Source: a virus. Taken from it: a DNA stretch of 64,000 nucleotides. Where the stretch lies: positions 84,739 to 148,738 of the IMG/VR virus record IMGVR_UViG_3300030202_003189, one strand, 5' to 3'. The position numbers and the translations under genes were made by a program. The notes under the pieces are model-generated. The model had not been told where the DNA came from. It saw nothing but the letters and a program-made list of their open reading frames with translations, and did no database searches. Of the stretch, positions 1 to 64,000 are shown piece after piece (the stretch's first letter is position 1; every line of letters starts with the position of its first letter).

Positions 1-640
1 AGTCTATAGGTTTATTGTATTTTTCACAGAAAGAAAGAATTTTAGAAAAACTTTCAACATTCTGATTCTCTTTTCTATGAATTGTCATAACAGGAGGACC
101 AACAAAAGTAATATCTTTATCGTAATGTTTATTAAGTAATTCGTATTCTAAATCACCAGACACTATTTCATTATTAAAAAAGTCCTGTATGTATCCTGTT
201 TCTCTAGGTGTGAATTGAATCTGTGATGCCAAGTCTGCGACTATCCTGTTTAATTCCTCCGGAACTTTAATATCGTTACATCTTCGACCGGCTTCTACAT
301 GACCAAAAGGGATTTTGTGTTTATAACAAACTAAAGAGGAAGATAAAGTGCTATTTGTATCTCCGTATATTAAAACAAAATCAGGTTTTTCTTTTTTTAA
401 TATTTCACTAAACCTTTCCATAGTTTGTGATATGAAAGATACTTCATCATTATTAGATATTTGTAAATCGTGATCTATAATAAGGGAAAACTCTTCTATA
501 AAGTAATCAGAAACATTTTCACTATAGTGTTGGTTGGTGTCAACAATGATATGGTTAATCTTATTTTCGTTACAATAATCAAAAATAGGTTTTACTTTTA
601 CGTATTGAGGTCTAGTTCCTATTATGCTAAGAATCTTCAT
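1..640 (-). CDS. wbpI: UDP-N-acetylglucosamine 2-epimerase family (WbpI-like), partial
   Basis: Reading the minus strand from the ATG at 640 gives an open frame that runs off the window, so the C-terminal part is missing. The product begins MKILSIIGTRPQYVKVKPI, the typical start of the WecB/WbpI family. It carries GDTNSTLS, GHVEAGRR, PEELNRIVAD and HRKEN, the conserved substrate-site motifs. The family inverts C2 of UDP-HexNAc sugars. Next to WbpB, D, E and G homologs the best guess is the WbpI type, which converts UDP-GlcNAc(3NAc)A to the manno form. This is inference from context, since WecB, acting on UDP-GlcNAc itself, has the same fold. The start overlaps the preceding dehydrogenase gene by 14 bases, so the two are probably translationally coupled. 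The stretch between the PEE and HRKEN motifs looks shorter than in bacterial enzymes. Confidence 0.85.
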   Translation of the reverse strand, partial: MKILSIIGTRPQYVKVKPIFDYCNENKINHIIVDTNQHYSENVSDYFIEEFSLIIDHDLQISNNDEVSFISQTMERFSEILKKEKPDFVLIYGDTNSTLSSSLVCYKHKIPFGHVEAGRRCNDIKVPEELNRIVADLASQIQFTPRETGYIQDFFNNEIVSGDLEYELLNKHYDKDITFVGPPVMTIHRKENQNVESFSKILSFCEKYNKPID

Positions 641-1439
641 TTTTTCTCATTTTGTTTCTTTCGCTTATTGTTGCTCCTAATACTTCACAAATACTACCAT
701 TTTCTAACATTGTGTTATAAAGGGCTTGGGTGTCTTTGGGGAAACACGCACCTCCATAACTTAATCTTCCGTCTGGACCCGGTACGTTTGTGTGCATCTC
801 ATTTACCCATCCATTTCTAAGTATCAGATCTTTTACCACGTCATAACTAGAATCTAGTTTACCACATAAATCATACATTTCATTAAAGAATTGTACCTTA
901 ACCGAATAAAAGGAATTTGCAAATATCTTCATAAGTTCTGATTCTGTAGAGGTACAAATAGAGATTTTAACATCCGGAAAACCAGACTTATATAGTTCTA
1001 TAATATCCTCCAACTGTTCTTCATTTTCAGTATAACCTAATACAATATGTTTTTGTTGTGCGAAATCTTTTTCACTAGTTCTGGCGGTTAGAAATTCAGG
1101 GTTGTGTACGATATTAAGATTGTAAAGGTGAGAAATATTCAAACAAGTATTAGGTTGTGTTGTGCTTTTTATTACGATAGTTCCCCTATACTCTTTTTTA
1201 TTTAGTCTATTTAATATTTCATGTATTGCACTATAGTCATATCCTCTTAATTCATTCGAAAAAAGTGTTGGTAGACATAAGAACATTATATCAGACTCAA
1301 GAGTAGAGTCAAAAGAATCAAAACTTTTATATTTGTCATAACTTCTGGTTTCATATCCTTTATTCCTAAACCAGGAGTAAACGGCGTTACCAACAAACCC
1401 TCTACCAATAACGCTAATTATTTTCTTAGTACTTTTCAT
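627..1439 (-). CDS. UDP-glucose/UDP-GlcNAc 6-dehydrogenase family, short form
   Basis: A 270-residue NAD-dependent nucleotide-sugar dehydrogenase. It opens with a Rossmann motif (VIGRGFVGNAV, residues 10-20). It has the family signature NPEFLTA and the catalytic cysteine motif GGACFPKD (Cys232, Lys235). Bacterial relatives (UDP-Glc or UDP-GlcNAc dehydrogenases, WbpA) are about 420-440 residues; this one stops soon after the catalytic cysteine and lacks most of the C-terminal UDP-binding domain. In the pathway it would oxidise C6 of UDP-GlcNAc to the uronic acid. The frame extends upstream to 1568, but those 43 residues lie inside the acetyltransferase gene and look unlike the family. The ATG at 1439 gives a 14-base overlap with that gene and places the Rossmann motif correctly. 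Whether the short form is active alone is not known. Confidence 0.85.
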   Translation of the reverse strand: MKSTKKIISVIGRGFVGNAVYSWFRNKGYETRSYDKYKSFDSFDSTLESDIMFLCLPTLFSNELRGYDYSAIHEILNRLNKKEYRGTIVIKSTTQPNTCLNISHLYNLNIVHNPEFLTARTSEKDFAQQKHIVLGYTENEEQLEDIIELYKSGFPDVKISICTSTESELMKIFANSFYSVKVQFFNEMYDLCGKLDSSYDVVKDLILRNGWVNEMHTNVPGPDGRLSYGGACFPKDTQALYNTMLENGSICEVLGATISERNKMRKNEDS

Positions 1440-1842
1440 TGTGCATCCTTTGTGCTGGTACTCCCAACCATATTTCATTATTCGGTACGTTTTTGGTGAC
1501 CACTGACCCAGCACCAATTTTACAATCATTTCCCAAAATGATATTAGGTAATAGTGTGGAATTGGCACCTATTGCTGCTCCTTCCTTTACTAGTGTTGGG
1601 GGTTCTTTTCTCCAAGCACCATTAGAAGGTGGATTTTTATCGTTCGTAAAAACAGTATGAGGTCCAACAAAAACATTATCTTCAATAATAATGTTTTCTG
1701 GAATAAATGAACCACAACCAATCCTACAGTTCTTACCTATTTTAACTTTATGACCAATCTCGACAAAGGCTCCAATTCTAGTACCTTCCCCTATCTCTGC
1801 ACTATCATAAATGTTACTACTTTCATGTATATAAGTTTCCAT
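1426..1842 (-). CDS. wbpD: Hexapeptide-repeat N-acetyltransferase, WbpD/WlbB-like
   Basis: About 138 residues of left-handed beta-helix hexapeptide repeats (IGEGTRIGAFVEIG, VKIGKNCRIG, IGANSTLLPNIILG, KIGAGSVVTKNVP), ending in the family hallmark GVPAQRM. The segment DNVFVGPHTVFTND matches the WbpD/WlbB group, which acetylates the 3-amino group of UDP-GlcNAc(3NH2)A using acetyl-CoA. The neighbouring aminotransferase and dehydrogenase support this substrate. The frame is open from an ATG at 1869, but that would overlap the upstream gene by 23 bases. The ATG at 1842 lies 4 bases after the upstream stop and gives the start METYIHESSNI, typical of the family, so I chose it. The enzyme should act as a cytoplasmic trimer, as in its family. 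Confidence 0.88.
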   Translation of the reverse strand: METYIHESSNIYDSAEIGEGTRIGAFVEIGHKVKIGKNCRIGCGSFIPENIIIEDNVFVGPHTVFTNDKNPPSNGAWRKEPPTLVKEGAAIGANSTLLPNIILGNDCKIGAGSVVTKNVPNNEIWLGVPAQRMHNEKY

Positions 1843-1846
1843 ATTT

Positions 1847-2767
1847 CTAAATGTAAAAAGTTTGACCATCTAATTTAACTTCTTTCTGTCTTAGACCGTC
1901 GATTAATTTTATTGTGGGTTCCACATCTTCAAGGGTAAACCCATTCCCTTTTAATATCTCTTCGTAACTAACTTTGTGTAAGTCAGTAAATCCTGTTGAG
2001 AACTCTAACTCTTCTCCGTTTATCTTAATAGACCTAAAGGGTTTCCATTCATCCCACGGGAGGTCCTCCTTCATGATACTTAAGTTGTATCTAACCTTGG
2101 CACCTTTAAGCCATAAAGTACCCTTAGATCTCTTCCCTGTGGTTTCCACCTTAAAATCAACAACATCCCCGAATATCCATATTAACATATCAAAAAAGTG
2201 TACGCCAATATTAGTAACCACCCCTCCAGATTTATCTGAATCGCCTTTCCAGGAATAATCATACCAAACACCTCTTGGTGTTATATAATCTAATGTTACC
2301 TCATGTTGTGTGATAGGAGATATGTTTTTATATTTTTCTTTAAGTTGTTTAATGAGTGGATGATGTCTCAGTTGAAGAATGTTGTATATCTTTTTTCCTG
2401 TTTCTTTCTCTAGACCTTTTAATGACTGTAGGTGTTTATCTCTTAGAACAAGAGGTTTTTCACAAATAACATCACAGTCATTTCTTAGCGATAGTCTTAT
2501 ATGTGCATCATGAAGATAGTTAGGACTACAAATTGAAACATAGTCGATGTCATCTTTGTGTCGGTAAAGATGTCGATCAAATCTTTCAGCCTCTTTGAAG
2601 TATGCGGCTTGTGGGAAATGCTTGTCTATGTATCCTACCCCATCATAGGGATCAAGAAGTGCCACCAAGTTACTATCAGTATGTTTTATCGCTTCAACAT
2701 GACGAGGGGCAATATAACCCCCGGCACCTATAAGTGCAAAATTCTTTATATTATTTTTTGAACCCAT
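1847..2767 (-). CDS. wbpB: Gfo/Idh/MocA-family UDP-GlcNAcA 3-dehydrogenase, WbpB/WlbA-like
   Basis: A 306-residue oxidoreductase with an N-terminal NAD-binding motif (ALIGAGGYIAPRH, residues 11-23) and the catalytic EKP motif (residues 103-105). Further WlbA-type stretches are DYVSICSPNYLHDAHI, YNILQLRHHP, GVVTNIGVHFFDML and EFSTGFTDLH. WlbA/WbpB oxidises C3 of UDP-GlcNAc-uronate, producing the 3-keto substrate for the aminotransferase encoded just upstream. Full length for the family. The start overlaps the end of the aminotransferase gene by 17 bases, as expected for coupled translation within the operon. The identity is supported by several long stretches that I recognise from WlbA, not only by the general fold. 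Confidence 0.92.
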   Translation of the reverse strand: MGSKNNIKNFALIGAGGYIAPRHVEAIKHTDSNLVALLDPYDGVGYIDKHFPQAAYFKEAERFDRHLYRHKDDIDYVSICSPNYLHDAHIRLSLRNDCDVICEKPLVLRDKHLQSLKGLEKETGKKIYNILQLRHHPLIKQLKEKYKNISPITQHEVTLDYITPRGVWYDYSWKGDSDKSGGVVTNIGVHFFDMLIWIFGDVVDFKVETTGKRSKGTLWLKGAKVRYNLSIMKEDLPWDEWKPFRSIKINGEELEFSTGFTDLHKVSYEEILKGNGFTLEDVEPTIKLIDGLRQKEVKLDGQTFYI

Positions 2768-3869
2768 TTATACAAGTTATTATCGTTTTTAATTCATTTT
2801 CAGTAAGGTGTGGAGATACAGGTATATGTAAAACCTCCTTACATCTTTTTTCGCATTCAGGTAGCGATTGGTCCCCAAAAATCTTTTGGTATATCGGTTG
2901 TTTGTGTAATGGAATTGGCCAATAAACAAAGGTTTCAACACCGACATCTGACAGACTTTTTTGTAGCTCATCTCTACCTTCTACTATCAGAGTATACAGG
3001 TACCAACTATGATTGTCAATAGTATCAGTAGGGTACGGTAATGTAACTCTAGGATTTTTAATATTATCAAAGTAATATTGTGCGTTTTTTTGTCTTCTTT
3101 TTAACCACTCATCCGAGGCACCATTTAATAATACAGTGAGGAATCTAGCTTGTAATGCATCCAACCTTAAATTACCCCCTATAGTCTCATGGTAGTATCT
3201 TTTCTTAGAACCATGGGCTCTAATCATTTTTATTTTATTATAGGTTTCTTCGCTATTAGTTATCACAATACCACCATCCCCCAAACAACCTAATGTTTTA
3301 GCAGGAAAAAAACTAAAAGATGATGCTAGTGAATGTGTTCCTGAGTGACCTCCTTCAGGATAATAAGAACCGAAAGATTCTGCGGCATCTTCAAATAAGA
3401 AAGCTCCTCTGGATTTACAAAAATTATTAAGTTCCTTAATTGATTTGGTTTCGCCGAAAAGATGAACAAACATTACCGCTTTAGTGTTTTCAGTCCAAGC
3501 CTCCTTAAATTCTTTTACTGATGGATGAAAGGAACCGGGCTCATTATCTACAAATATAGGATTTAATCCTGCAACTAATATTGCTTCAGAACTTGCAATA
3601 AAAGTATATGAGGGTACCAATACGTCAGAACCTTTAGGTAAGTCCAAGGACATTAAGATGGCTAACAATCCATCTGTACCACTCGAAACCCCTACCGCAT
3701 ATTTGGCTCCTGTATATTCGGCAAACTCCTGCTCAAATCTACTAACTGAGGGACCATTCACGTAAATCCCGTCAGATAATGACTTATCTAACTCCCCCAT
3801 TAAATAATCTTTATAGGGTGCCAGCAACTTAGGATAGTCAAAAAATCTAATAGTTTCTTTTGTTTGCAT
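2751..3869 (-). CDS. wbpE: PLP-dependent sugar aminotransferase (DegT/DnrJ/EryC1), WbpE-like
   Basis: A 372-residue family member of normal length. Visible motifs are VSSGTDGL (cofactor phosphate site), EDAAESFG with Asp161 facing the pyridine nitrogen, and SFFPAKTLG, in which Lys191 is the predicted Schiff-base lysine. The family transfers the amino group of glutamate to keto sugars. Placed between WbpB-like and WbpG-like genes, it most probably makes UDP-GlcNAc(3NH2)A from the 3-keto intermediate. It overlaps the upstream amidotransferase gene by 23 bases and the downstream WbpB-like gene by 17. Substrate assignment is by context; the aminotransferase class is certain. Confidence 0.92.
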   Translation of the reverse strand: MQTKETIRFFDYPKLLAPYKDYLMGELDKSLSDGIYVNGPSVSRFEQEFAEYTGAKYAVGVSSGTDGLLAILMSLDLPKGSDVLVPSYTFIASSEAILVAGLNPIFVDNEPGSFHPSVKEFKEAWTENTKAVMFVHLFGETKSIKELNNFCKSRGAFLFEDAAESFGSYYPEGGHSGTHSLASSFSFFPAKTLGCLGDGGIVITNSEETYNKIKMIRAHGSKKRYYHETIGGNLRLDALQARFLTVLLNGASDEWLKRRQKNAQYYFDNIKNPRVTLPYPTDTIDNHSWYLYTLIVEGRDELQKSLSDVGVETFVYWPIPLHKQPIYQKIFGDQSLPECEKRCKEVLHIPVSPHLTENELKTIITCINGFKK

Positions 3870-4980
3870 ATTTTAAGTAAAAGCTTTTAGGTACTAAATT
3901 TAATCTATATAAGACATAAAAGAAAGGCCTAAGTCTCTCAAATAGTCTTTTGTATGTTGGGTAATCGGTATAATCCTTTTTATCATTAGTCATGATATCG
4001 TTAAATTGTTCATCTGTTAAATCTAATCTTTTCTTCATTTCTACGATTAAACTATCATCCATTTCTTTATCTTCCATCATTTTTATAAGGGCCAATTTTC
4101 TTGTCATCTGTCCAGATCTAATTAGAGCGGAATACTCACACTTTCTTAGGTCAATACCAAATTTATTAGGAAGATAAAAATTATTTACAAAGTATGCAGA
4201 ACGATTTTCCATGTGGTGACCTCCATACCATTCCCATCCATATTCATCATGTAAGAATTTTTTAGTTTGTTCTTTATCATAATCCAGATAATAAAGAGGT
4301 CTAATCCTTTTAATTCTTTTCACCAATAATTGTCTCATCCAAGGCCAAAAATCCATAAGAGGTAGCGTAGTTAGTTTAGTTTTTCCAAATAATTTATGTA
4401 TTGATCTAACATATTTTGCATCTTGGTAAAACCATCCTTGTGGTGAAATCCCTTCGGTTCTAAATGAATGACCATTCCATATCCATTTTATACCATATTC
4501 TTCTGCCGCTTTATAAAGTGTGGCGCCAATAGCTAAGTCAGTACCAGAATCTAGATCAGGAACCGAAGCTAAAAAAAATGAACGAACTAGATCGTTGTAT
4601 TCCTTGTTATCGACTACATGGGTGTATAAATCAATATCTAAAGAAGTTATCATTCTTTCTATGTTTTCTACGGCTATCTTTGAATTCCAGGTGTTGTCGA
4701 AATGAACAGCAAGTGGTCGTAAACCACACTTAACCGCTAAGTGTAATAGGTATGAAGAGTCACATCCTCCACTCACACCTACAATTACATCGTATTTTTT
4801 CCTCTTACCATCCTTCTTCATCTGATTAATGACGTCATTTAGTATTCTACCCCCTTCCTCACCAACCGGATATTCCTTATCTAACTCGACATCTCTTTCA
4901 CAATAGTTACAAACCCCATCATTATTAAACTTGATGTAAGGGATAGTTTCATCGTAGATACAGTTATTACATATTTTCAT
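3847..4980 (-). CDS. wbpG: N-acetyl sugar amidotransferase, WbpG/PseA-type
   Basis: A 377-residue PP-loop ATPase. Four cysteines near the N-terminus (Cys4, 7, 24, 27; CNNCIYDE and CNYC) form the metal-binding knuckle typical of this family. The PP-loop is SGGCDSS (residues 70-76), and SVPDLDSGTDLAIG and IWNGHSFRTEGISPQGW are characteristic. WbpG uses ATP and ammonia to convert the 3-acetamido group of the uronic acid to an acetamidino group. The ammonia is supplied by a HisH/HisF pair, and genes for both lie immediately upstream in this operon, which supports this role strongly. PseA and LegA relatives modify pseudaminic or legionaminic acids, but no gene for those pathways is visible here. 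The 14-base overlap with the HisF-like gene suggests coupled expression. Confidence 0.92.
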   Translation of the reverse strand: MKICNNCIYDETIPYIKFNNDGVCNYCERDVELDKEYPVGEEGGRILNDVINQMKKDGKRKKYDVIVGVSGGCDSSYLLHLAVKCGLRPLAVHFDNTWNSKIAVENIERMITSLDIDLYTHVVDNKEYNDLVRSFFLASVPDLDSGTDLAIGATLYKAAEEYGIKWIWNGHSFRTEGISPQGWFYQDAKYVRSIHKLFGKTKLTTLPLMDFWPWMRQLLVKRIKRIRPLYYLDYDKEQTKKFLHDEYGWEWYGGHHMENRSAYFVNNFYLPNKFGIDLRKCEYSALIRSGQMTRKLALIKMMEDKEMDDSLIVEMKKRLDLTDEQFNDIMTNDKKDYTDYPTYKRLFERLRPFFYVLYRLNLVPKSFYLKYANKRNY

Positions 4981-5728
4981 AATTTTTTATTATTTTGTCA
5001 ATTTCATTTTGTTTTGGGAATCTAATTAGTACCCCCATATTTTTTTTAGAGTAAACACACATACTACCTAATGCGACCCCCGAACTACCACTTATGATAG
5101 AATCTTGTATATCTTTTATCTTACCAACCCCACCACAAGATATAACTGGAAGATGAGTATTTTTACAAACTTCTTTAATTATACTGGTATCCATACCTTC
5201 CCAAGTTCCGTCCCTATCTACTGAATATAATAAAATTTCACCAACACCTAATTCTTCTAAAGACTTAATATACTCAATTGGGGTTAAATCTACTGTTTTT
5301 TTATTAGAATGTCTATAAATTCGATATTTCCCCCAAAAATTCTTTTTTATATCTACAGAGGCAACTATACTTTGACTACCAAATAGTTTTATTGCCTCCT
5401 CTATAGTTTGTCGGTCCTCGAATAGAAGAGTATTAACTATAATCTTTTCTATCCCTAGTTGGAATAGCTTTCTCATGTCGTCTATTGTTTTAACACTACC
5501 CCCATAACATAACGGCATGAAACATTCTCTTGTTATCTTACGTATAACATCAAAAGGAATATCTTTTTTAGAGATATCAATTAAAACCAACTCATCCACT
5601 TCCTTTCCGTTAAATATTTTTATTGCGTTCACTGCATCCCCCACATATGAAGGATTATCAAATTTAACGGTTTTAACTAAGGAACCGTCTTTCAATAATA
5701 AACAGGGCATAATTCTAGGTCTTAACAT
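4967..5728 (-). CDS. hisF2: HisF-like ammonia-channel TIM barrel serving the amidotransferase
   Basis: A 253-residue (beta/alpha)8 barrel of the HisF family, as shown by LRPRIMPCLLLKDG, PLCYGGSVKTIDDMR, ASVDIKK, LLYSVDRDGTWEGMD, PVISCGGVGKIKDI and GVALGSM. True HisF has an essential aspartate in the first strand (CLDxxxG). Here the aspartate is replaced by leucine (CLLLKDG), so imidazole glycerol phosphate synthesis is unlikely. This fits the HisF2 group of O-antigen clusters, which passes ammonia from HisH to WbpG. The gene sits between the amidotransferase (14-base overlap) and HisH (one-base gap). No other histidine biosynthesis gene is present, which again argues against an amino-acid role. 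Confidence 0.9.
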   Translation of the reverse strand: MLRPRIMPCLLLKDGSLVKTVKFDNPSYVGDAVNAIKIFNGKEVDELVLIDISKKDIPFDVIRKITRECFMPLCYGGSVKTIDDMRKLFQLGIEKIIVNTLLFEDRQTIEEAIKLFGSQSIVASVDIKKNFWGKYRIYRHSNKKTVDLTPIEYIKSLEELGVGEILLYSVDRDGTWEGMDTSIIKEVCKNTHLPVISCGGVGKIKDIQDSIISGSSGVALGSMCVYSKKNMGVLIRFPKQNEIDKIIKNYENM

Positions 5729-5729
5729 A

Positions 5730-6329
5730 TTACAAATTTATAAAGTTTTCCATTAGTTTCATCCCATATTTATGACTTTTTTCAGGATGAAATTGTACAC
5801 CAAAAATGTTATCTTTAGATATTCCAGATGTAAATTTAATACCATAGGTGGTCTCTAACATAATATCTTCTTTGTTGTCACACTCAACATAATAAGAATG
5901 TACAAAGTAAAAACGAGAATCTTCTTTACATAACTCTGATTTTATTGGTTTTACTTGATTCCATCCCATATGGGGGACCTTCAAAGTAATGTCACTAAAG
6001 TTAAATTTTTTACATTCTCCTTTTACAAACCCTAGTCCCGATTGGTTTCCCTCTTCACTCTTTTCCATTAGTAATTGCATACCAAGACAAATCCCTAATA
6101 TTGGTTTATGTTTTTCTATTACATTATGGTGTAGTTTTCCTAACCATCCGGAATGAATTATATTATCCATACCATTATCAAAAGATCCCACTCCAGGTAA
6201 AACTATTTTATCAACTAATTTTAATTCTTCGGGGGACTTAACGATTTTAGTTTTATGATATCCTAAAAAATTTATCATCGATTCAACAGAACCCACATTA
6301 CCCATTCCGTAGTCAACTATACCTATCAT
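5730..6329 (-). CDS. hisH2: HisH-like class I glutamine amidotransferase
   Basis: A 199-residue glutaminase of the HisH type and usual length. It begins [16 protein letters not shown]. The nucleophile elbow is GICLGMQLL with Cys81, and the remaining triad is in VQFHPEKS (His181, Glu183); LPGVGSFDNGM is the oxyanion strand. It would release ammonia from glutamine and hand it through the HisF-like barrel to the WbpG-like enzyme. Its ATG overlaps the stop of the upstream acyltransferase (ATGA), and a single base separates it from the HisF-like gene. All catalytic residues are in place, so the protein should be active. Confidence 0.92.
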   Translation of the reverse strand: MIGIVDYGMGNVGSVESMINFLGYHKTKIVKSPEELKLVDKIVLPGVGSFDNGMDNIIHSGWLGKLHHNVIEKHKPILGICLGMQLLMEKSEEGNQSGLGFVKGECKKFNFSDITLKVPHMGWNQVKPIKSELCKEDSRFYFVHSYYVECDNKEDIMLETTYGIKFTSGISKDNIFGVQFHPEKSHKYGMKLMENFINL

Positions 6330-6853
6330 TTTCTTATTCTTATTAATCTCGCAGGGACTCCTGCGATTACACTATATTCTGGGAAGTCTTTGGTTACTAC
6401 CGCTCCAGCACCAACTTGGGTTCCTTTTTTAATTGTAACCCCTGGCATAATTACAGAGTTGACCCCTAAATCGGAGTCGTCCTCAATAATAACTGGTTTG
6501 AATTCTAATTCTTCGTGTAGTATCGGTTGGTTTATATTTGTGTCTTTATGATGACTTGTGAGTATTTTAACTCCTGGTCCTATACCTATATTTTTACCTA
6601 TTTTAATACCACCAGCAGAATGAAAGAAACATTGTTGACCAATCCAGGTTCCCTCTTCTATTATCATCTCATTTTTATAGTAACCTTTTAGAATTGTATT
6701 GTGTCCGATATAGACGTTATCGTGTATGGAAATGTTTTCAGGATGAAATAGGAGTACACCGTCCTCTAATATAGTTTTTTCACCTAGTCTCTTAAGGGAG
6801 TCTTTATTATAAAAACCTTTTTCATTTAATCTACCGTTTCCGTGACTTTCCAT
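6326..6853 (-). CDS. Hexapeptide-repeat acyltransferase
   Basis: A 175-residue left-handed beta-helix protein with a short N-terminal region followed by hexapeptide turns ([55 protein letters not shown]). It closes with [13 protein letters not shown], the standard end of sugar O- or N-acetyltransferases. ILTSHHKD supplies the catalytic histidine region seen in maltose/galactoside acetyltransferase relatives. It is a second acyltransferase, distinct from the WbpD-like one. It probably decorates a sugar made or transferred by the operon; the substrate cannot be told. It overlaps the epimerase gene upstream by 28 bases. Confidence 0.85.
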
Positions 6854-7797
6854 TTGTCTTTTATGTATTTTGCTGTTCTTAATATCCCTTCTTCTAAATC
6901 TATTTTAGACGTAAAACCTAAAACTTCCTTTGCTTTTTCTACGCTTGGTATTCTAATTGCAACATCCGCTGATAATGGTGGATCAAAAACAATTTTAGAT
7001 TTAGAGTTTAGAACCCTACAAATTGTTTGTGCCAAACCTAAAATAGTTATAACGGCTCTCGGATTACCTATGTTAAAACTTTCTCCTACGGCTTTCGGAT
7101 TTATTATACACTCTTCTAAACAATCTACAAAATCGTCAACGTAACACCAGGCTCGTATTTGATTTCCATCCCCATCAATGTGAATATCTTCATTTCGTAA
7201 GGCTTTTTCAATAAAAATTTGTAACGCTCCGTTAGCTGACTGTCCAGGTCCATAAACATTAAAAGGTCTAATAGTAACTACTGGTAAATTGTATTGAGTC
7301 GTATAAGCTTTTGCTAAATGTTCTCCGGCTAACTTACTTACTGCATAAACCCATCTAGCCTCACCAGCAGAGCCCGCCACTGTTTGGTCTTCTTCTTTAG
7401 ATTTGAAAGCCATTGAACCAAAGACTTCAGAAGTTGAGAATTCTACAATTCTATCTTTAATCCCTAGTCTCTGACATACTTCTAAAACATTAGCCGTACC
7501 TATCATGTTAACCCTCATTGTTTTAACAGGGTATTTTATTACCGTATCAATTCCAGCAATCGCGGCTGCGTGTATAACAATATCAGGGAGATTAGAACTC
7601 ATGGATATAGATAGTTTATCATAGTCTAAAATGTCTCCTTTAATAATTGTTAAATTTTTATGACCACTTAAACCACTAGAAGATAGGGTATCCCTCTCAA
7701 AATTATCATATACAGTAATTTTGTGAGTTTTTATAAATCTTTTAATTATTGTGTTGGCGATAAATCCAGCCCCTCCTGTTATAAAAATCTTTTTCAT
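6826..7797 (-). CDS. NAD-dependent nucleotide-sugar epimerase/dehydratase (extended SDR)
   Basis: A 323-residue extended short-chain dehydrogenase. The Rossmann motif is GGAGFIAN (residues 8-15), the catalytic pair lies in YAVSK (Tyr151, Lys155), and [10 protein letters not shown] is the usual substrate-side motif. It belongs to the GalE/dTDP-glucose-4,6-dehydratase superfamily, which modifies C4 and nearby carbons of UDP-, dTDP- or CDP-sugars. The sequence does not decide between epimerase and dehydratase. No partner genes of a dTDP-rhamnose pathway are visible, so a UDP-HexNAc 4-epimerase is one option. The start overlaps the previous gene's stop (ATGA, 4 bases). Confidence 0.87.
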
Positions 7798-9140
7798 ATT
7801 AATATTTCTTTTTCAAATTTAATCGCAACCGCCTTGTGAGTTGAGGTCTTATTGTACCATTCTAAACCGTTTTTGGCAATCTGTTTCATTTCTTCTACTG
7901 GTAATTCTAAGAAAGAAAGTAATATATTACCAAAATCATTTGGGTCTTTTCCTAGATGAATAACAGGACAGTTAGGTGCGTCTATATTTTTATTTGCGGC
8001 TTCCATTGCTTCTGGAGTGAAGTTATTGATTGTGGCAAAGGTTATATTACCAGTCATTAATGCTTCAACCGTACTTCCCCCGAAATAACCAACAAATGGA
8101 TTAAACTCATCTATGTATATGTGAGACATTTCTTTTAGTTTCATTATTTCACTATTATCTATCCATCCAGTTTCTTTATCACATAAGTGTTTGGTTTTCT
8201 CATATGTTTGTGGTGTAATAAACTTAAACTTCTTTTTGGTACTATCTTTTGAATTCTTTTCTAAATACTCTATAACTTGTGTTGTAATACTTGTTATTAA
8301 ATCGGTTCCCTTCATCTCTTTAGAGGTTGGGGCGTGGAAGATGATAATCTCATTAGTATCAAACTTCTCATCGATTAACTTCTCTACCTTTTTTCTGTCT
8401 AAGTCTTTATCGTAAGAGGTATATAAAGTAACATGGTTTTCCTTCTTACTCTTCTCTTCAATTCCAATAGAGTTCATAAACAAACCCATAAATTCAGGGA
8501 ATATACCTGGTTTATCAAGACTGTTGGTTGGGGTGGTGTCATACCAAGAAAGTCTATAAAGATCCACACCATGTATTAATTTATTAAAGTGATTAATCCC
8601 TATAAGGTTAAACAGTTGAAAATTGTTTCTATAGTGTGTCCCTGTATGGTATAAATGAATATTTTTATTTTTTCCGGCTTTCGTATCCTCTAAAAGATTA
8701 ATACCTGTCATTTCATTTATCCTACCAATCCCAGTTAGTCTGTTTACTGGATTCTCGGTTCCAGCTTTATTAAAAGTTTGTAAATATTTTTGTACACTCC
8801 TTTGTCCCTTACTGTTGAGTAGTTTTTCTGGTGCGAAGTCTTCTTGGAATGGAGATCTTTCAGGGGCAAATATGATATGATCCGAATCTAACAACCAATC
8901 TTTCGCAGATTTAACATCCTCTTCTCTAATAATAAGATTACCTTCGGCATCCATATCGTTTAAGTTATAGTCATGTTGTTTTGTGAATTTGATTGGGTGA
9001 GGAATTTCACAAATTACTTTAGATTCAAACTCATCGCAATGACTATTAATTGCGGCAGAATACTCAGTCATAACATTTGCGTAATCTTTCCACCCTATAA
9101 AACTTACCTTTTTCTTTTTTATTTCTTTATCCCTTTGCAT
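7794..9140 (-). CDS. GT-B fold glycosyltransferase
   Basis: A 448-residue protein of the GT-B type. The C-terminal half shows [17 protein letters not shown], a common strand-helix at the inter-domain hinge, and [15 protein letters not shown], which corresponds to the donor-binding EAxxxG region of GT4-like enzymes. The N-terminal half (from [17 protein letters not shown]) is the acceptor domain and is not recognisable in detail. It is likely to transfer one of the sugars made by this operon in the cytoplasm. The start overlaps the methyltransferase gene by 22 bases; no later Met gives a better start. Family assignment is moderate because the catalytic motif is divergent. Confidence 0.7.
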
Positions 9141-9715
9141 AAGTATATATTTTGTTTACCATGTTGTCCTTCCGCAATAGCGGTTATCTCAACATCTAAT
9201 TTTTTATTATATCGTTTAATTACCTCATCTTTATCCTTAAAGTGTCTTACATGACTCTCAGTATCAAAACTGGGAACACTGAAAAAGATAACATCTCCCT
9301 TATTTAACCTATCCAAGATTTCCATATCAAAAGGAATGTGCTCGAAAAATTCAAAGGAACAGTATATTACATTATCGTGAGAAGGAAAATCCTTTTCCAA
9401 ATCCATTAAAAAGAATTTCTTTCTTTTCCTATCCTTCCAATTAGAAACCTTACCTTTATTAATCGCCTCAATCGAAAAATCGTATCCGAAGTACTTAATA
9501 TTATCATCCTTTAACATGAGTGGAAAATGTCCTGGACCACAACCCAAATCAACAATAGTGTCTAGTTCTGGTCTTTCATATTTTATGTAATTCATAATAT
9601 CTTCTACAGCACAAGTCCAAACAATATAATACATTTCCATTTCACTAGGCGAAACGTCATAATCTCCTTTACTGTAAGCATTATCGTAATATTCGGCTTT
9701 TTGATATTCTCCCAT
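9119..9715 (-). CDS. Class I SAM-dependent methyltransferase
   Basis: A 198-residue protein with motif I of class I methyltransferases (TIVDLGCGPGHFPLML, residues 53-68). The acidic strand-2 region is YFGYDFSIEAINKG, and CSFEFFEHIPF corresponds to motif II/III. The surrounding genes suggest it methylates a sugar or a glycan end, though a nucleotide or protein substrate cannot be excluded. The gene is of usual size for single-domain enzymes of this type. It starts four bases after the upstream glycosyltransferase stop and overlaps the downstream one by 22 bases. Confidence 0.85.
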   Translation of the reverse strand: MGEYQKAEYYDNAYSKGDYDVSPSEMEMYYIVWTCAVEDIMNYIKYERPELDTIVDLGCGPGHFPLMLKDDNIKYFGYDFSIEAINKGKVSNWKDRKRKKFFLMDLEKDFPSHDNVIYCSFEFFEHIPFDMEILDRLNKGDVIFFSVPSFDTESHVRHFKDKDEVIKRYNKKLDVEITAIAEGQHGKQNIYLCKGIKK

Positions 9716-9719
9716 TTAT

Positions 9720-10472
9720 TTAATCTTTATAAACAGCTTTTGAGACCTCCTGTAGTTTTTGTACATACTTCCAATATTTAGTTTCTCTAACGTCGGTTAA
9801 ATCTTTTTTTGGCCATATCCAGTTATTTCTCTCTCCTTCTAGATAATGTGAACCATGTCCTGGTGGTTCACCATTTGCCCAAGCCTTTCTTCTTCTTTTT
9901 AGAGTTCCTTCTCTTTCTTCTTTAGTTTTAGTATTTCCATAATTAATCATCATACCTTCTATTACCCCTAGTCTCTGACCAGGAAAAGAAACATCATCTG
10001 CCAAATAACGTAAAACAGGATTATATTTGTGTATCATGTTAAACTTATTTAATGTTCCATAATGAAAATAGGTGTTAAATGGATCTTTTTTTCCTCTTTC
10101 CTCTCCAGTGTTAAAAAAGTTAACACATTCTATTTGTGCTAAGTTAAAACCTCTTCTATCTAGTCTTGATAATGCATCATGAAGGGGTTCTATTGTTACT
10201 GGAAACAAATCACATCCATTATAAATTGCCCAATCAGGTTTTTCTCGGTGAAGGGTTTTTACAATATCATTTTGTAACATCCTTAAATCAAAAGAGTCAC
10301 CAGTATCTAATCTATGTGACGGAACTTTATTTTCTTGGAGATATTCCCAAGAACCATCAGTAGACATATTATCTATGATATATGGTTCTAGTTTATTTTG
10401 TTTACAGTATTCTAATTTTAATGGAAGATATTCTCTTTCGTTCCACACTGTTAATATACACATTACTCTCAT
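9720..10472 (-). CDS. GT2-like glycosyltransferase
   Basis: A 250-residue GT-A-type enzyme. MCILTVWNEREYLPLKLEYC and EPYIIDNMSTDGSWEYL form the nucleotide-binding start of the Glyco_tranf_2_4-like group. PDWAIYNGCDLFPV probably holds the metal-binding acidic residue. It is compact, with no membrane segment, and so is presumably cytoplasmic. Its ATG overlaps the upstream gene's stop (bases 10469-10472). Donor and acceptor are unknown. Genes of this type in phages serve lipopolysaccharide change, virion glycosylation or DNA glycosylation; nothing in the protein itself decides. Confidence 0.78.
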   Translation of the reverse strand: MRVMCILTVWNEREYLPLKLEYCKQNKLEPYIIDNMSTDGSWEYLQENKVPSHRLDTGDSFDLRMLQNDIVKTLHREKPDWAIYNGCDLFPVTIEPLHDALSRLDRRGFNLAQIECVNFFNTGEERGKKDPFNTYFHYGTLNKFNMIHKYNPVLRYLADDVSFPGQRLGVIEGMMINYGNTKTKEEREGTLKRRRKAWANGEPPGHGSHYLEGERNNWIWPKKDLTDVRETKYWKYVQKLQEVSKAVYKD

Positions 10473-12022
10473 CCTACTACATTTATAAATTGTCCTATTA
10501 TTCTTCCTTTACGTTCTTGTCCTAAAGCCCCTCCAATAAAAGGGAATAGTCTTTCTCTGTAATCTTCTTGTAAACGATGAAGTTTATCTTCATCTTTATC
10601 TCTGGTTTTACTCTCATAGTGGTATGCCACGGCATCACTCACAAATAAATTAATCTTTCCTTCTAATAAAATTGAGAAATTTAATTCAGCATCCTCAAAA
10701 CATTCCGTGTAGGTTGGGTTAAACCCACCAACCTTTAAGAATAGTTCTTTTTGTACTAATAAAAAAGCCCCAGTATTACCAACGACTGGTGCGACACCTT
10801 CAAAACTATGTCGATAAGCTTGTCGTAAATTATAGTGGGTTATTTCGATACGACTTAAACCTTGTTCGCTCAACCATTCTTTCTTTAACCATAATAACAT
10901 ACCACCATGTTGTACGGTATTGTCTTCAAAATGTAATCTAGCCCCAACAGTACCAACCTTCTTTCTATTTTTTATCCAAGTTGATACCATTCTACTAATA
11001 GCATCATTAATTAACTCAATGTCATTATTACAAAATAATAGTAATTCTGAATCTTCTGAAATATGGTCATAAACAACTTCATTATTAATTTGTGCAAAGT
11101 TATAGTAATCAAATTTTACTAGTTTTATTTTTTCATAATTTCCACAGAATTCTTCTATCTGTTTCATGTTCTTATCTTCACTCCCAGTATCTGCAACTAT
11201 AATCTCATAGTTAACGTACTTTGTTTTGTTAACGATTGAATTGAGGCAATTAAAAAGGATATCTATATTATCCTTTGTTGGGATTATGATTGATAGTTTT
11301 GGTTGTTTTTTAATGTAGGTTTCTTTCTCAGGATAGAAAATTTCAACGGGTACCTCGCTAGGTAAGTTTGAAGAGTAGGTTTCCACAAATTTAATTCTGT
11401 TTTTTTCCCATTCTTCGTTGGTTTCACCAATGGACTTATGTGTAATTCTAATATTGGTAATCACACCTATCTTTACTTCTTCTAAATGATTTCTAAAAGA
11501 GAAGTCCACATCATAAAAATGAAAACCTCTTACTTCTTTGTTAAAATTCTTTTTTAATTTCGTACGATCAACACCAAAGAATAATCCGTCAACCATTACT
11601 ACTGGTATAATATCATTTATAAAAGCTTTAGAGTATTGTGACTCCCAGGTCTTTCCTTCGTTAGAGTGATTTACAATACCCACCATATTAGACAATGGTT
11701 TGTTTATGTCGTCCCACCATCTTCCAGTTTCAGGTAACCTTCTTGTTCCGGCTAAACCTAATATACCATATTCCGATTCCTTAAAATGTGAAATGATTCG
11801 TTTTCCCCATTTTTTAGTGTTAAAAATAATATCGTCATGACAAAATATAATGATGTCATTTTTTGCCTCTTTAAGTGCCTTGTTATAGATTTCCGTTAAG
11901 GAGGTCCCATTAGGATTCTCATAATGTAGAACTTCAAGGTCTTTAACGCCACAAGTATCTGTTATGTGTTTTACATAAGTTTCTTCTAGTTTTCTTGTAC
12001 TAAATACTACTGTTAATTTCAT
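10469..12022 (-). CDS. Two-domain family 2 glycosyltransferase
   Basis: A protein of about 517 residues with two GT-A-like halves. The N-terminal one (KLTVVFSTRKLEETY, NDIIIFCHDDIIF with acidic residues near 63-64) resembles short family 2 enzymes. The second starts near residue 245 with LSIIIPTKDNIDILFNCLNSIV and has LLFCNNDIEL as its DxD equivalent near residue 330. GNTGAFLLVQKELFLKVGGF and ECFEDAELNFSI, typical of acceptor-side motifs in rhamnosyltransferase-like GT2 proteins, follow. The frame is open from an ATG at 12043, but that start lies inside the dUTPase gene. The ATG at 12022 begins one base after the dUTPase stop and gives a normal GT start. Two catalytic halves could add two sugars in sequence, as chondroitin- or O-antigen-type bifunctional transferases do. 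Confidence 0.82.
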   Translation of the reverse strand: MKLTVVFSTRKLEETYVKHITDTCGVKDLEVLHYENPNGTSLTEIYNKALKEAKNDIIIFCHDDIIFNTKKWGKRIISHFKESEYGILGLAGTRRLPETGRWWDDINKPLSNMVGIVNHSNEGKTWESQYSKAFINDIIPVVMVDGLFFGVDRTKLKKNFNKEVRGFHFYDVDFSFRNHLEEVKIGVITNIRITHKSIGETNEEWEKNRIKFVETYSSNLPSEVPVEIFYPEKETYIKKQPKLSIIIPTKDNIDILFNCLNSIVNKTKYVNYEIIVADTGSEDKNMKQIEEFCGNYEKIKLVKFDYYNFAQINNEVVYDHISEDSELLLFCNNDIELINDAISRMVSTWIKNRKKVGTVGARLHFEDNTVQHGGMLLWLKKEWLSEQGLSRIEITHYNLRQAYRHSFEGVAPVVGNTGAFLLVQKELFLKVGGFNPTYTECFEDAELNFSILLEGKINLFVSDAVAYHYESKTRDKDEDKLHRLQEDYRERLFPFIGGALGQERKGRIIGQFINVVG

Positions 12023-12023
12023 T

Positions 12024-12644
12024 TTATTTTCCTGTTGACCCAAAACCGTCTGCGCCTCTGTCAGTTTGGGTTGTTATCTTATTATTTATTAGTTCCACGT
12101 ACTCCCCAGTAACTACTGGACATAAACAAGCTTGGGCAATACGATCACCTTTTCCTATTATTCTTTCCTCACTACTAAAATTAGCTAGAATAATTTTTAT
12201 TTCACCTATATATCCTTGATCTATAGTACCAGGAGAGTTTAACACAAACAAACCTTCCTTAAGAGATAATCCAGACCTACTTCTAACCTGAACCTCAAAT
12301 CCTTTGGGTATTTCTAAACTAATTCCTGTTGGTACCAAACCAACTTCTTTTGGTTGTATAGTTATCCCCTCTGATGCTCTTAGGTCAAAACCACTATCTA
12401 GTTTATAAACAAAAGATGGGTCTTCATTGTCTGATTTATTCTGGAATTTTAGTTCTATTTTTAGATTCTCGTTAAATCCTGCAATATTATTTTTCATTTG
12501 TTGCTCCTTATAGTCCAGATCAACTTGATCAATCTCTTTTGTTAAGTCTATCATTTCATCTAGAGTTGCATCTGATGACATGGCCTCGTACTTGTCCACT
12601 AATTTTCCAAAAACTTTTTCTAAATCATTAATATTGTCATTCAT
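12024..12644 (-). CDS. dut: dUTPase with N-terminal extension
   Basis: A 206-residue protein. The trimeric dUTPase domain begins near residue 60 and contains the five motifs: SGFDLRA (I), RSRSGLSLKEG (II), GTIDQGYIGEIKI (III), GKGDRIAQ (IV) and RGADGFGSTG (V). It splits dUTP to dUMP and pyrophosphate, keeping uracil out of DNA and feeding thymidylate synthesis. The first 55 residues are acidic and helical and do not belong to the enzyme core; their role is unknown. It is unusual to find this DNA-precursor gene inside a sugar operon. It begins one base after the stop of the exonuclease gene. Confidence 0.95.
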   Translation of the reverse strand: MNDNINDLEKVFGKLVDKYEAMSSDATLDEMIDLTKEIDQVDLDYKEQQMKNNIAGFNENLKIELKFQNKSDNEDPSFVYKLDSGFDLRASEGITIQPKEVGLVPTGISLEIPKGFEVQVRSRSGLSLKEGLFVLNSPGTIDQGYIGEIKIILANFSSEERIIGKGDRIAQACLCPVVTGEYVELINNKITTQTDRGADGFGSTGK

Positions 12645-12645
12645 T

Positions 12646-13344
12646 TTATAAATTTTTAACTTTTTTAATTATTTTAATTAACACACTCACATCTTTTTCG
12701 CAGTAATGCATAATTTCGTTTTTCTTATTGCTGTACCAAGATTGGTGTATATTCTCTCCAGTAATCTCACCTTCCTTAGGTGAAGGTATTCCCATAACAG
12801 AAGTTACAAGATGTAATGAGGATAGTCCCTTGTAGGATCCAAAATTCCACATCTCCTTTGTATCTAGAGCTTTAACTTCCCAAGGTTTTGTATCATGAGA
12901 TGGTAATAAAGAAGGTGGCTTAATCCCGTTAATTAACATCCTTTTACCTAGATAAGGTAAGTCGAAATTTTTAATATTATGACCACATAGTGTAAAACCA
13001 ACCTTTTCTATTTTATTTAGTAATTCTGTTAGTTGTATTAAATCATCCTTTTCGTTACCACTACAGAAGGATTGTAACTTTTCTTTTTTTCCATTTATAA
13101 AACCCACACTAATACACACAATCTTACCAAACTCAGGTAACAATCCAGAATATTTTTTATATAAGAATTCACAACTTTTATCCTCATTTTCAGGATAGTG
13201 TCTTCTAAAATAAGAACATCCTATAGAATCCCATAATTCCCAAAGGGATATATCTCTTTCTTTAAGTTCGTGGGAATCTTTATAGGAACCAGCGGTCTCT
13301 ATATCTATAAACAATAATTTATTTTCATCTATGTTTTCTAACAT
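12646..13344 (-). CDS. DEDD-family 3'-5' exonuclease (PolB-exonuclease-related)
   Basis: A 232-residue protein with the ExoI motif LLFIDIETAG (Asp14, Glu16), an ExoII-like GHNIKNFDLPYLGKRM and an ExoIII-like HYCEKDVSVLI near the C-terminus, giving the DEDDy arrangement. It resembles the stand-alone exonucleases related to the proofreading domain of family B polymerases. The phage polymerase at 22423 keeps its own proofreading motifs, so this is an extra nuclease, perhaps for repair or RNA/DNA end trimming. The substrate is not known. It is immediately upstream of the dUTPase gene, forming a small DNA-metabolism pair inside the sugar operon. Confidence 0.82.
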   Translation of the reverse strand: MLENIDENKLLFIDIETAGSYKDSHELKERDISLWELWDSIGCSYFRRHYPENEDKSCEFLYKKYSGLLPEFGKIVCISVGFINGKKEKLQSFCSGNEKDDLIQLTELLNKIEKVGFTLCGHNIKNFDLPYLGKRMLINGIKPPSLLPSHDTKPWEVKALDTKEMWNFGSYKGLSSLHLVTSVMGIPSPKEGEITGENIHQSWYSNKKNEIMHYCEKDVSVLIKIIKKVKNL

Positions 13345-13355
13345 TCTTGTGTGAT

Positions 13356-14552
13356 TTATTTATTAACAATACTTCTATACCATTCGGCTCTGTTTTTTGT
13401 AACTTCTTTAATATGGTACTTTTGAACATCCTCATAAAGTTGTTCCCCTAACTCTTTAATCATATTTGGATTATTGATTAGGGTTTTAATGTGTTTGTAC
13501 CACCATTTATGATTTTTTGTAGTTGGGACAAGTAGGGAATTCTTCCCATGTACTAAGTCAATAGTATAAGGACCAAAATCCTGTGCGATAAGTGCTTTCT
13601 TATGGAAACCAGCCTCCACAACTTTTAATTGTGATTTTACTTTATTAAATGTTGTTTCTTTTAGTGGTGCTAAAGAAACATCCATTAAATTATAATTTGT
13701 TGCATAAGTTGTAATTGGCTTCGTCCATACTCGTCTATAGTTATCGTATATGTTTTTAGGAGTACCTTTTTTGAACTTTAGTAATTTTTCTACATCTTCT
13801 TTGTTATTCATTATGTCATAATCTGATGTCATTATTTGTTCATACTGGTACCATACCGATTCTTGTGGTGTGATCTTTCTGGTTCTTTTTCTTCCTTGTT
13901 GATCTATTTCAGTCATAGACCCTCTAGTATCGAAACCACATAAAACCATTTGGTATTTATCTTTTAGGGAGGGATCGGCTTTTAGTTTCTGAATATTACC
14001 ACGTAATATTTCTAAATCGTGTTTGTGGGATGAACCACCAAGCCAACCAACTCTCACCTTATCGGATTCTTCTGGGTTTGGAGTAAATTGTCTTTTTGAT
14101 GGGTCGATAGCATTAGGGAATATCTCTACATTCCTATTATGTTGTAACATTTCCTCGGCAAATACTTTGGTAGTTGTTGTTACATACTCAGCGGCTTGGA
14201 TATTGGCTATTATTCGTTGATTAATTTTTTCTTCTACAATCATGGCGTGTGCTGGGTGTTCAGGACCAGGCATCCAATAATCATCTAAATCCATAATAGT
14301 GATAATCCCCCATTTTTTACAATCTTTAAGTAACCTTAGACAATTACCCCAATCACCCATACCTCTATGAAAATGAACAATATCAAAATCTTGCCAATAG
14401 GTATCTCTATTAGTCCATGGGTTATAATTTATTTCTACTCTAAATTCGTTAGGGTAATATTTTTCTAATGCGATGTGAGGATCAATCGACCTGAATGAAC
14501 CAACCCCTGTTCTATCTGAAGGGACAACTAATATTTTTATCTTTTCTGACAT
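13356..14552 (-). CDS. GT-B (GT4-like) glycosyltransferase, first gene of the operon
   Basis: A 398-residue transferase. The N-terminal domain starts IKILVVPSDRTGVGSFRSIDP and contains DIVHFHRGMGDWG. The C-terminal domain has VRVGWLGGSSHKHDLEIL (hinge strand) and LKVVEAGFHKKALIAQDFGP, which matches the donor-binding EAxxxxxP region of GT4 enzymes. It is the first gene of the minus-strand operon; the divergent control region lies directly upstream. Donor sugar and acceptor are unknown. Eleven bases separate it from the exonuclease gene. Confidence 0.82.
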   Translation of the reverse strand: MSEKIKILVVPSDRTGVGSFRSIDPHIALEKYYPNEFRVEINYNPWTNRDTYWQDFDIVHFHRGMGDWGNCLRLLKDCKKWGIITIMDLDDYWMPGPEHPAHAMIVEEKINQRIIANIQAAEYVTTTTKVFAEEMLQHNRNVEIFPNAIDPSKRQFTPNPEESDKVRVGWLGGSSHKHDLEILRGNIQKLKADPSLKDKYQMVLCGFDTRGSMTEIDQQGRKRTRKITPQESVWYQYEQIMTSDYDIMNNKEDVEKLLKFKKGTPKNIYDNYRRVWTKPITTYATNYNLMDVSLAPLKETTFNKVKSQLKVVEAGFHKKALIAQDFGPYTIDLVHGKNSLLVPTTKNHKWWYKHIKTLINNPNMIKELGEQLYEDVQKYHIKEVTKNRAEWYRSIVNK

Positions 14553-14665
14553 ATGAATGTATTTTAGATAATAATAATAAACAATTTTAAGAATTAAATC
14601 AAATAACTATGATATATTAAAATAGTTACGAACCTAAATATATTTATCTATATAAAATAAATTAA
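14553..14665. promoter_or_regulatory. Divergent control region with a 7-base inverted repeat
   Basis: This 113-base AT-rich gap separates the minus-strand sugar operon from the plus-strand adhesin genes, so it must hold promoters for both. It contains the inverted repeat TAACTAT (14604-14610) and ATAGTTA (14622-14628) with an 11-base spacer, which looks like an operator. On the adhesin side, a TATTTATC at 14641-14648, a variant of the element seen before other plus-strand genes, lies 17 bases before the ATG. No Shine-Dalgarno sequence precedes either gene. The promoter role is inferred. Confidence 0.5.
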
Positions 14666-17600
14666 ATGGCGATACAAAATTACGGTTTTAATAATCTAGA
14701 TGCAAAGATAAGTAACGATTCTTATTGGGACTTTTTCCTTTCTTCGGACCAAAGGGACTTCAACCAAGAAGTAATATACTCAACAGAGATAATAAGTTAT
14801 AGTGCTCAAACTAGTTTATTTAGTAATTCATTCTACTCAACTAGATTACCCATCTATATGGATCTAAATGATCCAGAGTGTTCCCCTCAACTTGAGATTG
14901 GTACTTTGGCAACTCATGACCAGGGTGGAATTTTAACAATTAGTTTGGGTGGTGCAGATGTTAATAGAACTGCTGGACTCTACCACATTACCTCAACTTG
15001 TTCAGATACTTTAGGTGTCCAACCAACTGCGATGTTTAGTCTCGCTAATGGTGTAGTTGGGTGTGGGGCATCATTCTATCTTGTGGTGGACGGAGCTGGG
15101 GCTGCAACATTAAGTGGAAGCTCAGCTTACTTCAATTCAATTACTGGAGGGTACGGATATAAGGTTGGAGACATTCTAACAATACCCGATTCAAATTTAG
15201 GAGGGGGAGGTGCGGTTGATTTGGTAATTACGGTTGCTTCTGTTACAACTAGTACCGTAATTAATGGAGGAAGATTTCTTTCGGGAAATACTCTTTTAAG
15301 TAAAATGGCTTGGAATTATGCTTCGGTGACAGACTCACAAGAAATTATTGATATTGGATTAACCGGTTTAGATAACGCATTGACTCCAACATTCACAGGA
15401 CACTCATTAAATTTAGCCACAAGTATTCCAACAACACCAGAAGATTATACCTTCGAACCCTCATGGTATGATTATAGAATGAAAATGAAACAGGTTAGTG
15501 GGTATACATCATTTTGGGATAAACGAACTAATGGTGAAATATTAACTTTTAGTGTGAGTGTTGGAGGTACTAATGTTAATAGACCAGCAGGGACCTATAC
15601 GGTAAATTATGGGAATTATACTACGACGTCAACAGATGGAATTAACGCATCATTTTCAATAGTAGTTGACGGTAACGGTGTGACTTCCGTTGAAGATATC
15701 ACAATACAGGATGCTGGTAATTATTATCTAGTTAATGATCAGATTGCAATCCCGGATGCGATGTTAGGTGATGCAGCAACAGGAGGTAACCTAACAATAA
15801 CAATAGATACTGTTAGTACAGGGGTAATAGATGGAACTATAACATATCCAATTAGGTCTGACTTTGACAGAAGTGGATTTTTCTATCAACTATATGGAGG
15901 ATGGTTCCAAGGATTCTATAACTTCTTTAGTTACGGTTACCAAGTTTTACCAAAAAGAATGGATAAAGGGTGGACGGTAGAATGTTTATTAAAGGTTCGT
16001 TCATCAGGTTCTAGTTGGAATAATGAGAAGGTTGTTAATTTGAATAACTTATACCCAGATAATGAAGGTATATTCTTTTATTATGGAGCTCGATCTGAAA
16101 ATAAATTTTGGAATTGTTATGGTGGAGAAACAGGATACACGATTTCAAATAATGTAACTGCTTTGTATAATTGTACTGGTTCGTGTAAATATACTGGAGT
16201 ATCTGCAGACACTTGTCAAAGTGCACAAAATTTTAGTTGTGCCGATGGTACGTGTACGGATGAAGTTAGTTGTATAGACCCTAACCAATGTAATTCAACT
16301 TGGGCCTATAATGGAACCAATACAGGATGGACTTATGATGACCAGATGTTTAGTGGAGATTTCTACACAAGTGCACAAACCGAATATCAAATAATGAGTA
16401 ATAACTTTGCACTAAGATTAAGTGGTGGACCAGAATATGGTGGTTATAAATTAGGTTATCGGGCATTACGTTTTACTGGAGACACTGCGATAACTGGAAC
16501 AAGTGATAGTTTTGCTTGTTCAGGTGGTACCTATGCAACTGGATTTACTATAGAAGAACAATATTCTCCACTTCAAATATGTACAGGTAATACCAAAGAT
16601 TCATGGATTAAGGTAGATGCTGTTTTCAAACGTAACAACTTCTATGGTACAGACTTAGAAAAATTATGGAGAGGAGGGACAAATTTAATAACAACGCTAA
16701 CTTGTGAGGAAGAAACCTTTGAGATGTCTGGGTCGAGTGCAACAACAACAAATGTTATTGAGGGTGAAAAATTATTTATACAAAACATTGCATGGACAGG
16801 GGATAAATCAAACAGAATAGGAACCTTAACTCTTTACGCAAACTCTAGACCAGTACTTGTAGTGGAGAATTTTGAGGAAATTATACCTCGTAGACTTAAT
16901 GAATTACCCCCAAAGCAACTTGCAGAGCCCTTTAATATGAGTTTTGGTGGTGGGTCTCAAGGATTATACGACTCGTTAACATTGAGTGGGACTCCAGGAG
17001 AAGCTGCGGTCTTATGGGGACAAAGTTTTACCCAAACTGCATTACTAAATGGATTACGAGACTGGCAACCAATGATTAAAGGACACATATGGAGTATGGA
17101 AGAACCTAACTCACCAGAACCGACATGGACCGCCGGTGTGTATGCACCGATTGCGGTAACTAGTGACGCACCAGGGGTGGGATACGGGGCTAATATTTCA
17201 ATAACCATTGACGCTACAGGTAATATGGTTGTATCTCCTATTGCGGGAAGTTTAGGTGTTGGATTTCAAGACGGAGATATCATAACCGTTCCAGTTGCTC
17301 AATTTGGTGGGACAGGCCCTAATGCCGAAATAGAAGTAACTCAAACTAATAATGGTACAATAACTTTTAATGATGCTACAGGAGGGGATAATGTTACATT
17401 GGATACCACTACCAGTGTCTATGGAAATCAGATAGCAAAATTATATTATAAAGAGTATAGGGCACCCGCATTAAATGATTCTGGAGTCCTTGAGTCTAGC
17501 GGTTATCAACGTCCTGTGGTTGAAGGAGAAACTTATGATATCTTTTTACGAGGGTATGGGGTAAGTGGAACAACTTCTATTGATATGGGGTTCTCTGCGA

Positions 17601-18436
17601 CCACAGCTAGTACTTCCCCATTTAATCAACCTTACCCAACAGGGCCAGAGGTTACTTATGTATTTAAGGATTTTTCTTTACCTACAGTAATTACTGGTAA
17701 TACTTCTTTTTATAAATCATATAAAGCAACTTTAACTGGAAATTTATTTGTCGGAATAACCCCTGGAAGTATAGGTAAGGTTGTTCTAGAAAGTGTGGTA
17801 GTATCTAGGCAAGCTTATAGGAGAGATCTTGCCGATGAAAGTATGTTAATAGAAAAACATTTTGGTGGATCATATATGGGAGGTATTTCGCAAATGAGAT
17901 TTTATATCGAACCGTTGGATGCAAGTGAATTAATTCATAATTATTACACCAATAAGGAAAGGTACGGATTAATTGATTGTGACTGTGGTAATCTAGATAC
18001 TCCAGTAGAGGGATGTGATACAGAGTATGCGATATTTACTTTTCCAATCGGTATTGATGAGGTCTCTTTAGACTTTGGTACTTTTAGGATGATAAGATGG
18101 GATTACACAGAAACAGAGAATGTATTAAGTTGGTCTGGAGTGACAAATTATCATGAAATACCAATAAGATATAGTTCAGTAGAACCCTACTGTACAGATC
18201 TTACCCAATACCAACCTTTCTTAACAGGGAGACCAATACTACATAAATGTTTAACACAAGCGGATTGTGAAGGGACTGGGTTTGGACAGTGTAATTCTAC
18301 ATGGAATACTAACGTTCCACCAATTAATAAATTCCCTTTCACGGTTGTTCCAAATAAACCATTTACAATAAAGGTGACTCGTATTGTTCCAGGCAGTGAG
18401 GCAAAAATAACATTTACCGGAAAAAGGGTAAGGTAA
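14666..18436 (+). CDS. Large adhesin/tail protein with lectin-like domain and beta repeats
   Basis: A 1256-residue protein with no signal peptide. Three copies of a beta-rich repeat are visible near residues 88-200, 290-388 and 824-897, each with a VVDGxG or TIDATG strand followed by GDxIxxPxxxxGG. Between the second and third lies a concanavalin/LamG-like region (DKGWTVECLLKVRSSG from about residue 432, and QMRFYIEPLDASELIHNYY near 1085). A cysteine-rich insert lies around residues 499-545 (SCADGTCTDEVSC, QCNSTW), and QCNSTW recurs near residue 1208. The fold suggests glycan binding at the tail tip or on a fiber. I do not recognise a T4 counterpart. It is first in a run of four host-recognition-type genes. 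Confidence 0.65.
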   Translation: MAIQNYGFNNLDAKISNDSYWDFFLSSDQRDFNQEVIYSTEIISYSAQTSLFSNSFYSTRLPIYMDLNDPECSPQLEIGTLATHDQGGILTISLGGADVNRTAGLYHITSTCSDTLGVQPTAMFSLANGVVGCGASFYLVVDGAGAATLSGSSAYFNSITGGYGYKVGDILTIPDSNLGGGGAVDLVITVASVTTSTVINGGRFLSGNTLLSKMAWNYASVTDSQEIIDIGLTGLDNALTPTFTGHSLNLATSIPTTPEDYTFEPSWYDYRMKMKQVSGYTSFWDKRTNGEILTFSVSVGGTNVNRPAGTYTVNYGNYTTTSTDGINASFSIVVDGNGVTSVEDITIQDAGNYYLVNDQIAIPDAMLGDAATGGNLTITIDTVSTGVIDGTITYPIRSDFDRSGFFYQLYGGWFQGFYNFFSYGYQVLPKRMDKGWTVECLLKVRSSGSSWNNEKVVNLNNLYPDNEGIFFYYGARSENKFWNCYGGETGYTISNNVTALYNCTGSCKYTGVSADTCQSAQNFSCADGTCTDEVSCIDPNQCNSTWAYNGTNTGWTYDDQMFSGDFYTSAQTEYQIMSNNFALRLSGGPEYGGYKLGYRALRFTGDTAITGTSDSFACSGGTYATGFTIEEQYSPLQICTGNTKDSWIKVDAVFKRNNFYGTDLEKLWRGGTNLITTLTCEEETFEMSGSSATTTNVIEGEKLFIQNIAWTGDKSNRIGTLTLYANSRPVLVVENFEEIIPRRLNELPPKQLAEPFNMSFGGGSQGLYDSLTLSGTPGEAAVLWGQSFTQTALLNGLRDWQPMIKGHIWSMEEPNSPEPTWTAGVYAPIAVTSDAPGVGYGANISITIDATGNMVVSPIAGSLGVGFQDGDIITVPVAQFGGTGPNAEIEVTQTNNGTITFNDATGGDNVTLDTTTSVYGNQIAKLYYKEYRAPALNDSGVLESSGYQRPVVEGETYDIFLRGYGVSGTTSIDMGFSATTASTSPFNQPYPTGPEVTYVFKDFSLPTVITGNTSFYKSYKATLTGNLFVGITPGSIGKVVLESVVVSRQAYRRDLADESMLIEKHFGGSYMGGISQMRFYIEPLDASELIHNYYTNKERYGLIDCDCGNLDTPVEGCDTEYAIFTFPIGIDEVSLDFGTFRMIRWDYTETENVLSWSGVTNYHEIPIRYSSVEPYCTDLTQYQPFLTGRPILHKCLTQADCEGTGFGQCNSTWNTNVPPINKFPFTVVPNKPFTIKVTRIVPGSEAKITFTGKRVR

Positions 18437-18448
18437 CAAAATATAAAG

Positions 18449-18456
18449 TATTTATA
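18449..18456 (+). promoter_or_regulatory. TATTTATA element before the BppU-like gene
   Basis: Exact copy of the recurrent octamer, three bases before the ATG at 18460. If it is a promoter -10-type element, the transcript would be almost leaderless. The spacing is unlike most other copies, so this instance is weak. Confidence 0.25.
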
Positions 18457-18459
18457 AGT

Positions 18460-18861
18460 ATGGACTTTTACATTAGAAAAAACTCAACAGAACCAGTATT
18501 GAAAATGAAGGTAATAGAGGATGGTAAAAATGATTATGGTAATTTACACGATAAATTAGCAAACTCATCAATTAAATTCTCTATGAGAGATTATAACACT
18601 GGGGTATATAAGATATTGAATAGAAGTGGTAGCATTGTTTCATTAACCAACGTAGATGTTAACGCACCAACCGAATATTATATATTTTATCGATTTAGGG
18701 AACAAGATACAAACACACCAGGAAGATACCAAGGAGAATTCAGTATTTATTTTAATGATGATTGTGCGGAATTAATAGTCCCGATTAGAGATAATCTATT
18801 TATAAACATAAATGACAGTTTTGCTAGAAGTAATTGTGCAAACTGCGTAGACAACACATAA
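18460..18861 (+). CDS. Small tail protein with BppU-like immunoglobulin fold
   Basis: A 133-residue protein. The order of strands, with ending GRYQGEFSIYFNDDCAELIVPIRDNLFININD, resembles the N-terminal domain of receptor-binding baseplate proteins (BppU-type), in which an Ig-like fold describes a parameter and then closes with a fixed strand. It would act as a connector or support for the neighbouring fibers. It starts 24 bases after the big adhesin gene and ends 11 bases before the fiber gene. Similarity is by pattern only and the assignment is tentative. Confidence 0.5.
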   Translation: MDFYIRKNSTEPVLKMKVIEDGKNDYGNLHDKLANSSIKFSMRDYNTGVYKILNRSGSIVSLTNVDVNAPTEYYIFYRFREQDTNTPGRYQGEFSIYFNDDCAELIVPIRDNLFININDSFARSNCANCVDNT

Positions 18862-18871
18862 AAAAGAAAGA

Positions 18872-21763
18872 ATGGCTTGTAAATGTACACAAACAACGGT
18901 TAATGCAACTGCAGGGGGATCCACTACTGCGGCTTTAAGTGCCTGTACCTATCCCTTATGGATAAGTATGTTAAGTGGATGTACCGCGGGACTCCCAGCA
19001 ACTAATACACAGAGTGATGTTTTAATATCAAACCCTTCTGCAAATATTGTATTTAATACAGGATATCCAGAAGGTTGTAATGATAGTTATACAACTTGTA
19101 ATCAATACGTAAATAATATCGGTATAAATGAAACTAGACCACAACATACCTTATCAATAGGAGGAACTTTAGATGTTAGGGACTATGTACATTTTAGTCG
19201 TGGAGACACAGCTTCCCTTACTGGAGGTTCAAAACAGAGTGTTTATTTAGGTTTTAATGCTGGTCGTACAAGAATGAGCAACGCGAATTCATACGGGAAT
19301 ACTGCTGTTGGGTACTCGTCTGTAGGAGGAGCAGGAGTACTAAACGGATCCATATATAACACCGGTATTGGTGCATATGCTCTTAATGATCTAACATCAG
19401 GAGATAAAAATACAGTCATAGGAGCTAACGCAGGAGCAGATATTACAACTGGTGTGAATAACACATTTTTAGGAACTGATGTAGCCTATCAATCGACGAG
19501 TACAGGAAATAGAAATGTTTACCTAGGATATGGACAGGGATATCAAACTGGAAATGTATCTGATGAATTACGAATAGGTGCAGCAGAAGCAGCTTCTTGG
19601 AATAGAAAACCATTAATACAAGGAAACTTTGCAACTTCAGCAATGACAGTTAATGGAAGTCTTGAACTTGAAGGTACTTTAACTGGAAAAGGTGATGGTA
19701 ATACTGGGGGTAATGAATATGTTTCAGTAGTTGGTGGCGTACTGTCAACTGGTATAGTACGATCACCTAATTTGAATTTCGTTGAGCCGGCAAAATCTTT
19801 ATATATCGGACCCACTTCTGGTTTGCATTCCGGACAAACAACTGACGTACAAAATACAAGTATAGGATTTGAAGCAATGTCGGCACTTGGATTTGCGGGA
19901 GACGTTTTTAGTAATGTTGCGGTAGGATATCGAGCACTGTACCAAGCCGGATTGGCAAATGCGGTTTCTAGTTCAAATACTGCTGTAGGTAATAACGCAT
20001 TAAAAGTTGTTGCTAATGGTACAAATAATGTTGCAATAGGTACTAATGCTATCGCAAATGCACCCAATGGTACGGTCGACAATGTTGCAATAGGTGTAAG
20101 ATCTCTTTTTGGTGCAACCGGGGCCAAATCAGGTAATGTTTCAATCGGTACTTCGGCTATGATGGGATTGGAGGGGGAAAGATATAACACTGCGGTAGGA
20201 CAAGACTCATTAAGTACCACCGCATCAGGAAGTGAGAATACAGCTATTGGGTATCAGGCAGGTGCTGAAGTTGCCGATCTTTCAGATTTTAATGTTTTGA
20301 TTGGTGGTCACGCTGGACAAAATGGTGCTAGTACTTATAAGGGTGCAACTTTCGTAGGTTACGGTACTGCGACCGGAGCAACAACATCAAGTTCCAATAT
20401 TGCAATAGGTTATAACGCTCAAATACCTTATAGTGAAAATCACTTCATGAATATTGGTGATATTATTTATGCAAGAAAAGGTTTTAATGGAGCGTTTGGT
20501 CCAGATACCATTTTACTAGGAAGGGATGCTTACACTAGTGGTGTAGGGATTGCTACTTATACGGTTGGTGTAGTTGGTGCGTTAAGTGCAACAGGGGCAA
20601 TACACTCAACAGATTATATTAAATTCCCTAATGTATCAGAATCTATGTGTATGGGATACCAATGTGGTACTGGGGCAACAACTGAACTTAGGAATACTGT
20701 GATAGGGTACCAATCAATGGGGTTCTTAGGGTCTGGTTCAGACGCTTATGACAATACCGCTGTCGGGTACCGAACTCTGCGATGGACTTCAAATGGAGGA
20801 TATAGAAATACCGCCATCGGATCTGGAGCATTACAGTTCAGTAACAATGGATATGAGTCTACCGCTATTGGTGCTAGTTCCCTTAATGCACATACGGAAT
20901 CACAGGGTAATACTTCAATAGGTTCTAGATCAATGTATTGGGCAAATAATGTTGAAATAGAAAATAACACCGTGGTTGGGGCTTATGCTTGGTATGGGTC
21001 GTTTGGGGCGGTAACTACAGGAAAACATAATACTATAGTGGGGTCTTTTGCCTGTCAAACTGCAAATAACCTAGGAGATTATAATGTTTATCTTGGGGGT
21101 TACTCTAATAGTAATGCAACAGCGACCGGTAAGGGTAATGTTTTTATGGGTTATGGTACCGCAACAGGTGCCACAACAAATAATGACGTAATATTACTTG
21201 GTTATAATGCTCAACCAGGTGCCGCTGTTGACCACCATATGAATCTAGGTGATGTTATTTATGCGTCTCCAGGATCCACAACTGGAAGTAGTGGTAGAAA
21301 GGCTGTTGGAATAAATGTTCCTACACCATTAACCGCTCTTGACGTAAAATATGATAACGTTGTATCTTTAGCGTCAGATAAAGGTGGTGGTAGTGATATT
21401 GTTACGTTTGGTAGTGCTGGTGTTGGATATGCCGCAAATACACTAGTACAACTAAGAGGAACTGATAATTGGGTTAAGGCAGACGCGGACCACACCACTT
21501 TACAAGGTAATTTAATTGGTATTGCAATGGGTGCGGCTCCTGAAGCTGGGATTTTATTAAAAGGTTATTATAATGTAACAACGGCAGATGATATAACAAC
21601 TTGGGCGAATGGTGGTCCAGTATACGTTTCAACGAGTGCCGGTAAAGTAACGGAATCCATAGCGACACACGGGGCAGGAGATTATATTAGGCTTATGGGT
21701 TATATGACAACCACTGCTAATATTATATACTTTAACCCAGATAATACATTTGTAGTGTTATAA
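18872..21763 (+). CDS. Tail fiber with YadA-head-like beta-roll repeats
   Basis: A 963-residue protein built mostly of 14-residue-type repeats such as NTAVGYSSVGG, NTVIGANAGADI, NNVAIGTNAI, NVAIGVRSL and NTAIGSGAL. These match the left-handed beta-roll head of trimeric autotransporter adhesins. Two long homologous halves (about residues 300-545 and 585-800) share the order YIGPTSG or MGYQCG, FVGYGTATGATT or FMGYGTATGATT, IAIGYNAQ or ILLGYNAQ, and HHMNLGDVIYA-like ends. This points to an internal duplication. The last 130 residues form a different, compact domain. Expected to trimerise into a long fiber and to bind the host. No S74 chaperone is attached. Confidence 0.78.
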   Translation: MACKCTQTTVNATAGGSTTAALSACTYPLWISMLSGCTAGLPATNTQSDVLISNPSANIVFNTGYPEGCNDSYTTCNQYVNNIGINETRPQHTLSIGGTLDVRDYVHFSRGDTASLTGGSKQSVYLGFNAGRTRMSNANSYGNTAVGYSSVGGAGVLNGSIYNTGIGAYALNDLTSGDKNTVIGANAGADITTGVNNTFLGTDVAYQSTSTGNRNVYLGYGQGYQTGNVSDELRIGAAEAASWNRKPLIQGNFATSAMTVNGSLELEGTLTGKGDGNTGGNEYVSVVGGVLSTGIVRSPNLNFVEPAKSLYIGPTSGLHSGQTTDVQNTSIGFEAMSALGFAGDVFSNVAVGYRALYQAGLANAVSSSNTAVGNNALKVVANGTNNVAIGTNAIANAPNGTVDNVAIGVRSLFGATGAKSGNVSIGTSAMMGLEGERYNTAVGQDSLSTTASGSENTAIGYQAGAEVADLSDFNVLIGGHAGQNGASTYKGATFVGYGTATGATTSSSNIAIGYNAQIPYSENHFMNIGDIIYARKGFNGAFGPDTILLGRDAYTSGVGIATYTVGVVGALSATGAIHSTDYIKFPNVSESMCMGYQCGTGATTELRNTVIGYQSMGFLGSGSDAYDNTAVGYRTLRWTSNGGYRNTAIGSGALQFSNNGYESTAIGASSLNAHTESQGNTSIGSRSMYWANNVEIENNTVVGAYAWYGSFGAVTTGKHNTIVGSFACQTANNLGDYNVYLGGYSNSNATATGKGNVFMGYGTATGATTNNDVILLGYNAQPGAAVDHHMNLGDVIYASPGSTTGSSGRKAVGINVPTPLTALDVKYDNVVSLASDKGGGSDIVTFGSAGVGYAANTLVQLRGTDNWVKADADHTTLQGNLIGIAMGAAPEAGILLKGYYNVTTADDITTWANGGPVYVSTSAGKVTESIATHGAGDYIRLMGYMTTTANIIYFNPDNTFVVL

Positions 21764-21764
21764 T

Positions 21765-22355
21765 ATGGGAGTATTAACTAATATAAATGGTTTAGATAAT
21801 AACCCGATAGAAGATGGTGGTTATTGTGGCGGTGCGATTTTTGGGCTTGTTGCCACCCCAATGAGTGGTTTTTTTGGGGACGTATATGGTAACATACTTC
21901 CTCGAGATGCCATCTCTGGTATTAATGGGATTACTAGTACCAATCCAGCAGATATCCAACCAGGTGGAGATCCATTTGGTACAGCTTGTCTTTGGCATAA
22001 AGTTAGATATAATGGTCCATTTGCGGAGCTATCAGATGCTTGTTTACTTACTAATTCAGAACCGGGAGCAACAGAGGCTAGAGTAGGAACCCCACCAAAA
22101 TTTATGTTAGTACACGCTAAAGCAGGTGGAGGGAATCCTGTACCTTCAGAAGATATGTGGTACGTTAGTACTTCAGTGTTTTCAAAAAGTGAATGGATAG
22201 GTGTTCCACCAGTAGTATCTTTTCCGGATAATGGTTATTATATACTGTGGGGTAAATATGGTATTGATGACTCTGGGTCGAATTTTAAGGCGGTTGAGTT
22301 TCTAAACAATAATACTCCAGCACAGGTTAGTGTTAAAGGAACTTGTTCATTTTAG
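21765..22355 (+). CDS. Unrecognised protein downstream of the tail fiber
   Basis: A 196-residue protein rich in glycine and proline with cysteines at GGYCGGAI, GTACLWHK, SDACLL and the terminal KGTCSF. It lacks membrane segments. It starts one base after the fiber stop, so it is probably a fiber-associated structural protein or a tip/adapter. I do not recognise a family. The end, VSFPDNGYYILWGKYGIDD followed by a short tail, looks like a beta-structured domain. Confidence 0.6.
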   Translation: MGVLTNINGLDNNPIEDGGYCGGAIFGLVATPMSGFFGDVYGNILPRDAISGINGITSTNPADIQPGGDPFGTACLWHKVRYNGPFAELSDACLLTNSEPGATEARVGTPPKFMLVHAKAGGGNPVPSEDMWYVSTSVFSKSEWIGVPPVVSFPDNGYYILWGKYGIDDSGSNFKAVEFLNNNTPAQVSVKGTCSF

Positions 22356-22390
22356 AAACCATATTTCTTTTATTTTTCAAAAATTATTCT

Positions 22391-22398
22391 TATATTTG
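22391..22398 (+). promoter_or_regulatory. Candidate host-type promoter box (TAnnTTTG) before the polymerase gene
   Basis: TATATTTG at this site matches the TAnnTTTG -7 box of Bacteroidota promoters and lies 24 bases before the polymerase ATG. No clear TTG-type -33 box is visible 19-21 bases upstream. A weak hairpin (AGAAA/TTTCT) with a T-rich tail follows the preceding gene. Confidence 0.35.
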
Positions 22399-22422
22399 TC
22401 GTAAACTTTAATAAAGAGTTAT

Positions 22423-25140
22423 ATGTCTATAAAACACGATAAGATTCCACATATTGACCAAACAACGATTTCTGCCTTTTTGGAGGGAAGAGATCCACAA
22501 CAATATATTACAGCATTAGAATATGATGCGGCTAGTAACTACATTTACCTAGTTATCGATGATCCAGAAAAAGGTAAATACACAACAAGAAAAAAACTTA
22601 AGCCATTTCTTTGGTGTAAACATGATGTGTTTACCTCAGAACAAATCAATTTTTATGGAAGAGACAGGAGAAGGATAAAAAACGCAATGAAGCAGTTTGG
22701 TGTTAAGATAAAAAAGTTAAACACTTCTGATGATGATAGATTAGAAAATGGGTTTAAGTACTTGGTTTACACAACACAAGGATTTTATACCTTACTTAAG
22801 TTTTTTGGTGATGGTGGGATACAACCATATAAGAATAGAGAGTATTTTGAACTAATATCCCCGGTTGAACAATACATGATATCAACAGGGAAAAGATTAT
22901 TTAAGGGTTTTGAGAATTATGATAATGTTCATAGGTTGGTATTTGATATTGAGACTACTTCTCTTGAACCATCCGATGGTAGGATATTTTCTATAGGAGT
23001 AAAAGATAATAGAGGGTTTGAAGTGGTATTAGATGCTGATAATGAAGAAGATGAGAAGGAAATGTTAATTAATTTCTTTAAGGTAATTGATTATGTTCGT
23101 CCTTCTATTATTGGGGGTTATAACTCGGAGAATTTTGACTGGTACTGGATTGTATCCCGATGTGAGACATTGGGGTTGAATATAAAAGAAATTGCAAAAA
23201 CTTTAGACCCAAACAAAAAATCTAAATTTAGGAGACGAGAAAATATATTAAAGTTAGCTAATGAGGTTGAGCGTTTTGAACAAACAAGTATGTGGGGTTA
23301 TAATATTATAGATGTTATACATTCTGTTAGGAGAGCCATGGCCATCAACTCAAATATAAAATCTGCTGGATTAAAGTATATCTGCAAACAACAAAGAATA
23401 GCAAAAGATAATAGGGTTTATGTGGATCACGATAAAATCGCTAAATTAAGATTTGATGAGAATCCTTATTGGATAAACATAAAAACAGGTGAATGGTCAC
23501 AAGATAAACAAGATGGTTTTGAGGAAATAAGTGGAAGAGAAATTGTAGAGAAGTACTTATTAGATGATATTTGGGAAACTTTAGAGGTTGATAACAGTTT
23601 TAATCAATCCTCTTTTCTAATGGCTAAAATTTTACCAACTATCTATGAAAGAGTTTCTACAATGGGGACAGCGTCAATATGGAAATTATTAATGTTGTCT
23701 TGGTCATATGAAAATAATTTAGCAATACCAGAAAAAGGAGAGAAAAGGAGTTTTACTGGAGGTCTATCCAGAATACTTAAAGTTGGTTATTCTACGGATA
23801 TAGTTAAATTAGATTACGCGTCACTATACCCTTCAATAATGATAACACATGGAGTTTATCCAGAATGTGATGTTTCGGGTGCGATGCATGCAATGTTACA
23901 ATACTTATACGATACCCGAAACAAATATAAGTACAAAGCAAATGAATGTGCCAGTGAAGGAGATAAGAAAATGGCATCATTCTTTAAGGCAAAACAATTA
24001 CCAATTAAAATTATTAATAATTCTATGTACGGTTCATTAACTGCCCCACAAGTTTTTAACTGGGGAGATGTTATGAAGGGAGAAGAGGTTACTTGTACCG
24101 CAAGAATGTATCTTAGACTTTTAGTTAGGTTTTTTGAGAATAGAGGATTTATTCCCCTTGTGTTAGATACTGATGGGTGTAATTTTAGTGTACCTGAATC
24201 AACAAAGGAATATTCTTACGTTGGTAAAGGTATACACCATTTTGTTGAGGAGGGTAAGAGTTATAGTGGAACCCCTGCGGTAGTTGCTGAGTTTAATGAC
24301 TTATACATGAGAGGGGTTATGGGACTAGATATAGACGGTTTTTGGAAATCATCAATAAATATATCTCGTAAAAACTACGCTGATTTAACAGAAGACGGAA
24401 AGGTAGATATTGTGGGAAATACAATTAAATCAAAAGCCCTTCCTGATTATATTAAAGAGTTTATTGATAATGGTTTGGACATGTTATTAAATGGTAAAGG
24501 ACCGGAGTTTATAGAATATTACTATGAACATTTACAAAATATTTACGATTGTAAAATACCACTTAATAAAATAGCATCTAAATCTAGAGTTAAAAGAACT
24601 GTAAAATCATATGTTAATAGAGGTAATAATAAAGCTGGTAATCCTCTTCCCTCACAAGCACATATGGAGTTAATTATAAAAAACAACCTTAGAGTTAGTC
24701 TTGGTGATACTATTTTTTATGTTAATAATGGTACTAGAGCTTCTCATGGAGATATACAAAAAAAGAAGGGGACATTAACATTTAATTGTTATCTACTAGA
24801 TAAAGAACAAATGGAAAATGACCCAAATTTACTAGGGGAATATAACAAAGCAAGATATGTTTCTAATTTTAATAAAAGGGTTAAACCTCTATTAGTGTCT
24901 TTTGACCCAGCAATAAGAGATAATGTGTTAAAGTCAGTTGATAAGAAAGGCGAGTTAGAATCTAGGGAATACTATACTAAAACACAAATGGCTTTAATTT
25001 CTGGAATCCCTTTCGCAGAAAAAGACCAAGACACTATGGACGATTTAATGAAAATGGATGAGAGGGAAGACGTATTCTGGAAAGAAATTAATAGTAGCCC
25101 CAAAGAAAGTTTAATGTCCGTTCTGGACTTAAATAAGTAA
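22423..25140 (+). CDS. 43: Family B DNA polymerase (T4 gp43-like)
   Basis: A 905-residue replicative polymerase, close in length to T4 gp43. Proofreading motifs: RLVFDIETTS (Exo I, Asp175), IIGGYNSENFDWYWI (Exo II) and YLLDDIWETLE (Exo III). Polymerase motifs: LDYASLYPS (A, near residue 465), KIINNSMYGS (B, near 530) and VLDTDGCNF (C, near 581). All catalytic acidic residues are present. The gene stands alone between fiber genes and small unknown genes, not beside the recombination genes at the window's right end. A TAnnTTTG box upstream suggests separate, early expression. Confidence 0.97.
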   Translation: MSIKHDKIPHIDQTTISAFLEGRDPQQYITALEYDAASNYIYLVIDDPEKGKYTTRKKLKPFLWCKHDVFTSEQINFYGRDRRRIKNAMKQFGVKIKKLNTSDDDRLENGFKYLVYTTQGFYTLLKFFGDGGIQPYKNREYFELISPVEQYMISTGKRLFKGFENYDNVHRLVFDIETTSLEPSDGRIFSIGVKDNRGFEVVLDADNEEDEKEMLINFFKVIDYVRPSIIGGYNSENFDWYWIVSRCETLGLNIKEIAKTLDPNKKSKFRRRENILKLANEVERFEQTSMWGYNIIDVIHSVRRAMAINSNIKSAGLKYICKQQRIAKDNRVYVDHDKIAKLRFDENPYWINIKTGEWSQDKQDGFEEISGREIVEKYLLDDIWETLEVDNSFNQSSFLMAKILPTIYERVSTMGTASIWKLLMLSWSYENNLAIPEKGEKRSFTGGLSRILKVGYSTDIVKLDYASLYPSIMITHGVYPECDVSGAMHAMLQYLYDTRNKYKYKANECASEGDKKMASFFKAKQLPIKIINNSMYGSLTAPQVFNWGDVMKGEEVTCTARMYLRLLVRFFENRGFIPLVLDTDGCNFSVPESTKEYSYVGKGIHHFVEEGKSYSGTPAVVAEFNDLYMRGVMGLDIDGFWKSSINISRKNYADLTEDGKVDIVGNTIKSKALPDYIKEFIDNGLDMLLNGKGPEFIEYYYEHLQNIYDCKIPLNKIASKSRVKRTVKSYVNRGNNKAGNPLPSQAHMELIIKNNLRVSLGDTIFYVNNGTRASHGDIQKKKGTLTFNCYLLDKEQMENDPNLLGEYNKARYVSNFNKRVKPLLVSFDPAIRDNVLKSVDKKGELESREYYTKTQMALISGIPFAEKDQDTMDDLMKMDEREDVFWKEINSSPKESLMSVLDLNK

Positions 25141-25177
25141 AACAATACAAAATACTAAACGTTTTATTATGATTCGA

Positions 25178-25185
25178 TATTTATA
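25178..25185 (+). promoter_or_regulatory. TATTTATA element before the 25202 gene
   Basis: Exact octamer followed by GTATAAAAG, 16 bases before the ATG at 25202, in a 61-base intergenic gap. Best instance of the combined TATTTATAGTATAAAA pattern. Candidate phage promoter. Confidence 0.45.
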
Positions 25186-25201
25186 GTATAAAAGAAATAC
25201 T

Positions 25202-25783
25202 ATGAAGAAGAAAAAATTAGAAGAGTTAATAGATTCTACTGGAAGTGTGATTTCAGGAGACTACACTATTAATCATGATTTTGGTAGTGATAAAACCTCA
25301 GACCAGTTTGAAAAAATGACTAGACAAGGAGCATCCAATTTTTATGGATATAGAAGATTTTGGGGTGAGGATGATGCGAATAAACCTTATTCAGAATTGG
25401 CGGATAAACTACAAAACGACCCTAAAAAGTTCTATTCTATTCTTAAAAAGAATAATAAAGTTAATAAATTCACAGACTATTTTACTAACGACCCAGTTAC
25501 AGAATCAGAAGAATTAATGAAAGATATGTTAGAAGATATAGTTAAAAACAAAATGAAAGATGGAATTCTACCGAAGGAAAGTCCAGAAATTATGTCATTA
25601 CAAGAATATTCAGATGAGGATCCTATTCTTGCAAAATGGGTTTTTTTAGTAAAGGAACTTTGGTTGGAGAGAACAAATGATCAAAGACTTGTAATACTTA
25701 ATAGTCTAATAGATGATGTTAATTTTAATGATATGGATCCTAACATTAAAAATACTTTAATAACTAAGATTAATGGCGAATAG
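25202..25783 (+). CDS. Unrecognised soluble protein
   Basis: A 193-residue, charged, mostly helical protein beginning MKKKKLEELIDSTGSV. Notable segments are NFYGYRRFWGEDD and ILAKWVFLVKELWLERTNDQR. No motif known to me. It is first in a cluster of six small genes (to 27654) that precedes the neck gene, so a role in head or neck assembly is possible but not shown. It overlaps the next gene by 11 bases. Confidence 0.6.
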   Translation: MKKKKLEELIDSTGSVISGDYTINHDFGSDKTSDQFEKMTRQGASNFYGYRRFWGEDDANKPYSELADKLQNDPKKFYSILKKNNKVNKFTDYFTNDPVTESEELMKDMLEDIVKNKMKDGILPKESPEIMSLQEYSDEDPILAKWVFLVKELWLERTNDQRLVILNSLIDDVNFNDMDPNIKNTLITKINGE

Positions 25784-26249
25784 TGACTTATATGGTAATA
25801 AATGGACGGTACCTAATAATGTTATTACTAAGTTAAATAAGGAACTTAATAAGACTGATACTTCTGTGTCAGGGTATAAAAGAGCAAAGAATATAGTTAG
25901 TGATAGAACAATGACTTATTCTATGTTAAAGAGGATGAAAAACTTTTTCGATGCTTTCTCCGGAAATAAGAATAGTTCGGAATATTTATTAAATGGAGGA
26001 GACGCTATGAAGACCTGGGTTAACAATACATTAAATAACTCAAGAGGAGACATAGTTAGGAATAAAAGAAATAAAAGCGATTCCGGAATGAATAATCAAT
26101 TTAAGAAAACTCATTCTAAGGATAAAAATAATAAAAACGTCACCAAAAGCAGTATTGCAATTATAAAAGGTGACTCTAGGTCAATAAAAAATAATAGAGC
26201 AGTCTATAAAGAAATGACCCAATTAATAAATAAATTAATAAAAAATTAA
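25773..26249 (+). CDS. Unrecognised basic protein
   Basis: A 158-residue, strongly basic and asparagine-rich protein (YGNKWTVPNNVITKLNKEL at the start; KKTHSKDKNNKN in the middle). The basic middle part could bind nucleic acid. No domain recognised. It starts within the end of the preceding gene, with an 11-base overlap in another frame, and lies four bases before the next gene. Confidence 0.55.
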   Translation: MANSDLYGNKWTVPNNVITKLNKELNKTDTSVSGYKRAKNIVSDRTMTYSMLKRMKNFFDAFSGNKNSSEYLLNGGDAMKTWVNNTLNNSRGDIVRNKRNKSDSGMNNQFKKTHSKDKNNKNVTKSSIAIIKGDSRSIKNNRAVYKEMTQLINKLIKN

Positions 26250-26253
26250 AATT

Positions 26254-26589
26254 ATGGCACAAACAATTGATGATGTAGCAAACGCAAAACGAGCAGAATT
26301 TTTCGCATTAAACCAAAGTAAGTTCGGTTATGATGAAACTGTTGCTTATAGTTATAATCACCCTAACGCTCAAGCTGATGGAGATACTAAGGGAAGAGGT
26401 AACTCAGATTATGCTGGTGGTGCTGTTGGTGGATATGCGGCCCCTTCAGACGCTTCTGTTGGTACAAGTATTGACATTGAGAAGCGAGATGAGGCAATTT
26501 CCTACAACGAAGGTTTAACAGGGATGGCTCCTGCTACACCATATACAGGACCAGAATTACCAGATTACCCATATCAGTCTAATCCTTAA
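26254..26589 (+). CDS. Small glycine/alanine-rich protein
   Basis: A 111-residue protein with low-complexity glycine-, alanine- and proline-rich stretches (YAGGAVGGYAAPSD, TGPELPDYPYQ). No recognisable domain. An A-rich leader precedes the ATG. Gene spacing is tight on both sides, supporting its reality. Virion-associated or scaffold-like roles are guesses only. Confidence 0.55.
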   Translation: MAQTIDDVANAKRAEFFALNQSKFGYDETVAYSYNHPNAQADGDTKGRGNSDYAGGAVGGYAAPSDASVGTSIDIEKRDEAISYNEGLTGMAPATPYTGPELPDYPYQSNP

Positions 26590-26597
26590 AGTAAATA

Positions 26598-26966
26598 ATG
26601 AAACTATTCTCAGTATATAAAGAGTTAGTCTTAGAGGCGGTAAATAGAAGTGAAATTATACGAGCAATAGACTCTCGTAATATATGTACAATATATTATG
26701 AAGGAGATACCATTTCTAATCCAGGATATAGGGAAATAGAACCTTATGTTTACGGACTATCAAAAAGAGAAAACCCCGTCATTAGGGCTTACCAATTAGA
26801 AGGTAAAAGTGATACCCCAGAAAATATGCCTGGTTGGAGACTATTTAGGGTGGACAGGATGGTTGACTTTATAAATAGTGGTGATATATTTAATGAAGCA
26901 AAACCTTTATATAACCCTAGTGGAGATAAGGATATGACAAGAATATACGCACAAGCAAAATTTTAA
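26598..26966 (+). CDS. Small protein with WYL-like fold
   Basis: A 122-residue protein. After a helix (FSVYKELVLEAV), residues 20-95 follow the WYL-domain pattern: a strand with TIYYEGD, then REIEPYVYGL, then VIRAYQLEGKSD, and GWRLFRVDRMVDF at the end. WYL domains bind ligands or nucleic acid in bacterial and phage regulators. Here there is no DNA-binding HTH, so the protein may sense something or work as a subunit. Family assignment rests on pattern only. Confidence 0.6.
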   Translation: MKLFSVYKELVLEAVNRSEIIRAIDSRNICTIYYEGDTISNPGYREIEPYVYGLSKRENPVIRAYQLEGKSDTPENMPGWRLFRVDRMVDFINSGDIFNEAKPLYNPSGDKDMTRIYAQAKF

Positions 26967-26968
26967 TT

Positions 26969-27574
26969 ATGGCAGAATCACCAGTAGACATAAATCAATT
27001 AGCAGGGGTCTTAAATAGATCAAAGGCATTATTAGACAAAGTAGACACACAAATGGGCCCAAGTGGGGATGGTGGGTCTTATAGTCAAAAAAGTGTTAGT
27101 GAAAATAGAAACGCTCCATTACCGAATGGTATGGTAGACTCTTCACAGATGTTAACAAGTTTACCTCAGGGTCAAACCGCACAAATGACATCAGACCCTA
27201 CAAGACCAATACAAAGAACATTAAGAAATGCTAAAACTACAAAGATGCCAAGAGAGGTAGTGGAGATGATGATAAATAATCCATCCCAAGACCCAGCAGC
27301 ACATATGGGAGATTTAGACCCAGAATTAGTTAATATGATTAATCCTAATGGGGCTAAAAAGAAAAAACAAGTAATCGAAGAAGATTTTCCACAACATACG
27401 TCTTCACACCAAGAAGGTGGTTTTAATAGAAAAGAAATAAAAAATTTAATTAAGGAAGTAGTGGGAGAGTTAATAGTGGAGAGAGAGGTCGATGAACAGG
27501 TACAAATTAGAGTTGGGGACACTATATTTACAGGTAAAATAACAAAATCAAAATCAATAAACAAAAAATCTTAA
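26969..27574 (+). CDS. Unrecognised protein with C-terminal amphipathic helix
   Basis: A 201-residue protein starting AESPVDINQLAGVLNRSKALLDKV. The middle is proline- and glutamine-rich and probably flexible. Near the C-terminus lies FNRKEIKNLIKEVVGELIVE, an amphipathic helix like those found at the N-termini of the proteins at 61303 and 62043. The gene starts two bases after the WYL-like gene. No function recognised; a virion-associated or scaffold role would fit the context. Confidence 0.55.
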   Translation: MAESPVDINQLAGVLNRSKALLDKVDTQMGPSGDGGSYSQKSVSENRNAPLPNGMVDSSQMLTSLPQGQTAQMTSDPTRPIQRTLRNAKTTKMPREVVEMMINNPSQDPAAHMGDLDPELVNMINPNGAKKKKQVIEEDFPQHTSSHQEGGFNRKEIKNLIKEVVGELIVEREVDEQVQIRVGDTIFTGKITKSKSINKKS

Positions 27575-27576
27575 TT

Positions 27577-27654
27577 ATGGAAAATTCTTGTAAAGGTAAA
27601 AAAGGAGGTTGTTTATCCTCTAGTGATACTGGAAGTACAGCTTCTGAAAAATAA
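27577..27654 (+). CDS. Very short peptide with two cysteines
   Basis: A 25-residue frame starting MENSCKGKKGGCLSSS, two bases after the previous stop and with the same AATT-ATG leader as its neighbours. It holds Cys5 and Cys12 around a KGKKGG turn and ends in a serine/threonine-rich tail. It may be real because of its spacing. Frames this short also arise by chance. No function can be given. Confidence 0.35.
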   Translation: MENSCKGKKGGCLSSSDTGSTASEK

Positions 27655-27695
27655 TACAAACCCCAACACTTATATTCGTTTTATTATATTCTTAA

Positions 27696-27703
27696 TATTT
27701 ATA
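27696..27703 (+). promoter_or_regulatory. TATTTATA element before the neck gene
   Basis: Exact octamer followed by TATAAAG, 17 bases before the ATG at 27721 in a 66-base gap. Similar in spacing to the copy at 25178. Candidate promoter for the neck gene. Confidence 0.45.
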
Positions 27704-27720
27704 TATAAAGAAGATATTCT

Positions 27721-28842
27721 ATGGCAACAAATATAACTCCAGATGATAGGTTAGATTTATTTACAAAAACTAGACATCGTTTAGGTGCTCCAGTTAGAAA
27801 GGTAGAAATAACTAACGATCAATTAGACACACTTTTAGCGATAGCGGTAGAAGATTACGTACAATACCAATATGAATGGCTAGTAGATAACCAATGGCCA
27901 TCATTAATTGGTTTGGATGTTAGTGAGGCTGACGCCGCAGCTAACTTAACAACAAGAGATTTTGATTATGAAACACAATTTACTTATGCTTATTCTAAGG
28001 CAGTTGGGTTACAGTCTAGAGGTCCTTGGGAATTAAAGACGGACTTCGTAGAGTTGGCAGCTGGACAGCAACAATATCTAATACCAGCAAACAGAGAATT
28101 AAATGAGGTTTTATGGTTTACACCACCTAGTTTGGATCAATCAGTTATTGATCCATTTATGGGTGTTGGTGGAGCATTTGGTGGTGGTTTTGGAGGTGAA
28201 GGAGGTTTAGCTCAATTTGGTATGGGTTCTTATTATGTGATGCCAGCTTTTGATGTTTTATTAAGACAATCAGATAGAAATCTTAAAAATAGACTTATTA
28301 GAGGAGATTTAACCTATAAGGTAACGGCAGCACCTAGTGGACAAAGATATCTTTGGATAATGCCGGTTCCAGGTGGAGCGTACGATTACGGTTTAACAAC
28401 ACTATTCAAAGGTAAGGTATGGTATAGATATTATGAAATTACTCCAGAAAGTGAGGATCAGGACAGAGAGGCTTGTTTAGAAGCAAATACAGATGTAATT
28501 AAATTACCATCAGATGTACCTTTAGACTCTATTGATTATTCTTCTTTGAATTTACCTTCTAAAATATGGGTTCGTAGATACCTTTTAGGATTAGCTAAGG
28601 AAACCTTAGGTCGTATAAGAGGAAAATTCTCAGGGGCGTTAAATGTACCAGGAGCTGAAGTATCTATGGATTACCAATCGTTATTAGACGAAGGAAAAGA
28701 TGAACAAGCTAAACTTATCGAAGAATTAGGTGAAAGATTAACAAGTATGAGTAACTTTGGTCAAACTGAACAGAGAGCAAGTGAGGCAGAATCGATAAAT
28801 AAATCTCTACAATACAGACCATTAGGGCTGTATGTAATATAG
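27721..28842 (+). CDS. 13: Neck/head-completion protein, gp13-like
   Basis: A 373-residue protein. The start TRHRLGAPVRKVEITNDQLDTLLAIAVEDYVQYQYEW follows the pattern of T4 gp13-type proteins: a polar helix, LGxPV, then TxDQ and a helix of aromatic residues. The C-terminal helices (RRYLLGLAKETLGRIRGKFSG, DEGKDEQAKLIEELGERL) also match that family. A glycine-rich insert lies near residues 146-166. gp13 closes the portal after DNA packaging and joins head and tail. The gp14- and gp15-like genes lie a few kilobases downstream, supporting the call. Length is above T4 gp13 (309 residues). Confidence 0.72.
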   Translation: MATNITPDDRLDLFTKTRHRLGAPVRKVEITNDQLDTLLAIAVEDYVQYQYEWLVDNQWPSLIGLDVSEADAAANLTTRDFDYETQFTYAYSKAVGLQSRGPWELKTDFVELAAGQQQYLIPANRELNEVLWFTPPSLDQSVIDPFMGVGGAFGGGFGGEGGLAQFGMGSYYVMPAFDVLLRQSDRNLKNRLIRGDLTYKVTAAPSGQRYLWIMPVPGGAYDYGLTTLFKGKVWYRYYEITPESEDQDREACLEANTDVIKLPSDVPLDSIDYSSLNLPSKIWVRRYLLGLAKETLGRIRGKFSGALNVPGAEVSMDYQSLLDEGKDEQAKLIEELGERLTSMSNFGQTEQRASEAESINKSLQYRPLGLYVI

Positions 28843-28848
28843 TTTCTT

Positions 28849-30054
28849 ATGGCATTTACAACATTAGTTGATTATTCAAGGCAATTAACACAAGCTCCAG
28901 ACACAACCGCTATTTTTTCTGGTGATACAGAAATACTGGGTAGTCTTACGTTAGGGTCAATTTATTCTAATGGACTATCGGATTATTCCAAATTATATTT
29001 TAGTTCCAGTACACTTACAACATCACCTGAGATTAAATACAACCCACTACTAAAGAATTGGTTATTTACTATGCGTGACCCTGCTGACGCTACCGCAACA
29101 GAACACCAACTTAACAGATTAAAATTTACTTTGAACACCGCTGGTAAAAATGGAGAGTTTGGGTTTTATGGACAACAATCATTTTTTAGATATACTTCGG
29201 ATGATATGGATGGACTACAAAGTAATGTTCTTCACAATCCAGCGACCGTTATGATAATTGGAAGTGGAACCACAAGTGCGAGTACGGCATTCACAGTTTC
29301 AAATTGGAACTCCTCAACAGGAATAGGAATGACGGGACTTACTATTGATGATGGAATGAATGTTAGAATTGGAGATAGACGACCTTACGCCAATGCAGAT
29401 TCTAATACATGTCAGGTTTTTCTTGGTCCCGGAGGTATACTGAACAACCAGGAAGATTATGAAGTATTATATATCGGAGGAGAGGGTCGTGTTGGTATAG
29501 ATTTATCTAGACGGGACGTAAAAATGAATATAGACTATGATTATGATAGTTCTTGGATATATGGTCTTAAACCGGTGCAATTTGAATTTAAGAAGTCTCC
29601 GGGTCGTATTCAGTGGGGGTTTATTGCTGAAGATGCTGCAGAAGTTAAAAAAGATTTCGCTAAATGGGACTCTGATGGGTCATTAAGAGGGGTTAAACAT
29701 GAGAGGTTAGTTTCTGTAGTACTTAAAGAATTAATTGAATTAAGAAAAAAGGTCGATCCCTCTTTTAGAAAAACGCATGAAGAAGATAAAGTAAAAATTA
29801 TTTCAGATGATTATGAAGTAATTCATGATGGTACAATAATTGCTCGTGGAGGTAAAGATATTAAATTAACTATATCTGATTCATTATCTGGAATGGTAAG
29901 AATAAAATCATTGGCTAATGTTACTGTACGTTCTAATCGATTGATTGATGAAAAGTGGGGTCAGATGGAGTTAGAAGATGGTAGTAGTGTTAGTTTATTG
30001 TGTCACGACAAATTTATATACATACTTTCCTCAGACGGGGATAAGCTTAAATAA
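28849..30054 (+). CDS. Structural/fiber protein with internal peptidase S74 chaperone domain
   Basis: A 401-residue protein. The N-terminal 200 residues are beta-rich (SLTLGSIYSNGL, FRYTSDDMDGL). The S74 domain begins with LSRRDVKMNI (Ser220 and Lys225 as the proposed cutting pair), then IYGLKPVQFEF, IQWGFIAEDAAEV and HERLVSVVLKELIELRKKV. In bacteriophage fibers this domain helps trimerisation and then cuts itself off. Here about 95 more residues follow the domain (from EDKVKIISDDYEV), which is unusual because S74 is normally C-terminal. The gene is six bases after the neck gene and ends overlapping the helicase gene of the other strand by eight bases. Confidence 0.72.
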   Translation: MAFTTLVDYSRQLTQAPDTTAIFSGDTEILGSLTLGSIYSNGLSDYSKLYFSSSTLTTSPEIKYNPLLKNWLFTMRDPADATATEHQLNRLKFTLNTAGKNGEFGFYGQQSFFRYTSDDMDGLQSNVLHNPATVMIIGSGTTSASTAFTVSNWNSSTGIGMTGLTIDDGMNVRIGDRRPYANADSNTCQVFLGPGGILNNQEDYEVLYIGGEGRVGIDLSRRDVKMNIDYDYDSSWIYGLKPVQFEFKKSPGRIQWGFIAEDAAEVKKDFAKWDSDGSLRGVKHERLVSVVLKELIELRKKVDPSFRKTHEEDKVKIISDDYEVIHDGTIIARGGKDIKLTISDSLSGMVRIKSLANVTVRSNRLIDEKWGQMELEDGSSVSLLCHDKFIYILSSDGDKLK

Positions 30055-31822
30055 AACTTAACTGTTCCATAAGACTTTCCACAATATCTTCTTCGGAATA
30101 CTCACCCATTATTGTATCTATGTTTTTTTGTTTAGATTTTAGAGATTTGTAAATTATTTCCTCTACAGTTTTATCAAAAATTGGGTAATAGACATTAACT
30201 TTTTTATTTTGTCCAATCCTATAGGCTCTATCTTCAGCTTGTGAGTGAGATTTTGGGACCCAATCTAAACTATTCATTATGACAACTTCTCCTTCAGTTA
30301 AAGTAATACCAACACCTGCGGAAATTATATTACCAACAAAAACTTTAATTTTTTTATCATTTTGAAATCTGTTTACGCTTTCTTCTTTCTGCTCATTTGT
30401 CATGGAACCGTTATGTCTAACACATACCTTACCAAAGGCATCATAAATCATTTGTTGTTCATCATTAAAGTTTGTAAAAATTATAACTTTTTTATCTTGT
30501 TCAACTAGGTCTTTAGTAAAGTTAATGGTGTACTTTGTTTTTTCCTCAGCTAAAAACTTTCTAAGTGTTACTAATTTGGTCATATGTTCGGCAAGATTAG
30601 CGTGACCATGTTTTAGAGACCAAGTTTTATATTCACCCATTATTTCCTGGTATCCAGAAGCATTTTCTAGTTGATGGTATATTGGTGATACTATTTTTGG
30701 TGGTAAATCTAATATCTCTTCTTTTTTTCTTCTCAATATAGTGTCTTTTGTGTAATCATGTAACTCTTCTAGGTTTGAGGCGCCTTTGGTGTCCCATATG
30801 AGTCTACCCCCTTGTCCCCTAAATTGTCTAGCGTCACAATATCGTTTAACAAAATTAATCCAATCTTGAGAAACATTTGACCGACAAATTTTAAGTAAAT
30901 TATAAAAGTCGATAGGACGATTAGCCACAGGAGTTCCAGTTAATAACCAGACCCTATTTATTGTTTTTACAAAATCCATTACTATCTTAGTTCTTTTTGA
31001 CGTAGTGTTTTTTATTGCGTGTGCTTCATCAATAATAACCAAATCAAAATTGGACTTAATTATTTCACCAATCTTAATTTTTGAAAGACTTTTATTTTTT
31101 GTTGGAATCTCGTGGAAATTTTTTAATATGTCATAGTTGATAATGTTCCATTTTTTCGTGTCTCCCCATATCTTACCCTTTATAATGTTAATTTCTTCCT
31201 CGTCGTCGTAATTTGAGATTTCCTTTTTCCAGTTAAGTTTTAATGAAGAGGGACAAATAACTAATATTCTTTTAACTTTAGTTGTTAGTGCCGCGATAAC
31301 GGCTGATGTGGTTTTACCAAGTCCCATATCATCAGATAATATAAATCTATCGTATTCTAACAATTTTTTTATCGCTTCTTTTTGGTGTACCATTGGTGGT
31401 CTGTGTTTATATGGAGAATAGTCGACATCTTTAATCTCATTTTTCACACGATTTTTAATGATATACTTTTTAGGTATCCACAACATAGTCGGGACTTTTT
31501 GCTTTTGATTAAATTTTACCATTGCGTGGAGCACCTCCGAAGAATTAGACAATATCTTTACTATGTTAATTTTTATTGGATTATTTACTAAAAGATGTTG
31601 TTCCTGTAGTTTAGTGGCAAAATATGTAGAAATAGTTATTTCTTCGTCAACAATAACAGGGACCTTCCTATAGTTCTTTTGAATGTACTCAATCTGTTTT
31701 GGGGTAGGTGTGGTAGTTCTAGAGTTGTTAAATCTAGATTTTAGACTTAATATATAATCATTTTCCCCCTCATACGATTTGACTAGAGATATGTAATCTT
31801 TTATTCTACTTGGTTCTAACAT
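30047..31822 (-). CDS. SNF2-family DNA helicase/translocase
   Basis: A 591-residue protein with both RecA-like lobes. Lobe one: ILSDDMGLGKTTSAVI (Walker A, residues 162-177), LVIIDEAHAIKN (Walker B, DEAH 265-268) and WLLTGTPVANRP. Lobe two: VIIFTNFNDE, GNIISAGVGITLTEG and QAEDRAYRIGQNKKV. The RAYRIGQ signature is typical of SNF2 proteins such as SMARCAL1-like translocases. In phages these move on double-stranded DNA and remodel forks or recombination intermediates, perhaps taking the UvsW role. It is the only large minus-strand gene inside the structural region, so its timing probably differs. The upstream region carries three tandem repeats. Confidence 0.93.
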   Translation of the reverse strand: MLEPSRIKDYISLVKSYEGENDYILSLKSRFNNSRTTTPTPKQIEYIQKNYRKVPVIVDEEITISTYFATKLQEQHLLVNNPIKINIVKILSNSSEVLHAMVKFNQKQKVPTMLWIPKKYIIKNRVKNEIKDVDYSPYKHRPPMVHQKEAIKKLLEYDRFILSDDMGLGKTTSAVIAALTTKVKRILVICPSSLKLNWKKEISNYDDEEEINIIKGKIWGDTKKWNIINYDILKNFHEIPTKNKSLSKIKIGEIIKSNFDLVIIDEAHAIKNTTSKRTKIVMDFVKTINRVWLLTGTPVANRPIDFYNLLKICRSNVSQDWINFVKRYCDARQFRGQGGRLIWDTKGASNLEELHDYTKDTILRRKKEEILDLPPKIVSPIYHQLENASGYQEIMGEYKTWSLKHGHANLAEHMTKLVTLRKFLAEEKTKYTINFTKDLVEQDKKVIIFTNFNDEQQMIYDAFGKVCVRHNGSMTNEQKEESVNRFQNDKKIKVFVGNIISAGVGITLTEGEVVIMNSLDWVPKSHSQAEDRAYRIGQNKKVNVYYPIFDKTVEEIIYKSLKSKQKNIDTIMGEYSEEDIVESLMEQLSFI

Positions 31823-31826
31823 ACAT

Positions 31827-31834
31827 TATTTATA
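31827..31834 (-). promoter_or_regulatory. TATAAATA (T4-late-like) element before the helicase gene
   Basis: On the minus strand the octamer reads TATAAATA, the T4 late promoter sequence, four bases before the helicase ATG. It is the complement of the TATTTATA seen before plus-strand genes, so the direction of the motif is unclear. Confidence 0.3.
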
Positions 31835-31840
31835 CTATAG

Positions 31841-31891
31841 CTAATGATCATTTATAACTAATGATCAATTATAATTAATGATCTATTATAA
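31841..31891. repeat. Three 17-base tandem repeats, operator-like
   Basis: Three direct copies without a gap: CTAATGATCATTTATAA (31841-31857), CTAATGATCAATTATAA (31858-31874) and TTAATGATCTATTATAA (31875-31891). They differ only at position 1 and around positions 10-11. They contain TGATCA, a small palindrome. They lie between the start of the minus-strand helicase gene and the plus-strand gp14-like gene, where a regulator or an initiator protein could bind. Confidence 0.85.
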
Positions 31892-31951
31892 TTATTAATT
31901 ACTAGTGGCGTGCATATTAACGCTAATTAAAAATAATAACTAAGTAAACAG

Positions 31952-31959
31952 TATTTATA
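31952..31959 (+). promoter_or_regulatory. TATTTATA element before the gp14-like gene
   Basis: Exact octamer followed by GTATATG, where the ATG is the gene start four bases after the element. Same context word (TATTTATAGTAT) as at 25178. Confidence 0.35.
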
Positions 31960-31963
31960 GTAT

Positions 31964-32497
31964 ATGAAGAACAATCAGAACCAACAAACTAAAGTACCAA
32001 TTACGAGATTGAATAAATTCTTTGATGACCAGGATTTTGGTTTAGAAGTTGATTTCGGTAGAGAGTATATGGAGGGTGACCTACATATGACTGTAGTGTT
32101 ATTTAGTATTGATATTGAAGAAACTGATACGGATGATGTGTATAAAGAAGTTAACGCAGAGAATGTACGTTTTCATCCACCTGTTGAGTTATTAGTTAAT
32201 TTAGAAATAGCAGCTGGGGAAAATCAAACCTATAACCCTAATGGAACATTAAGGTATAGAGATTATGGTAATATGACCTTTAATATTTTTCAACAACAAC
32301 TAGACCAAAAACAAACTGAAATTAAGTATGGTGACTATATAGGATATAGAGACAGTGAAAGTTCAATGAAATATTGGGTAGTAGTTAATGATGGTAAAAT
32401 TATAGCAGATAACGAACATACAATATTTGGATATAAAGGAGCAGTAAGAACTGTTGAGTGTGCAGTTGCTGATCGAAACGAATTTAAGGCAATATAA
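31964..32497 (+). CDS. 14: Neck protein, gp14-like
   Basis: A 177-residue protein. The order of features (a start with a strand EVDFGREYMEGD, a middle PPVELLVNLE and a closing KYGDYIGYRDSESSMKYWVVVNDG) follows T4 gp14-type head-closure proteins. In those, a beta barrel ends with a GDxIxY turn, a structural sentence shared by many connectors. It stands directly before the gp15-like gene, just as in T4. gp14 forms the hexameric ring below the portal that binds gp15. It is shorter than T4 gp14 (256 residues). Assignment depends on context as much as on sequence. Confidence 0.62.
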   Translation: MKNNQNQQTKVPITRLNKFFDDQDFGLEVDFGREYMEGDLHMTVVLFSIDIEETDTDDVYKEVNAENVRFHPPVELLVNLEIAAGENQTYNPNGTLRYRDYGNMTFNIFQQQLDQKQTEIKYGDYIGYRDSESSMKYWVVVNDGKIIADNEHTIFGYKGAVRTVECAVADRNEFKAI

Positions 32498-32498
32498 A

Positions 32499-33617
32499 AT
32501 GGGTGTACCTAAAAAATTTCTTAAGAATGTACAAATAAAAGCCCCATCTAATAATCATGATAGGAGATTAGAACTATGGGAAGAAGGTTGGAATGCTAGT
32601 GGTACTTTTGTGCCTAAAGGAGTGTTATATGAAGATATGGATAGGGACTTTATTAATCTTATTAAGGATGACCTTTCTTTTTCGGTTGAAGGAGAAAAGG
32701 TGCCAGTATTTTTCCTAACAATACAGAGATGGGCAGAATTTGCTAGGACTTGGGAATTCACAGATAAAGACAGAAATGTACAAATGCCGTTCGTTTCGAT
32801 AGTTAGACAACCAGATATTCAGTTTGGGACAAATCCCGTAACTCAATATACTATTCCTCAGAAACAAAGATTTGATTATATGAAAGTTCCAAACTATGAT
32901 GGGGATTCTGTGGGGGTTGACGTTTATAAAATTCCACAACCAATCGCAGTTAACTTAATGTATGAAGTTAGATTCTTTTCTTATCGAATGAGAGAAATAA
33001 ACAAATTTAACAAGATAGTTATGCAAGCTTTTCAATCTAGACAAAAGTACATTAATTGTAATGGTCACTATTTTCCAGTGGTTTTAGAAACAATTGGGGA
33101 TGAAAGTACCATAGACCAATTTGAAAGTAAAAGATTTTACGTACAAAATTTTGAAATGCAATTACAGGGATATATTATGGATGAGGAAGATTATGAAGTT
33201 ACACCAGCTATTAAAAGGGTGGTAACATTATTTGAAACCGAACCGAACGTAATACCTAGTCTAAACGCTACAGATAATTTAGACGCTGGTCGAGATACCG
33301 AAGAATTTGAAGTTAGTGTAAGTTATTTAGTTGATGTACCACATAACCCAGTTAATGAAACACCACCAGTTACAATTAAAGATACCGCATTAATAACTAC
33401 TTTTACCTTAGAAAATGTTAGGGATTGTCCTACTCTTAGCACAGGGTGTAGTGCAATTTCACCAAAAATTCAAATCGATCCAAATACAGGAAGTTTTATA
33501 AGTACATCACTACCAGTTCAATTATTACCAAATTATAAGATAAGAGCCGTTATTACAGTTATTGATGAAACATTAGACGCTAAGGTTACTTTTAGAGGAT
33601 ACAGGAACGAAGTTTAA
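32499..33617 (+). CDS. 15: Tail terminator/sheath stabiliser, gp15-like
   Basis: A 372-residue protein. The central stretch IPQPIAVNLMYEVRFFSYRMREINKFNKIVMQAF and ESKRFYVQNFEMQLQGYIMDEED match the T4 gp15 pattern PIKMIYELSIFTRYEDDMFQIVEQI and RIEWSLTFEVNGWMY. gp15 caps the tube and sheath and is needed to attach the tail to the head. The frame is open from an ATG at 32454, but that would lie inside the gp14-like gene. The ATG at 32499 follows its stop by one base and is preferred. A C-terminal extension of about 100 residues, beginning near LNATDNLDAGRD, is extra compared with T4 (272 residues). Confidence 0.72.
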   Translation: MGVPKKFLKNVQIKAPSNNHDRRLELWEEGWNASGTFVPKGVLYEDMDRDFINLIKDDLSFSVEGEKVPVFFLTIQRWAEFARTWEFTDKDRNVQMPFVSIVRQPDIQFGTNPVTQYTIPQKQRFDYMKVPNYDGDSVGVDVYKIPQPIAVNLMYEVRFFSYRMREINKFNKIVMQAFQSRQKYINCNGHYFPVVLETIGDESTIDQFESKRFYVQNFEMQLQGYIMDEEDYEVTPAIKRVVTLFETEPNVIPSLNATDNLDAGRDTEEFEVSVSYLVDVPHNPVNETPPVTIKDTALITTFTLENVRDCPTLSTGCSAISPKIQIDPNTGSFISTSLPVQLLPNYKIRAVITVIDETLDAKVTFRGYRNEV

Positions 33618-33787
33618 TCATTATATAAATCATCCTTCTTACGATAGGGTTTGTTAACACATTTCTCTTTTATTAGTCGTTCTACAAAAGCAAACATTTT
33701 AAGACCATTCTCCTCACAGTATTTTTTAAGTAGAGAATGGGTTACACTATCGATTTTAAGGTTTTTATCACGTTTTGATTTTAACAT
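33614..33787 (-). CDS. Small ribbon-helix-helix-like regulator
   Basis: A 57-residue minus-strand frame whose stop overlaps the gp15-like stop by four bases. The product contains NLKIDSVTHSLLKKYCEENGLKMFAF and ERLIKE: a strand followed by two helices, the layout of ribbon-helix-helix DNA-binding proteins. The basic start (MLKSKRDK) fits as well. RHH proteins bind short palindromes as dimers, and a strong inverted repeat lies directly upstream at 33799-33825, so autoregulation is possible. It sits opposite to the late structural genes, at a place where gene order changes. Confidence 0.65.
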   Translation of the reverse strand: MLKSKRDKNLKIDSVTHSLLKKYCEENGLKMFAFVERLIKEKCVNKPYRKKDDLYND

Positions 33788-33798
33788 ATATAAATAAG

Positions 33799-33825
33799 TA
33801 TGAAAAAAGTATGATTTTTTTCATA
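33799..33825. promoter_or_regulatory. 10-base perfect inverted repeat between the RHH-like and sheath genes
   Basis: TATGAAAAAA (33799-33808) and TTTTTTCATA (33816-33825) are exact reverse complements with a 7-base spacer. This could be an operator for the small RHH-like protein upstream of its own gene. It could instead be a hairpin with a T run in the 5' region of the sheath transcript. A TATAAATA reading toward the sheath gene lies just left of it (33789-33796). Confidence 0.6.
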
Positions 33826-33915
33826 TTACACTAAAAAAGCCTTTGTACTTTGATAAAAATCAGAGTATTTATTATAAAACCAAGAATAACAATAAATTAA
33901 AAAATAAAGAAACAC

Positions 33916-36732
33916 ATGGCAAATCAAGTAGTAGTATCACCAGGAGTATATACATCAGAAAAAGATCTTTCTTTTGTCGCATCCAGTGTAGGGATAACAA
34001 GATTAGGGGTATCAGCAGAGACACTAAAAGGACCGGCTAACCAACCTATTTTCGTACAAGACTATGACACATACCAAACTTATTTTGGTGGACAAGACCC
34101 ATCTGTATGGACAGTAGGGAGTACTTTAATACCTAAGTATGAAGGAACATATATCGCTAGATCTTATCTAAGTGAATCAAATAATCTTTGGATGACAAGA
34201 ACTCTAGGTCTTAGTGGATATGACGCAACCGAGGCTTTAGTTATAAATGTAGGTGAGGGTAATATGGACGCAACTCAAGCGACACAACAAACAAATACTG
34301 CTGGAGGTATCCAATCGGATAAAAGATTTTCAGCTATGACAGCCTGTGTTATTAGAGTAAGAAAAAAACAAGGTGTTACATTTACTCAACCAAATTTTGC
34401 TGTACAAATATTAAGAGTAGGGACAGCACCAGGAATGATAGAGGTTGCGGATGGACAATGGGTACCTAATGGAATTAATGGAGGAAGTTCAGCTACAGGT
34501 ATTGCGAGTACTACTAATATACAACCACCAGCTAACGCACAAAATGCAGTTTGGAGTACAGCTGCGGATGACTTCGTTATACAAACTATGAGGTTAGGTG
34601 GTGTAATAAGAGATACTTATGTTGTTAGTTTCAACCCAAACAGTAATAACTACATAACAAAAGTTCTAGGAACTAATCCATACTATGACTCTACAAATAA
34701 TAGTGAGGCTAGAATATATGTTGAACAATTCTACCCTAAAGCGATACAACAGTTAGGTAAAGAATGGGGTGGTACAGCAGGAAACAGTTATCTTGATGGT
34801 TTACCACACATGACTTGGTATAACGTACCTTCAGGATGGAGTAATTATACTGACACTTGGCAACCAATTGCAACAACAGACGGACCAACTACTCCATGGA
34901 TTTATTCTGAAGTTAGAGGTCTTGACGTAGAAAAATTATTTAGACTTATTTCTATCGGTGATGGTAATGCCGCAAATAAAAACATTAAAACATCTTTCCT
35001 TAATTTAGATATTGATAATAAAACTTTTGATATTGCAATTAGATCATATGACGATACCGACGCTAAACAATCAGTATTAGAGAGTTTCAAGAATTGTAGT
35101 ATGAACCCAGTTAGTCAAAATTATATTGGTAAAAAAATTGGTACATTAAACGGAGAATATGCTTTAAGATCAAGATATGTAATGGTTGAAATTGATGACA
35201 ACGCACCAATAGATGCGTTACCATCAGGATATAAAGGATACCCAACTACAGATGGACCTAATATGAGTGGGGTTACTAATTTCCAAGGGTCTACTTTTAG
35301 TACGTTTGAAGATGCACTTCATTCACGTATCCAACCAGATGTGTATTATAATTTAAGTTATGATACAGTTAATGACAATGTTAGAAAAACTTATCTAGGT
35401 CTTTCTGATAAGATGGGATATGACCAAAACTTATTTAATTACATGGGGTGTGCTACTGTTAGAGGTACTACTTGTGCTACAGCTTGGACAGGACACACAT
35501 ACGGTTTCCACTTAGATACAAGAGTTTCTGGGTCAACTTTCTTAGGTGATACAAATTTATCAGATGGAAAACAATGGTTCTCAGGTTCAGTTGGGACATT
35601 CCCATTTTATGTTAATTCCGTTGACTATGTTAACGATCCATACTATGGACCTGGATCAGAGGCACTAGCGGCTAATTCAAAAAACGCATATTACCAGAAG
35701 AAATATAGAAAATTTACCGTGGCATTTTATGGTGGTTTTGATGGTTGGGATGTGAGTAGAGCTAGTAGAACAAATACAGATAGTTGGAGAGAGAATCAAG
35801 CGGCGGGATATAATTTAGGGTACGGTAGTGGTACTACAGGACCATATCTTGGAGCTTATACTTTTAATAAGAACACTGACTGGTATGCTTATTATAACGC
35901 AATACAAAAGTTTGCTAATCCAGAAGAGGTTGATATAAATCTTTTTGCAACACCTGGTATCGACTACACTAATAATTTAACATTAGTTAATGATACTATT
36001 GAGATGGTTGAAGATGATAGAGCTGATTCACTATATATCCTTACTTCAGAGAATTATAAGGACCAAACAGTGGATAATGCGGTAGACGCTTTAGAAGACT
36101 CAAGTATCTCTAGTAATTATGTTGCGACTTACTGGCCATGGATACAATTTAACGATGTTGAAAACAACGTAAGGATATACATTCCACCAACTAATGAAGT
36201 TTTAAGAAATATGGCGATTACAGATAATGTATCCTTCCCATGGTTCGCAACTGCTGGTTACAATAGAGGAATAATAAAAGCTAATAAGGTAAGAATAAAT
36301 CTAACACAAGATAATAGAGACGACCTATATGAAGCTAGACTAAACCCAATTGCGACATTTACAGCGACTGGACCGGTTATTTGGGGTAATAAAACATTAC
36401 AAACAGCAATGTCGGCACTTGATAGGATTAATGTTAGAAGATTACTTCTTAGAGCTAGAAAATTAGTTTCAGCAGTGGCGGTTAGACTAGTATTTGAACA
36501 AAATGATGAAATAGTAAGACAAGAATTCTTAAGTTTAGTAAATCCAATTCTAGAAGATATTAGAAGAGATAGAGGATTAACAGACTTTAAGGTTGTTCTT
36601 TCTAATGACCCAGAAGAAATTGATCAAAACAAGTTGACAGGTAAGATTTATATTAAACCAACTAGATCTTTAGAGTTTATCGAAATAGAATTTAATATCA
36701 CACCAACAGCAACAAGTTTTGACGATATATAA
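33916..36732 (+). CDS. 18: Tail sheath protein, gp18-like (first copy)
   Basis: A 938-residue sheath subunit, longer than T4 gp18 (659). The N-terminus VSPGVYTSEKDLSFVASSVGITRLGVSAETLKGPANQP is the standard entry of myophage sheaths. The C-terminal part (DRINVRRLLLRARK, LVNPILEDIRRDRGLTDFKVVL, KIYIKPTRSLEFIEIEFNIT) forms the conserved sheath core that binds the tube and neighbouring subunits. The long middle is the variable outer part. Contraction of the sheath drives the tube through the cell wall. A TATTTATT lies about 42 bases before the ATG. A second, related sheath gene follows 21 bases downstream. Confidence 0.93.
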   Translation: MANQVVVSPGVYTSEKDLSFVASSVGITRLGVSAETLKGPANQPIFVQDYDTYQTYFGGQDPSVWTVGSTLIPKYEGTYIARSYLSESNNLWMTRTLGLSGYDATEALVINVGEGNMDATQATQQTNTAGGIQSDKRFSAMTACVIRVRKKQGVTFTQPNFAVQILRVGTAPGMIEVADGQWVPNGINGGSSATGIASTTNIQPPANAQNAVWSTAADDFVIQTMRLGGVIRDTYVVSFNPNSNNYITKVLGTNPYYDSTNNSEARIYVEQFYPKAIQQLGKEWGGTAGNSYLDGLPHMTWYNVPSGWSNYTDTWQPIATTDGPTTPWIYSEVRGLDVEKLFRLISIGDGNAANKNIKTSFLNLDIDNKTFDIAIRSYDDTDAKQSVLESFKNCSMNPVSQNYIGKKIGTLNGEYALRSRYVMVEIDDNAPIDALPSGYKGYPTTDGPNMSGVTNFQGSTFSTFEDALHSRIQPDVYYNLSYDTVNDNVRKTYLGLSDKMGYDQNLFNYMGCATVRGTTCATAWTGHTYGFHLDTRVSGSTFLGDTNLSDGKQWFSGSVGTFPFYVNSVDYVNDPYYGPGSEALAANSKNAYYQKKYRKFTVAFYGGFDGWDVSRASRTNTDSWRENQAAGYNLGYGSGTTGPYLGAYTFNKNTDWYAYYNAIQKFANPEEVDINLFATPGIDYTNNLTLVNDTIEMVEDDRADSLYILTSENYKDQTVDNAVDALEDSSISSNYVATYWPWIQFNDVENNVRIYIPPTNEVLRNMAITDNVSFPWFATAGYNRGIIKANKVRINLTQDNRDDLYEARLNPIATFTATGPVIWGNKTLQTAMSALDRINVRRLLLRARKLVSAVAVRLVFEQNDEIVRQEFLSLVNPILEDIRRDRGLTDFKVVLSNDPEEIDQNKLTGKIYIKPTRSLEFIEIEFNITPTATSFDDI

Positions 36733-36753
36733 CATAAATTAAAACTTTTATAG

Positions 36754-39700
36754 ATGGCAGATCAGTCACCATTATCACCAGGAGTTTATGTATCAGAAAG
36801 AGAACTAAGCTTTAACGCACCAAGTATTGGTGCAACAACGTTGGCCACAGTTGGAGAAACCCTTAAGGGTCCAGCGCAACAACCAATATTCATTGAAGAT
36901 TATAACGAATATAAAACATATTTTGGTGGGTTAGATACTACGGTTTTTTCTGGTAGTACTAGATTAAAATACGGACAACAATATATTGCTAAGAATTGGT
37001 TGGCGGAATCAAACTCTATGTGGGCCGTACGTTCATTAGGATACTCTGGATATGATGCGGGAACCGCTTGGAATATTTCATTAAACTACGTACCAACCAC
37101 AAATAATGTGTTTAGATCATTTGGTGGGGGTGGTACTGACGGACACTATAACGGACTAACCCAAAGAGAATTAGGAGGAACAGGTATACCATATATGGCA
37201 CCAGACGGTACAATAAGTGCAATGACACTATATAAACCAACTCAATACTCTTTCCCAAACAATGCGGGAGCCACATCAGTACAGCCAGGTATGTATAGTG
37301 GAGGTACATGGGGATATAACGCAGATGCTGACGGAGGTTCGGCTATAAATGGTACACAATATACTAATGCAGGTGGAGGGGCCAACTTTGGTGCAAACTA
37401 CCAATCAGCAATAGAGTTAGCTGTAATATTTTCTGCTACTACATATGGAGGGGCTGGTAAATTAGTCGTAACAGGTAGTACAGGTGGGAATTCTTTTGCG
37501 GGACCATCATCAGAGGCAGCAGGACTTCCTTGGGTTTCAGAATTAACAACAACATCTTATCCTCTTTGTTTATTAAGTGCAACAACACTAGTAATAACTA
37601 CGAACTCTTCAGTAGGGGGTGCTGATCCAACAGCATTTACCGCAGGAGGTTCTGAAGGATTTGAGAGTCCTAGAATAACAACAGGAAGTAACGCAACTAC
37701 TTTCCCAACTATTCAGTGGAAACCAGCAATTTCAGTACATGATAATGGAGTTAACGCGTCTAATGTATCACCAGCAAATATAATACACGCTGGAATGGGG
37801 TCAAGAGATGTCAATCCATTAGGTTATCCTGTAACAGGACACACTTTCCAACTAAATTGGAGGTACGGTAATTATATAGGTGCACATAGTGGAGGGACAA
37901 CTGGATGGACAGCACAAACAACAGGGACCGTGTATACATGGTCGGCGGCAACTCAAGAAATGGTGGTCGGAACTCTAAGAAGTAGAGCAAAATATGCGGG
38001 TAATACTTATAGTACAAACACTGCGTATAATGGAGGTGCTTGGGGAGTCACAGACTACCAATCTCCATCTTTTGGTAATAAGAGTGAATGTGATGGAACA
38101 GTTACTACGTGTCCTGAAAAACCATTTAGGACCATCAATACAACAAACTATAAAGAAGATTTTTATATATCTGGGTATACTAATGGTGCTTCTGTAAATT
38201 CACAATTCCTTTATAAGGTAAGTTTAGACCCTAACTCTCAGTGTTATATCACAAAAGTATTGGGTACAAAAAAACATAATAATTCTCGTCATTTATGGGT
38301 TGAAGACATTTATCCTAACACATTACTTAATTTAGCTTCTTCTGCTGTAACATTCTCAAACATTAATCTAAATAAGGCAGACACATATAGAAATTATACA
38401 GAAACATGGCAACCATTAGGCGCTTTAGAAGGGCCAACAACTCCGTGGATTGTGTCTGAACTAATGGGTAGTACTCTACATAAGTTATTTAGAGTTATTT
38501 TAATACCAGATGGTAACGATGCAAATGAGTTGGTTAAAATATCTATACAAGATGTCGATGTCTTTACTAAAACTTTTACTCTTACTGTTAGAGAATTTAA
38601 CGATAGCGATGCGTCCCAAAGAATATTAGAAGGATATACTAACTGTAGTATGAACCCAACAAGTCAAAACTACATTGGGAAGAAAATAGGAACGGAGAAT
38701 GGGGAATACCCTGTTAGGTCACGATATATTATGTTGGAAATTGATGAAAACGCACCCATAAACGCTCTTCCAAGCGGATTCCAAGGAATCGTCGTTAGAA
38801 GCTATAGTGGGTCAACTCATAGTAATGAAGTTTATCAAGACCCACCTGCACAAACAGAAATTGCAAATGATAGTGGATGGTATGGTAATGAATCACCAAA
38901 ACCATTTTATAATTTAACTTATAATACAACATCTGACGATATTAAGAAAACTTACTTAGGGTGGTCCACTAAAAAAGGTATTGACCAAAATTATTTTAAC
39001 TATAGAGGTCTTGAAACTCTAACAACTACGGCACCATATAAATGTGGTGCTAATGGAACATTATGGACTGGAAGAACTAAAGGATTCCACTTTGATAAAA
39101 GAGTATCCGGATTAACAACAAGTGACGTACTTCAGTATGAGGTAGGGGCTTATAGTTTTTACACTAGTGGTAGTACAGGAACATTAGTAGGTGATAGTGG
39201 AAATTATTATCAAAATAAAGATTATTTGAAATTTACAGTTATTCCTTATGGTGGTTTTGATGGTTGGGATGAATATAGGATAACAAGAACAAATGCTGAC
39301 ACATATATAATAGGAGGGACAGACTACGGCACATTCTGGTATAATCAGAGTTTTACAACATCCACTTGTCAAGTAACTGATTATTATGCTTACTATGATG
39401 CCATGAGGAAACTAGCCAATCCAGAGGCGACACCAAGTAGCGTATTTACAACACCAGGTATAGATTATACAAATAATTTAACATTGGTTAATCGAGCAAA
39501 AGAAATGATAGAAAATGATAAAGGAGACTCGATTTATATTGTAACTTCAGATAACCCAAGAAATCAAACAGTAGATGAAGCTGTAGATAATTTAGAAAAC
39601 GCAGCATTAAATAGTAGTTATATGGCTACGTATTGGCCTTGGGTAAGGTATAACGATACTGAAAATAACGTAAGAATATATATTCCACCTACAGCTAATG

Positions 39701-40236
39701 TTGTTAGAAATTTAGCATTAACTGATAATGTATCATTCCCGTGGTTCGCAACAGCTGGTTATAATAGAGGTAAACTGGATGTTGATAGGGCACAAACAAA
39801 ACTAACTCAGATTAACAGAGACGACCTTTATGAGGCAAGAATAAACCCAATAGCCACATTTAATGGTGCGGGGGTTATTATATGGGGAAATAAAACTTTA
39901 CAAACAACACAATCAGCTTTAGATAGAATTAATGTAAGACGACTTATGTTAGACCTTAAAACTAAAGTTAAAGATATAGGGTTACAATTATTATTTGAAC
40001 AGAACGACGCTATTGTAAGACAACAATTCTTATCTTTAATTAATCCAGTTCTAGAAGAAGTAAGGGCAAATAGAGGATTAACAGATTTCAGGGTAGAACT
40101 AAATTCAGATGTTAACGAACTAGACACCAACTCTATGACAGGTAAAATATTTGTTAAACCAACTAGAACACTTGAATTTATAGAAGTTGAGTTTAACATA
40201 ACACCATCGAGTACATCATTCACTGACTTAACATAA
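36754..40236 (+). CDS. Second tail sheath protein, gp18-like paralog with enlarged middle
   Basis: A 1160-residue paralog of the preceding gene. The two share VYVSERELSF, ETLKGPAQQPIFIEDY, YIGKKIG, DENAPINALPSG, the FTTPGIDYTNNLTLVN stretch, NNVRIYIPP, TDNVSFPWFATAGYNRG and the closing VKPTRTLEFIEVEFNIT. The N- and C-terminal core regions are very similar. The middle (about residues 110-480) contains an extra glycine- and threonine-rich part not found in copy one, probably an additional surface domain. Both could be in one mixed sheath, or one could be a ring at the tail end. The second copy is the longest of the pair. Confidence 0.9.
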   Translation: MADQSPLSPGVYVSERELSFNAPSIGATTLATVGETLKGPAQQPIFIEDYNEYKTYFGGLDTTVFSGSTRLKYGQQYIAKNWLAESNSMWAVRSLGYSGYDAGTAWNISLNYVPTTNNVFRSFGGGGTDGHYNGLTQRELGGTGIPYMAPDGTISAMTLYKPTQYSFPNNAGATSVQPGMYSGGTWGYNADADGGSAINGTQYTNAGGGANFGANYQSAIELAVIFSATTYGGAGKLVVTGSTGGNSFAGPSSEAAGLPWVSELTTTSYPLCLLSATTLVITTNSSVGGADPTAFTAGGSEGFESPRITTGSNATTFPTIQWKPAISVHDNGVNASNVSPANIIHAGMGSRDVNPLGYPVTGHTFQLNWRYGNYIGAHSGGTTGWTAQTTGTVYTWSAATQEMVVGTLRSRAKYAGNTYSTNTAYNGGAWGVTDYQSPSFGNKSECDGTVTTCPEKPFRTINTTNYKEDFYISGYTNGASVNSQFLYKVSLDPNSQCYITKVLGTKKHNNSRHLWVEDIYPNTLLNLASSAVTFSNINLNKADTYRNYTETWQPLGALEGPTTPWIVSELMGSTLHKLFRVILIPDGNDANELVKISIQDVDVFTKTFTLTVREFNDSDASQRILEGYTNCSMNPTSQNYIGKKIGTENGEYPVRSRYIMLEIDENAPINALPSGFQGIVVRSYSGSTHSNEVYQDPPAQTEIANDSGWYGNESPKPFYNLTYNTTSDDIKKTYLGWSTKKGIDQNYFNYRGLETLTTTAPYKCGANGTLWTGRTKGFHFDKRVSGLTTSDVLQYEVGAYSFYTSGSTGTLVGDSGNYYQNKDYLKFTVIPYGGFDGWDEYRITRTNADTYIIGGTDYGTFWYNQSFTTSTCQVTDYYAYYDAMRKLANPEATPSSVFTTPGIDYTNNLTLVNRAKEMIENDKGDSIYIVTSDNPRNQTVDEAVDNLENAALNSSYMATYWPWVRYNDTENNVRIYIPPTANVVRNLALTDNVSFPWFATAGYNRGKLDVDRAQTKLTQINRDDLYEARINPIATFNGAGVIIWGNKTLQTTQSALDRINVRRLMLDLKTKVKDIGLQLLFEQNDAIVRQQFLSLINPVLEEVRANRGLTDFRVELNSDVNELDTNSMTGKIFVKPTRTLEFIEVEFNITPSSTSFTDLT

Positions 40237-40241
40237 TCACT

Positions 40242-41024
40242 ATGAGTAGAAAGTTATTATATGAAATAACAATGAGAGCTTATAGTTTTGACTGGGATGA
40301 TAATATTCTGCACATGCCAACCATGATTAACATGGAAAAAAGAATGGGTAATGGTTGGGAATTGGTTAAATTAACAACTGGAGAATACGCGGAATTAAAA
40401 GATAATGAAGATTATAGATACCCAGAAGGGGACATTAGGAAAGCTTTTAGTGAGTTTGATGACGACGAAGGATTTCTTAAGAATGTAGAAGACAGTCTAA
40501 GAAAAAAAGATTTTGCTCCAAGTTTTAACGACTTCAAAGAAGCAGTAATAAAGGCAAAACCAATATCAATTATTACAGCGAGACCACAATCCCCAACAAC
40601 TCTAAAGAAAGGAGTTTCAATGATAATTAATACTGATTTTAGTGATGAAGAAATCGATGAAATGGTTAGAAATGTAGAAGAAAACTATGGATTTACTGGT
40701 GATTCAGATGAAATTATTGATAAATATATTGAATCAAACTACTATTACCCAGTTTCATTTAGGGATAGAAACGCCGATATTAAAAAAGGAAAGGGAGACG
40801 CTTTAGATAATTTTGTTGAAAATATTGTTAAATCTTTTGAAAAAATGGATAAAAAACTATATAATAAAATGAGTGTTGGGTTTAGTGATGATGATGTAGA
40901 CAACGTAGAAGAAATGATAAAAAAAGTAGAAAATGAAATGGCGGAAAAATATCCCGGAGTTAAATTTTTTATATATGATACCTCTGAAAGGGGTAAAAAC
41001 AAATTAATAGTACATACAACTTAG
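40242..41024 (+). CDS. HAD-superfamily phosphatase-like protein
   Basis: A 260-residue protein. Motif I is YSFDWDDNIL, with the nucleophile in DWDD; motif II is ISIITARPQS. Polar loops (GKGDALDNF, GFSDDDVDNVEEM) could serve as motifs III and IV. HAD enzymes remove phosphate from small molecules, nucleotides or proteins. T4-like phages carry several, including polynucleotide kinase 3'-phosphatase, but there is no kinase part here. A second start, ATG at 40272 (MRAYSFDWDD), would be closer to the family's usual beginning. Its position between sheath and tube genes is unusual for an enzyme. Confidence 0.72.
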   Translation: MSRKLLYEITMRAYSFDWDDNILHMPTMINMEKRMGNGWELVKLTTGEYAELKDNEDYRYPEGDIRKAFSEFDDDEGFLKNVEDSLRKKDFAPSFNDFKEAVIKAKPISIITARPQSPTTLKKGVSMIINTDFSDEEIDEMVRNVEENYGFTGDSDEIIDKYIESNYYYPVSFRDRNADIKKGKGDALDNFVENIVKSFEKMDKKLYNKMSVGFSDDDVDNVEEMIKKVENEMAEKYPGVKFFIYDTSERGKNKLIVHTT

Positions 41025-41043
41025 ATAATTTTATATTTAGTTA

Positions 41044-41051
41044 TATTTATA
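41044..41051 (+). promoter_or_regulatory. TATTTATA element before the tail tube gene
   Basis: Exact octamer in the 68-base gap before the tube gene, 41 bases before the ATG. It would give a longer leader than at the other sites. The tube gene is expected to be strongly expressed. Confidence 0.38.
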
Positions 41052-41092
41052 GTTGTATTCAATATAATAATACAAATAAAAAAAAATAGAAA

Positions 41093-41581
41093 ATGGCAGA
41101 CTTACTAATGAAAATGCCGGTTCCTTACGAACCAAAAAGAAAGAATCGGTTTATAATGAAATTTCCTTCTGACTTAGGAATAGCAGAATGGATAGTATCT
41201 AGTGCGGCTAGACCATCAATAACAATTAACGAAGTTGAGATTCCATTTCTTAACACTAAAACTTTCGTAGCTGGACAATTCCAATGGGAAACAATTGATG
41301 TTACCTTTAGAGATCCTATCGCACCTTCTTCATCACAAGCGTTGATGGAATGGGTTAGATTACACGCAGAATCAGTAACAGGTAGAATGGGATATGCGGC
41401 AGGATACAAAAAGAAAGTAGATTTATTCATGTTAGACCCAACAGGTGCTATCGTGGAAAATTGGGAATTAAGAGGAACTTTCTTAACTAATGTTAATTTT
41501 GGTGATTTAGATTATAGTGGTGATGATTTGGCAGATGTTTCTGCAACACTACGTTTTGATAGAGCAATCTTAAAGTACTAA
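41093..41581 (+). CDS. 19: Tail tube protein, gp19-like
   Basis: A 162-residue protein, nearly the same length as T4 gp19 (163). It shows the tube-fold sequence pattern: RKNRFIMKFP, SSAARPSITINEVEIPFLN, FQWETIDVTFRDPIAPSSSQALMEWVRLHAE, KKVDLFMLDPTGAIVENWELRGTF and the ending ADVSATLRFDRAIL. These form the inner barrel of hexameric rings around the DNA channel. It follows the two sheath genes and the HAD gene, and is flanked by short intergenic regions, with a promoter candidate before and a hairpin after. Very likely one of the most abundant tail proteins. Confidence 0.93.
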   Translation: MADLLMKMPVPYEPKRKNRFIMKFPSDLGIAEWIVSSAARPSITINEVEIPFLNTKTFVAGQFQWETIDVTFRDPIAPSSSQALMEWVRLHAESVTGRMGYAAGYKKKVDLFMLDPTGAIVENWELRGTFLTNVNFGDLDYSGDDLADVSATLRFDRAILKY

Positions 41582-41608
41582 ACATTATAACAAAAATATA
41601 TTTCAATA

Positions 41609-41630
41609 TAAGGGCCTATTTAGGTCCTTA
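41609..41630 (+). terminator. Hairpin after the tube gene
   Basis: The arms around AAGGGCCTA (41610-41618) and TAGGTCCTT (41621-41629) can pair over 8-9 bases with one G-T pair. Only AATTG follows and there is no T run, so it is either a weak terminator or an mRNA-stabilising hairpin behind a highly expressed gene. Confidence 0.4.
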
Positions 41631-41693
41631 ATTGTTTACAAAGTGTTACACTTTACTATTCTTAGTAAATAAACTGTATTAAAAAAAAAAGTT

Positions 41694-42452
41694 ATGTCAG
41701 AAAACAAAAATGAATTTGTCGTACCATTCGACGTTATTGAACTTCCTTCAAAAGGGTTATTATACCAAAATTGTGGTGGGTCAATAAAAATCGAGTATAT
41801 GACTGCTGAGGATGAAAACATTCTAACCTCACCCAACCTAGTACAATCAGGCAAGGTTCTTGATGTATTAATGGAACGTAAAATCAAAGAAGAAGGACTC
41901 AACGCTAAAGACCTTTTACTTGGTGATAGAAACGCAATTATGGTGTTTTTAAGGTCCACTGCTTATGGTGAGATGTATCCAGTTAAATTAACCGACCCTT
42001 CAACAGGAGAAGAATTTGAAACTGAAATCGATCTATCCAAATTAGAAGTAAAACAAATTGGTGCGTCTCCTGATGAAAACGGACTATTCTCCTTCGACTT
42101 ACCAAAAACTAAAAAGACGATAAAATTTAGATTACTAACTGCACGAGATGAAGAAGACTTGGTTAAATCAGAAGAGAAAAGAAAGAAATTACTACAGAAT
42201 AAAGTCTCACAACTCCTAACATCAAGATTAGCCCTACAAATTATGGACGTAGACGGCAATAAGGACAAAAGTTATATACAACAATTTGTTCAGTATTTAC
42301 CAGCATTCGATTCTTTAGAATTAAGAAAATATATGGAAGAAATCGAGCCGGGTATAGATCTGAGGGCAGACGTGGAGTCTCCTTCAGGTGCCAGCTTTCG
42401 CGCTCTCGTTCCAATTACAGTCAGATTTTTTTGGCCTAACATCGAGTTATAA
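41694..42452 (+). CDS. 26: Baseplate/tail assembly chaperone-like protein, gp26-like
   Basis: A 252-residue protein of the T4 base plate family (gp26 group). Features are FDVIELPSKGLLYQ, the characteristic start with a PSKGxxY motif, IEYMTAEDENILTSP, LDVLMERKIKEE and LLTARDEEDLVKSEE. It lies between the tube and the tape measure, the place where tail assembly chaperones of other phages stand. The frame ends in VRFFWPNIEL. The run TTTTTTT at 42426-42432 near its 3' end could let a part of the ribosomes move into the overlapping frame at 42388-42633. The ATG has an A-rich leader. Confidence 0.8.
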   Translation: MSENKNEFVVPFDVIELPSKGLLYQNCGGSIKIEYMTAEDENILTSPNLVQSGKVLDVLMERKIKEEGLNAKDLLLGDRNAIMVFLRSTAYGEMYPVKLTDPSTGEEFETEIDLSKLEVKQIGASPDENGLFSFDLPKTKKTIKFRLLTARDEEDLVKSEEKRKKLLQNKVSQLLTSRLALQIMDVDGNKDKSYIQQFVQYLPAFDSLELRKYMEEIEPGIDLRADVESPSGASFRALVPITVRFFWPNIEL

Positions 42453-42633
42453 ACCGGAGTTATTTAAGGAGATATATATCTTAGTTCATCATTGTGGATT
42501 TTCACGAGCAGATATAATGAAGATGCCAATATATGAAAGAAGGGTTTATCTGGGTGAATTAACCAAGGAATTGGAAGAAAAACAGAAACAACAAAAAGCC
42601 GCTGAACGAAAGGCAAAATCAAAGAGGGGATAG
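42388..42633 (+). CDS. Overlapping small frame, probable frameshift extension of the gp26-like protein
   Basis: An 81-residue frame in the +1 register relative to the gp26-like gene, overlapping it by 65 bases. Its first 15 residues after the ATG lie over the conserved gp26 coding frame and look meaningless. The part after 42433 (LTSSYKPELFKEIYILVHHCGFSRADIMKMPIYERRVYLGEL, in two or three pieces) looks like a real helical protein, ending in a lysine-rich coil. Either it is made from an internal ATG at 42388, or it is joined to the gp26-like protein by a +1 or -2 slip on the T run. T4 gp51-type proteins downstream of gp26 are a possible counterpart. Confidence 0.6.
   Translation: MPAFALSFQLQSDFFGLTSSYKPELFKEIYILVHHCGFSRADIMKMPIYERRVYLGELTKELEEKQKQQKAAERKAKSKRG
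42426..42432 (+). other. Candidate slippery site (seven T)
   Basis: Seven T bases read as TTT TTT TGG in the gp26-like frame. A +1 or a -2 shift would both lead to GGC at 42433 in the downstream frame. The gp26-like stop follows at 42450-42452. Confidence 0.5.
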
Positions 42634-42647
42634 TCCCTCTTTTTTTT
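42623..42647 (+). terminator. Rho-independent terminator
   Basis: AGAGGG (42623-42628) pairs with CCCTCT (42635-42640) around a six-base loop and is followed by seven T. It overlaps the end of the small frame's coding region. It would close the unit of tube and chaperone genes. Confidence 0.75.
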
Positions 42648-42679
42648 ATATTAGATATTTATTGTTAAACACATACCTT

Positions 42680-44278
42680 TTGAAAACAGAAGAAAGAAGA
42701 CATATACGTATAAAAGAACTAATGGGTATCGAAAAACCTCTATTAGAACAAGCACCTACCGCTGATTTATTTGGTACAAAACCAAGTAGTAAAGTGGCGG
42801 ACCAAGGATTGCAAGATTTAGTTGGGGCAGAAGCCGCAGTTGCTGCAGGAAGAGAGTTAATGGGTACAACCCCAATTTCACAGGGATATATAAATAGAGT
42901 TGTATTAAAATACCTAGATGGGACGGGACCATTCGGACTAACTTATTCATTCTCAAAAGATATAGTTGAGGGAAATACTGTTTATAAATCTAGTGACATT
43001 TTTTCTACAAAAAATGCTGAATATTTTGGTGTTACTTCAGTTGGTAATGCTATTATAGTTGACGCTCCAACATCAGAAGAAATCGAAACAGACGATAAAG
43101 AGGAGGAAATAGAGAAAAAAGAAGAAGATAATAGAAATAAAAGATTAACACAGATATTCAAAAAAATAGGTATAAATTTTGACCATAAAGATCCATTTAT
43201 TGTATATTTTAGAAAAGGTATCCGACCAATACTAAGAAGATTAAAGACAGAATTTCCTGAATATAACATAGAATTTCTTGACCAAGCAACAAATGTTGGA
43301 GTAGAAGATGTTATTGTTGATGGTTTCCTAACAACTAAATCTATATTATTTGAAGAGTATAAAGACTCTATGAGACACCTAATGGATTTACATAAGGGTA
43401 AAAAAGAATATAGTAAGGATAAAAAGATGGTAGGTATCCTAGATGGTGAAATTGAAAAAGAAAAAAAGAAACTTCTTAAAATAGTTAAACCACGATTTAA
43501 GAAAGTATTTAAGAAATATTTTACTTCATTAGACGACGATAAATTATTAAGACTAGGTATGTACCTATCAACCTTTTTATCAGGACTTAAAAAAGATTAT
43601 CCACAATATAATATAAATTATGGACAAATGAGAGTAACCGAGCAGGAAGAAAAGGAAGTTACTCCAGAAAAATTATCCATAATCTTAGAACAAAATGTAA
43701 CAGAAGTATGGATAGGTAGAAGATACCCTTGTAAGGTTAAGGTAGGTGAGGGTAAGGAAGCAAATAATACGATAAAGATATTAGATGTGGACTCCGAATA
43801 TGTATTCAAAGGAGGTACAACTTCTAAAAAAGGACCCGGGGGAGGAGGAGAAGGTAATAAGTGTCCAGAAGGAAAAGTATGGAACGAAAAAACTAAAAAA
43901 TGTGAAGAAAAACAGGGTTCATATACTTTCCCAAGTGGGTTAACTAATAGACAAGATAAAGGAAAAAAATTCTGGGTAACAATGGAGATAACTACTTCTC
44001 CAGCTAACTACCTAAAACAAGGATTTGAAACAGACGTACTACAACCCCATAACTCATTTGTGTATGTTGTAGAAATGTTATTTAATGGTTTTGAGTTTGA
44101 AAGAATAAACAGTAGTGCATTCCCAAACCAAAACTTTGAAGGTAAACAAATTAGATTTATTTTTGAAGATGACGTTGACGAAGTAGATTTTGGAAAAGAA
44201 TACCAAATTGAAGTTAAAAAAGAGAACGAATCCCTTGGGTACTTAAATATAATAGTTACAGATATAGTTAAAAGATAG
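42680..44278 (+). CDS. Large unrecognised tail-region protein
   Basis: About 532 residues. The N-terminal region KTEERRHIRIKELMGIEKPLLEQA resembles the short amphipathic helices seen at the ends of other proteins here. The centre is highly charged (IKKEEDNRNKRL-like stretches and many lysines). A glycine-rich linker is followed by NKCPEGKVWNEKTKKCEEK, a small two-cysteine module. Several beta strands (FWVTMEITTSP, FVYVVEMLFNGFEFERI) finish the protein. It is located between the chaperone and the tape measure. The frame is open from a TTG at 42662, but TATTTATT overlaps that point. The TTG at 42680 is more likely, and the ATG at 42722 is a third choice. Confidence 0.6.
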   Translation: MKTEERRHIRIKELMGIEKPLLEQAPTADLFGTKPSSKVADQGLQDLVGAEAAVAAGRELMGTTPISQGYINRVVLKYLDGTGPFGLTYSFSKDIVEGNTVYKSSDIFSTKNAEYFGVTSVGNAIIVDAPTSEEIETDDKEEEIEKKEEDNRNKRLTQIFKKIGINFDHKDPFIVYFRKGIRPILRRLKTEFPEYNIEFLDQATNVGVEDVIVDGFLTTKSILFEEYKDSMRHLMDLHKGKKEYSKDKKMVGILDGEIEKEKKKLLKIVKPRFKKVFKKYFTSLDDDKLLRLGMYLSTFLSGLKKDYPQYNINYGQMRVTEQEEKEVTPEKLSIILEQNVTEVWIGRRYPCKVKVGEGKEANNTIKILDVDSEYVFKGGTTSKKGPGGGGEGNKCPEGKVWNEKTKKCEEKQGSYTFPSGLTNRQDKGKKFWVTMEITTSPANYLKQGFETDVLQPHNSFVYVVEMLFNGFEFERINSSAFPNQNFEGKQIRFIFEDDVDEVDFGKEYQIEVKKENESLGYLNIIVTDIVKR

Positions 44279-44284
44279 TAAATC

Positions 44285-46888
44285 ATGGCAGAAGGATCAT
44301 CAACTTCAGACAGAATTAAAGAACTACAACAGGAGAGGGCATTACTCCAGTGGATGATTGATAACCAAAAAAGGGTTAACAACGGCATTTCCAGTTACCT
44401 TAAGGCTAGAAGAGAAATTCTAGTAATTGACCAACAAATAGCAGAAGCTGCTAAACAATTAGCAAAATCCCAAAAAATTATTGACGATTTAGAAAAGGAG
44501 AATAAGGATAGAATGGGAAGGGTCAAGAAATATTATGATGAAAAAATAAAACAACAAAAGAAGTTTCACGCTGGTGTTCAAAAAACTTTAGATGATTTAG
44601 ATGAGGAACAAAAGAAGTTAAAGGGAACGTTAAATATAATGAAGGCGATAACAAAATCGCTTACCGACCAACTTAAAAAGTTTACAGAACAACACTTCTC
44701 ACTTAAACAACTTAAGAAAGTATATCTGGAGTACGATAAAGCAGTTAGAATGACTCAAGTTAGTATGGGAGCAACTGCGGGAGCTGCTGATATGATTAGG
44801 AGAAATTTAGGGGAAGCAGCATATGAAGGAGCTAGATATGGGATATCGGTTGCGGAAATGGCCGCAAATCAAAGAGATATTAGTGAAAGTATAGGTAGAC
44901 AATTAATTATGACTTCGGAACAGTTATCTAAGTTTGGTGTTATGAATAAATTAGTTCCGGGGGTAGCCAATGAATTGGCTTCTTTATTTGATGTATTTGG
45001 TAAGAGTCTAGAATATACGGGAGATATGATGCAGAGAATACTTACCACATCTGTAGAAACAGGATTAAACTTCACTAGATTAACTAAAGAAAATGCTAAA
45101 AATGCGAAACTTGCAACAAGATTCAGGTTCAAAGGAGGACTTAGAGACATTGAAGGTATTAGTAAACAAATGGTAAGACTAAGAACTAACTTTGAATCTA
45201 TCGCTGGTTTTGCGGAAAAAGTGTTTAGACCCGAAGGGGCAATTGAGGCGGCGGCACAACTACAAGTTTTAGGGGGCGCTATGGCTAATCTTGGTGATCC
45301 TTTTATGTTAATGTATAAAGCACGTAACGATGTTGCTGGGTTCACAGAGGAAGTTCTTAAGGCAACTAAATTCACAGGAATGTGGGATAAGAAGACACAG
45401 GAATTTACATTAACGGCTAATGAGTTAGACCGTTTAAGAGAATTGGCAAAAATTACAGGTCAATCTATGGAGGAGTTAGCGGTACAAGCACGACAACAAA
45501 TTAGATTTGATGCTATTGGAGGGGAGATAGCAGCAAACTTTACCGGTAAGGACAAAGAGTTGATTGAGAATTTGGCAGTTATGAAAGATGGTAAGTTCAA
45601 AATGAATGTTAGTACAGAAATTGGTGGGGAAGAATTTGTAGAGATTGGTAAGGTTACACCAGAACAAATAAAACTACTTACAGATCACCGACAAACACTA
45701 GAAGACCAAGCAAGGATGGCACTTACATTCCAAGAAAAGTTTGATGCGTTTATAAATCAACTACAAACTCTTTTAATCCCATCAATGGACAAGATTGCCG
45801 CATGGTTAGATAAATGGGCAATAAAAATAGATATGTGGAGTGATAAAACAAAAGAAAATCTTGCATACTTTTTAGTCGGGGCGGCGGCACTTTTTAGTGT
45901 AACTGCCATGTTTGGAATGGGGATATCCCTAGGACTTGGATTTAGGGCCAGTTCAGGAATAGGAGGACTTGCAGCTGGTGGTGGGTATCAAGGAGGAATG
46001 GCGTCAAAGTTAGCGGGAAAAAAAGGTGGTATGTATGCAGCAAAAGGAAGTATGATGAAAATGTTGGGGGCTGCGGCTGTGATAACAGCGGTTGGTGCGG
46101 CAATTCTAATGGTTGGTCATGGTATGAAGGCCGCGTCAGAAGGATTCTCAACATTAGCCAACGCAATGGCCAGTCTTCCAGTTACTCATTTAGAAACCTT
46201 CGAATCAATAGTAACTAAACTAGGTACTGGTGTTGTAATTATGGCGGTGGGTCTTGGAATATTGGCGGCTGTATTAATCGGTATGGGAGCAACATCAGCA
46301 GCAATGGGGATGGCGGCAGTAGTTCTATTGGCAGTTGGTGCTGCTGTTTTAATGATTGGAGGGGCGGTTTGGTTAGCAGCAAATGGTATGGCGTCATTAG
46401 TAGATTCGATGTCGAATTTGATGAAAAATCCAGGTGTAGGTGATGAGATGTTAAAGATGGGAGCGGGGTTAGTAGCAATGGCTGGTGGACTAACTCTAAT
46501 GGCAAATCCATTAGCGATGTTAGGAATGGGGGAGGCGTGGTGGTTCTTATCTAAAGTTTCTAAATACGGCCCTGGTATCCAGGCTGCTGGAGAAGGGGTT
46601 AAATACTTAAACGAAAACCTAGGAGGACTAAAGTCCTCAATTAAAAACTTTGATGCGGATGGAGGTATGTTTGAGAAGTTGGCACAAATTGATAAAATGA
46701 TAACCAGAACACAATCAAAACCAATCATTGTTGAAGTAAAAGGTGATTTAGGGGGTAGGTTAACTGTAGACGTTCTTGGTGCTGAAACTGAAAGAAAGAT
46801 ATTACTGTCAGATGGTAGATTCATAACTAACTTAACAAATGAGATTGAAGATAGAATAGATATAAAACAAAAGATTAGTGGTAAATAA
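44285..46888 (+). CDS. Tape measure protein
   Basis: An 867-residue protein. The first 150 residues are a long coiled coil (KELQQERALLQWMIDNQ through KTLDDLDEEQKKLKG). Next comes a helical region with AAYEGARYGISVAEMAAN. After residue 528 there are strongly hydrophobic glycine- and alanine-rich helices (FLVGAAALFSVTAMFGMGI, AAVITAVGAAILMVGHGM, MAVGLGILAAVLIGMGA, VVLLAVGAAVLMIGGAVW). This architecture is typical of tape measures, which set tail length and are thought to leave with the DNA. It lies after the chaperone genes and before the baseplate genes, as expected. The T4 tape measure gp29 is 590 residues, so this tail should be longer. Confidence 0.85.
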   Translation: MAEGSSTSDRIKELQQERALLQWMIDNQKRVNNGISSYLKARREILVIDQQIAEAAKQLAKSQKIIDDLEKENKDRMGRVKKYYDEKIKQQKKFHAGVQKTLDDLDEEQKKLKGTLNIMKAITKSLTDQLKKFTEQHFSLKQLKKVYLEYDKAVRMTQVSMGATAGAADMIRRNLGEAAYEGARYGISVAEMAANQRDISESIGRQLIMTSEQLSKFGVMNKLVPGVANELASLFDVFGKSLEYTGDMMQRILTTSVETGLNFTRLTKENAKNAKLATRFRFKGGLRDIEGISKQMVRLRTNFESIAGFAEKVFRPEGAIEAAAQLQVLGGAMANLGDPFMLMYKARNDVAGFTEEVLKATKFTGMWDKKTQEFTLTANELDRLRELAKITGQSMEELAVQARQQIRFDAIGGEIAANFTGKDKELIENLAVMKDGKFKMNVSTEIGGEEFVEIGKVTPEQIKLLTDHRQTLEDQARMALTFQEKFDAFINQLQTLLIPSMDKIAAWLDKWAIKIDMWSDKTKENLAYFLVGAAALFSVTAMFGMGISLGLGFRASSGIGGLAAGGGYQGGMASKLAGKKGGMYAAKGSMMKMLGAAAVITAVGAAILMVGHGMKAASEGFSTLANAMASLPVTHLETFESIVTKLGTGVVIMAVGLGILAAVLIGMGATSAAMGMAAVVLLAVGAAVLMIGGAVWLAANGMASLVDSMSNLMKNPGVGDEMLKMGAGLVAMAGGLTLMANPLAMLGMGEAWWFLSKVSKYGPGIQAAGEGVKYLNENLGGLKSSIKNFDADGGMFEKLAQIDKMITRTQSKPIIVEVKGDLGGRLTVDVLGAETERKILLSDGRFITNLTNEIEDRIDIKQKISGK

Positions 46889-46893
46889 AAAAT

Positions 46894-49800
46894 ATGGGAA
46901 TTAATATAGATAATACAGTAATTAATGGAGTTTCACAAGCAACCACAACTGCTGAACTAAGAGAGTGGTTACTAAATAGAAATTTACCTAATGTTATAAC
47001 AGAAGCTGGGTTTCAACAGAATGTACAAATGCTTCAAGAAGCCTCACTGTTATTTGAAGAAACCAACCAAGGATTTCTCCAATCACTAGTTGTTGGGAAT
47101 GAGTTTTATCAGACTGGTGCGTATTATAGCGCTGGGGTTAATTACGGTATGTTAAATGGGCCACAATATTCTATTGATAATCTAGGTGAGATTAATATTG
47201 ATACAACTACAGACTCATCTGGAAATTTAATGCCACACATCTCTTGTGAATTACCAGACTATATCTTTCCTATAGAATCGAGTTCACTATGTGAAATAAA
47301 TTTATTTAGTGCAGAATTAGAATATACCGCTAATAATCTAGATTATTATGAAATACCAACATCAGATGGGACACCAATATCAGAAACATATAACCCAGAG
47401 TCATTTGGGGTTTTACCACCATTTAATATGGCTAGAACATCTAGTGATTTTAGTGTTCTTGCTCAGTATGGTGAAGGAGTGGATAGTCTAGTTAAAAAGA
47501 CACAGAATCAAAACCCGGCGAATAACCCATATTCTTGGTTCAATTCAAATCCGACAATGTACGACTTATTCATTTCACCTAATTTTGATGGTAATTTTAT
47601 GAGATTCGATTCAACAGCTTTAGAATTATCACCATTAGATAATAGATTCTATGGGTTAAAAATTAGTCAAAGGGGATTTGAATTTAATAATGCTTCAGCA
47701 CCTGATGGTTCAGGAGTTAAAACTTTCTATACACCTTTACAACCATATAATGATGGTTTCTCTGATGCTCCGTCTACTTTAATACAAAATACTAGAATAT
47801 TAGAACAATGGGTTCTTGGTTCTTATGGTACTAGAATAGTTAGAGACGCTCATTTATTAAGAAATTCATTCACATCCTGTGACATGTATCTTAGTAATAG
47901 TCCTGGACTTCCTGGTATTGATTCTATCGAAGGAACAGTAGGATTAAATAATTACTATTTAACTTTGGCTTGGGTGTTATCAGGCCCAAGAAAACCGAAA
48001 TCAAACACTAACTACTTTGTACAACAACTAACCGCGTCTCAAATGGACCCTACAGCTCTTGCTGGAGGACTTGGGGAGGCGGTTATTGACCAAGATTTTG
48101 GGTGGGATAGGGCATTAATACCTGATTTTGCTGCACTACCAACAGCTCGAAAAATAGAAAGTGGTGCTAGATGGCAACCACAAAGAACTATTAGTAACTT
48201 TGAATTAATGGAAGAAGTAGGGACTAAAGGAATATTAAACTATACCCAACGAATAATTAATAACTCCACTGATGGTGCACAAGGGGTAGTAAAAGTCGGT
48301 GATTATATTAGACAGGACACGAAATACATTAAAACAAAAAATGGACCAATTAGTAGAGGTTCAGGGGTAGACTCACTTAAAAATAGTGGTCAGAAACCAT
48401 TTTATAGAAGTTGGATTAGAGCAAAGAAAGAAGAAGTAGTACAAGGAGGTGAAGACGGATCACTTCCATTAAATTATTCAAGGTACGATGCTTTAATAAG
48501 ACACCAAGGATTAGTCCTAGGAGGTAATCGTTCTACTTGGAGTGGAGGAGCAAGTGTAATCGAGGAAACTGGAGGGGCACATAATGCTCAATCAGGACCT
48601 ACAGATACAAAAAGATTCATGTTTTCACTTGAAAATTTAGCGTGGAAGGATGATAATGACAGTCTTTCACCCCATGAAATAGGTCCAAATAAAGGTAGGA
48701 TAATGTGGTTCCCACCTTATATTGAAAGTTGGACTGAAAACTCAAGTGCAAACTGGACACAGACAGATATTTTAGGTAGGGTTGAACCTATTTTTACTTA
48801 TAAAAATTCGTTTAGACAAACTAACCTTAACTTTATGGTTGTAACTGACTATCCAGAAGTATTAGATACAATAAGTAAGGATTTTTCACCAACTAATTCT
48901 GATATGGAGGCTGCTCAGTTCTTCTCAGGAGAAGATTTTGATAGATATAGAGACGCAATTGTTTCAGGTAAAACAATGGGAGGTAACTCACAATTCTTTG
49001 AAGATGTTGGTGCTGTAAAATTAAAACCTGCTAGTGATTTTTTAACTGATGTAGGGGAAAGTGTGCCGAATGGTTTTGATACTGAGGAAATAACACTTTA
49101 TTATTTTAGTGGATGTTCACAAATGAATTCAGTAGGTACTGAGGTGTGGCCATATACAGATACAGAACCTGCTTGTACAAATTGTGGAGAACTTTGGGAA
49201 GGGCAGTATGATAAAACAACTGAAGCAGATGCGTATTCAACACGAGGGGGAGATGTGAAACTTGGAGCTAAAAATAAACTACAAGAACTTGCTGAGTGGT
49301 TAGTTACCGAACAAGGAAAGAGATATAAAATTCAAATTCAATACTATAGAGGTCCAATACAGGAAGATATGGGGGATGACTTCCATCACATACCTGTTCC
49401 TGGTAATCATGGAGTTCCTTTTGAGGGAGAAGGTGAAGGGATTGAGGTAGTAAATTCTTTATCTGAAGAGGCAGTATCTCTTATAAATAAAGACTATGTA
49501 ACGTGTGGACCAAGTAGAGGATTAAAGGCAGCGGATTTATTACAGGGTTTAATGAGTACGTATGAAGAGGCTAATTTAGAAGAATTATTAACAACTAGAA
49601 ATGATAGTTGGTATATGGAAGACGCCCCAGAAGATGGTAGATGGGAAGTAACATATGGTGGGGCAGCACCATATGATGAGATAATTTTAGAAAAAGATAA
49701 TAACTCTACAGTAACTAATGTTGTTGATGCGGATTATGTTGTACCATATCCGGGGTATATCCAAGCCTTACCTATAACATTGAAAGTGATACTTAATCCA

Positions 49801-51168
49801 GAGTTAACGAGTCAAGACGCTAAGGATGAGGCTCAAGCAACATTCGAGGCTGAGAAGGCTACGGTTATTGAAGAATATGAATCCGGAGGAAACGACAGAA
49901 TTCCAACAGGAACATTTTTTAGAGACTTAGAACAAAAGGATACCTTTGCTTATCAAAATTATAAAGAAAAAATAAACAACTTTCATCCCGCATTTCATTC
50001 TATTCATCCTTGTGAGTTTAATGCAAGAATGACCTTCTTAAACCAATGTTTAAGGCCAGGTAGTTCAATAGAAGGGATTGTAGGTCCTAACAACATGTCA
50101 TTTGGAAGACCTCCGGTATGTGTTCTTAGACTGGGGGATTACTATAATTGTAAAGTTATTATTAATAATATAGATTTCAGTTATGAACAACCATTTTGGG
50201 ACTTAAACCCAGAAGGGATTGGTGCACAACCATGGGTTGTTAGAGTTTCCATGCAAATGTATATTGTAGGTGGAATGAGTCTTGGTGGTCCATTATCACA
50301 ATTACAAAATGCAGTTTCCTTTAACTATTTTGCTAATACTGAACTTTGTGAACCAGATAGGGCAAAACCTACTGTACCAACAACTTTAACAACTACACAA
50401 GAGGAGATAATTCCTAATGATTCAGAAATAGGAGATGGTGATGATGATAATGACGAAATAATAATCCAAAACAATTCAGGAGTTGGAAATAATCCAGAGC
50501 AAACTAACAATTCTGAAGTAGTAGTCACAAATGATGAAAATGAGATAATGTGGACAGGGTTCATAAATAGTGGTACTTTAACAAATACATACGACGCATC
50601 CCAAGCTGATCCTCTAAATCTAGCTGACCCTGGGTTTGCAATACCTTCGGCAAATTATGAGGGTATGTTCAGATGTACGGCAACTTTACAAAGAGTAGGG
50701 ACAGGGAATCAATATAAGATATCCTGGTCTTATGCTGTTGCCACAACTCAGATTAAACAAAAGGTTGTGAATTTATTAGACCCAAGTGACCTAAACTACA
50801 GTGACCCATTTACATGGGAGAGTGTTGGTATTGGAGATAATATGACATATAATACAGAGGTATTTGAAGATACCACTGAATGTATCAAAGACAATAAAGC
50901 GGGATGTACGGTACTTTTGCAACAAATGAAGACTCTTGCGCTTAAGGTCGAGGACTTTTACCAAGAGTGGTATAATCTATACTGGGGAGACATGTGGGCT
51001 GAGGGTTCTACTCCCCCTGACCTACCTTCATTCAAATTAAATTTCTGTTACAGTGTGTCAACAGGTGATCCACACTCAAACAGCACATTTGACGAGTGTT
51101 TAACAAACCCAACAGGAAATAAACTTGAAACAGATGGTACTGCAGTAATAAACATCATTAAAACCTAA
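46894..51168 (+). CDS. Large baseplate/tail-tip structural protein
   Basis: A 1424-residue protein directly behind the tape measure. The segment MWFPPYIESWTENSSANWTQTDILGRVEPIFTYKNSFRQTNLNFMVVTDYP has the pattern of phage tube-initiator and baseplate-centre proteins. LGDYYNCKVIINNIDFSYEQPFWDLNPEGIGAQPWVVRVSMQMYIVGG is another typical hub-related stretch. Around residues 780-890, LQELAEWLVTEQGKRYKIQIQYYRG and a later SRGLKAADLLQGLM resemble the two ends of an OmpA-like peptidoglycan-binding domain, though the resemblance is weak. A TACTNCGELW-like cysteine pair lies just before. The length is several times larger than T4 gp48 or gp54. Confidence 0.62.
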   Translation: MGINIDNTVINGVSQATTTAELREWLLNRNLPNVITEAGFQQNVQMLQEASLLFEETNQGFLQSLVVGNEFYQTGAYYSAGVNYGMLNGPQYSIDNLGEINIDTTTDSSGNLMPHISCELPDYIFPIESSSLCEINLFSAELEYTANNLDYYEIPTSDGTPISETYNPESFGVLPPFNMARTSSDFSVLAQYGEGVDSLVKKTQNQNPANNPYSWFNSNPTMYDLFISPNFDGNFMRFDSTALELSPLDNRFYGLKISQRGFEFNNASAPDGSGVKTFYTPLQPYNDGFSDAPSTLIQNTRILEQWVLGSYGTRIVRDAHLLRNSFTSCDMYLSNSPGLPGIDSIEGTVGLNNYYLTLAWVLSGPRKPKSNTNYFVQQLTASQMDPTALAGGLGEAVIDQDFGWDRALIPDFAALPTARKIESGARWQPQRTISNFELMEEVGTKGILNYTQRIINNSTDGAQGVVKVGDYIRQDTKYIKTKNGPISRGSGVDSLKNSGQKPFYRSWIRAKKEEVVQGGEDGSLPLNYSRYDALIRHQGLVLGGNRSTWSGGASVIEETGGAHNAQSGPTDTKRFMFSLENLAWKDDNDSLSPHEIGPNKGRIMWFPPYIESWTENSSANWTQTDILGRVEPIFTYKNSFRQTNLNFMVVTDYPEVLDTISKDFSPTNSDMEAAQFFSGEDFDRYRDAIVSGKTMGGNSQFFEDVGAVKLKPASDFLTDVGESVPNGFDTEEITLYYFSGCSQMNSVGTEVWPYTDTEPACTNCGELWEGQYDKTTEADAYSTRGGDVKLGAKNKLQELAEWLVTEQGKRYKIQIQYYRGPIQEDMGDDFHHIPVPGNHGVPFEGEGEGIEVVNSLSEEAVSLINKDYVTCGPSRGLKAADLLQGLMSTYEEANLEELLTTRNDSWYMEDAPEDGRWEVTYGGAAPYDEIILEKDNNSTVTNVVDADYVVPYPGYIQALPITLKVILNPELTSQDAKDEAQATFEAEKATVIEEYESGGNDRIPTGTFFRDLEQKDTFAYQNYKEKINNFHPAFHSIHPCEFNARMTFLNQCLRPGSSIEGIVGPNNMSFGRPPVCVLRLGDYYNCKVIINNIDFSYEQPFWDLNPEGIGAQPWVVRVSMQMYIVGGMSLGGPLSQLQNAVSFNYFANTELCEPDRAKPTVPTTLTTTQEEIIPNDSEIGDGDDDNDEIIIQNNSGVGNNPEQTNNSEVVVTNDENEIMWTGFINSGTLTNTYDASQADPLNLADPGFAIPSANYEGMFRCTATLQRVGTGNQYKISWSYAVATTQIKQKVVNLLDPSDLNYSDPFTWESVGIGDNMTYNTEVFEDTTECIKDNKAGCTVLLQQMKTLALKVEDFYQEWYNLYWGDMWAEGSTPPDLPSFKLNFCYSVSTGDPHSNSTFDECLTNPTGNKLETDGTAVINIIKT

Positions 51169-51171
51169 AAA

Positions 51172-51489
51172 ATGAGCTTATATTATAATAGATATCACAA
51201 TATGACCAACGACGGAAAACCAAAACCGATGCCGTTTATAAAATTACCTAATAAATCAACCGATAAATTTATAAAATACGAACAAGGGGTTACCAGGTTT
51301 GATAAGTTGAGCAATCAGTACTATGGGAACTCATTACATGGGTGGTTAATTATGCAAGGAAATGCAGAATTGGGTGGTTTAGAGTTTACTATACCTGAGG
51401 GAACAATCATTAGAATACCATTCCCATTCAAAAAGTCTTTACAAGATTACGAGAATGCAGTAAATAGATATCTTAAACTAAATGGTTAA
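51172..51489 (+). CDS. 53: Baseplate wedge protein, gp53-like with LysM-type fold
   Basis: A 105-residue protein. After a short N-terminal arm, KYEQGVTRFDKLSNQYYGNSLHGWLIMQGN and GLEFTIPEGTIIRIPFP show the LysM-like pattern: start DxLS, xxYYGN, then WxxI and the TIPxGTxIxIP ending. This pattern is shared by gp53-type wedge proteins and small hub-binding proteins of other contractile tails. It lies three bases after the large baseplate gene and four bases before the hub gene, so the three are clearly expressed together. Confidence 0.78.
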   Translation: MSLYYNRYHNMTNDGKPKPMPFIKLPNKSTDKFIKYEQGVTRFDKLSNQYYGNSLHGWLIMQGNAELGGLEFTIPEGTIIRIPFPFKKSLQDYENAVNRYLKLNG

Positions 51490-51492
51490 AAT

Positions 51493-54400
51493 ATGGGTGT
51501 AAATTTAATTGATCCGAATGAAGAGATAAGAAAATATGTTGGTGGAGGCGCTGACCTGCAATTCCCTGGTAATAATAATGCGGGTTCGGTAACAGTACCC
51601 CCAGAAGATTTAGTACCCTATGCTAATTTAAGAGTTATTCTTCCGGGAAGAAGTGTAATAGTTGATAATGTTGCTGACCAAGTCCAAAATCAAGCAGAGA
51701 TAGGGTTTATAGTACCATCTAAATTACCTCCTGAAAATAAAGGAAAAATGGGAACATCATGGACTGAGATAGGAGGATTATCAGGATTCATGAAAGAGAA
51801 AGATGGATCGTATACGGTTGATGGATTAGGGAATCTCCAAAGAGAAGGGACATGGGGTGAAACATTTGGAATAACAGACATCTCAGTTAAACTTAATGCG
51901 TCTTTTGAACCCCAAGTATTCATTAGTTTTGTTGATATTAGAGGTGCTTCCCTAATGGAACCAGGACTAAATTCTCCATACGCCGCATTTTTCCATATGC
52001 CATACCCATTATTTACTTTAGACCTAAAAGGGTATTACGGTAAAGGGATTAGCTATAAACTACACCTAATGAAATTCAATTCAAAGTTTGATGCAGAAAC
52101 AGGGAATTTTATTATTAACTGTGAATTTATTGGGTTTACGTTTACCTATCTTGCGGATTTGGCTGCAATATACTCAGATGTTGGTCCAGATCTTTATGGG
52201 CAATACGTTACTTCAGATCCTAACTATTTCCAACAAATAGGTAATGCAGGTAGTGGTTCTGGGAAACCGTGGCCAGAAGGTACAATGACTTTAGGTCCAT
52301 ATCTTAATAATATTGCTGACATGGCAGCAAAAATGGAGGCAATAGAGAATGATGAGGTTGTCCAAGACCACAAAGATATGGTTGATGCTGTCACATCATT
52401 AAAAGCGGTTATTGCATATTGGAAAGGTACCACTGTTAATAATATACGAAAAGATGGTAGTGATGATATATACACTTATGACCCACATAATGAAACGTTA
52501 ACTGTAACTGAATGTCTTTCTGCTAGTACAAAAACTTTATTAGCTGATTTGGAGTGTAAAAAGAAAAGAGCCGCCAATCAGAATGGATATTATCATGATC
52601 TTCTATTAACAATTAAAGGGTATGCAGACAAAACTAATAATAATCCAGATGTGGAAAAAGTCTTAGTAGAAAAAGCGTCAGGAGCCTATCGACCATATGC
52701 TACCTCTGTTTTCGCGTCCATACCTGATGGTGCAAAGACTAAAATAAATGGTCCCGAAGGGGCTCCATTACCAGCAGTTAGTCTAATAAAAACAAAATTC
52801 GATGGACCTGTCAAATGGGATCACGATTATAATCCTAATACTCCCGATGCTTATGGTGACGATGGTGGTAATAAGGGTGGGGCGGTAATCTTATCAGATT
52901 ATGATGACTCAACCGCCGATGCTGGGACTGGTGCTAATGGATGTGTTCAAGTTATTGCTAAGGAATTTTTAGATGGGGCAAAGGAGTCATTAGCATTTGC
53001 AGAAATGCGATTAGTAGAACTCGCTAAAGAGAAAAAGATACAAGAAGAAACTGTTAGATTGAATTCATTGGTTATGCCCCCTACTTTGGAGAATGTATTT
53101 AAGTTAATATTGAATGGAGTGGATGGTTTTAATTCAACAGTAACTAATGTAGGTAAAATGGCAAATAAACAACATCAGGATGACGGGCGTTTAAGGGCTA
53201 AGTTAAGAGAATCAGGTACAGGAACAGACATTAAAGAAAATCAAAAACAAGTTTTTCCTTTTCCATTAGTATATAAAACGGTAACTCAGGGAACAAGTTC
53301 AACAACGAACGACTCAGACGCAACACTTAGGACAGTAAAAATATTTCCAGGTGAAAAAAATGCAGGTGGTGGTGAGTACACTTATCCAGATTATACAACT
53401 GATCCCTTTAAGTGGCCAGAGATTACTCTTGTTGAAAGATTGATACATACATTAATTGAAAAAACACGTCAAATAAATAGTACATTTAGTGAGGAAGAAG
53501 GATTTAGTGATGACGCTGGATATGTTGCTGCGACTGTTGAAGAAACACCACCTTCAGGTAATCCATATGGAAAATTAACAGATGTTGATAAACAAATTAT
53601 TCCATTAGTAATGTTAAGAACTATGTTACGATTAGGTAATTCTAATCTACTTAATAGTTCTGGTTATGGATCTATAGGTAAACAATTAGGAAATTTTACG
53701 AATATGGATATGTCGGATGCGACTGGAACGTATTCTTGGTATAACGCTCATAACTATTCGGAAACTGGTGACAATGAACTCATTACGGAACTAGGTAGGA
53801 TGGAGGGAGAAACACTAATTCAAGGTATAGAAGACGATGCAACAAACGTCCGACTCGATGCTCTATATACAAAATTAACAGGAAATGCTGTTACTCAACA
53901 GGTTCCTAGCGGAACTAAGGGAAGATCAAAAGCTTGGCAGTTATATAAAGAAGCTGGGTATGACACAAGGGGTTCGGGAATTAGTTGTGTGAGTACCGCA
54001 TCAGATGCACAGAAGGAAGATACAGTGGGATGTCATTACATGTTTACCAATTTTGGTAACAACACCCCAGTACAACAAGATGGAGCAACAGGAACAATTT
54101 TAGCAGGAACTTACAGTTTCTATGGGTGTAATTATAAAAATCAGAGTGGAGAACAGATTCTAAATGACTATGGGTATTATTTACCAAATGTAGAGGTAGA
54201 ATTAAGTGGAGATATAAATTATGATCCATGTGTAACTCCAGAAACAAATAGTGGAGCGAGTGTATGTCCAGATTTTTGGATAACAGGAGTTGGGAGTAGT
54301 AATAACTTGGTGAGTTCTGTAGAAATATCAGGAGGATTATCAGAAGCGGTTCAAAACTACTATGGTTTTAATACTCGTGCATTTGGAGGGAACCCAAAAT

Positions 54401-57400
54401 TTACATCAGATATATGGATGATGATGGCACTCACAGGTGATATGACTAGTGCGACGGAGTATGGTGGAGGTGATGACTCAATCAAGAAAACCGGACATTT
54501 CAAAACACCAAAATATATATTAGGAAAATACGGTACAGTTGATTATAATTGGGATAAATGGGGGAATTGGGACTGGTTCTCATACTACAATCCAATTATT
54601 GCTGATGGAAAAATCTCCCAAGGAGATACTAACAGTGAAGACAAGAGCACTTATATGAAACCTGATCAGTTTAGTCCTCTGGCGGTTTTCTACTCCGACG
54701 GAACAAAATACAGTGATAGATCATCAAACGAAGCACCATACACGGATGTGCAAACTTTTTTATTAGAAGATGCTTTATGGATGAGAAATGACTGGGAAAA
54801 TGAATTATATAGTAGTCAATTCCCTGTCATGCCTGCTGATCCTTTAATTACCGCATACACTACGAGAGTGGAGTTAGATAATACTGATAAGAATTCTAAA
54901 TTATATACTAGTGGTGCAGATACTGCAGGTTATCGTGAAGTCTTAAACGATAAGGCGTCTGGGGTGGCAGACCCAAGAGCGGCCAGTAATATAGCACTAG
55001 GTTACCTATATATAAATAATTGTGGTAAATACTTTAGTTTAAGTTATATGCACAGGGCCCGTGATAATAAACCATGGGACCAATTTAACTTAGGAAAATT
55101 ATTACACAACTCAGGAGGATACCTTAAATTACCACAGTCTGTAATTCTTACCTTAGGGTCGTTATTATATCGTTATGATGAAACAAATGATATAATAGAT
55201 TGGCCAAACTATTTTAATAGAACAGGGAAGGGGAATACGGATCTTAATGGTCATGATTGGGGGGTAAATACCGTCATGTATCAAATACCACGAAAAGATG
55301 AAAGACCAATGCCAGAACCTTACTTTAGACTCGGCGGAGGTATGACCCCAGACACCAGGAGAAAGTTTGCCGCTTCTCAAGACATAGAACAATGGCGAAC
55401 CGCTGGTGACCTCAATAACACATTACACTTTTTGGCGGGTGGGTGTGTGACCTCTTATGGGGATAAAATGACCTTTGGTAGTTGGTGTGGTGGTGGTGCA
55501 CTTAGCCTTGCAAGCATAACAAACGCTACCGCTTTCCATTTCTACAATAACCTCACAAATTTTTTCTGTCCTGGATGTAACATTCATGACGATAAAGGCG
55601 ACTTTCCTAACTACGGATTTTATGAGAAATTACCAGAATGGTTAATAAACGCCCCAAAATACATAAGAGAGAGACTTAAGACAGAATTTGTGTCATGGGC
55701 TACAGGCACCAATCAACACGATAAAGGACATTTTGAAATGCACCCTTCATTCCCAGAATTAAAGAGGTTAATGAAAGAAACCACAACAGTATTAGGTTGT
55801 GACCCTAATGAGAGTGGGTGTACTCCAGGTCTTAAATCCGATGATGGAAATGTGCAAATGGGCCCAACAACAGTAGGACCTAGTTATACAGAGAATATGG
55901 CCCCAGACAGTAGATTATATACTACTTTTTATAGTACCGGAGACTATTGGCTTCATAACAACGACACTGGTTCTACAGACGAAAATGATATTAACAGAGG
56001 TATATGTACTATGTACACTGAACCGTGGGGTGCTGTTCATCCATATTTTATGACAGGTCATGCATCCAATAAAGCAAAAACTTTTACGTCACGAGAAATG
56101 GAAGGACAACATCAAAAAACAGGTACTACTAAAAAGAAAACTCTCGTGATAAACTTCGTAAATGCATTTTCAAATTTAAGGAGTTCTCAAAAAGGTACCA
56201 CGAATTTTATACAGCGTAAGGGACCTGCAGACGTATCAAAGGCTGAATTTACCTATACATTACCTTTATTATGGAATGGTTGGGTGAATATGAGATGGCA
56301 AGGTTCTGGGGAAGTACCTGATAAATACGGAACAGAAGGATTCTTTAATACCATAACAAAAGATACAATAAAGAGTTATGAGGATTTACGAAAACACCAC
56401 CAAGCTAAACACTCAAAGTCTCCAGGTTATGGTATTTATGAAACATGGGGAATGGCTAACGTATATTACTATATTAGAAAAGCAAGTCACACGAGTAATG
56501 TAGTAGTAGGAAATGGTTTTAATAGGAAGTACATAAACAACTGGGATGGAATTGGGTCAATAGTAACAGCTTTTAATGATTCGATTCAGGGATTTAACCA
56601 AGTTGGAAATGAAGTTTATAAAAATATTCATTTTCAGAGTGAGGGGTGTGCGTTTAATTTTAATCCTGGGACGGCTATGGGTAACCAAATACCAAGAAAA
56701 AGGTTTACTGCGGATCCTGCAGATGGAGACTGGGCATACTCCTATGAAATATATGAAGAAGCTGGACTAGGTGGAATTAATCAAGATACAGAAACATTTA
56801 TTGGGGGAGGAGATGGAAACGGAGTTCAGTTCATTCCAAATTTTTACATACCTAAGATGCAATACTTAGCAACAGCCAAAAATAACACCGCCGACTATGT
56901 TGCTAATGAATTATATATCCAAACCAAAGACTTCATGCAAAGAATAGTTGAAATAAAAAATCCTTCATGGAGATATTGGATGGGATGGAAAGAGAACGAT
57001 AACTACGTAAACTCAGTATTTACAACTTCAACACACGCTGATAGGTTTTTTGGTGGATTTTTAGCTGCGATAAACGAATATCTCGCATCTCAAATTAAAA
57101 GTGGTGCACAACAGACGGCCCGAGTGGATAAATTGGATATATTAAACGATAACGACATTAAGTTAGATACTTATTTAACTGTTAAAAATCTACATGATAA
57201 ATGGTTATGTGAACCACAACAATCGGCTAGAAATAATTTAACCACAGGAAATGCTAGAGAGGCTAGTAAAATTGGGTGGTTATTTGACCAATTTAGTTTT
57301 GTTGATAGGGCGTATAACGATATTAGACATAAATTTATTGACCCATCACCCCTCTTAAATCTTAAAAAGAATCCTAAAATGAGTTTATATACACTAATAT

Positions 57401-59733
57401 ATGACCTCATAGTACATAATCAATTTGAATTCTTCCCCTTACCTTCTAATATAGACTTTTCACCAGAGGAGTTTAGACAGGCATTTACACCGTTTCTAAC
57501 AGTTAATGAGAGAGACATGAATAAAAATCCTAGGTTCTATATTATGTATATGGGTGGTTTTTCAGATAGTCTTGATGTTGACAGCACAGATTACCAATAT
57601 AGTAACGACGGATTTGATATTGATAATGAGTGTATAGATTGTCCAGCTGACTACTTCGGCGAAGAAATTTCTAAAAAATATGGTGATAGTTTAGTGTTCG
57701 GTCAACTATTGAGTGAGGGAAAAATGAAATGTGAGAGTGGTGAATGTGGTAGTGGTGATATTAAAAAAGCACCACAATTAGTACCACAAACTGGACATTG
57801 GGTATGTTGGAGTGAGGATGCGACAGGAGGTACATGTAAAGTTAGGACTCAGAATGTTACGGCTTTCAGAGTGGCCTTTGGACAAGATAACCAAAACTTC
57901 TTCAAGTCTGTTTCTCTAGATCAAGCAGAATTCCAAGAAACACAGGAATCGTTAGAACTGATAGATGCTTTAGCAAAAGAAGAAGGTACTTCTAAGGATC
58001 CTATGTTAAAAGGACAAAACCTATTTAATGTATACCAAAAAAGAAGTTATACTTGTAGTGTAGATGCTTTCGGAATGATGAACATCCTACCTTTACAATA
58101 CTTTCAACTAGATCAAGTCCCTATGTTTCATGGGGCGTACATTATAACAAATGTTGACCACACCATCACACCAGGAGAGTTTCAAACAAATTTCAAAGGA
58201 ACTAGAATATCACGTTCTGTTGTACCCTACGTATCCAATTTTATTACAAATACTCTTATTGTAGAGTCAGATAATCCAGAAATTAGTTATGGACAAGGTG
58301 ATGTAAACTATACCGTTTTAGATGGAAATGTTGATAGGGTGGGTGTATGGATGGATAGTAAAGTTACTAACGCATCAATAAATAATTTTGTAGTCGGTGC
58401 GGGAGGTAATAGTGTGGGTATTGAACTAAATAGTAGTTGGCCTAATTATAAAAAGGATATTGGAAAAATCTCTCCAGTTAGTGGGAATAAAGTTACATGT
58501 GCGACAAAATATATGGGAGAAACATGGCATTGGCAACCAATTCATACAGGAACACAATATAGTCCAAATTCAAGATATTCATTAGATGAACTTAAAGAAG
58601 CGTGTGTTAAGTTAGCAAAAAAGAACGTTTTTATATTTATATGGTTATATTTTGTACCTACGAAATCTTATGTTGAGCCTATGTGTGGCGGAACAGGAAT
58701 AGAAAGTTATGACCCTAAAAAAGATTGGGTTGATTGGGAGGCGAAAGGGGCTTCGGTACCACCTAGTTTACCTCAGTTAGTGAAACAATTAAATGATGCT
58801 TGTAAGGCAGATTCTGAAGTTGGAAAAAATTGTATTGGTGCGGTAGAGTTTGATTTAGAGGCTCATTATACAAATACAAAATATGAAGGGAGTAATACTA
58901 CGATGGTAGATGGGTGTTATACAGCGTGGAGGAATCAACAAGAGAATGTTTATGGATCTTATAATAATGTTAAGAAAAAAGATTTGGCACTAAAAGTTAT
59001 GGCAAAACTACGACAAGATTTACCATCTGATTGTCAAATAGGTATATCTACCATTATGAATAATCCTGGTAAGGATGAAAAACTTAAATCAGAGATCAGA
59101 GATAACGATACTAACTATTGGAAAGGTGTGGTGTGTGCAGAATATGCATTACAATCAGACTATGTTGCGGCTCAAGCATATTCTCACCCAAGATGTGAAG
59201 AAGGTAAAGATGAAATGTGTAAATCATGCACTTCAGATAATCAGTGTAGTGGAGACAATTTCTGTCAAGGAAGTCCTGATGGTATGTATGAGGGAGATAG
59301 ACCTATGGGTAAAAGATTTTATACCAATAAAGTATGTCAAAGCCCTACATACAAGTGGGATGGATGGGCTGGTACAGGAGTTACTGGAAGACCTGGACTT
59401 TACGCTCGTTATGTTAAGGCCTTACAAGAGTCTACCTGGTTAGGTCACGACGCATCCTCAGGTAAACCAGAATTTGTTTGTGGTTTAGCAGGGTATGATA
59501 AGAAATGGAATAACCATACCCCTGCCGATGGGGCTACCGAAGATTGGAATGGATGTACCGATGAGGTTGCTAATGGTATAAAAGCAAAAGAAGTAAGATA
59601 TTGGTCATATCTTAATACTTTTAGTAATGGTGGTAAAGGAGGGGCAAGAGGAAGAATGGCAAATCAAAATGGTGGAGATGGACTTTGGCCATACGGTTGG
59701 AGAGACTTTGTTAAGGCAAGAACAACCACATAA
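51493..59733 (+). CDS. Giant baseplate hub protein with C-terminal glycosidase-like domain
   Basis: A 2746-residue protein, the largest of the window. The N-terminus (residues 1-260) contains INLID-type assembly, FISFVDIRGASLMEPGLNS, FHMPYPLFTLDLKGYYGKGISYKLHLMKFNSKFDAETG and NCEFIGFTFTYLADLAA, which match hub proteins of myoviruses. The end of the hub portion is CSVDAFGMMNILPLQYFQLDQVPMFHGAYIITNVDHTITPGEFQTNFKG, ending near residue 2240. From about 2300 to the end follows a TIM-barrel-like domain with IGAVEFDLEAHY near residue 2450, DCQIGISTIMN, YVAAQAYSHP and VRYWSYLNTF. EFDLE aligns to the GH18 DxDxE catalytic strand. A cysteine-rich insert, CKSCTSDNQCSGDNFCQG, lies near residue 2585. It should drill through the cell wall like T4 gp5. 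Confidence 0.8.
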   Translation: MGVNLIDPNEEIRKYVGGGADLQFPGNNNAGSVTVPPEDLVPYANLRVILPGRSVIVDNVADQVQNQAEIGFIVPSKLPPENKGKMGTSWTEIGGLSGFMKEKDGSYTVDGLGNLQREGTWGETFGITDISVKLNASFEPQVFISFVDIRGASLMEPGLNSPYAAFFHMPYPLFTLDLKGYYGKGISYKLHLMKFNSKFDAETGNFIINCEFIGFTFTYLADLAAIYSDVGPDLYGQYVTSDPNYFQQIGNAGSGSGKPWPEGTMTLGPYLNNIADMAAKMEAIENDEVVQDHKDMVDAVTSLKAVIAYWKGTTVNNIRKDGSDDIYTYDPHNETLTVTECLSASTKTLLADLECKKKRAANQNGYYHDLLLTIKGYADKTNNNPDVEKVLVEKASGAYRPYATSVFASIPDGAKTKINGPEGAPLPAVSLIKTKFDGPVKWDHDYNPNTPDAYGDDGGNKGGAVILSDYDDSTADAGTGANGCVQVIAKEFLDGAKESLAFAEMRLVELAKEKKIQEETVRLNSLVMPPTLENVFKLILNGVDGFNSTVTNVGKMANKQHQDDGRLRAKLRESGTGTDIKENQKQVFPFPLVYKTVTQGTSSTTNDSDATLRTVKIFPGEKNAGGGEYTYPDYTTDPFKWPEITLVERLIHTLIEKTRQINSTFSEEEGFSDDAGYVAATVEETPPSGNPYGKLTDVDKQIIPLVMLRTMLRLGNSNLLNSSGYGSIGKQLGNFTNMDMSDATGTYSWYNAHNYSETGDNELITELGRMEGETLIQGIEDDATNVRLDALYTKLTGNAVTQQVPSGTKGRSKAWQLYKEAGYDTRGSGISCVSTASDAQKEDTVGCHYMFTNFGNNTPVQQDGATGTILAGTYSFYGCNYKNQSGEQILNDYGYYLPNVEVELSGDINYDPCVTPETNSGASVCPDFWITGVGSSNNLVSSVEISGGLSEAVQNYYGFNTRAFGGNPKFTSDIWMMMALTGDMTSATEYGGGDDSIKKTGHFKTPKYILGKYGTVDYNWDKWGNWDWFSYYNPIIADGKISQGDTNSEDKSTYMKPDQFSPLAVFYSDGTKYSDRSSNEAPYTDVQTFLLEDALWMRNDWENELYSSQFPVMPADPLITAYTTRVELDNTDKNSKLYTSGADTAGYREVLNDKASGVADPRAASNIALGYLYINNCGKYFSLSYMHRARDNKPWDQFNLGKLLHNSGGYLKLPQSVILTLGSLLYRYDETNDIIDWPNYFNRTGKGNTDLNGHDWGVNTVMYQIPRKDERPMPEPYFRLGGGMTPDTRRKFAASQDIEQWRTAGDLNNTLHFLAGGCVTSYGDKMTFGSWCGGGALSLASITNATAFHFYNNLTNFFCPGCNIHDDKGDFPNYGFYEKLPEWLINAPKYIRERLKTEFVSWATGTNQHDKGHFEMHPSFPELKRLMKETTTVLGCDPNESGCTPGLKSDDGNVQMGPTTVGPSYTENMAPDSRLYTTFYSTGDYWLHNNDTGSTDENDINRGICTMYTEPWGAVHPYFMTGHASNKAKTFTSREMEGQHQKTGTTKKKTLVINFVNAFSNLRSSQKGTTNFIQRKGPADVSKAEFTYTLPLLWNGWVNMRWQGSGEVPDKYGTEGFFNTITKDTIKSYEDLRKHHQAKHSKSPGYGIYETWGMANVYYYIRKASHTSNVVVGNGFNRKYINNWDGIGSIVTAFNDSIQGFNQVGNEVYKNIHFQSEGCAFNFNPGTAMGNQIPRKRFTADPADGDWAYSYEIYEEAGLGGINQDTETFIGGGDGNGVQFIPNFYIPKMQYLATAKNNTADYVANELYIQTKDFMQRIVEIKNPSWRYWMGWKENDNYVNSVFTTSTHADRFFGGFLAAINEYLASQIKSGAQQTARVDKLDILNDNDIKLDTYLTVKNLHDKWLCEPQQSARNNLTTGNAREASKIGWLFDQFSFVDRAYNDIRHKFIDPSPLLNLKKNPKMSLYTLIYDLIVHNQFEFFPLPSNIDFSPEEFRQAFTPFLTVNERDMNKNPRFYIMYMGGFSDSLDVDSTDYQYSNDGFDIDNECIDCPADYFGEEISKKYGDSLVFGQLLSEGKMKCESGECGSGDIKKAPQLVPQTGHWVCWSEDATGGTCKVRTQNVTAFRVAFGQDNQNFFKSVSLDQAEFQETQESLELIDALAKEEGTSKDPMLKGQNLFNVYQKRSYTCSVDAFGMMNILPLQYFQLDQVPMFHGAYIITNVDHTITPGEFQTNFKGTRISRSVVPYVSNFITNTLIVESDNPEISYGQGDVNYTVLDGNVDRVGVWMDSKVTNASINNFVVGAGGNSVGIELNSSWPNYKKDIGKISPVSGNKVTCATKYMGETWHWQPIHTGTQYSPNSRYSLDELKEACVKLAKKNVFIFIWLYFVPTKSYVEPMCGGTGIESYDPKKDWVDWEAKGASVPPSLPQLVKQLNDACKADSEVGKNCIGAVEFDLEAHYTNTKYEGSNTTMVDGCYTAWRNQQENVYGSYNNVKKKDLALKVMAKLRQDLPSDCQIGISTIMNNPGKDEKLKSEIRDNDTNYWKGVVCAEYALQSDYVAAQAYSHPRCEEGKDEMCKSCTSDNQCSGDNFCQGSPDGMYEGDRPMGKRFYTNKVCQSPTYKWDGWAGTGVTGRPGLYARYVKALQESTWLGHDASSGKPEFVCGLAGYDKKWNNHTPADGATEDWNGCTDEVANGIKAKEVRYWSYLNTFSNGGKGGARGRMANQNGGDGLWPYGWRDFVKARTTT

Positions 59734-59777
59734 ACCCCCAAATCTAATTTAACTTTGTACTAAGAGAAATATAATTC

Positions 59778-59785
59778 TATTTATA
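59778..59785 (+). promoter_or_regulatory. TATTTATA element before the 59797 gene
   Basis: Exact octamer followed by TATAAAC, 11 bases before the ATG at 59797. A TAACTTTG, matching the host -7 box TAnnTTTG, lies upstream near 59750. Two types of promoter may serve this unit. Confidence 0.42.
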
Positions 59786-59796
59786 TATAAACAATA

Positions 59797-60216
59797 ATGA
59801 ACAATAATATATCTAAATCCTCACTGGTTTGTACTTTTGTTGAACATAAATCCTTAGAAAAAATATACTCTAATTTAGAAAAAGGATTTGGTGTTGATAC
59901 AAATAAGGTCTTTATATTTAATATTGAGGATAAAGAAAAATACTTAATAACGTATAAGATTAATTTAGATAACGAACAACGAAAAGACTTCAAAAGAAGA
60001 ATGAAACGAACGTTTCCGATACATAAAAAAGGGAAAACATTTTTCACAATTAACGGACTTAATAAACTAATAGAAAAAATATATAAATTAACCCCAGGGA
60101 ACATAAACTATAAGGACTATCAAATAAACTGGAAAGATTATGACAACAAATTAATAATGATAAAGGAAAAAGAATTATATATTATTGATCTAGATAGAGT
60201 TTTCCTAGATAAGTAA
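59797..60216 (+). CDS. Unrecognised small basic protein
   Basis: A 139-residue lysine-rich protein. Notable stretches are SLVCTFVEHKSLEKIYSNL and KYLITYKINLDNEQRKDFKRRMKRTFPIHKKGKTFFTINGLNKLIEKIY. The IHKKGKTFFTINGLNKLI part looks like a strand-turn-helix element I have seen in small proteins of other T4-like phages, but I cannot name a function. Nucleic acid binding is plausible because of the charge. It is separated from the hub gene by 63 bases. Confidence 0.6.
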   Translation: MNNNISKSSLVCTFVEHKSLEKIYSNLEKGFGVDTNKVFIFNIEDKEKYLITYKINLDNEQRKDFKRRMKRTFPIHKKGKTFFTINGLNKLIEKIYKLTPGNINYKDYQINWKDYDNKLIMIKEKELYIIDLDRVFLDK

Positions 60217-60224
60217 TATTTATA
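60217..60224 (+). promoter_or_regulatory. TATTTATA element before the 60242 gene
   Basis: Exact octamer directly after the preceding stop codon, followed by GTAAAAG, 17 bases before the ATG at 60242. Same spacing as the copies at 25178 and 27696. Confidence 0.45.
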
Positions 60225-60241
60225 GTAAAAGAATTAGTATC

Positions 60242-60454
60242 ATGAAAAAAGAAAACAAGATAACAAACGATGCGATAAATGAATTTTTAGGTGACGATTT
60301 AACAGTAAATGTTAATAAAGAAGATTGTGTTGACCAAGAATGTAAATTAAAATCTAAGGACGGATTAATAGAATCAACTAAAGTTATAAATAAAAAAGTC
60401 ATTGTAGAAGATGGTAGAGAATTATTAAGAGAAGTAACTTTTAAGCACGAGTAA
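60242..60454 (+). CDS. Unrecognised 70-residue protein
   Basis: A small acidic protein with paired cysteines (EDCVDQECKLKS). A KKVIVEDGRELLREVTFKHE ending is strand-helix-like. Two bases separate its stop from the next ATG, so it belongs to the unit with the proline-rich gene. No family recognised. Confidence 0.55.
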   Translation: MKKENKITNDAINEFLGDDLTVNVNKEDCVDQECKLKSKDGLIESTKVINKKVIVEDGRELLREVTFKHE

Positions 60455-60456
60455 AA

Positions 60457-61287
60457 ATGAAAAAATCATTGAATGAAGAGTTGAAAAGACACATGCAAAT
60501 CGTTAATTACGCTAATGGTTTAGATAATGTCATTGAAGAAAAATTTAAGGTTACCTTCCAAGAACAAGAACCGGAAACTGAACCTGAAGAAGTAGAGGGT
60601 GAAGCAGAGGATGCACCAGCCACACCACCTACCCCACCTACACCCGGAGCAACACCTCCAACACCAGCAGCAACAGGAACACCAAAGTCAGCAACAGGTG
60701 GAAAGAATCTTCCAGCTAAACCTGATTTATCAGGAGGTAATAGACCAGTTCCACCAGCACCACCAGCAGCAGGAGCACCAGCAGGAGCACCAGAAGCAGG
60801 AGCGACAACACCTCCACCTCCACCACCACCAGCACCTGGACAGGATGTAGAGGTAGATGAAGATGTTGAGGAGATAGATGTTACCGATTTAGTAAATAAT
60901 ACAGAAGAAGTGGGTGATACAGTTGATAAATTTGCTAAACAACTAACCGATATAGAATCTAGATTCAGCGAACTATCTGGACAATTAAGTAAAATGGATA
61001 TGGTATTCCAAAAGATTGATAATATAGAAATGGAGATAGAAAAAATGATACCACCAACACCAGTAGAAAAAATGGAACTAAGATCATTAGATAGTTTTCC
61101 TTATAATCAACGACTAGATGATTATTTTGACCAGAAGAAAGGAGAATATAAAAGATTACGTGGAGTTGATTTAGACGTTAAACCACAACAAGAAAAAGAA
61201 TATACTTTAACTGTGGGAGACACAGAAGAATGGGATGACAACTCAATAGGGAAATCATTTAATCCCGACTATGACGAAAATAACTAA
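60457..61287 (+). CDS. Proline-rich protein with coiled-coil part
   Basis: A 276-residue protein. The N-terminus has a helical NEELKRHMQIVNYANGLDNVIEEKF. Residues 45-125 are a low-complexity proline-, alanine- and threonine-rich linker (APATPPTPPTPGATPP, PPPPPPPAPG). Next is an acidic stretch (VEVDEDVEEIDVTDLV) and then a coiled coil (KFAKQLTDIESRFSELSGQLSKM). A C-terminal globular part starts near FPYNQRLDDYFD. Possibly a virion-internal or scaffold-like protein that bridges two partners; no function recognised. A-rich stretches lie before the next gene. Confidence 0.65.
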   Translation: MKKSLNEELKRHMQIVNYANGLDNVIEEKFKVTFQEQEPETEPEEVEGEAEDAPATPPTPPTPGATPPTPAATGTPKSATGGKNLPAKPDLSGGNRPVPPAPPAAGAPAGAPEAGATTPPPPPPPAPGQDVEVDEDVEEIDVTDLVNNTEEVGDTVDKFAKQLTDIESRFSELSGQLSKMDMVFQKIDNIEMEIEKMIPPTPVEKMELRSLDSFPYNQRLDDYFDQKKGEYKRLRGVDLDVKPQQEKEYTLTVGDTEEWDDNSIGKSFNPDYDENN

Positions 61288-61302
61288 AAAAAATTAAAAA
61301 AA

Positions 61303-62040
61303 ATGGCAAGAGTAATAAAATTAAAAGAATCAGATATCACTAAGATCGTTAAAAAAATATTAAAAGAAAGAAAATTTGAAATGCCTGATTTATCAGGATT
61401 ACCACCGGACCACTATCCAGACTTTGATAATCCTTTTGGTGATGGAACGACATGGAACACTGGCGGAGGTGGTGGAGGAACTACATGGGGAGGTAATAAA
61501 GGAGATAAATCTAAAACACATCCAGGTAGACGTGATTATGAAGGAAATGGTGGTGTAGAAATTACTTTTGAGACCATGAAGGAGGCTTTAGGTGATTGTA
61601 GAACTATGGATGATTGTTTAAGAGGGTATGAGGCTTTATATAATAGAGGTAAAAAAGGAAAAATACAAGGTATGCCAACACCACAAGAAATGAGTATGAA
61701 GGTTATGGAAATTGAAGAATCAGATCCAGATCCATCTCCAGCTATGTTTATATGGCTTCTAGTTGGTACTGCGGTAGCTTTAGGTATTCGTTGGATAAAT
61801 GGTACTAATCCATGGACATGGAATTCTGATGTAACATTAAAAGAAAATATAAATTTAGTAGGGAAGTCAAAATCAGGTATTAATATTTATGAGTTTGATT
61901 ATATTAATAAAAAATACGGTAACGGAAGATATCGTGGAGTTATGGCACAAGAAGTACCATCAGCGTCTTTTGTTGGACCAGAAGGTACTTTAATGGTAGA
62001 CTATTCAAAATTAGATGTACAATTTGAAGAATTAAATTAA
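61303..62040 (+). CDS. Membrane-anchored protein with peptidase S74-like domain
   Basis: A 245-residue protein. It begins with the amphipathic helix KLKESDITKIVKKILKERK, followed by a glycine-rich linker. A conserved part is TFETMKEALGDCRTMDDCLRGYEALYNRGKK, followed by GMPTPQEMS. A membrane segment PAMFIWLLVGTAVALGIRWI lies at residues 146-165. After it comes a short S74-type module: SDVTLKENINLV (Ser175, Lys180), INIYEFDYINKKYGNGRYRGVMAQEVP and a terminal YSKLDVQFEEL. S74 modules are usually found at the ends of fibers, not behind a membrane segment. The next gene is a paralog without the S74 part. Confidence 0.72.
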   Translation: MARVIKLKESDITKIVKKILKERKFEMPDLSGLPPDHYPDFDNPFGDGTTWNTGGGGGGTTWGGNKGDKSKTHPGRRDYEGNGGVEITFETMKEALGDCRTMDDCLRGYEALYNRGKKGKIQGMPTPQEMSMKVMEIEESDPDPSPAMFIWLLVGTAVALGIRWINGTNPWTWNSDVTLKENINLVGKSKSGINIYEFDYINKKYGNGRYRGVMAQEVPSASFVGPEGTLMVDYSKLDVQFEELN

Positions 62041-62042
62041 CT

Positions 62043-62396
62043 ATGGCACGAATAATAAAATTAAGAGAATCAGATATCACTAATATTGTTAAGAAAATAT
62101 TAATGGAAGAAAAAGGTAAGCGTAAGGATGATAAATGTCAGGAAATTAAAGTAAGGAGTGTTAAAGATGTTAAACGTTTATTAGGAAACGCTAAAACTAT
62201 GGACGAGTTGGTTACTAACTATAAAAAATTATATAGTGGCCAATCTAATAAAAAAGGTATGCCAACACCAAAAGAAGTTATGGAGAGAAGTAAACAAATA
62301 ACTGACGCAGGTCCTAAAGAACCAGTTATTGCGATGTTTTGGTGGATATTTGCCGTTGTTATAGGTCTGATGATAATACTTTGTATCGATTGGTAA
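62043..62396 (+). CDS. Paralog of the preceding gene without S74 domain, membrane-anchored
   Basis: A 117-residue protein. It shares KLRESDITNIVKKIL at the start, then a TMDELVTNYKKLYSGQSNKKGMPTPKEVME segment and a C-terminal membrane helix (VIAMFWWIFAVVIGLMIILCIDW) with the preceding gene. It begins two bases after that gene. Together they look like a tandem duplication in which the second copy lost, or the first gained, the S74 module and glycine-rich linker. Function unknown. Confidence 0.72.
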   Translation: MARIIKLRESDITNIVKKILMEEKGKRKDDKCQEIKVRSVKDVKRLLGNAKTMDELVTNYKKLYSGQSNKKGMPTPKEVMERSKQITDAGPKEPVIAMFWWIFAVVIGLMIILCIDW

Positions 62397-62436
62397 CACA
62401 AGATACTTGATACAAACAATAAAAAAGTATAATATT

Positions 62437-62464
62437 AACCCAACCCTAAAAAAGTTGGGTTTTT
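62437..62464 (+). terminator. Rho-independent terminator
   Basis: AACCCAAC (62437-62444) and GTTGGGTT (62454-62461) form an 8-base stem with a nine-base loop, followed by a short T run. It separates the small-gene unit from the gp32-like gene. Confidence 0.8.
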
Positions 62465-62552
62465 ATGTATACAGCATGTTTACTTTATAATATTTGTTTT
62501 GTATACTTAGTAAGTAAAAATATTAATTAATTAGTTAAAAAAAACAAAAAAC

Positions 62553-63371
62553 ATGAGTAATATACTAGATTCAATTCTTAAGCAGTACGAGTCCAACAAG
62601 TCTGGAGTAGGGACCGAAAAAAAGAAAACAGACCTTAGAAAATATTTCGCACCCTTTTTACCAAAAGGAGAGGCGAATGGAGAAAGAACAGTTAGAATTT
62701 TACCTCCTAAAGATGGGGCATCACCATTCCAAGAAGCTTGGTTCCATGAGGTACAAATTGATGGTAAATGGCAAAAACTTTATGACCCAGGAAAAAATGA
62801 TAACGAAAGAAGTCCTATTACTGAAGTTAATGAAGCATTGTTAATGACAGGAGACCCAGAAGATAAAGTTCTTGCAAGACAATACAGACCAAGAAAATTT
62901 TATGTTGTTAGAGTTATCGATAGAGATAAAGAAGAAGAAGGGGTTAAATTCTGGAGATTTAAGCACAATTATAAAGGAGATGGGATAATGGACAAATTAA
63001 TTCCACTATTTCAAAAGAAAGGAGATATTACCGACCCAAGAGAGGGGAGAGATATTAACCTAATTCTTAAAGCGGTTAAATTACCAAGTGGTCATGGAAC
63101 TTACACAACAGTATCAACAATAATGACTGAAGATCCTTCTATGTTAACTACTGATACAGAAAAAGCTAAAAATTGGATGGCTAATACTGAAACATTTAGA
63201 GATGTTTATGTAAAGAAAGATGTAGACTTTCTTGAAAAGGTAGCTAAAGGAGAAAATCCTTATGAAAGAAAAGAGGAAAGTACACCAAAACCAACTTCTA
63301 GTGTTAGCGATACAACAATATCAGAATTAGATAAAGGTACTGAGATTAACATGGATGATATGCCATTTTAA
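62553..63371 (+). CDS. 32: Single-strand DNA-binding protein, gp32-like
   Basis: A 272-residue protein. LRKYFAPFLPKGEANGERTVRILPPKDG, PFQEAWFHEVQIDGKWQKLYDPGK, VLARQYRPRKFYVVRVIDRD and GVKFWRFKHNYK form the core OB fold pattern of gp32-type proteins of T4-like phages. It lacks the zinc-binding cysteines of T4 gp32. The C-terminus ends in MDDMPF, like the DDIPF tail of bacterial SSB, which recruits partners. It coats single-stranded DNA in replication and recombination. The following UvsX-like gene is twelve bases downstream, the pair that cooperates in strand exchange. Confidence 0.88.
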   Translation: MSNILDSILKQYESNKSGVGTEKKKTDLRKYFAPFLPKGEANGERTVRILPPKDGASPFQEAWFHEVQIDGKWQKLYDPGKNDNERSPITEVNEALLMTGDPEDKVLARQYRPRKFYVVRVIDRDKEEEGVKFWRFKHNYKGDGIMDKLIPLFQKKGDITDPREGRDINLILKAVKLPSGHGTYTTVSTIMTEDPSMLTTDTEKAKNWMANTETFRDVYVKKDVDFLEKVAKGENPYERKEESTPKPTSSVSDTTISELDKGTEINMDDMPF

Positions 63372-63382
63372 TAATTATAGAT

Positions 63383-64000
63383 ATGGCTAAATCAATAAAG
63401 AAAAAAACATTCTCATTAGAAGACCTACAAGGAAAGTATAGTACAAAGGCAAAATACAAAGAAGATAGTTTCTTTGATGTTGGCGAAGCATTTTACAAAG
63501 CTTGTGGAATACCAGGACCAGCAGAAGGACATATAAATGTATTTTTAGGACATTCTGACACTGGAAAAACCACGGCTTTAGTTAGGTCAGCTATAGACGC
63601 TCAAAAAAAAGGAAAATTACCCGTTTTTATAATAACTGAACAGAAATGGGATTTCCAACACGCAAAATTAATGGGTTTTGATTGTGAATTAAACGCAACA
63701 GGAGAGTGGAGTGGTACATTCTTATTTAATGATGGATTTTCTTATATAGAACAAATTACTGATTATATAAATGAATTAATAGATGAACAACAAAAAGGAA
63801 ATATACCTTATGATTTAGTTTTCTTTTGGGATTCGGTAGGTTCAGTACCTTGTAAAATGACTTTTGAGGGTAAAGGTGGAAAAATGCACAATGCGAGTAC
63901 ATTAGCAGATAAAATAGGAATGGGGATTAATCAAAGAATTACAGGATCAAGAAAAGAAAGTGAAAAGTTTACAAATACCTTAATAATTGTTAATCAACCA
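63383..64000 (+). CDS. uvsX: UvsX/RecA-like recombinase, partial (5' part)
   Basis: An open frame of 206 codons from the ATG at 63383 that continues past the window. It begins MAKSIKKKTFSLEDLQGKYS and carries the Walker A box GHSDTGKTT (residues 56-64). VFFWDSVGSVPCK is the Walker B region. HNASTLADKIGMGINQRI and LIIVNQP follow, as in the RecA/UvsX core. UvsX loads onto gp32-coated single-stranded DNA with help of UvsY and carries out strand exchange. Only the C-terminal part is missing. Confidence 0.93.
   Translation, partial: MAKSIKKKTFSLEDLQGKYSTKAKYKEDSFFDVGEAFYKACGIPGPAEGHINVFLGHSDTGKTTALVRSAIDAQKKGKLPVFIITEQKWDFQHAKLMGFDCELNATGEWSGTFLFNDGFSYIEQITDYINELIDEQQKGNIPYDLVFFWDSVGSVPCKMTFEGKGGKMHNASTLADKIGMGINQRITGSRKESEKFTNTLIIVNQP

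Follow-up and report, generated by a model that had tools for sequence, protein, structure and literature searches.

In Pseudomonas aeruginosa O5, the UDP-ManNAc(3NAm)A pathway comprises WbpA, WbpB, WbpE, WbpD, WbpI, WbpG, HisH2, and HisF2. The locus described here encodes homologs of seven of these eight enzymes and differs from the O5 system in that a short UGDH-type protein stands in place of WbpA, in having an extra SDR and acyltransferase, in showing no evident flippase, polymerase, or WbpL-type protein, and in being carried by a phage. The Wbp/Vim pathway of Porphyromonas and Tannerella, from which T9SS linking sugars come (PMC7468200), has WbpB, WbpD, and WbpE, a Bacteroidota context, and T9SS in common with the phage, together with a predicted epimerase in Tannerella, whereas the phage differs by its amidotransferase triad. 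Giant viruses of algae and amoebae have their own nucleotide sugars and capsid glycosylation (PMC9614988). Like these, the phage combines virus-borne sugar biosynthesis with transferases. The giant-virus systems differ in that they involve other sugars, eukaryotic hosts, and unrelated enzymes. Single sugar genes are common in phages, and short UDP-glucose dehydrogenases with the same truncation and motifs as the one reported here are encoded by Campylobacter phage CP220 (256 aa) and phage C48C1 (319 aa). However, neither of these phages has a WbpB or WbpG match, whereas here the short dehydrogenase is embedded in a Wbp operon. We found no report in the literature of a near-complete phage route to an amidino-uronate.

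The window analyzed here is a 64,000-nucleotide stretch of the 231-kb record (G000) of a large uncultivated tailed phage. Within positions 1-6329, gene calls from the window reveal a minus-strand run of eight pathway genes arranged end to end, and the operon unit reaches ~14.5 kb, adding genes for an SDR, a further acyltransferase, and glycosyltransferase-like proteins:

2..640, minus strand: WbpI-like UDP-sugar 2-epimerase, 5' part (PF02350; PDB 8sxy)
627..1439, minus strand: short nucleotide-sugar dehydrogenase of 270 aa that consists of the NAD and central domains (PF03721 and PF00984, no PF03720)
1426..1869, minus strand: WbpD-like left-handed beta-helix (LbH) N-acetyltransferase (Hexapep PF00132; PDB 4mzu, 7s43, 3mqg)
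1847..2767, minus strand: WbpB 3-dehydrogenase (PDB 3oa2, WbpB, 4.6e-84; much weaker matches to other Gfo/Idh models)
2751..3869, minus strand: WbpE-like PLP 3-aminotransferase (PF01041, 312.7 bits; PDB 3nyu, WbpE, 6.2e-65)
3847..4980, minus strand: WbpG, N-acetyl sugar amidotransferase (TIGR03573 above cut-off; C4, C7, C24, C27; SGGCDS)
4967..5728, minus strand: HisF2 ammonia-channel partner (NF038364 above cut-off; CLLLKDG replaces the CLDVKDG of HisF)
5730..6329, minus strand: HisH2 glutaminase (TIGR01855 above cut-off; GICLGMQ, HPEKS)
6326..6853, minus strand: second LbH acyltransferase (bacterial counterparts, 51-61% identical, mostly lie immediately upstream of hisH2)
6826..7797, minus strand: extended SDR of dehydratase, epimerase, or decarboxylase type, motif STSEVFG (PDB 8vr2, 1.9e-124; phrog_540)
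7794..9140, minus strand: putative GT-B glycosyltransferase (no Pfam match; weak GT-B fold matches)
9119..9715, minus strand: methyltransferase (PF13489)
9720..10472, minus strand: conserved 250-aa protein, glycosyltransferase-like by eye (no Pfam match; 94-97% identity in relatives)
10469..12043, minus strand: two-domain GT2 glycosyltransferase (PF13712, PF00535)
13356..14552, minus strand: GT-B-like glycosyltransferase (weak PF13692; conserved in L014-L016)

This cluster is genuine, belongs to the virus, and evolves under purifying selection. Its gene order is the same in three further IMG/VR contigs (L014, L015, and L016), with pathway-protein identities of 72-95% and pN/pS ratios of 0.06-0.27, and the pathway ORFs contain no stops. 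Host contamination or a chimera was rejected because synteny holds across four contigs and virion gene blocks flank the cluster on both sides. The record encodes the T4-like myophage markers major head protein, head protease, tail sheath, and tail tube (phrog_138, phrog_207, phrog_23, and phrog_4542). Another of its proteins carries a T9SS type A sorting domain (46.8 bits versus a cut-off of 23), a tag indicative of a host in the Bacteroidota. The host is probably a marine member of this phylum.

The original prediction placed eight Wbp and His enzymes at positions 1-6329. All eight genes are present and seven assignments hold, that of WbpD only probably, with HMM and structure searches returning family or structure matches for WbpB, WbpE, WbpD-type, WbpI, WbpG, HisF2, and HisH proteins; the identity of the dehydrogenase was wrong in detail. 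Placement of WbpG or WbpB in unrelated subfamilies would have counted against the pathway, and trees instead put both within their own families. The WbpB homolog retains the EKP and NIGVHFxD motifs and groups among cellular WbpB. The WbpE homolog is a fold-type I sugar 3-aminotransferase with the PLP-lysine motif SFFPAKTLG, for which 7b0d and QdtB outscore WbpE itself, and the WbpD-like protein matches the WlbB/WbpD-type structure 3mqg at 1.9e-24, with other sugar N-acetyltransferases scoring equally or higher. For WbpI, the window ends within the gene, which in full encodes 340 aa (L003:357-1379). Its best solved structure is a UDP-2,3-diacetamido-GlcA 2-epimerase (8sxy, 1.4e-42), and it keeps all of the residues reported as conserved in WbpI, namely Arg12, Lys17, Asp98, Glu120, His208, Ser284, Arg302, and Glu306 (PMC10622841). 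Glu290, which bridges the ribose hydroxyls in WbpI (PMC10622841), is replaced by Thr in the protein from this window. All 10 other phage WbpI homologs that were read also have Thr, while cellular proteins with a readable site have Glu.

The predicted ammonia-supply pair and WbpG form a complete triad in which each protein passes a curated cut-off and carries diagnostic residues. WbpG scores 251.9 bits against the TIGR03573 (WbuX) cut-off of 203.2 bits and bears the NASAT signature, a tetracysteine CXXC...[GN]XCXXC and a PP-loop SGGXDS (PMC10607449): the four cysteines are invariant in 16 viral and cellular WbpG proteins, and SGGCDS is found in all four viral ones. HisF2 scores 313.6 bits against the AglZ/HisF2 cut-off of 310 and has lost the catalytic Asp11 of HisF, with CLLLKDG common to cellular HisF2. 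HisH2 (234.5 bits versus 105.4) keeps the Cys nucleophile and His-x-Glu (GICLGMQ, FHPEKSH). In the tree, the phage WbpG clade is not closest to WbpG from WbpB-bearing loci; rather, it is sister to L018-L021, bacterial triads with an SDR and/or LbH acyltransferase and without WbpB. The closest of these relatives, L018 and L021, adjoin genes that by eye encode flagellin and flagellar cap proteins.

The gene described as a WbpA-type dehydrogenase proved to be of another kind. Counted from its own ATG, the 270-aa protein displays the UGDH-type motifs NPEFL and GGACFPKD, with the WbpA-type PERxxPG and GGHCI absent; its top structural matches are UDP-glucose dehydrogenases, and the WbpA/WecC clade excludes it at 100/99. 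T93, E115, K171, N175, C232, and D236 are invariant across 10 viral short dehydrogenases. The UDP-binding domain PF03720, present in the cellular WbpA of L053, was detected neither in this protein nor anywhere in the 231-kb record, while 14 of 14 control genomes were positive, which rules out that the domain is encoded elsewhere in the record. Short dehydrogenases lie near WbpB in 13 of 34 distinct viral WbpB loci, often adjoining it, and none of the 34 has a full-length dehydrogenase, whereas cellular WbpB clusters, including those of Bacteroidota, carry full-length WbpA. On these grounds the short enzyme probably takes the place of WbpA in the phages, and its gene context suggests a role in 6-oxidation. 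Describing the operon as a full set of enzymes was thus an overstatement, true only if the short protein performs this step. Sugar dehydrogenase function without a UDP-binding domain can now be tested.

The SDR is as much as 73% identical to genes that adjoin WbpG triads in cellular genomes, and the second acyltransferase is replaced in L016 by a formyltransferase (L016:7584-8531, PF00551/PF02911). The putative GT-B protein (7794..9140), for which the AF2 model is of low confidence (pLDDT 66), has a counterpart with 33% identity that also adjoins the triad in L093. The 250-aa protein has pN/pS of 0.06-0.07, no match to the methyltransferase was found in the L014-L016 loci, and the GT-B-like gene at 13356..14552 is oriented divergently to a tail gene at 14666. 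In all, six glycosyltransferase-like genes accompany the cluster.

A near-complete phage pathway had been called unusual. Screening of 50,697 phage records yielded neither such a route nor a match to WbpG. WbpB and HisF2 matches in phage records (Listeria, Staphylococcus, Acinetobacter, and faecal) were distant, mostly unannotated, and resembled bacterial carry-over. A divergent version of the cluster occurs in a second T4-like phage, L093, which has T4-like head and sheath genes; neither the dehydrogenase nor WbpI was found in its 141-kb record. Among viral contigs, HisF2 was identified only in the present phage group and L093. Five further WbpG candidates (L094-L098) were set aside, as their records had no T4-like head or sheath match.

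We lean toward a reading in which the operon product is a nucleotide-linked 2,3-diamino-uronic acid with an amidino group, attached by phage glycosyltransferases, most likely to a virion protein. The sequence analysis establishes gene content, family membership, catalytic motifs, conservation, and selection; every substrate and product, the part played by the short dehydrogenase, and the target are inferred from these. Host UDP-GlcNAc would be the starting material and would be oxidized at C6 by the short dehydrogenase, unless the uronate is supplied by host WbpA. Oxidation at C3 by WbpB would precede amination by WbpE and acetylation by WbpD, after which the WbpI homolog would invert C2 and WbpG would convert an N-acyl group to an amidine with ammonia from HisH2/HisF2. 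The amidine would be acetamidino (or formamidino) and the product UDP-ManNAc(3NAm)A or a close relative, while the SDR and second acyltransferase may modify this sugar further or produce a partner for it. Judged from sequence, ManNAc3NAmA is likely, yet other products are possible because phage WbpG groups with SDR/acyltransferase loci that lack WbpB, and the exact sugar is unproven because the extra SDR and second acyltransferase belong to the cluster. A virion glycan, such as on a tail protein, is our best guess for the target because the cluster lies among virion blocks, glycosyltransferase-like genes accompany it, and WbpG relatives adjoin flagellin genes. In addition, every ORF of the record has at most five predicted TM segments, so that there is no evident Wzx, Wzy, WecA, or ligase. 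Particle glycosylation by phages with O-antigen-type sugars is now testable, and a virion glycan bearing a cationic amidine could influence how particles adsorb, how their surface is shielded, or how they mimic the host. Counted against this reading are the dehydrogenase without a UDP-binding domain and with a position outside the WbpA clade and the WbpI without the ribose-binding Glu, both missing from L093, and the closer kinship of phage WbpG to non-WbpB loci.

That kinship is one argument for a rather unlikely alternative in which two sugars are made, with WbpB/E/D/I yielding a diacetamido-uronate and the SDR, second acyltransferase, WbpG, HisF2, and HisH2 yielding a separate amidino sugar, for example via a 4-keto intermediate as in some bacterial flagellar loci. 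None of 20 cellular WbpB clusters has an SDR of >50% identity, the triad is rare in Bacteroidota clusters, and the formyltransferase swap in L016 points the same way; however, both modules lie in one run in two divergent phages, and the single aminotransferase gene is of the 3-amino type. It is doubtful that the short dehydrogenase acts outside the pathway, with the phage relying on host WbpA for UDP-GlcNAcA: the missing PF03720, the L093 pathway without this gene, and the full-length WbpA of Bacteroidota clusters would fit, whereas many viral contigs have its gene adjoining WbpB or WbpD/WbpI, and its catalytic residues are invariant.

Concerning the target, phages in general are known to glycosylate DNA, and we consider phage DNA a very improbable recipient here, as no base-modifying partner was seen within the cluster. 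A role in remodeling the host surface, and not the virion, also seems unlikely, though far less so; the sugar could, for example, be the Wbp-derived linker between T9SS cargo and LPS in Bacteroidota and serve to block superinfection or anchor cargo made by the phage. The T9SS-tagged phage protein, the Wbp/Vim origin of T9SS linking sugars (PMC7468200), and the presence of WbpB in 77 of 396 sampled Bacteroidota genomes argue for it. Against it, no flippase, polymerase, or initiating transferase is evident, and a triad gene was near only one of the 17 Bacteroidota WbpB clusters read, 10 kb away.

Beyond the virion-directed diamino-uronate that we favor, uncultivated phages repeatedly carry the WbpB core, in a form consistently different from the cellular version. 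It is conceivable, although we regard it as quite improbable, that a widespread phage family evolved its own diamino-uronate pathway in which nucleotide binding has changed at both ends, the 6-dehydrogenase having shed its UDP-binding domain and the 2-epimerase the glutamate that contacts both ribose hydroxyls. Such a pathway may use another carrier, for example a deoxynucleotide-linked (dTDP- or dUDP-) sugar that would be plentiful in infected cells, or substrates held by a partner enzyme. WbpB was identified in 41 viral loci, 34 of them distinct, and sets of WbpD, WbpI, WbpE, WbpB, and short dehydrogenase recur in L200, L202, L204, L207, L208, L210, L214, and L215, often with the dehydrogenase directly 3' of WbpB.

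The original prediction, a full set of WbpI, WbpA-type, WbpD, WbpB, WbpE, WbpG, HisF2 and HisH2 genes for an amidino diamino-uronate sugar, was upheld for the most part in that the phage pathway is real and conserved. Its first enzyme required correction from a WbpA-type to a short UDP-glucose dehydrogenase (UGDH)-type dehydrogenase. Open reading frames in the cluster abut or overlap in an operon-like arrangement.

Gene order of the sugar cluster (window positions)
Left flank, in order: sigma-like gene, two glycosyltransferase-like genes, nucleotidase-like gene, PhoH
Core genes after PhoH, minus strand: WbpI, short dehydrogenase (627-1439), WbpD, WbpB, WbpE, WbpG, HisF2, HisH2
Genes after HisH2, minus strand: left-handed beta-helix acyltransferase (6326-6853), extended SDR (6826-7797), GT-B-like protein, methyltransferase, further glycosyltransferase-like genes
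End of the run, minus strand: dUTPase, exonuclease-like gene, another glycosyltransferase
14666: tail gene, divergent from the minus-strand run

When the virus record (G000) was compared with two syntenic IMG/VR contigs (L014 and L016), pN/pS for pathway genes ranged from 0.06 to 0.27 and internal stops were absent; a putative glycosyltransferase at 7794-9140 evolved faster (pN/pS 0.42). WbpG, HisF2 and HisH passed NCBIfam cut-offs, and phage WbpG has both the tetracysteine and SGGXDS motifs that characterize its family (PMC10607449). Phage HisF2 has lost Asp11 of HisF (CLLLKDG), as have cellular HisF2 proteins. Among the solved structures matched by phage WbpB, WbpE, WbpD and WbpI were their namesakes or close kin. 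Screening of PHROGs recovered no family with WbpB and only marginal, unrelated families with WbpG and HisF2. At the WbpI position equivalent to Glu290 of the Thermus enzyme, a ribose contact (PMC10622841), Thr was present in all 10 further phage proteins read and Glu in cellular proteins with a readable site.

Counted from its own ATG, the short dehydrogenase comprises 270 amino acids and only the NAD and central domains. The UDP-binding domain PF03720 was detected neither in this protein nor anywhere in G000, while all 14 control genomes were positive. Its catalytic Thr, Glu, Lys, Asn, Cys and Asp were invariant across ten viral relatives. In both its motifs and the phylogenetic tree, the protein falls with UDP-glucose dehydrogenases and with other truncated enzymes from phages (CP220, C48C1), and the WbpA/WecC clade excludes it (100/99), with long branches that make its exact position in the tree unsure. 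Top Foldseek matches of its structural model (pLDDT 72) were likewise UDP-glucose dehydrogenases. A short dehydrogenase of similar architecture was identified close to a WbpG triad in an Aenigmatarchaeota MAG (L023:4444-5349), and three viral contigs (L110-L112) encode one amid glycosyltransferase-like and epimerase-like genes with no clear WbpB.

An IMG/VR search with a WbpB alignment yielded 41 viral loci, 34 of which were distinct at about 97% identity. The short dehydrogenase was encoded within 10 kb of WbpB, frequently directly downstream of it, in 13 of the 34 (L182, L183, L186, L192, L199, L200, L202, L204, L207, L208, L210, L214 and L215), and a full-length dehydrogenase was seen near WbpB in none of the 34, within limited flanks. 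In contrast, among the 20 cellular WbpB loci read, a WbpA-type gene of full length was present in 9 and a short one in none, a difference that represents a pattern rather than a test, given non-independent lineages and limited flanks. The simplest reading of these observations is that the short dehydrogenase replaces WbpA in phages. One of the viral contigs also encodes GlmS (glutamine-fructose-6-phosphate transaminase) near its Wbp genes (L204:12653-14470), which suggests a boosted supply of UDP-GlcNAc.

For the amidino module, HisF2 was found, besides G000, in only four viral records, namely those of the syntenic contigs L014-L016 and of a second T4-like phage with a divergent cluster (L093), and WbpG had no match among 50,697 phage records. 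The L093 phage retains HisH2-HisF2-WbpG, a NeuD-type acetyltransferase, the SDR, WbpE, WbpD and WbpB; its 141-kb record yielded no match to the dehydrogenase or WbpI. WbpG of the G000 type and of L093 form a single viral clade (99/90), which in turn forms a supported group with WbpG from four bacterial loci (L018-L021). These bacterial loci encode an SDR of the G000 type and/or the beta-helix acyltransferase, with WbpB not nearby, and flagellin and flagellar cap genes adjoin two of them (L018 and L021). A formyltransferase takes the place of the beta-helix acyltransferase in L016, which would fit a formamidino rather than an acetamidino group. Elsewhere, G000 encodes a GlnII-like glutamine synthetase (G000:47474-48547; L006:7474-8547; 407 bits against a cut-off of 500) that could feed HisH2.

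The window corresponds to G000:84739-148738 within the 231,285-base virus record, which encodes a T4-type head protein, head protease, tail sheath and tail tube. The nearest relatives of the head protein were from Microcystis phage Mel-JY01, an uncultured phage, Flavobacterium phage immuto and Rhodothermus phage RM378. A 1262-aa protein (G000:33021-36809; L005:13021-16809) has a Bacteroidota-like signal peptide and a C-terminal T9SS type A sorting domain (46.8 bits against a cut-off of 23), suggesting that the host is likely a member of the Bacteroidota. A protein with this sorting domain was also found in the record of locus L105. The 1262-aa protein, a phage-encoded T9SS cargo, contains many GCTDxxAxNYNPxAxxDDGSC repeats. 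Two more secreted Bacteroidota-like proteins (G000:199561-201661; L011) have short C-termini that by eye resemble T9SS tails, with no NCBIfam match.

As for the target of the sugar, a simple hydropathy scan identified no G000 protein with more than five hydrophobic segments, and O-unit export or polymerization by the phage itself is therefore unlikely. Given the transferases and the adjoining tail genes, we favor a virion protein as the target. A serious rival is that the host surface is altered instead, via the T9SS/Wbp sugar (PMC7468200), because WbpB is encoded in 77 of 396 Bacteroidota genomes.

Two adjoining large proteins in the window (33916-36732 and 36754-40236) resemble tail sheath paralogues, the first confirmed by PHROGs, and two are likewise present in the L014 and L015 records. 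A cysteine-synthase-like gene (L002:10351-11262) directly adjoins the major head protein gene.

Follow-up and report, generated by a model that had tools for sequence, protein, structure and literature searches.

The window analysed here is a 64,000-nucleotide stretch of a 231-kb viral record. On its forward strand, a tail tube protein gene (41093-41581; phrog_4542 tail tube, E 3e-28) is followed by a gp26-like gene (41694-42452; 252 aa), the end of which is overlapped by a small open reading frame (42388-42633, GTG start to stop; 81 aa) whose GTG is unlikely to be used. The preliminary description had the two frames overlapping by 65 bases in a +1 or -2 phase, and the coordinates bear this out: the frames share 65 nt (42388-42452), and their offset of 694 (42388 minus 41694) leaves a remainder of 1 on division by three, which is the +1 (equivalently -2) phase. 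Within the overlap lies a putative slippery site, TTTTTTT (42426-42432), read as TTT TTT TGG in the 0 frame and as TTT TTT GGC in the +1 frame. Around it, the first frame runs AGA TTT TTT TGG CCT AAC ATC GAG TTA TAA and the second GAT TTT TTT GGC CTA ACA. Reading through with one base skipped gives a predicted frameshift fusion of 312 aa (41694-42633) with the junction ...ITVRFF/GLTSSYK..., in which the +1 frame contributes a helical C-terminal domain (42424-42630) resembling DUF6760 and the gp51 C-terminus. By analogy with the G/GT system, the gp26-like protein would be the short tail-assembly chaperone (TAC-N, gpG role), the C-terminal domain would take the gpT role (TAC-C), and the fusion would be the long chaperone (TAC-NC, gpGT role).

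Terminator-like hairpins flank the chaperone pair on both sides, one between the tube gene and the gp26-like gene (41609-41630, forward strand) and the other, followed by a T run, right where the small frame ends (42621-42642, forward strand). Across the region, seven terminator-like sites were found against 1.0 expected from shuffles. The pair had been described as lying between tube and tape measure genes. The tube side of that placement is supported by the phrog_4542 profile, whereas the candidate tape measure gene (44285-46888, forward strand; 867 aa) is assigned by position and length and had no family match in profile searches. It lies after a 538-aa open reading frame (42662-44278) that has a doubtful TTG start and likewise no family match. 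In annotated relatives, the tape measure gene lies 3' of the chaperone pair. Further upstream, two adjoining large tail-sheath-like genes (33916-36732, 938 aa; 36754-40236, 1160 aa) are alike at both ends, which suggests a duplicated sheath gene.

The gp26-like protein matches PF12322 (E 1.7e-11, 44.6 bits against a cut-off of 24.5) and phrog_150, a baseplate hub family (E 2e-13). The two halves of the predicted fusion, short form and C-terminal domain, were folded separately in AlphaFold, each as a plain translation. The short-form model (pLDDT 91, from 79 sequences) retrieved gp26-type viral proteins in Foldseek; no solved structure reached significance, with the HK97 chaperone 2ob9 at E 4.3 and a probability of 0.11. 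The gp26-like gene is the sole PF12322 gene in the 231-kb record, and no separate gp51 gene was found elsewhere in it. Both T4 gp26 and T4 gp51 span PF12322 over its full length, and T4 gp51 is a gp26-like protein carrying an extra C-terminal end; the short form would therefore correspond to gp26 and the long form to gp51.

Searches with the C-terminal portion are consistent with this correspondence. Both the whole small frame (E 1.5e-7) and the domain 42424-42630 by itself (E 1.3e-7) match phrog_634, a gp51-type family annotated as 'baseplate hub assembly catalyst', and so does T4 gp51. In hhalign comparisons, the domain aligned with the gp51 that lies in the -1 phase in Kyanoviridae (probability 97, E 8e-11), and cyanophage gp51 in turn aligned with the T4 gp51 C-terminus (probability 90, E 2e-6) in an alignment that starts at the junction. 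The direct profile match between the window domain and T4 gp51 alone is weak, so that the link runs via the cyanophages. Taken together, these profile comparisons indicate homology between the domain and the T4 gp51 C-terminus, with cyanophage gp51 as the bridge. Its AlphaFold model has a pLDDT of 89, and tblastn of the small frame against phages and plasmids gave no match. The domain also weakly matches PF20546 (DUF6760; E 4e-5, under the curated cut-off), a family of unknown function on which a literature search found nothing; DUF6760 may represent the tail-chaperone C-domain more widely.

Relatives were collected nearly all by similarity to the gp26-like protein, with the small frame disregarded. 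A small-domain profile built from 13 members was then run in the three frames around each gene's end, and loci with a score of at least 15 were taken as scorable. This held for 95 of the 97 genes with a stop, and the domain lay in the +1 phase in 94 of these 95. The 13 sequences used to build the profile are necessarily +1; the 78 scorable loci from a later search carry no such bias, and all 78 were +1. When the 95 genes were grouped at 60% identity, 33 of 34 clusters were +1. The preliminary description had proposed aligning relatives to see whether the T run and overlap are kept, and they largely are: the junction is preserved in 94/95, and the site nearly always consists of TTT TTT with T or C as the next base. 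The one exception is a gp26 relative in a 595-kb uncultured megaphage (L016, LR756511.1, ~3660-3780), in which GGT TTT TTC TTC precedes a domain in the -1 phase; both shift directions thus occur within the family.

The +1 arrangement extends to named phages, namely Microcystis phage Mel-JY01, Flavobacterium phage immuto, Bacillus SP-15, Listeria LIS04, Streptococcus GXN1 and Streptomyces BRock, and in most of these the public annotation lacks the second frame or holds only a fragment of it. Among contigs of bacterial genomes, the +1 domain was found at 9 of 16 further loci, several labelled Flavobacteriales, and no domain was detected at the other seven, which are mainly from gut Bacteroidales. 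The gp26-like genes in contigs from gut Bacteroidales and Gastranaerophilales (L221, L223-L228) mostly lack both the FF.P tail and a detectable second domain. A scan of genome contigs with SP-15 gp26 as query found no relative.

If the small frame were instead a separate gene, it would have to be initiated within gp26 at GTG 42388, or by termination-reinitiation, with no frameshift involved. The GTG is in frame, is preceded some 10 bases earlier by GGAG and recurs in the six closest relatives, and in cyanophages an ATG lies two bases past the gp26 stop. Nonetheless, 33 of the 95 genes, and 12 of the 33 +1 clusters, have no ATG, GTG or TTG in the small frame before the gp26 end, so that no start codon there could yield the complete conserved domain. 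The GTG itself is missing from L010, L011, L026 and L029. The first residues of the small frame had been called nonsense-like, with sensible protein beginning right after the seven T; the alignments broadly agree, as the +1-frame protein conserved in relatives begins at the FF encoded by the T run (FFGLTSSYKPELFKEIY...) and the residues 5' of it, MPAFALSFQLQS, are not conserved as protein. Constraint is maximal at the T run and not at the GTG, and a separate start would leave the codon selection for TTT, CGN and GGG described below unexplained. Relatives with a separate small gene and a leader of its own were sought and not found in the +1 group. We regard separate initiation as a quite improbable account of the locus, if a conceivable one for this single genome in view of its in-frame GTG.

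Codon usage at the junction points to constraint beyond the encoded protein. In 90 of 90 genes the second Phe is encoded by TTT, a codon that accounts for 76.5% of Phe elsewhere in these genes (p 1.8e-10, a value inflated by relatedness; on cluster representatives, p 0.002 at 60% identity and 0.04 at 50%). A pyrimidine, T or C, follows TTT TTT in 32 of 33 clusters, and the A-site codon is TGG, CGN or TAC and not a stop codon. Where Arg follows the site, its codon is CGN in nine cases and AGR in none, as against 101:215 elsewhere (p 5e-5). Among the 11 nearest sequences, synonymous codon identity at conserved residues is 0.93 from the slip site to the gp26 end, compared with 0.56 in the gene body. 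These patterns indicate that the slippery site is selected at the nucleotide level.

A second bias lies upstream, where a Gly codon, mostly four codons ahead of the P-site codon, is GGG in 58 of 75 cases compared with ~7% elsewhere (p 1e-43; p 3e-8 on cluster representatives). Under the frameshift model this strip is noncoding in the second frame, and the bias would most simply act as a ribosomal signal, for instance through base pairing to 16S rRNA. In relatives of the CGN and TAC classes (e.g. L077, near 3200), GGG stands four codons before the slip at 77% versus 7%, and some CGN-class sites read GGGGTGGAG TTT TTT C, resembling the prfB signal. Many CGN-class relatives carry a Shine-Dalgarno (SD)-like element (median percentile 0.03). 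The window clade carries neither the GGG nor an SD-like element (percentile 0.5-0.7), and no fold beating shuffles was found around its site.

We consider it about 90% probable that this one gene produces a short and a long tail chaperone by a ribosomal +1 slip at TTT TTT TGG. Most ribosomes would translate 41694-42452 and stop, releasing the 252-aa gp26-like short form. In some, the tRNA-Phe occupying the P site at the second TTT would slip one base forward while the next codon waits, and re-pair with the overlapping TTT (TTC in relatives); continuation in the +1 frame would give the 312-aa long form with its extra helical C-terminal domain. If the analogy with lambda gpG/gpGT holds, the short form would serve as a coat for the tape-measure protein, and the domain added in the long form would recruit the tube protein. 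We infer the slipping of the ribosome rather than RNA polymerase, the +1 rather than -2 direction, the ratio of short to long form and the chaperone function.

The direction of the slip is best judged from natural variants of the site. A +1 or -2 slip at the T run had been proposed as the source of the fusion, and comparison of relatives supports such a slip with a preference for +1; a -1 slip there would run into a stop after two more codons. A -2 slip would reach the identical final frame with the product ...VRFFF/GL, and the seven T bases of the window permit it. Such shifting is also found in phage Mu. A natural precedent exists for antizyme in yeast (PMC10885494). The variants TTC TTT TGG (L058), TTC TTT CGC (L054), CTG TTT CGC (L020) and TTT CTT TGG (L014) would, however, demand mismatched re-pairing after a -2 slip, while all of them allow good +1 re-pairing on TTT or TTC; and the T or C that follows TTT in 32/33 clusters is required by a +1 slip and not by a -2 slip. 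The -2 route is accordingly unlikely, if somewhat less so than separate initiation. The slip on CTT-T is of the release factor 2 (prfB) type. For +1 slippage at prfB, UUU ranks after CUU among the P-site codons most prone to slip (PMC10885494).

The same short-T variants bear on slippage by RNA polymerase, which would generate mixed mRNAs encoding both forms. Fusions are known to arise by transcriptional slippage (PMC5009743), and the window clade has a seven-base homopolymer, but the +1 relationship is kept with just three or four T in L014, L020, L054 and L058, and we dropped this explanation as very improbable. Homopolymers are also prone to assembly and sequencing error, so that the locus might truly be one continuous gene. 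Against this, the same phase recurs in 94/95 genes from independent assemblies and isolates, with the gp26 stops kept a few codons downstream; the independent isolates SP-15, immuto, Mel-JY01, LIS04 and BRock refute such an error, and its likelihood is negligible.

The preliminary description likened the pair to gpG/gpGT, and the comparative evidence supports that likeness, with the fusion adding a gp51-type C-terminal domain; from sequence, a gpG role as short tail chaperone is supported for the gp26-like protein, and a gpGT role as the long one for the fusion. As in lambda G/GT, one start would serve a short and a long form, with an overlapping downstream frame adding a C-terminal domain, but lambda uses a -1 shift and the window pair a predicted +1 shift at TTT TTT T. 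No sequence relation between the two systems was detected, and the fold similarity to HK97 gp13 was not significant. With T4 gp26/gp51 the pair shares the PF12322 family and a long form ending in a gp51-type domain; in T4 and Campylobacter CP220, however, the short and long forms are two separate paralogous genes, in place of the one gene with a frameshift in the window. A 2016 review (PMC5009743) treats T4 as the exception to G/GT frameshifting, a point taken up in later literature. Such an arrangement was said to be out of the ordinary for T4-like phages, a claim that is not supported: short and long chaperones of T4-like phages, with poly-T -1 signals in some, are already published, according to two papers (PMC10885494, PMC12846349) that cite Vladimirov et al. 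2022. As those papers relate it, the view of T4 gp26/gp51 as a chaperone pair, which we reached here from sequence, is likewise already in print.

Another parallel is the gp26/gp51 overlap of Kyanoviridae and phiW-14, in which homologous proteins meet at the same FF junction over a poly-T site and the second frame opens at the gp26 stop. There, the phase is -1 at a canonical heptamer with the gp26 stop about two codons past the site, in contrast to the +1 phase of the window. P-SSM2, S-PM2, pelagiphage HTVC008M and phiW-14 each have a single gp26 gene and a -1-phase domain, with T TTT TTC or T TTT TTT at the junction; further contigs near P-SSM2 have T TTT TTC in 80 of 80 cases although 85% of their other Phe codons are TTT. 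Kyanoviridae and phiW-14 probably reach the junction by a -1 frameshift at T TTT TTC; with an ATG just past the gp26 stop, separate initiation is possible in cyanophages. In Vi01 the domain is in the -1 phase with no clear slippery site. In L113, L114, L116-L118 and L133-L212 (P-SSM2, S-PM2, HTVC008M, Vi01, phiW-14 and marine contigs), gp51 abuts gp26 or overlaps it in the -1 phase, and public records list gp51 as a separate short gene.

Frameshifts in other tail genes, with +1 precedents among them, are known from SPP1 (gp17.5/17.5* and gp17.1*) and the haloarchaeal HSTV-2 (PMC6316719, PMC5009743). In SPP1, 17.5* arises by a -1 shift at UUUUUUC and gp17.1* is a tube protein made at CCC UAA; neither has a known sequence relation to the window pair. 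The proposed mechanism also resembles that of prfB, in which the P-site tRNA slips forward to an overlapping pyrimidine codon, and part of the relatives carry SD-like bases 5' of the site. By contrast, prfB has a stop codon in the A site and, 3 nt ahead of the slippery codon, an SD-like sequence, both of which the window clade lacks, and autoregulation of the prfB kind is not expected for the window pair.

The literature searched, in which Vladimirov et al. 2022 is represented by the papers citing it, yielded no description of a conserved +1 form. What looks new is this form, together with the selected upstream GGG of many relatives outside the window clade. The same junction appears to be reached by a -1 shift in cyanophages, by a +1 shift in the window group and by gene duplication in T4, which suggests that the direction of the shift was switched and the product kept. 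We think it rather likely that these sites form a large undescribed +1 family in T4-related chaperone genes, built on TTT TTT Y with Trp, Arg (CGN) or Tyr next and often with a GGG acting on the ribosome, whose direction was switched in evolution while its product was retained.

From the comparisons made here, a programmed +1 frameshift in the tail chaperone gene of this large T4-related virus is very probably real. Forward frameshifts in bacterial viruses have rarely been described, and no general rule for them exists. With its conservation across hundreds of relatives and its natural variants, the site offers a comparative dataset for forward ribosome slipping and allows three routes to the same two chaperone forms (-1, +1 and two genes) to be compared. 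It would also correct annotations that miss or truncate the second half of the long chaperone, as in SP-15, LIS04, immuto and GXN1.
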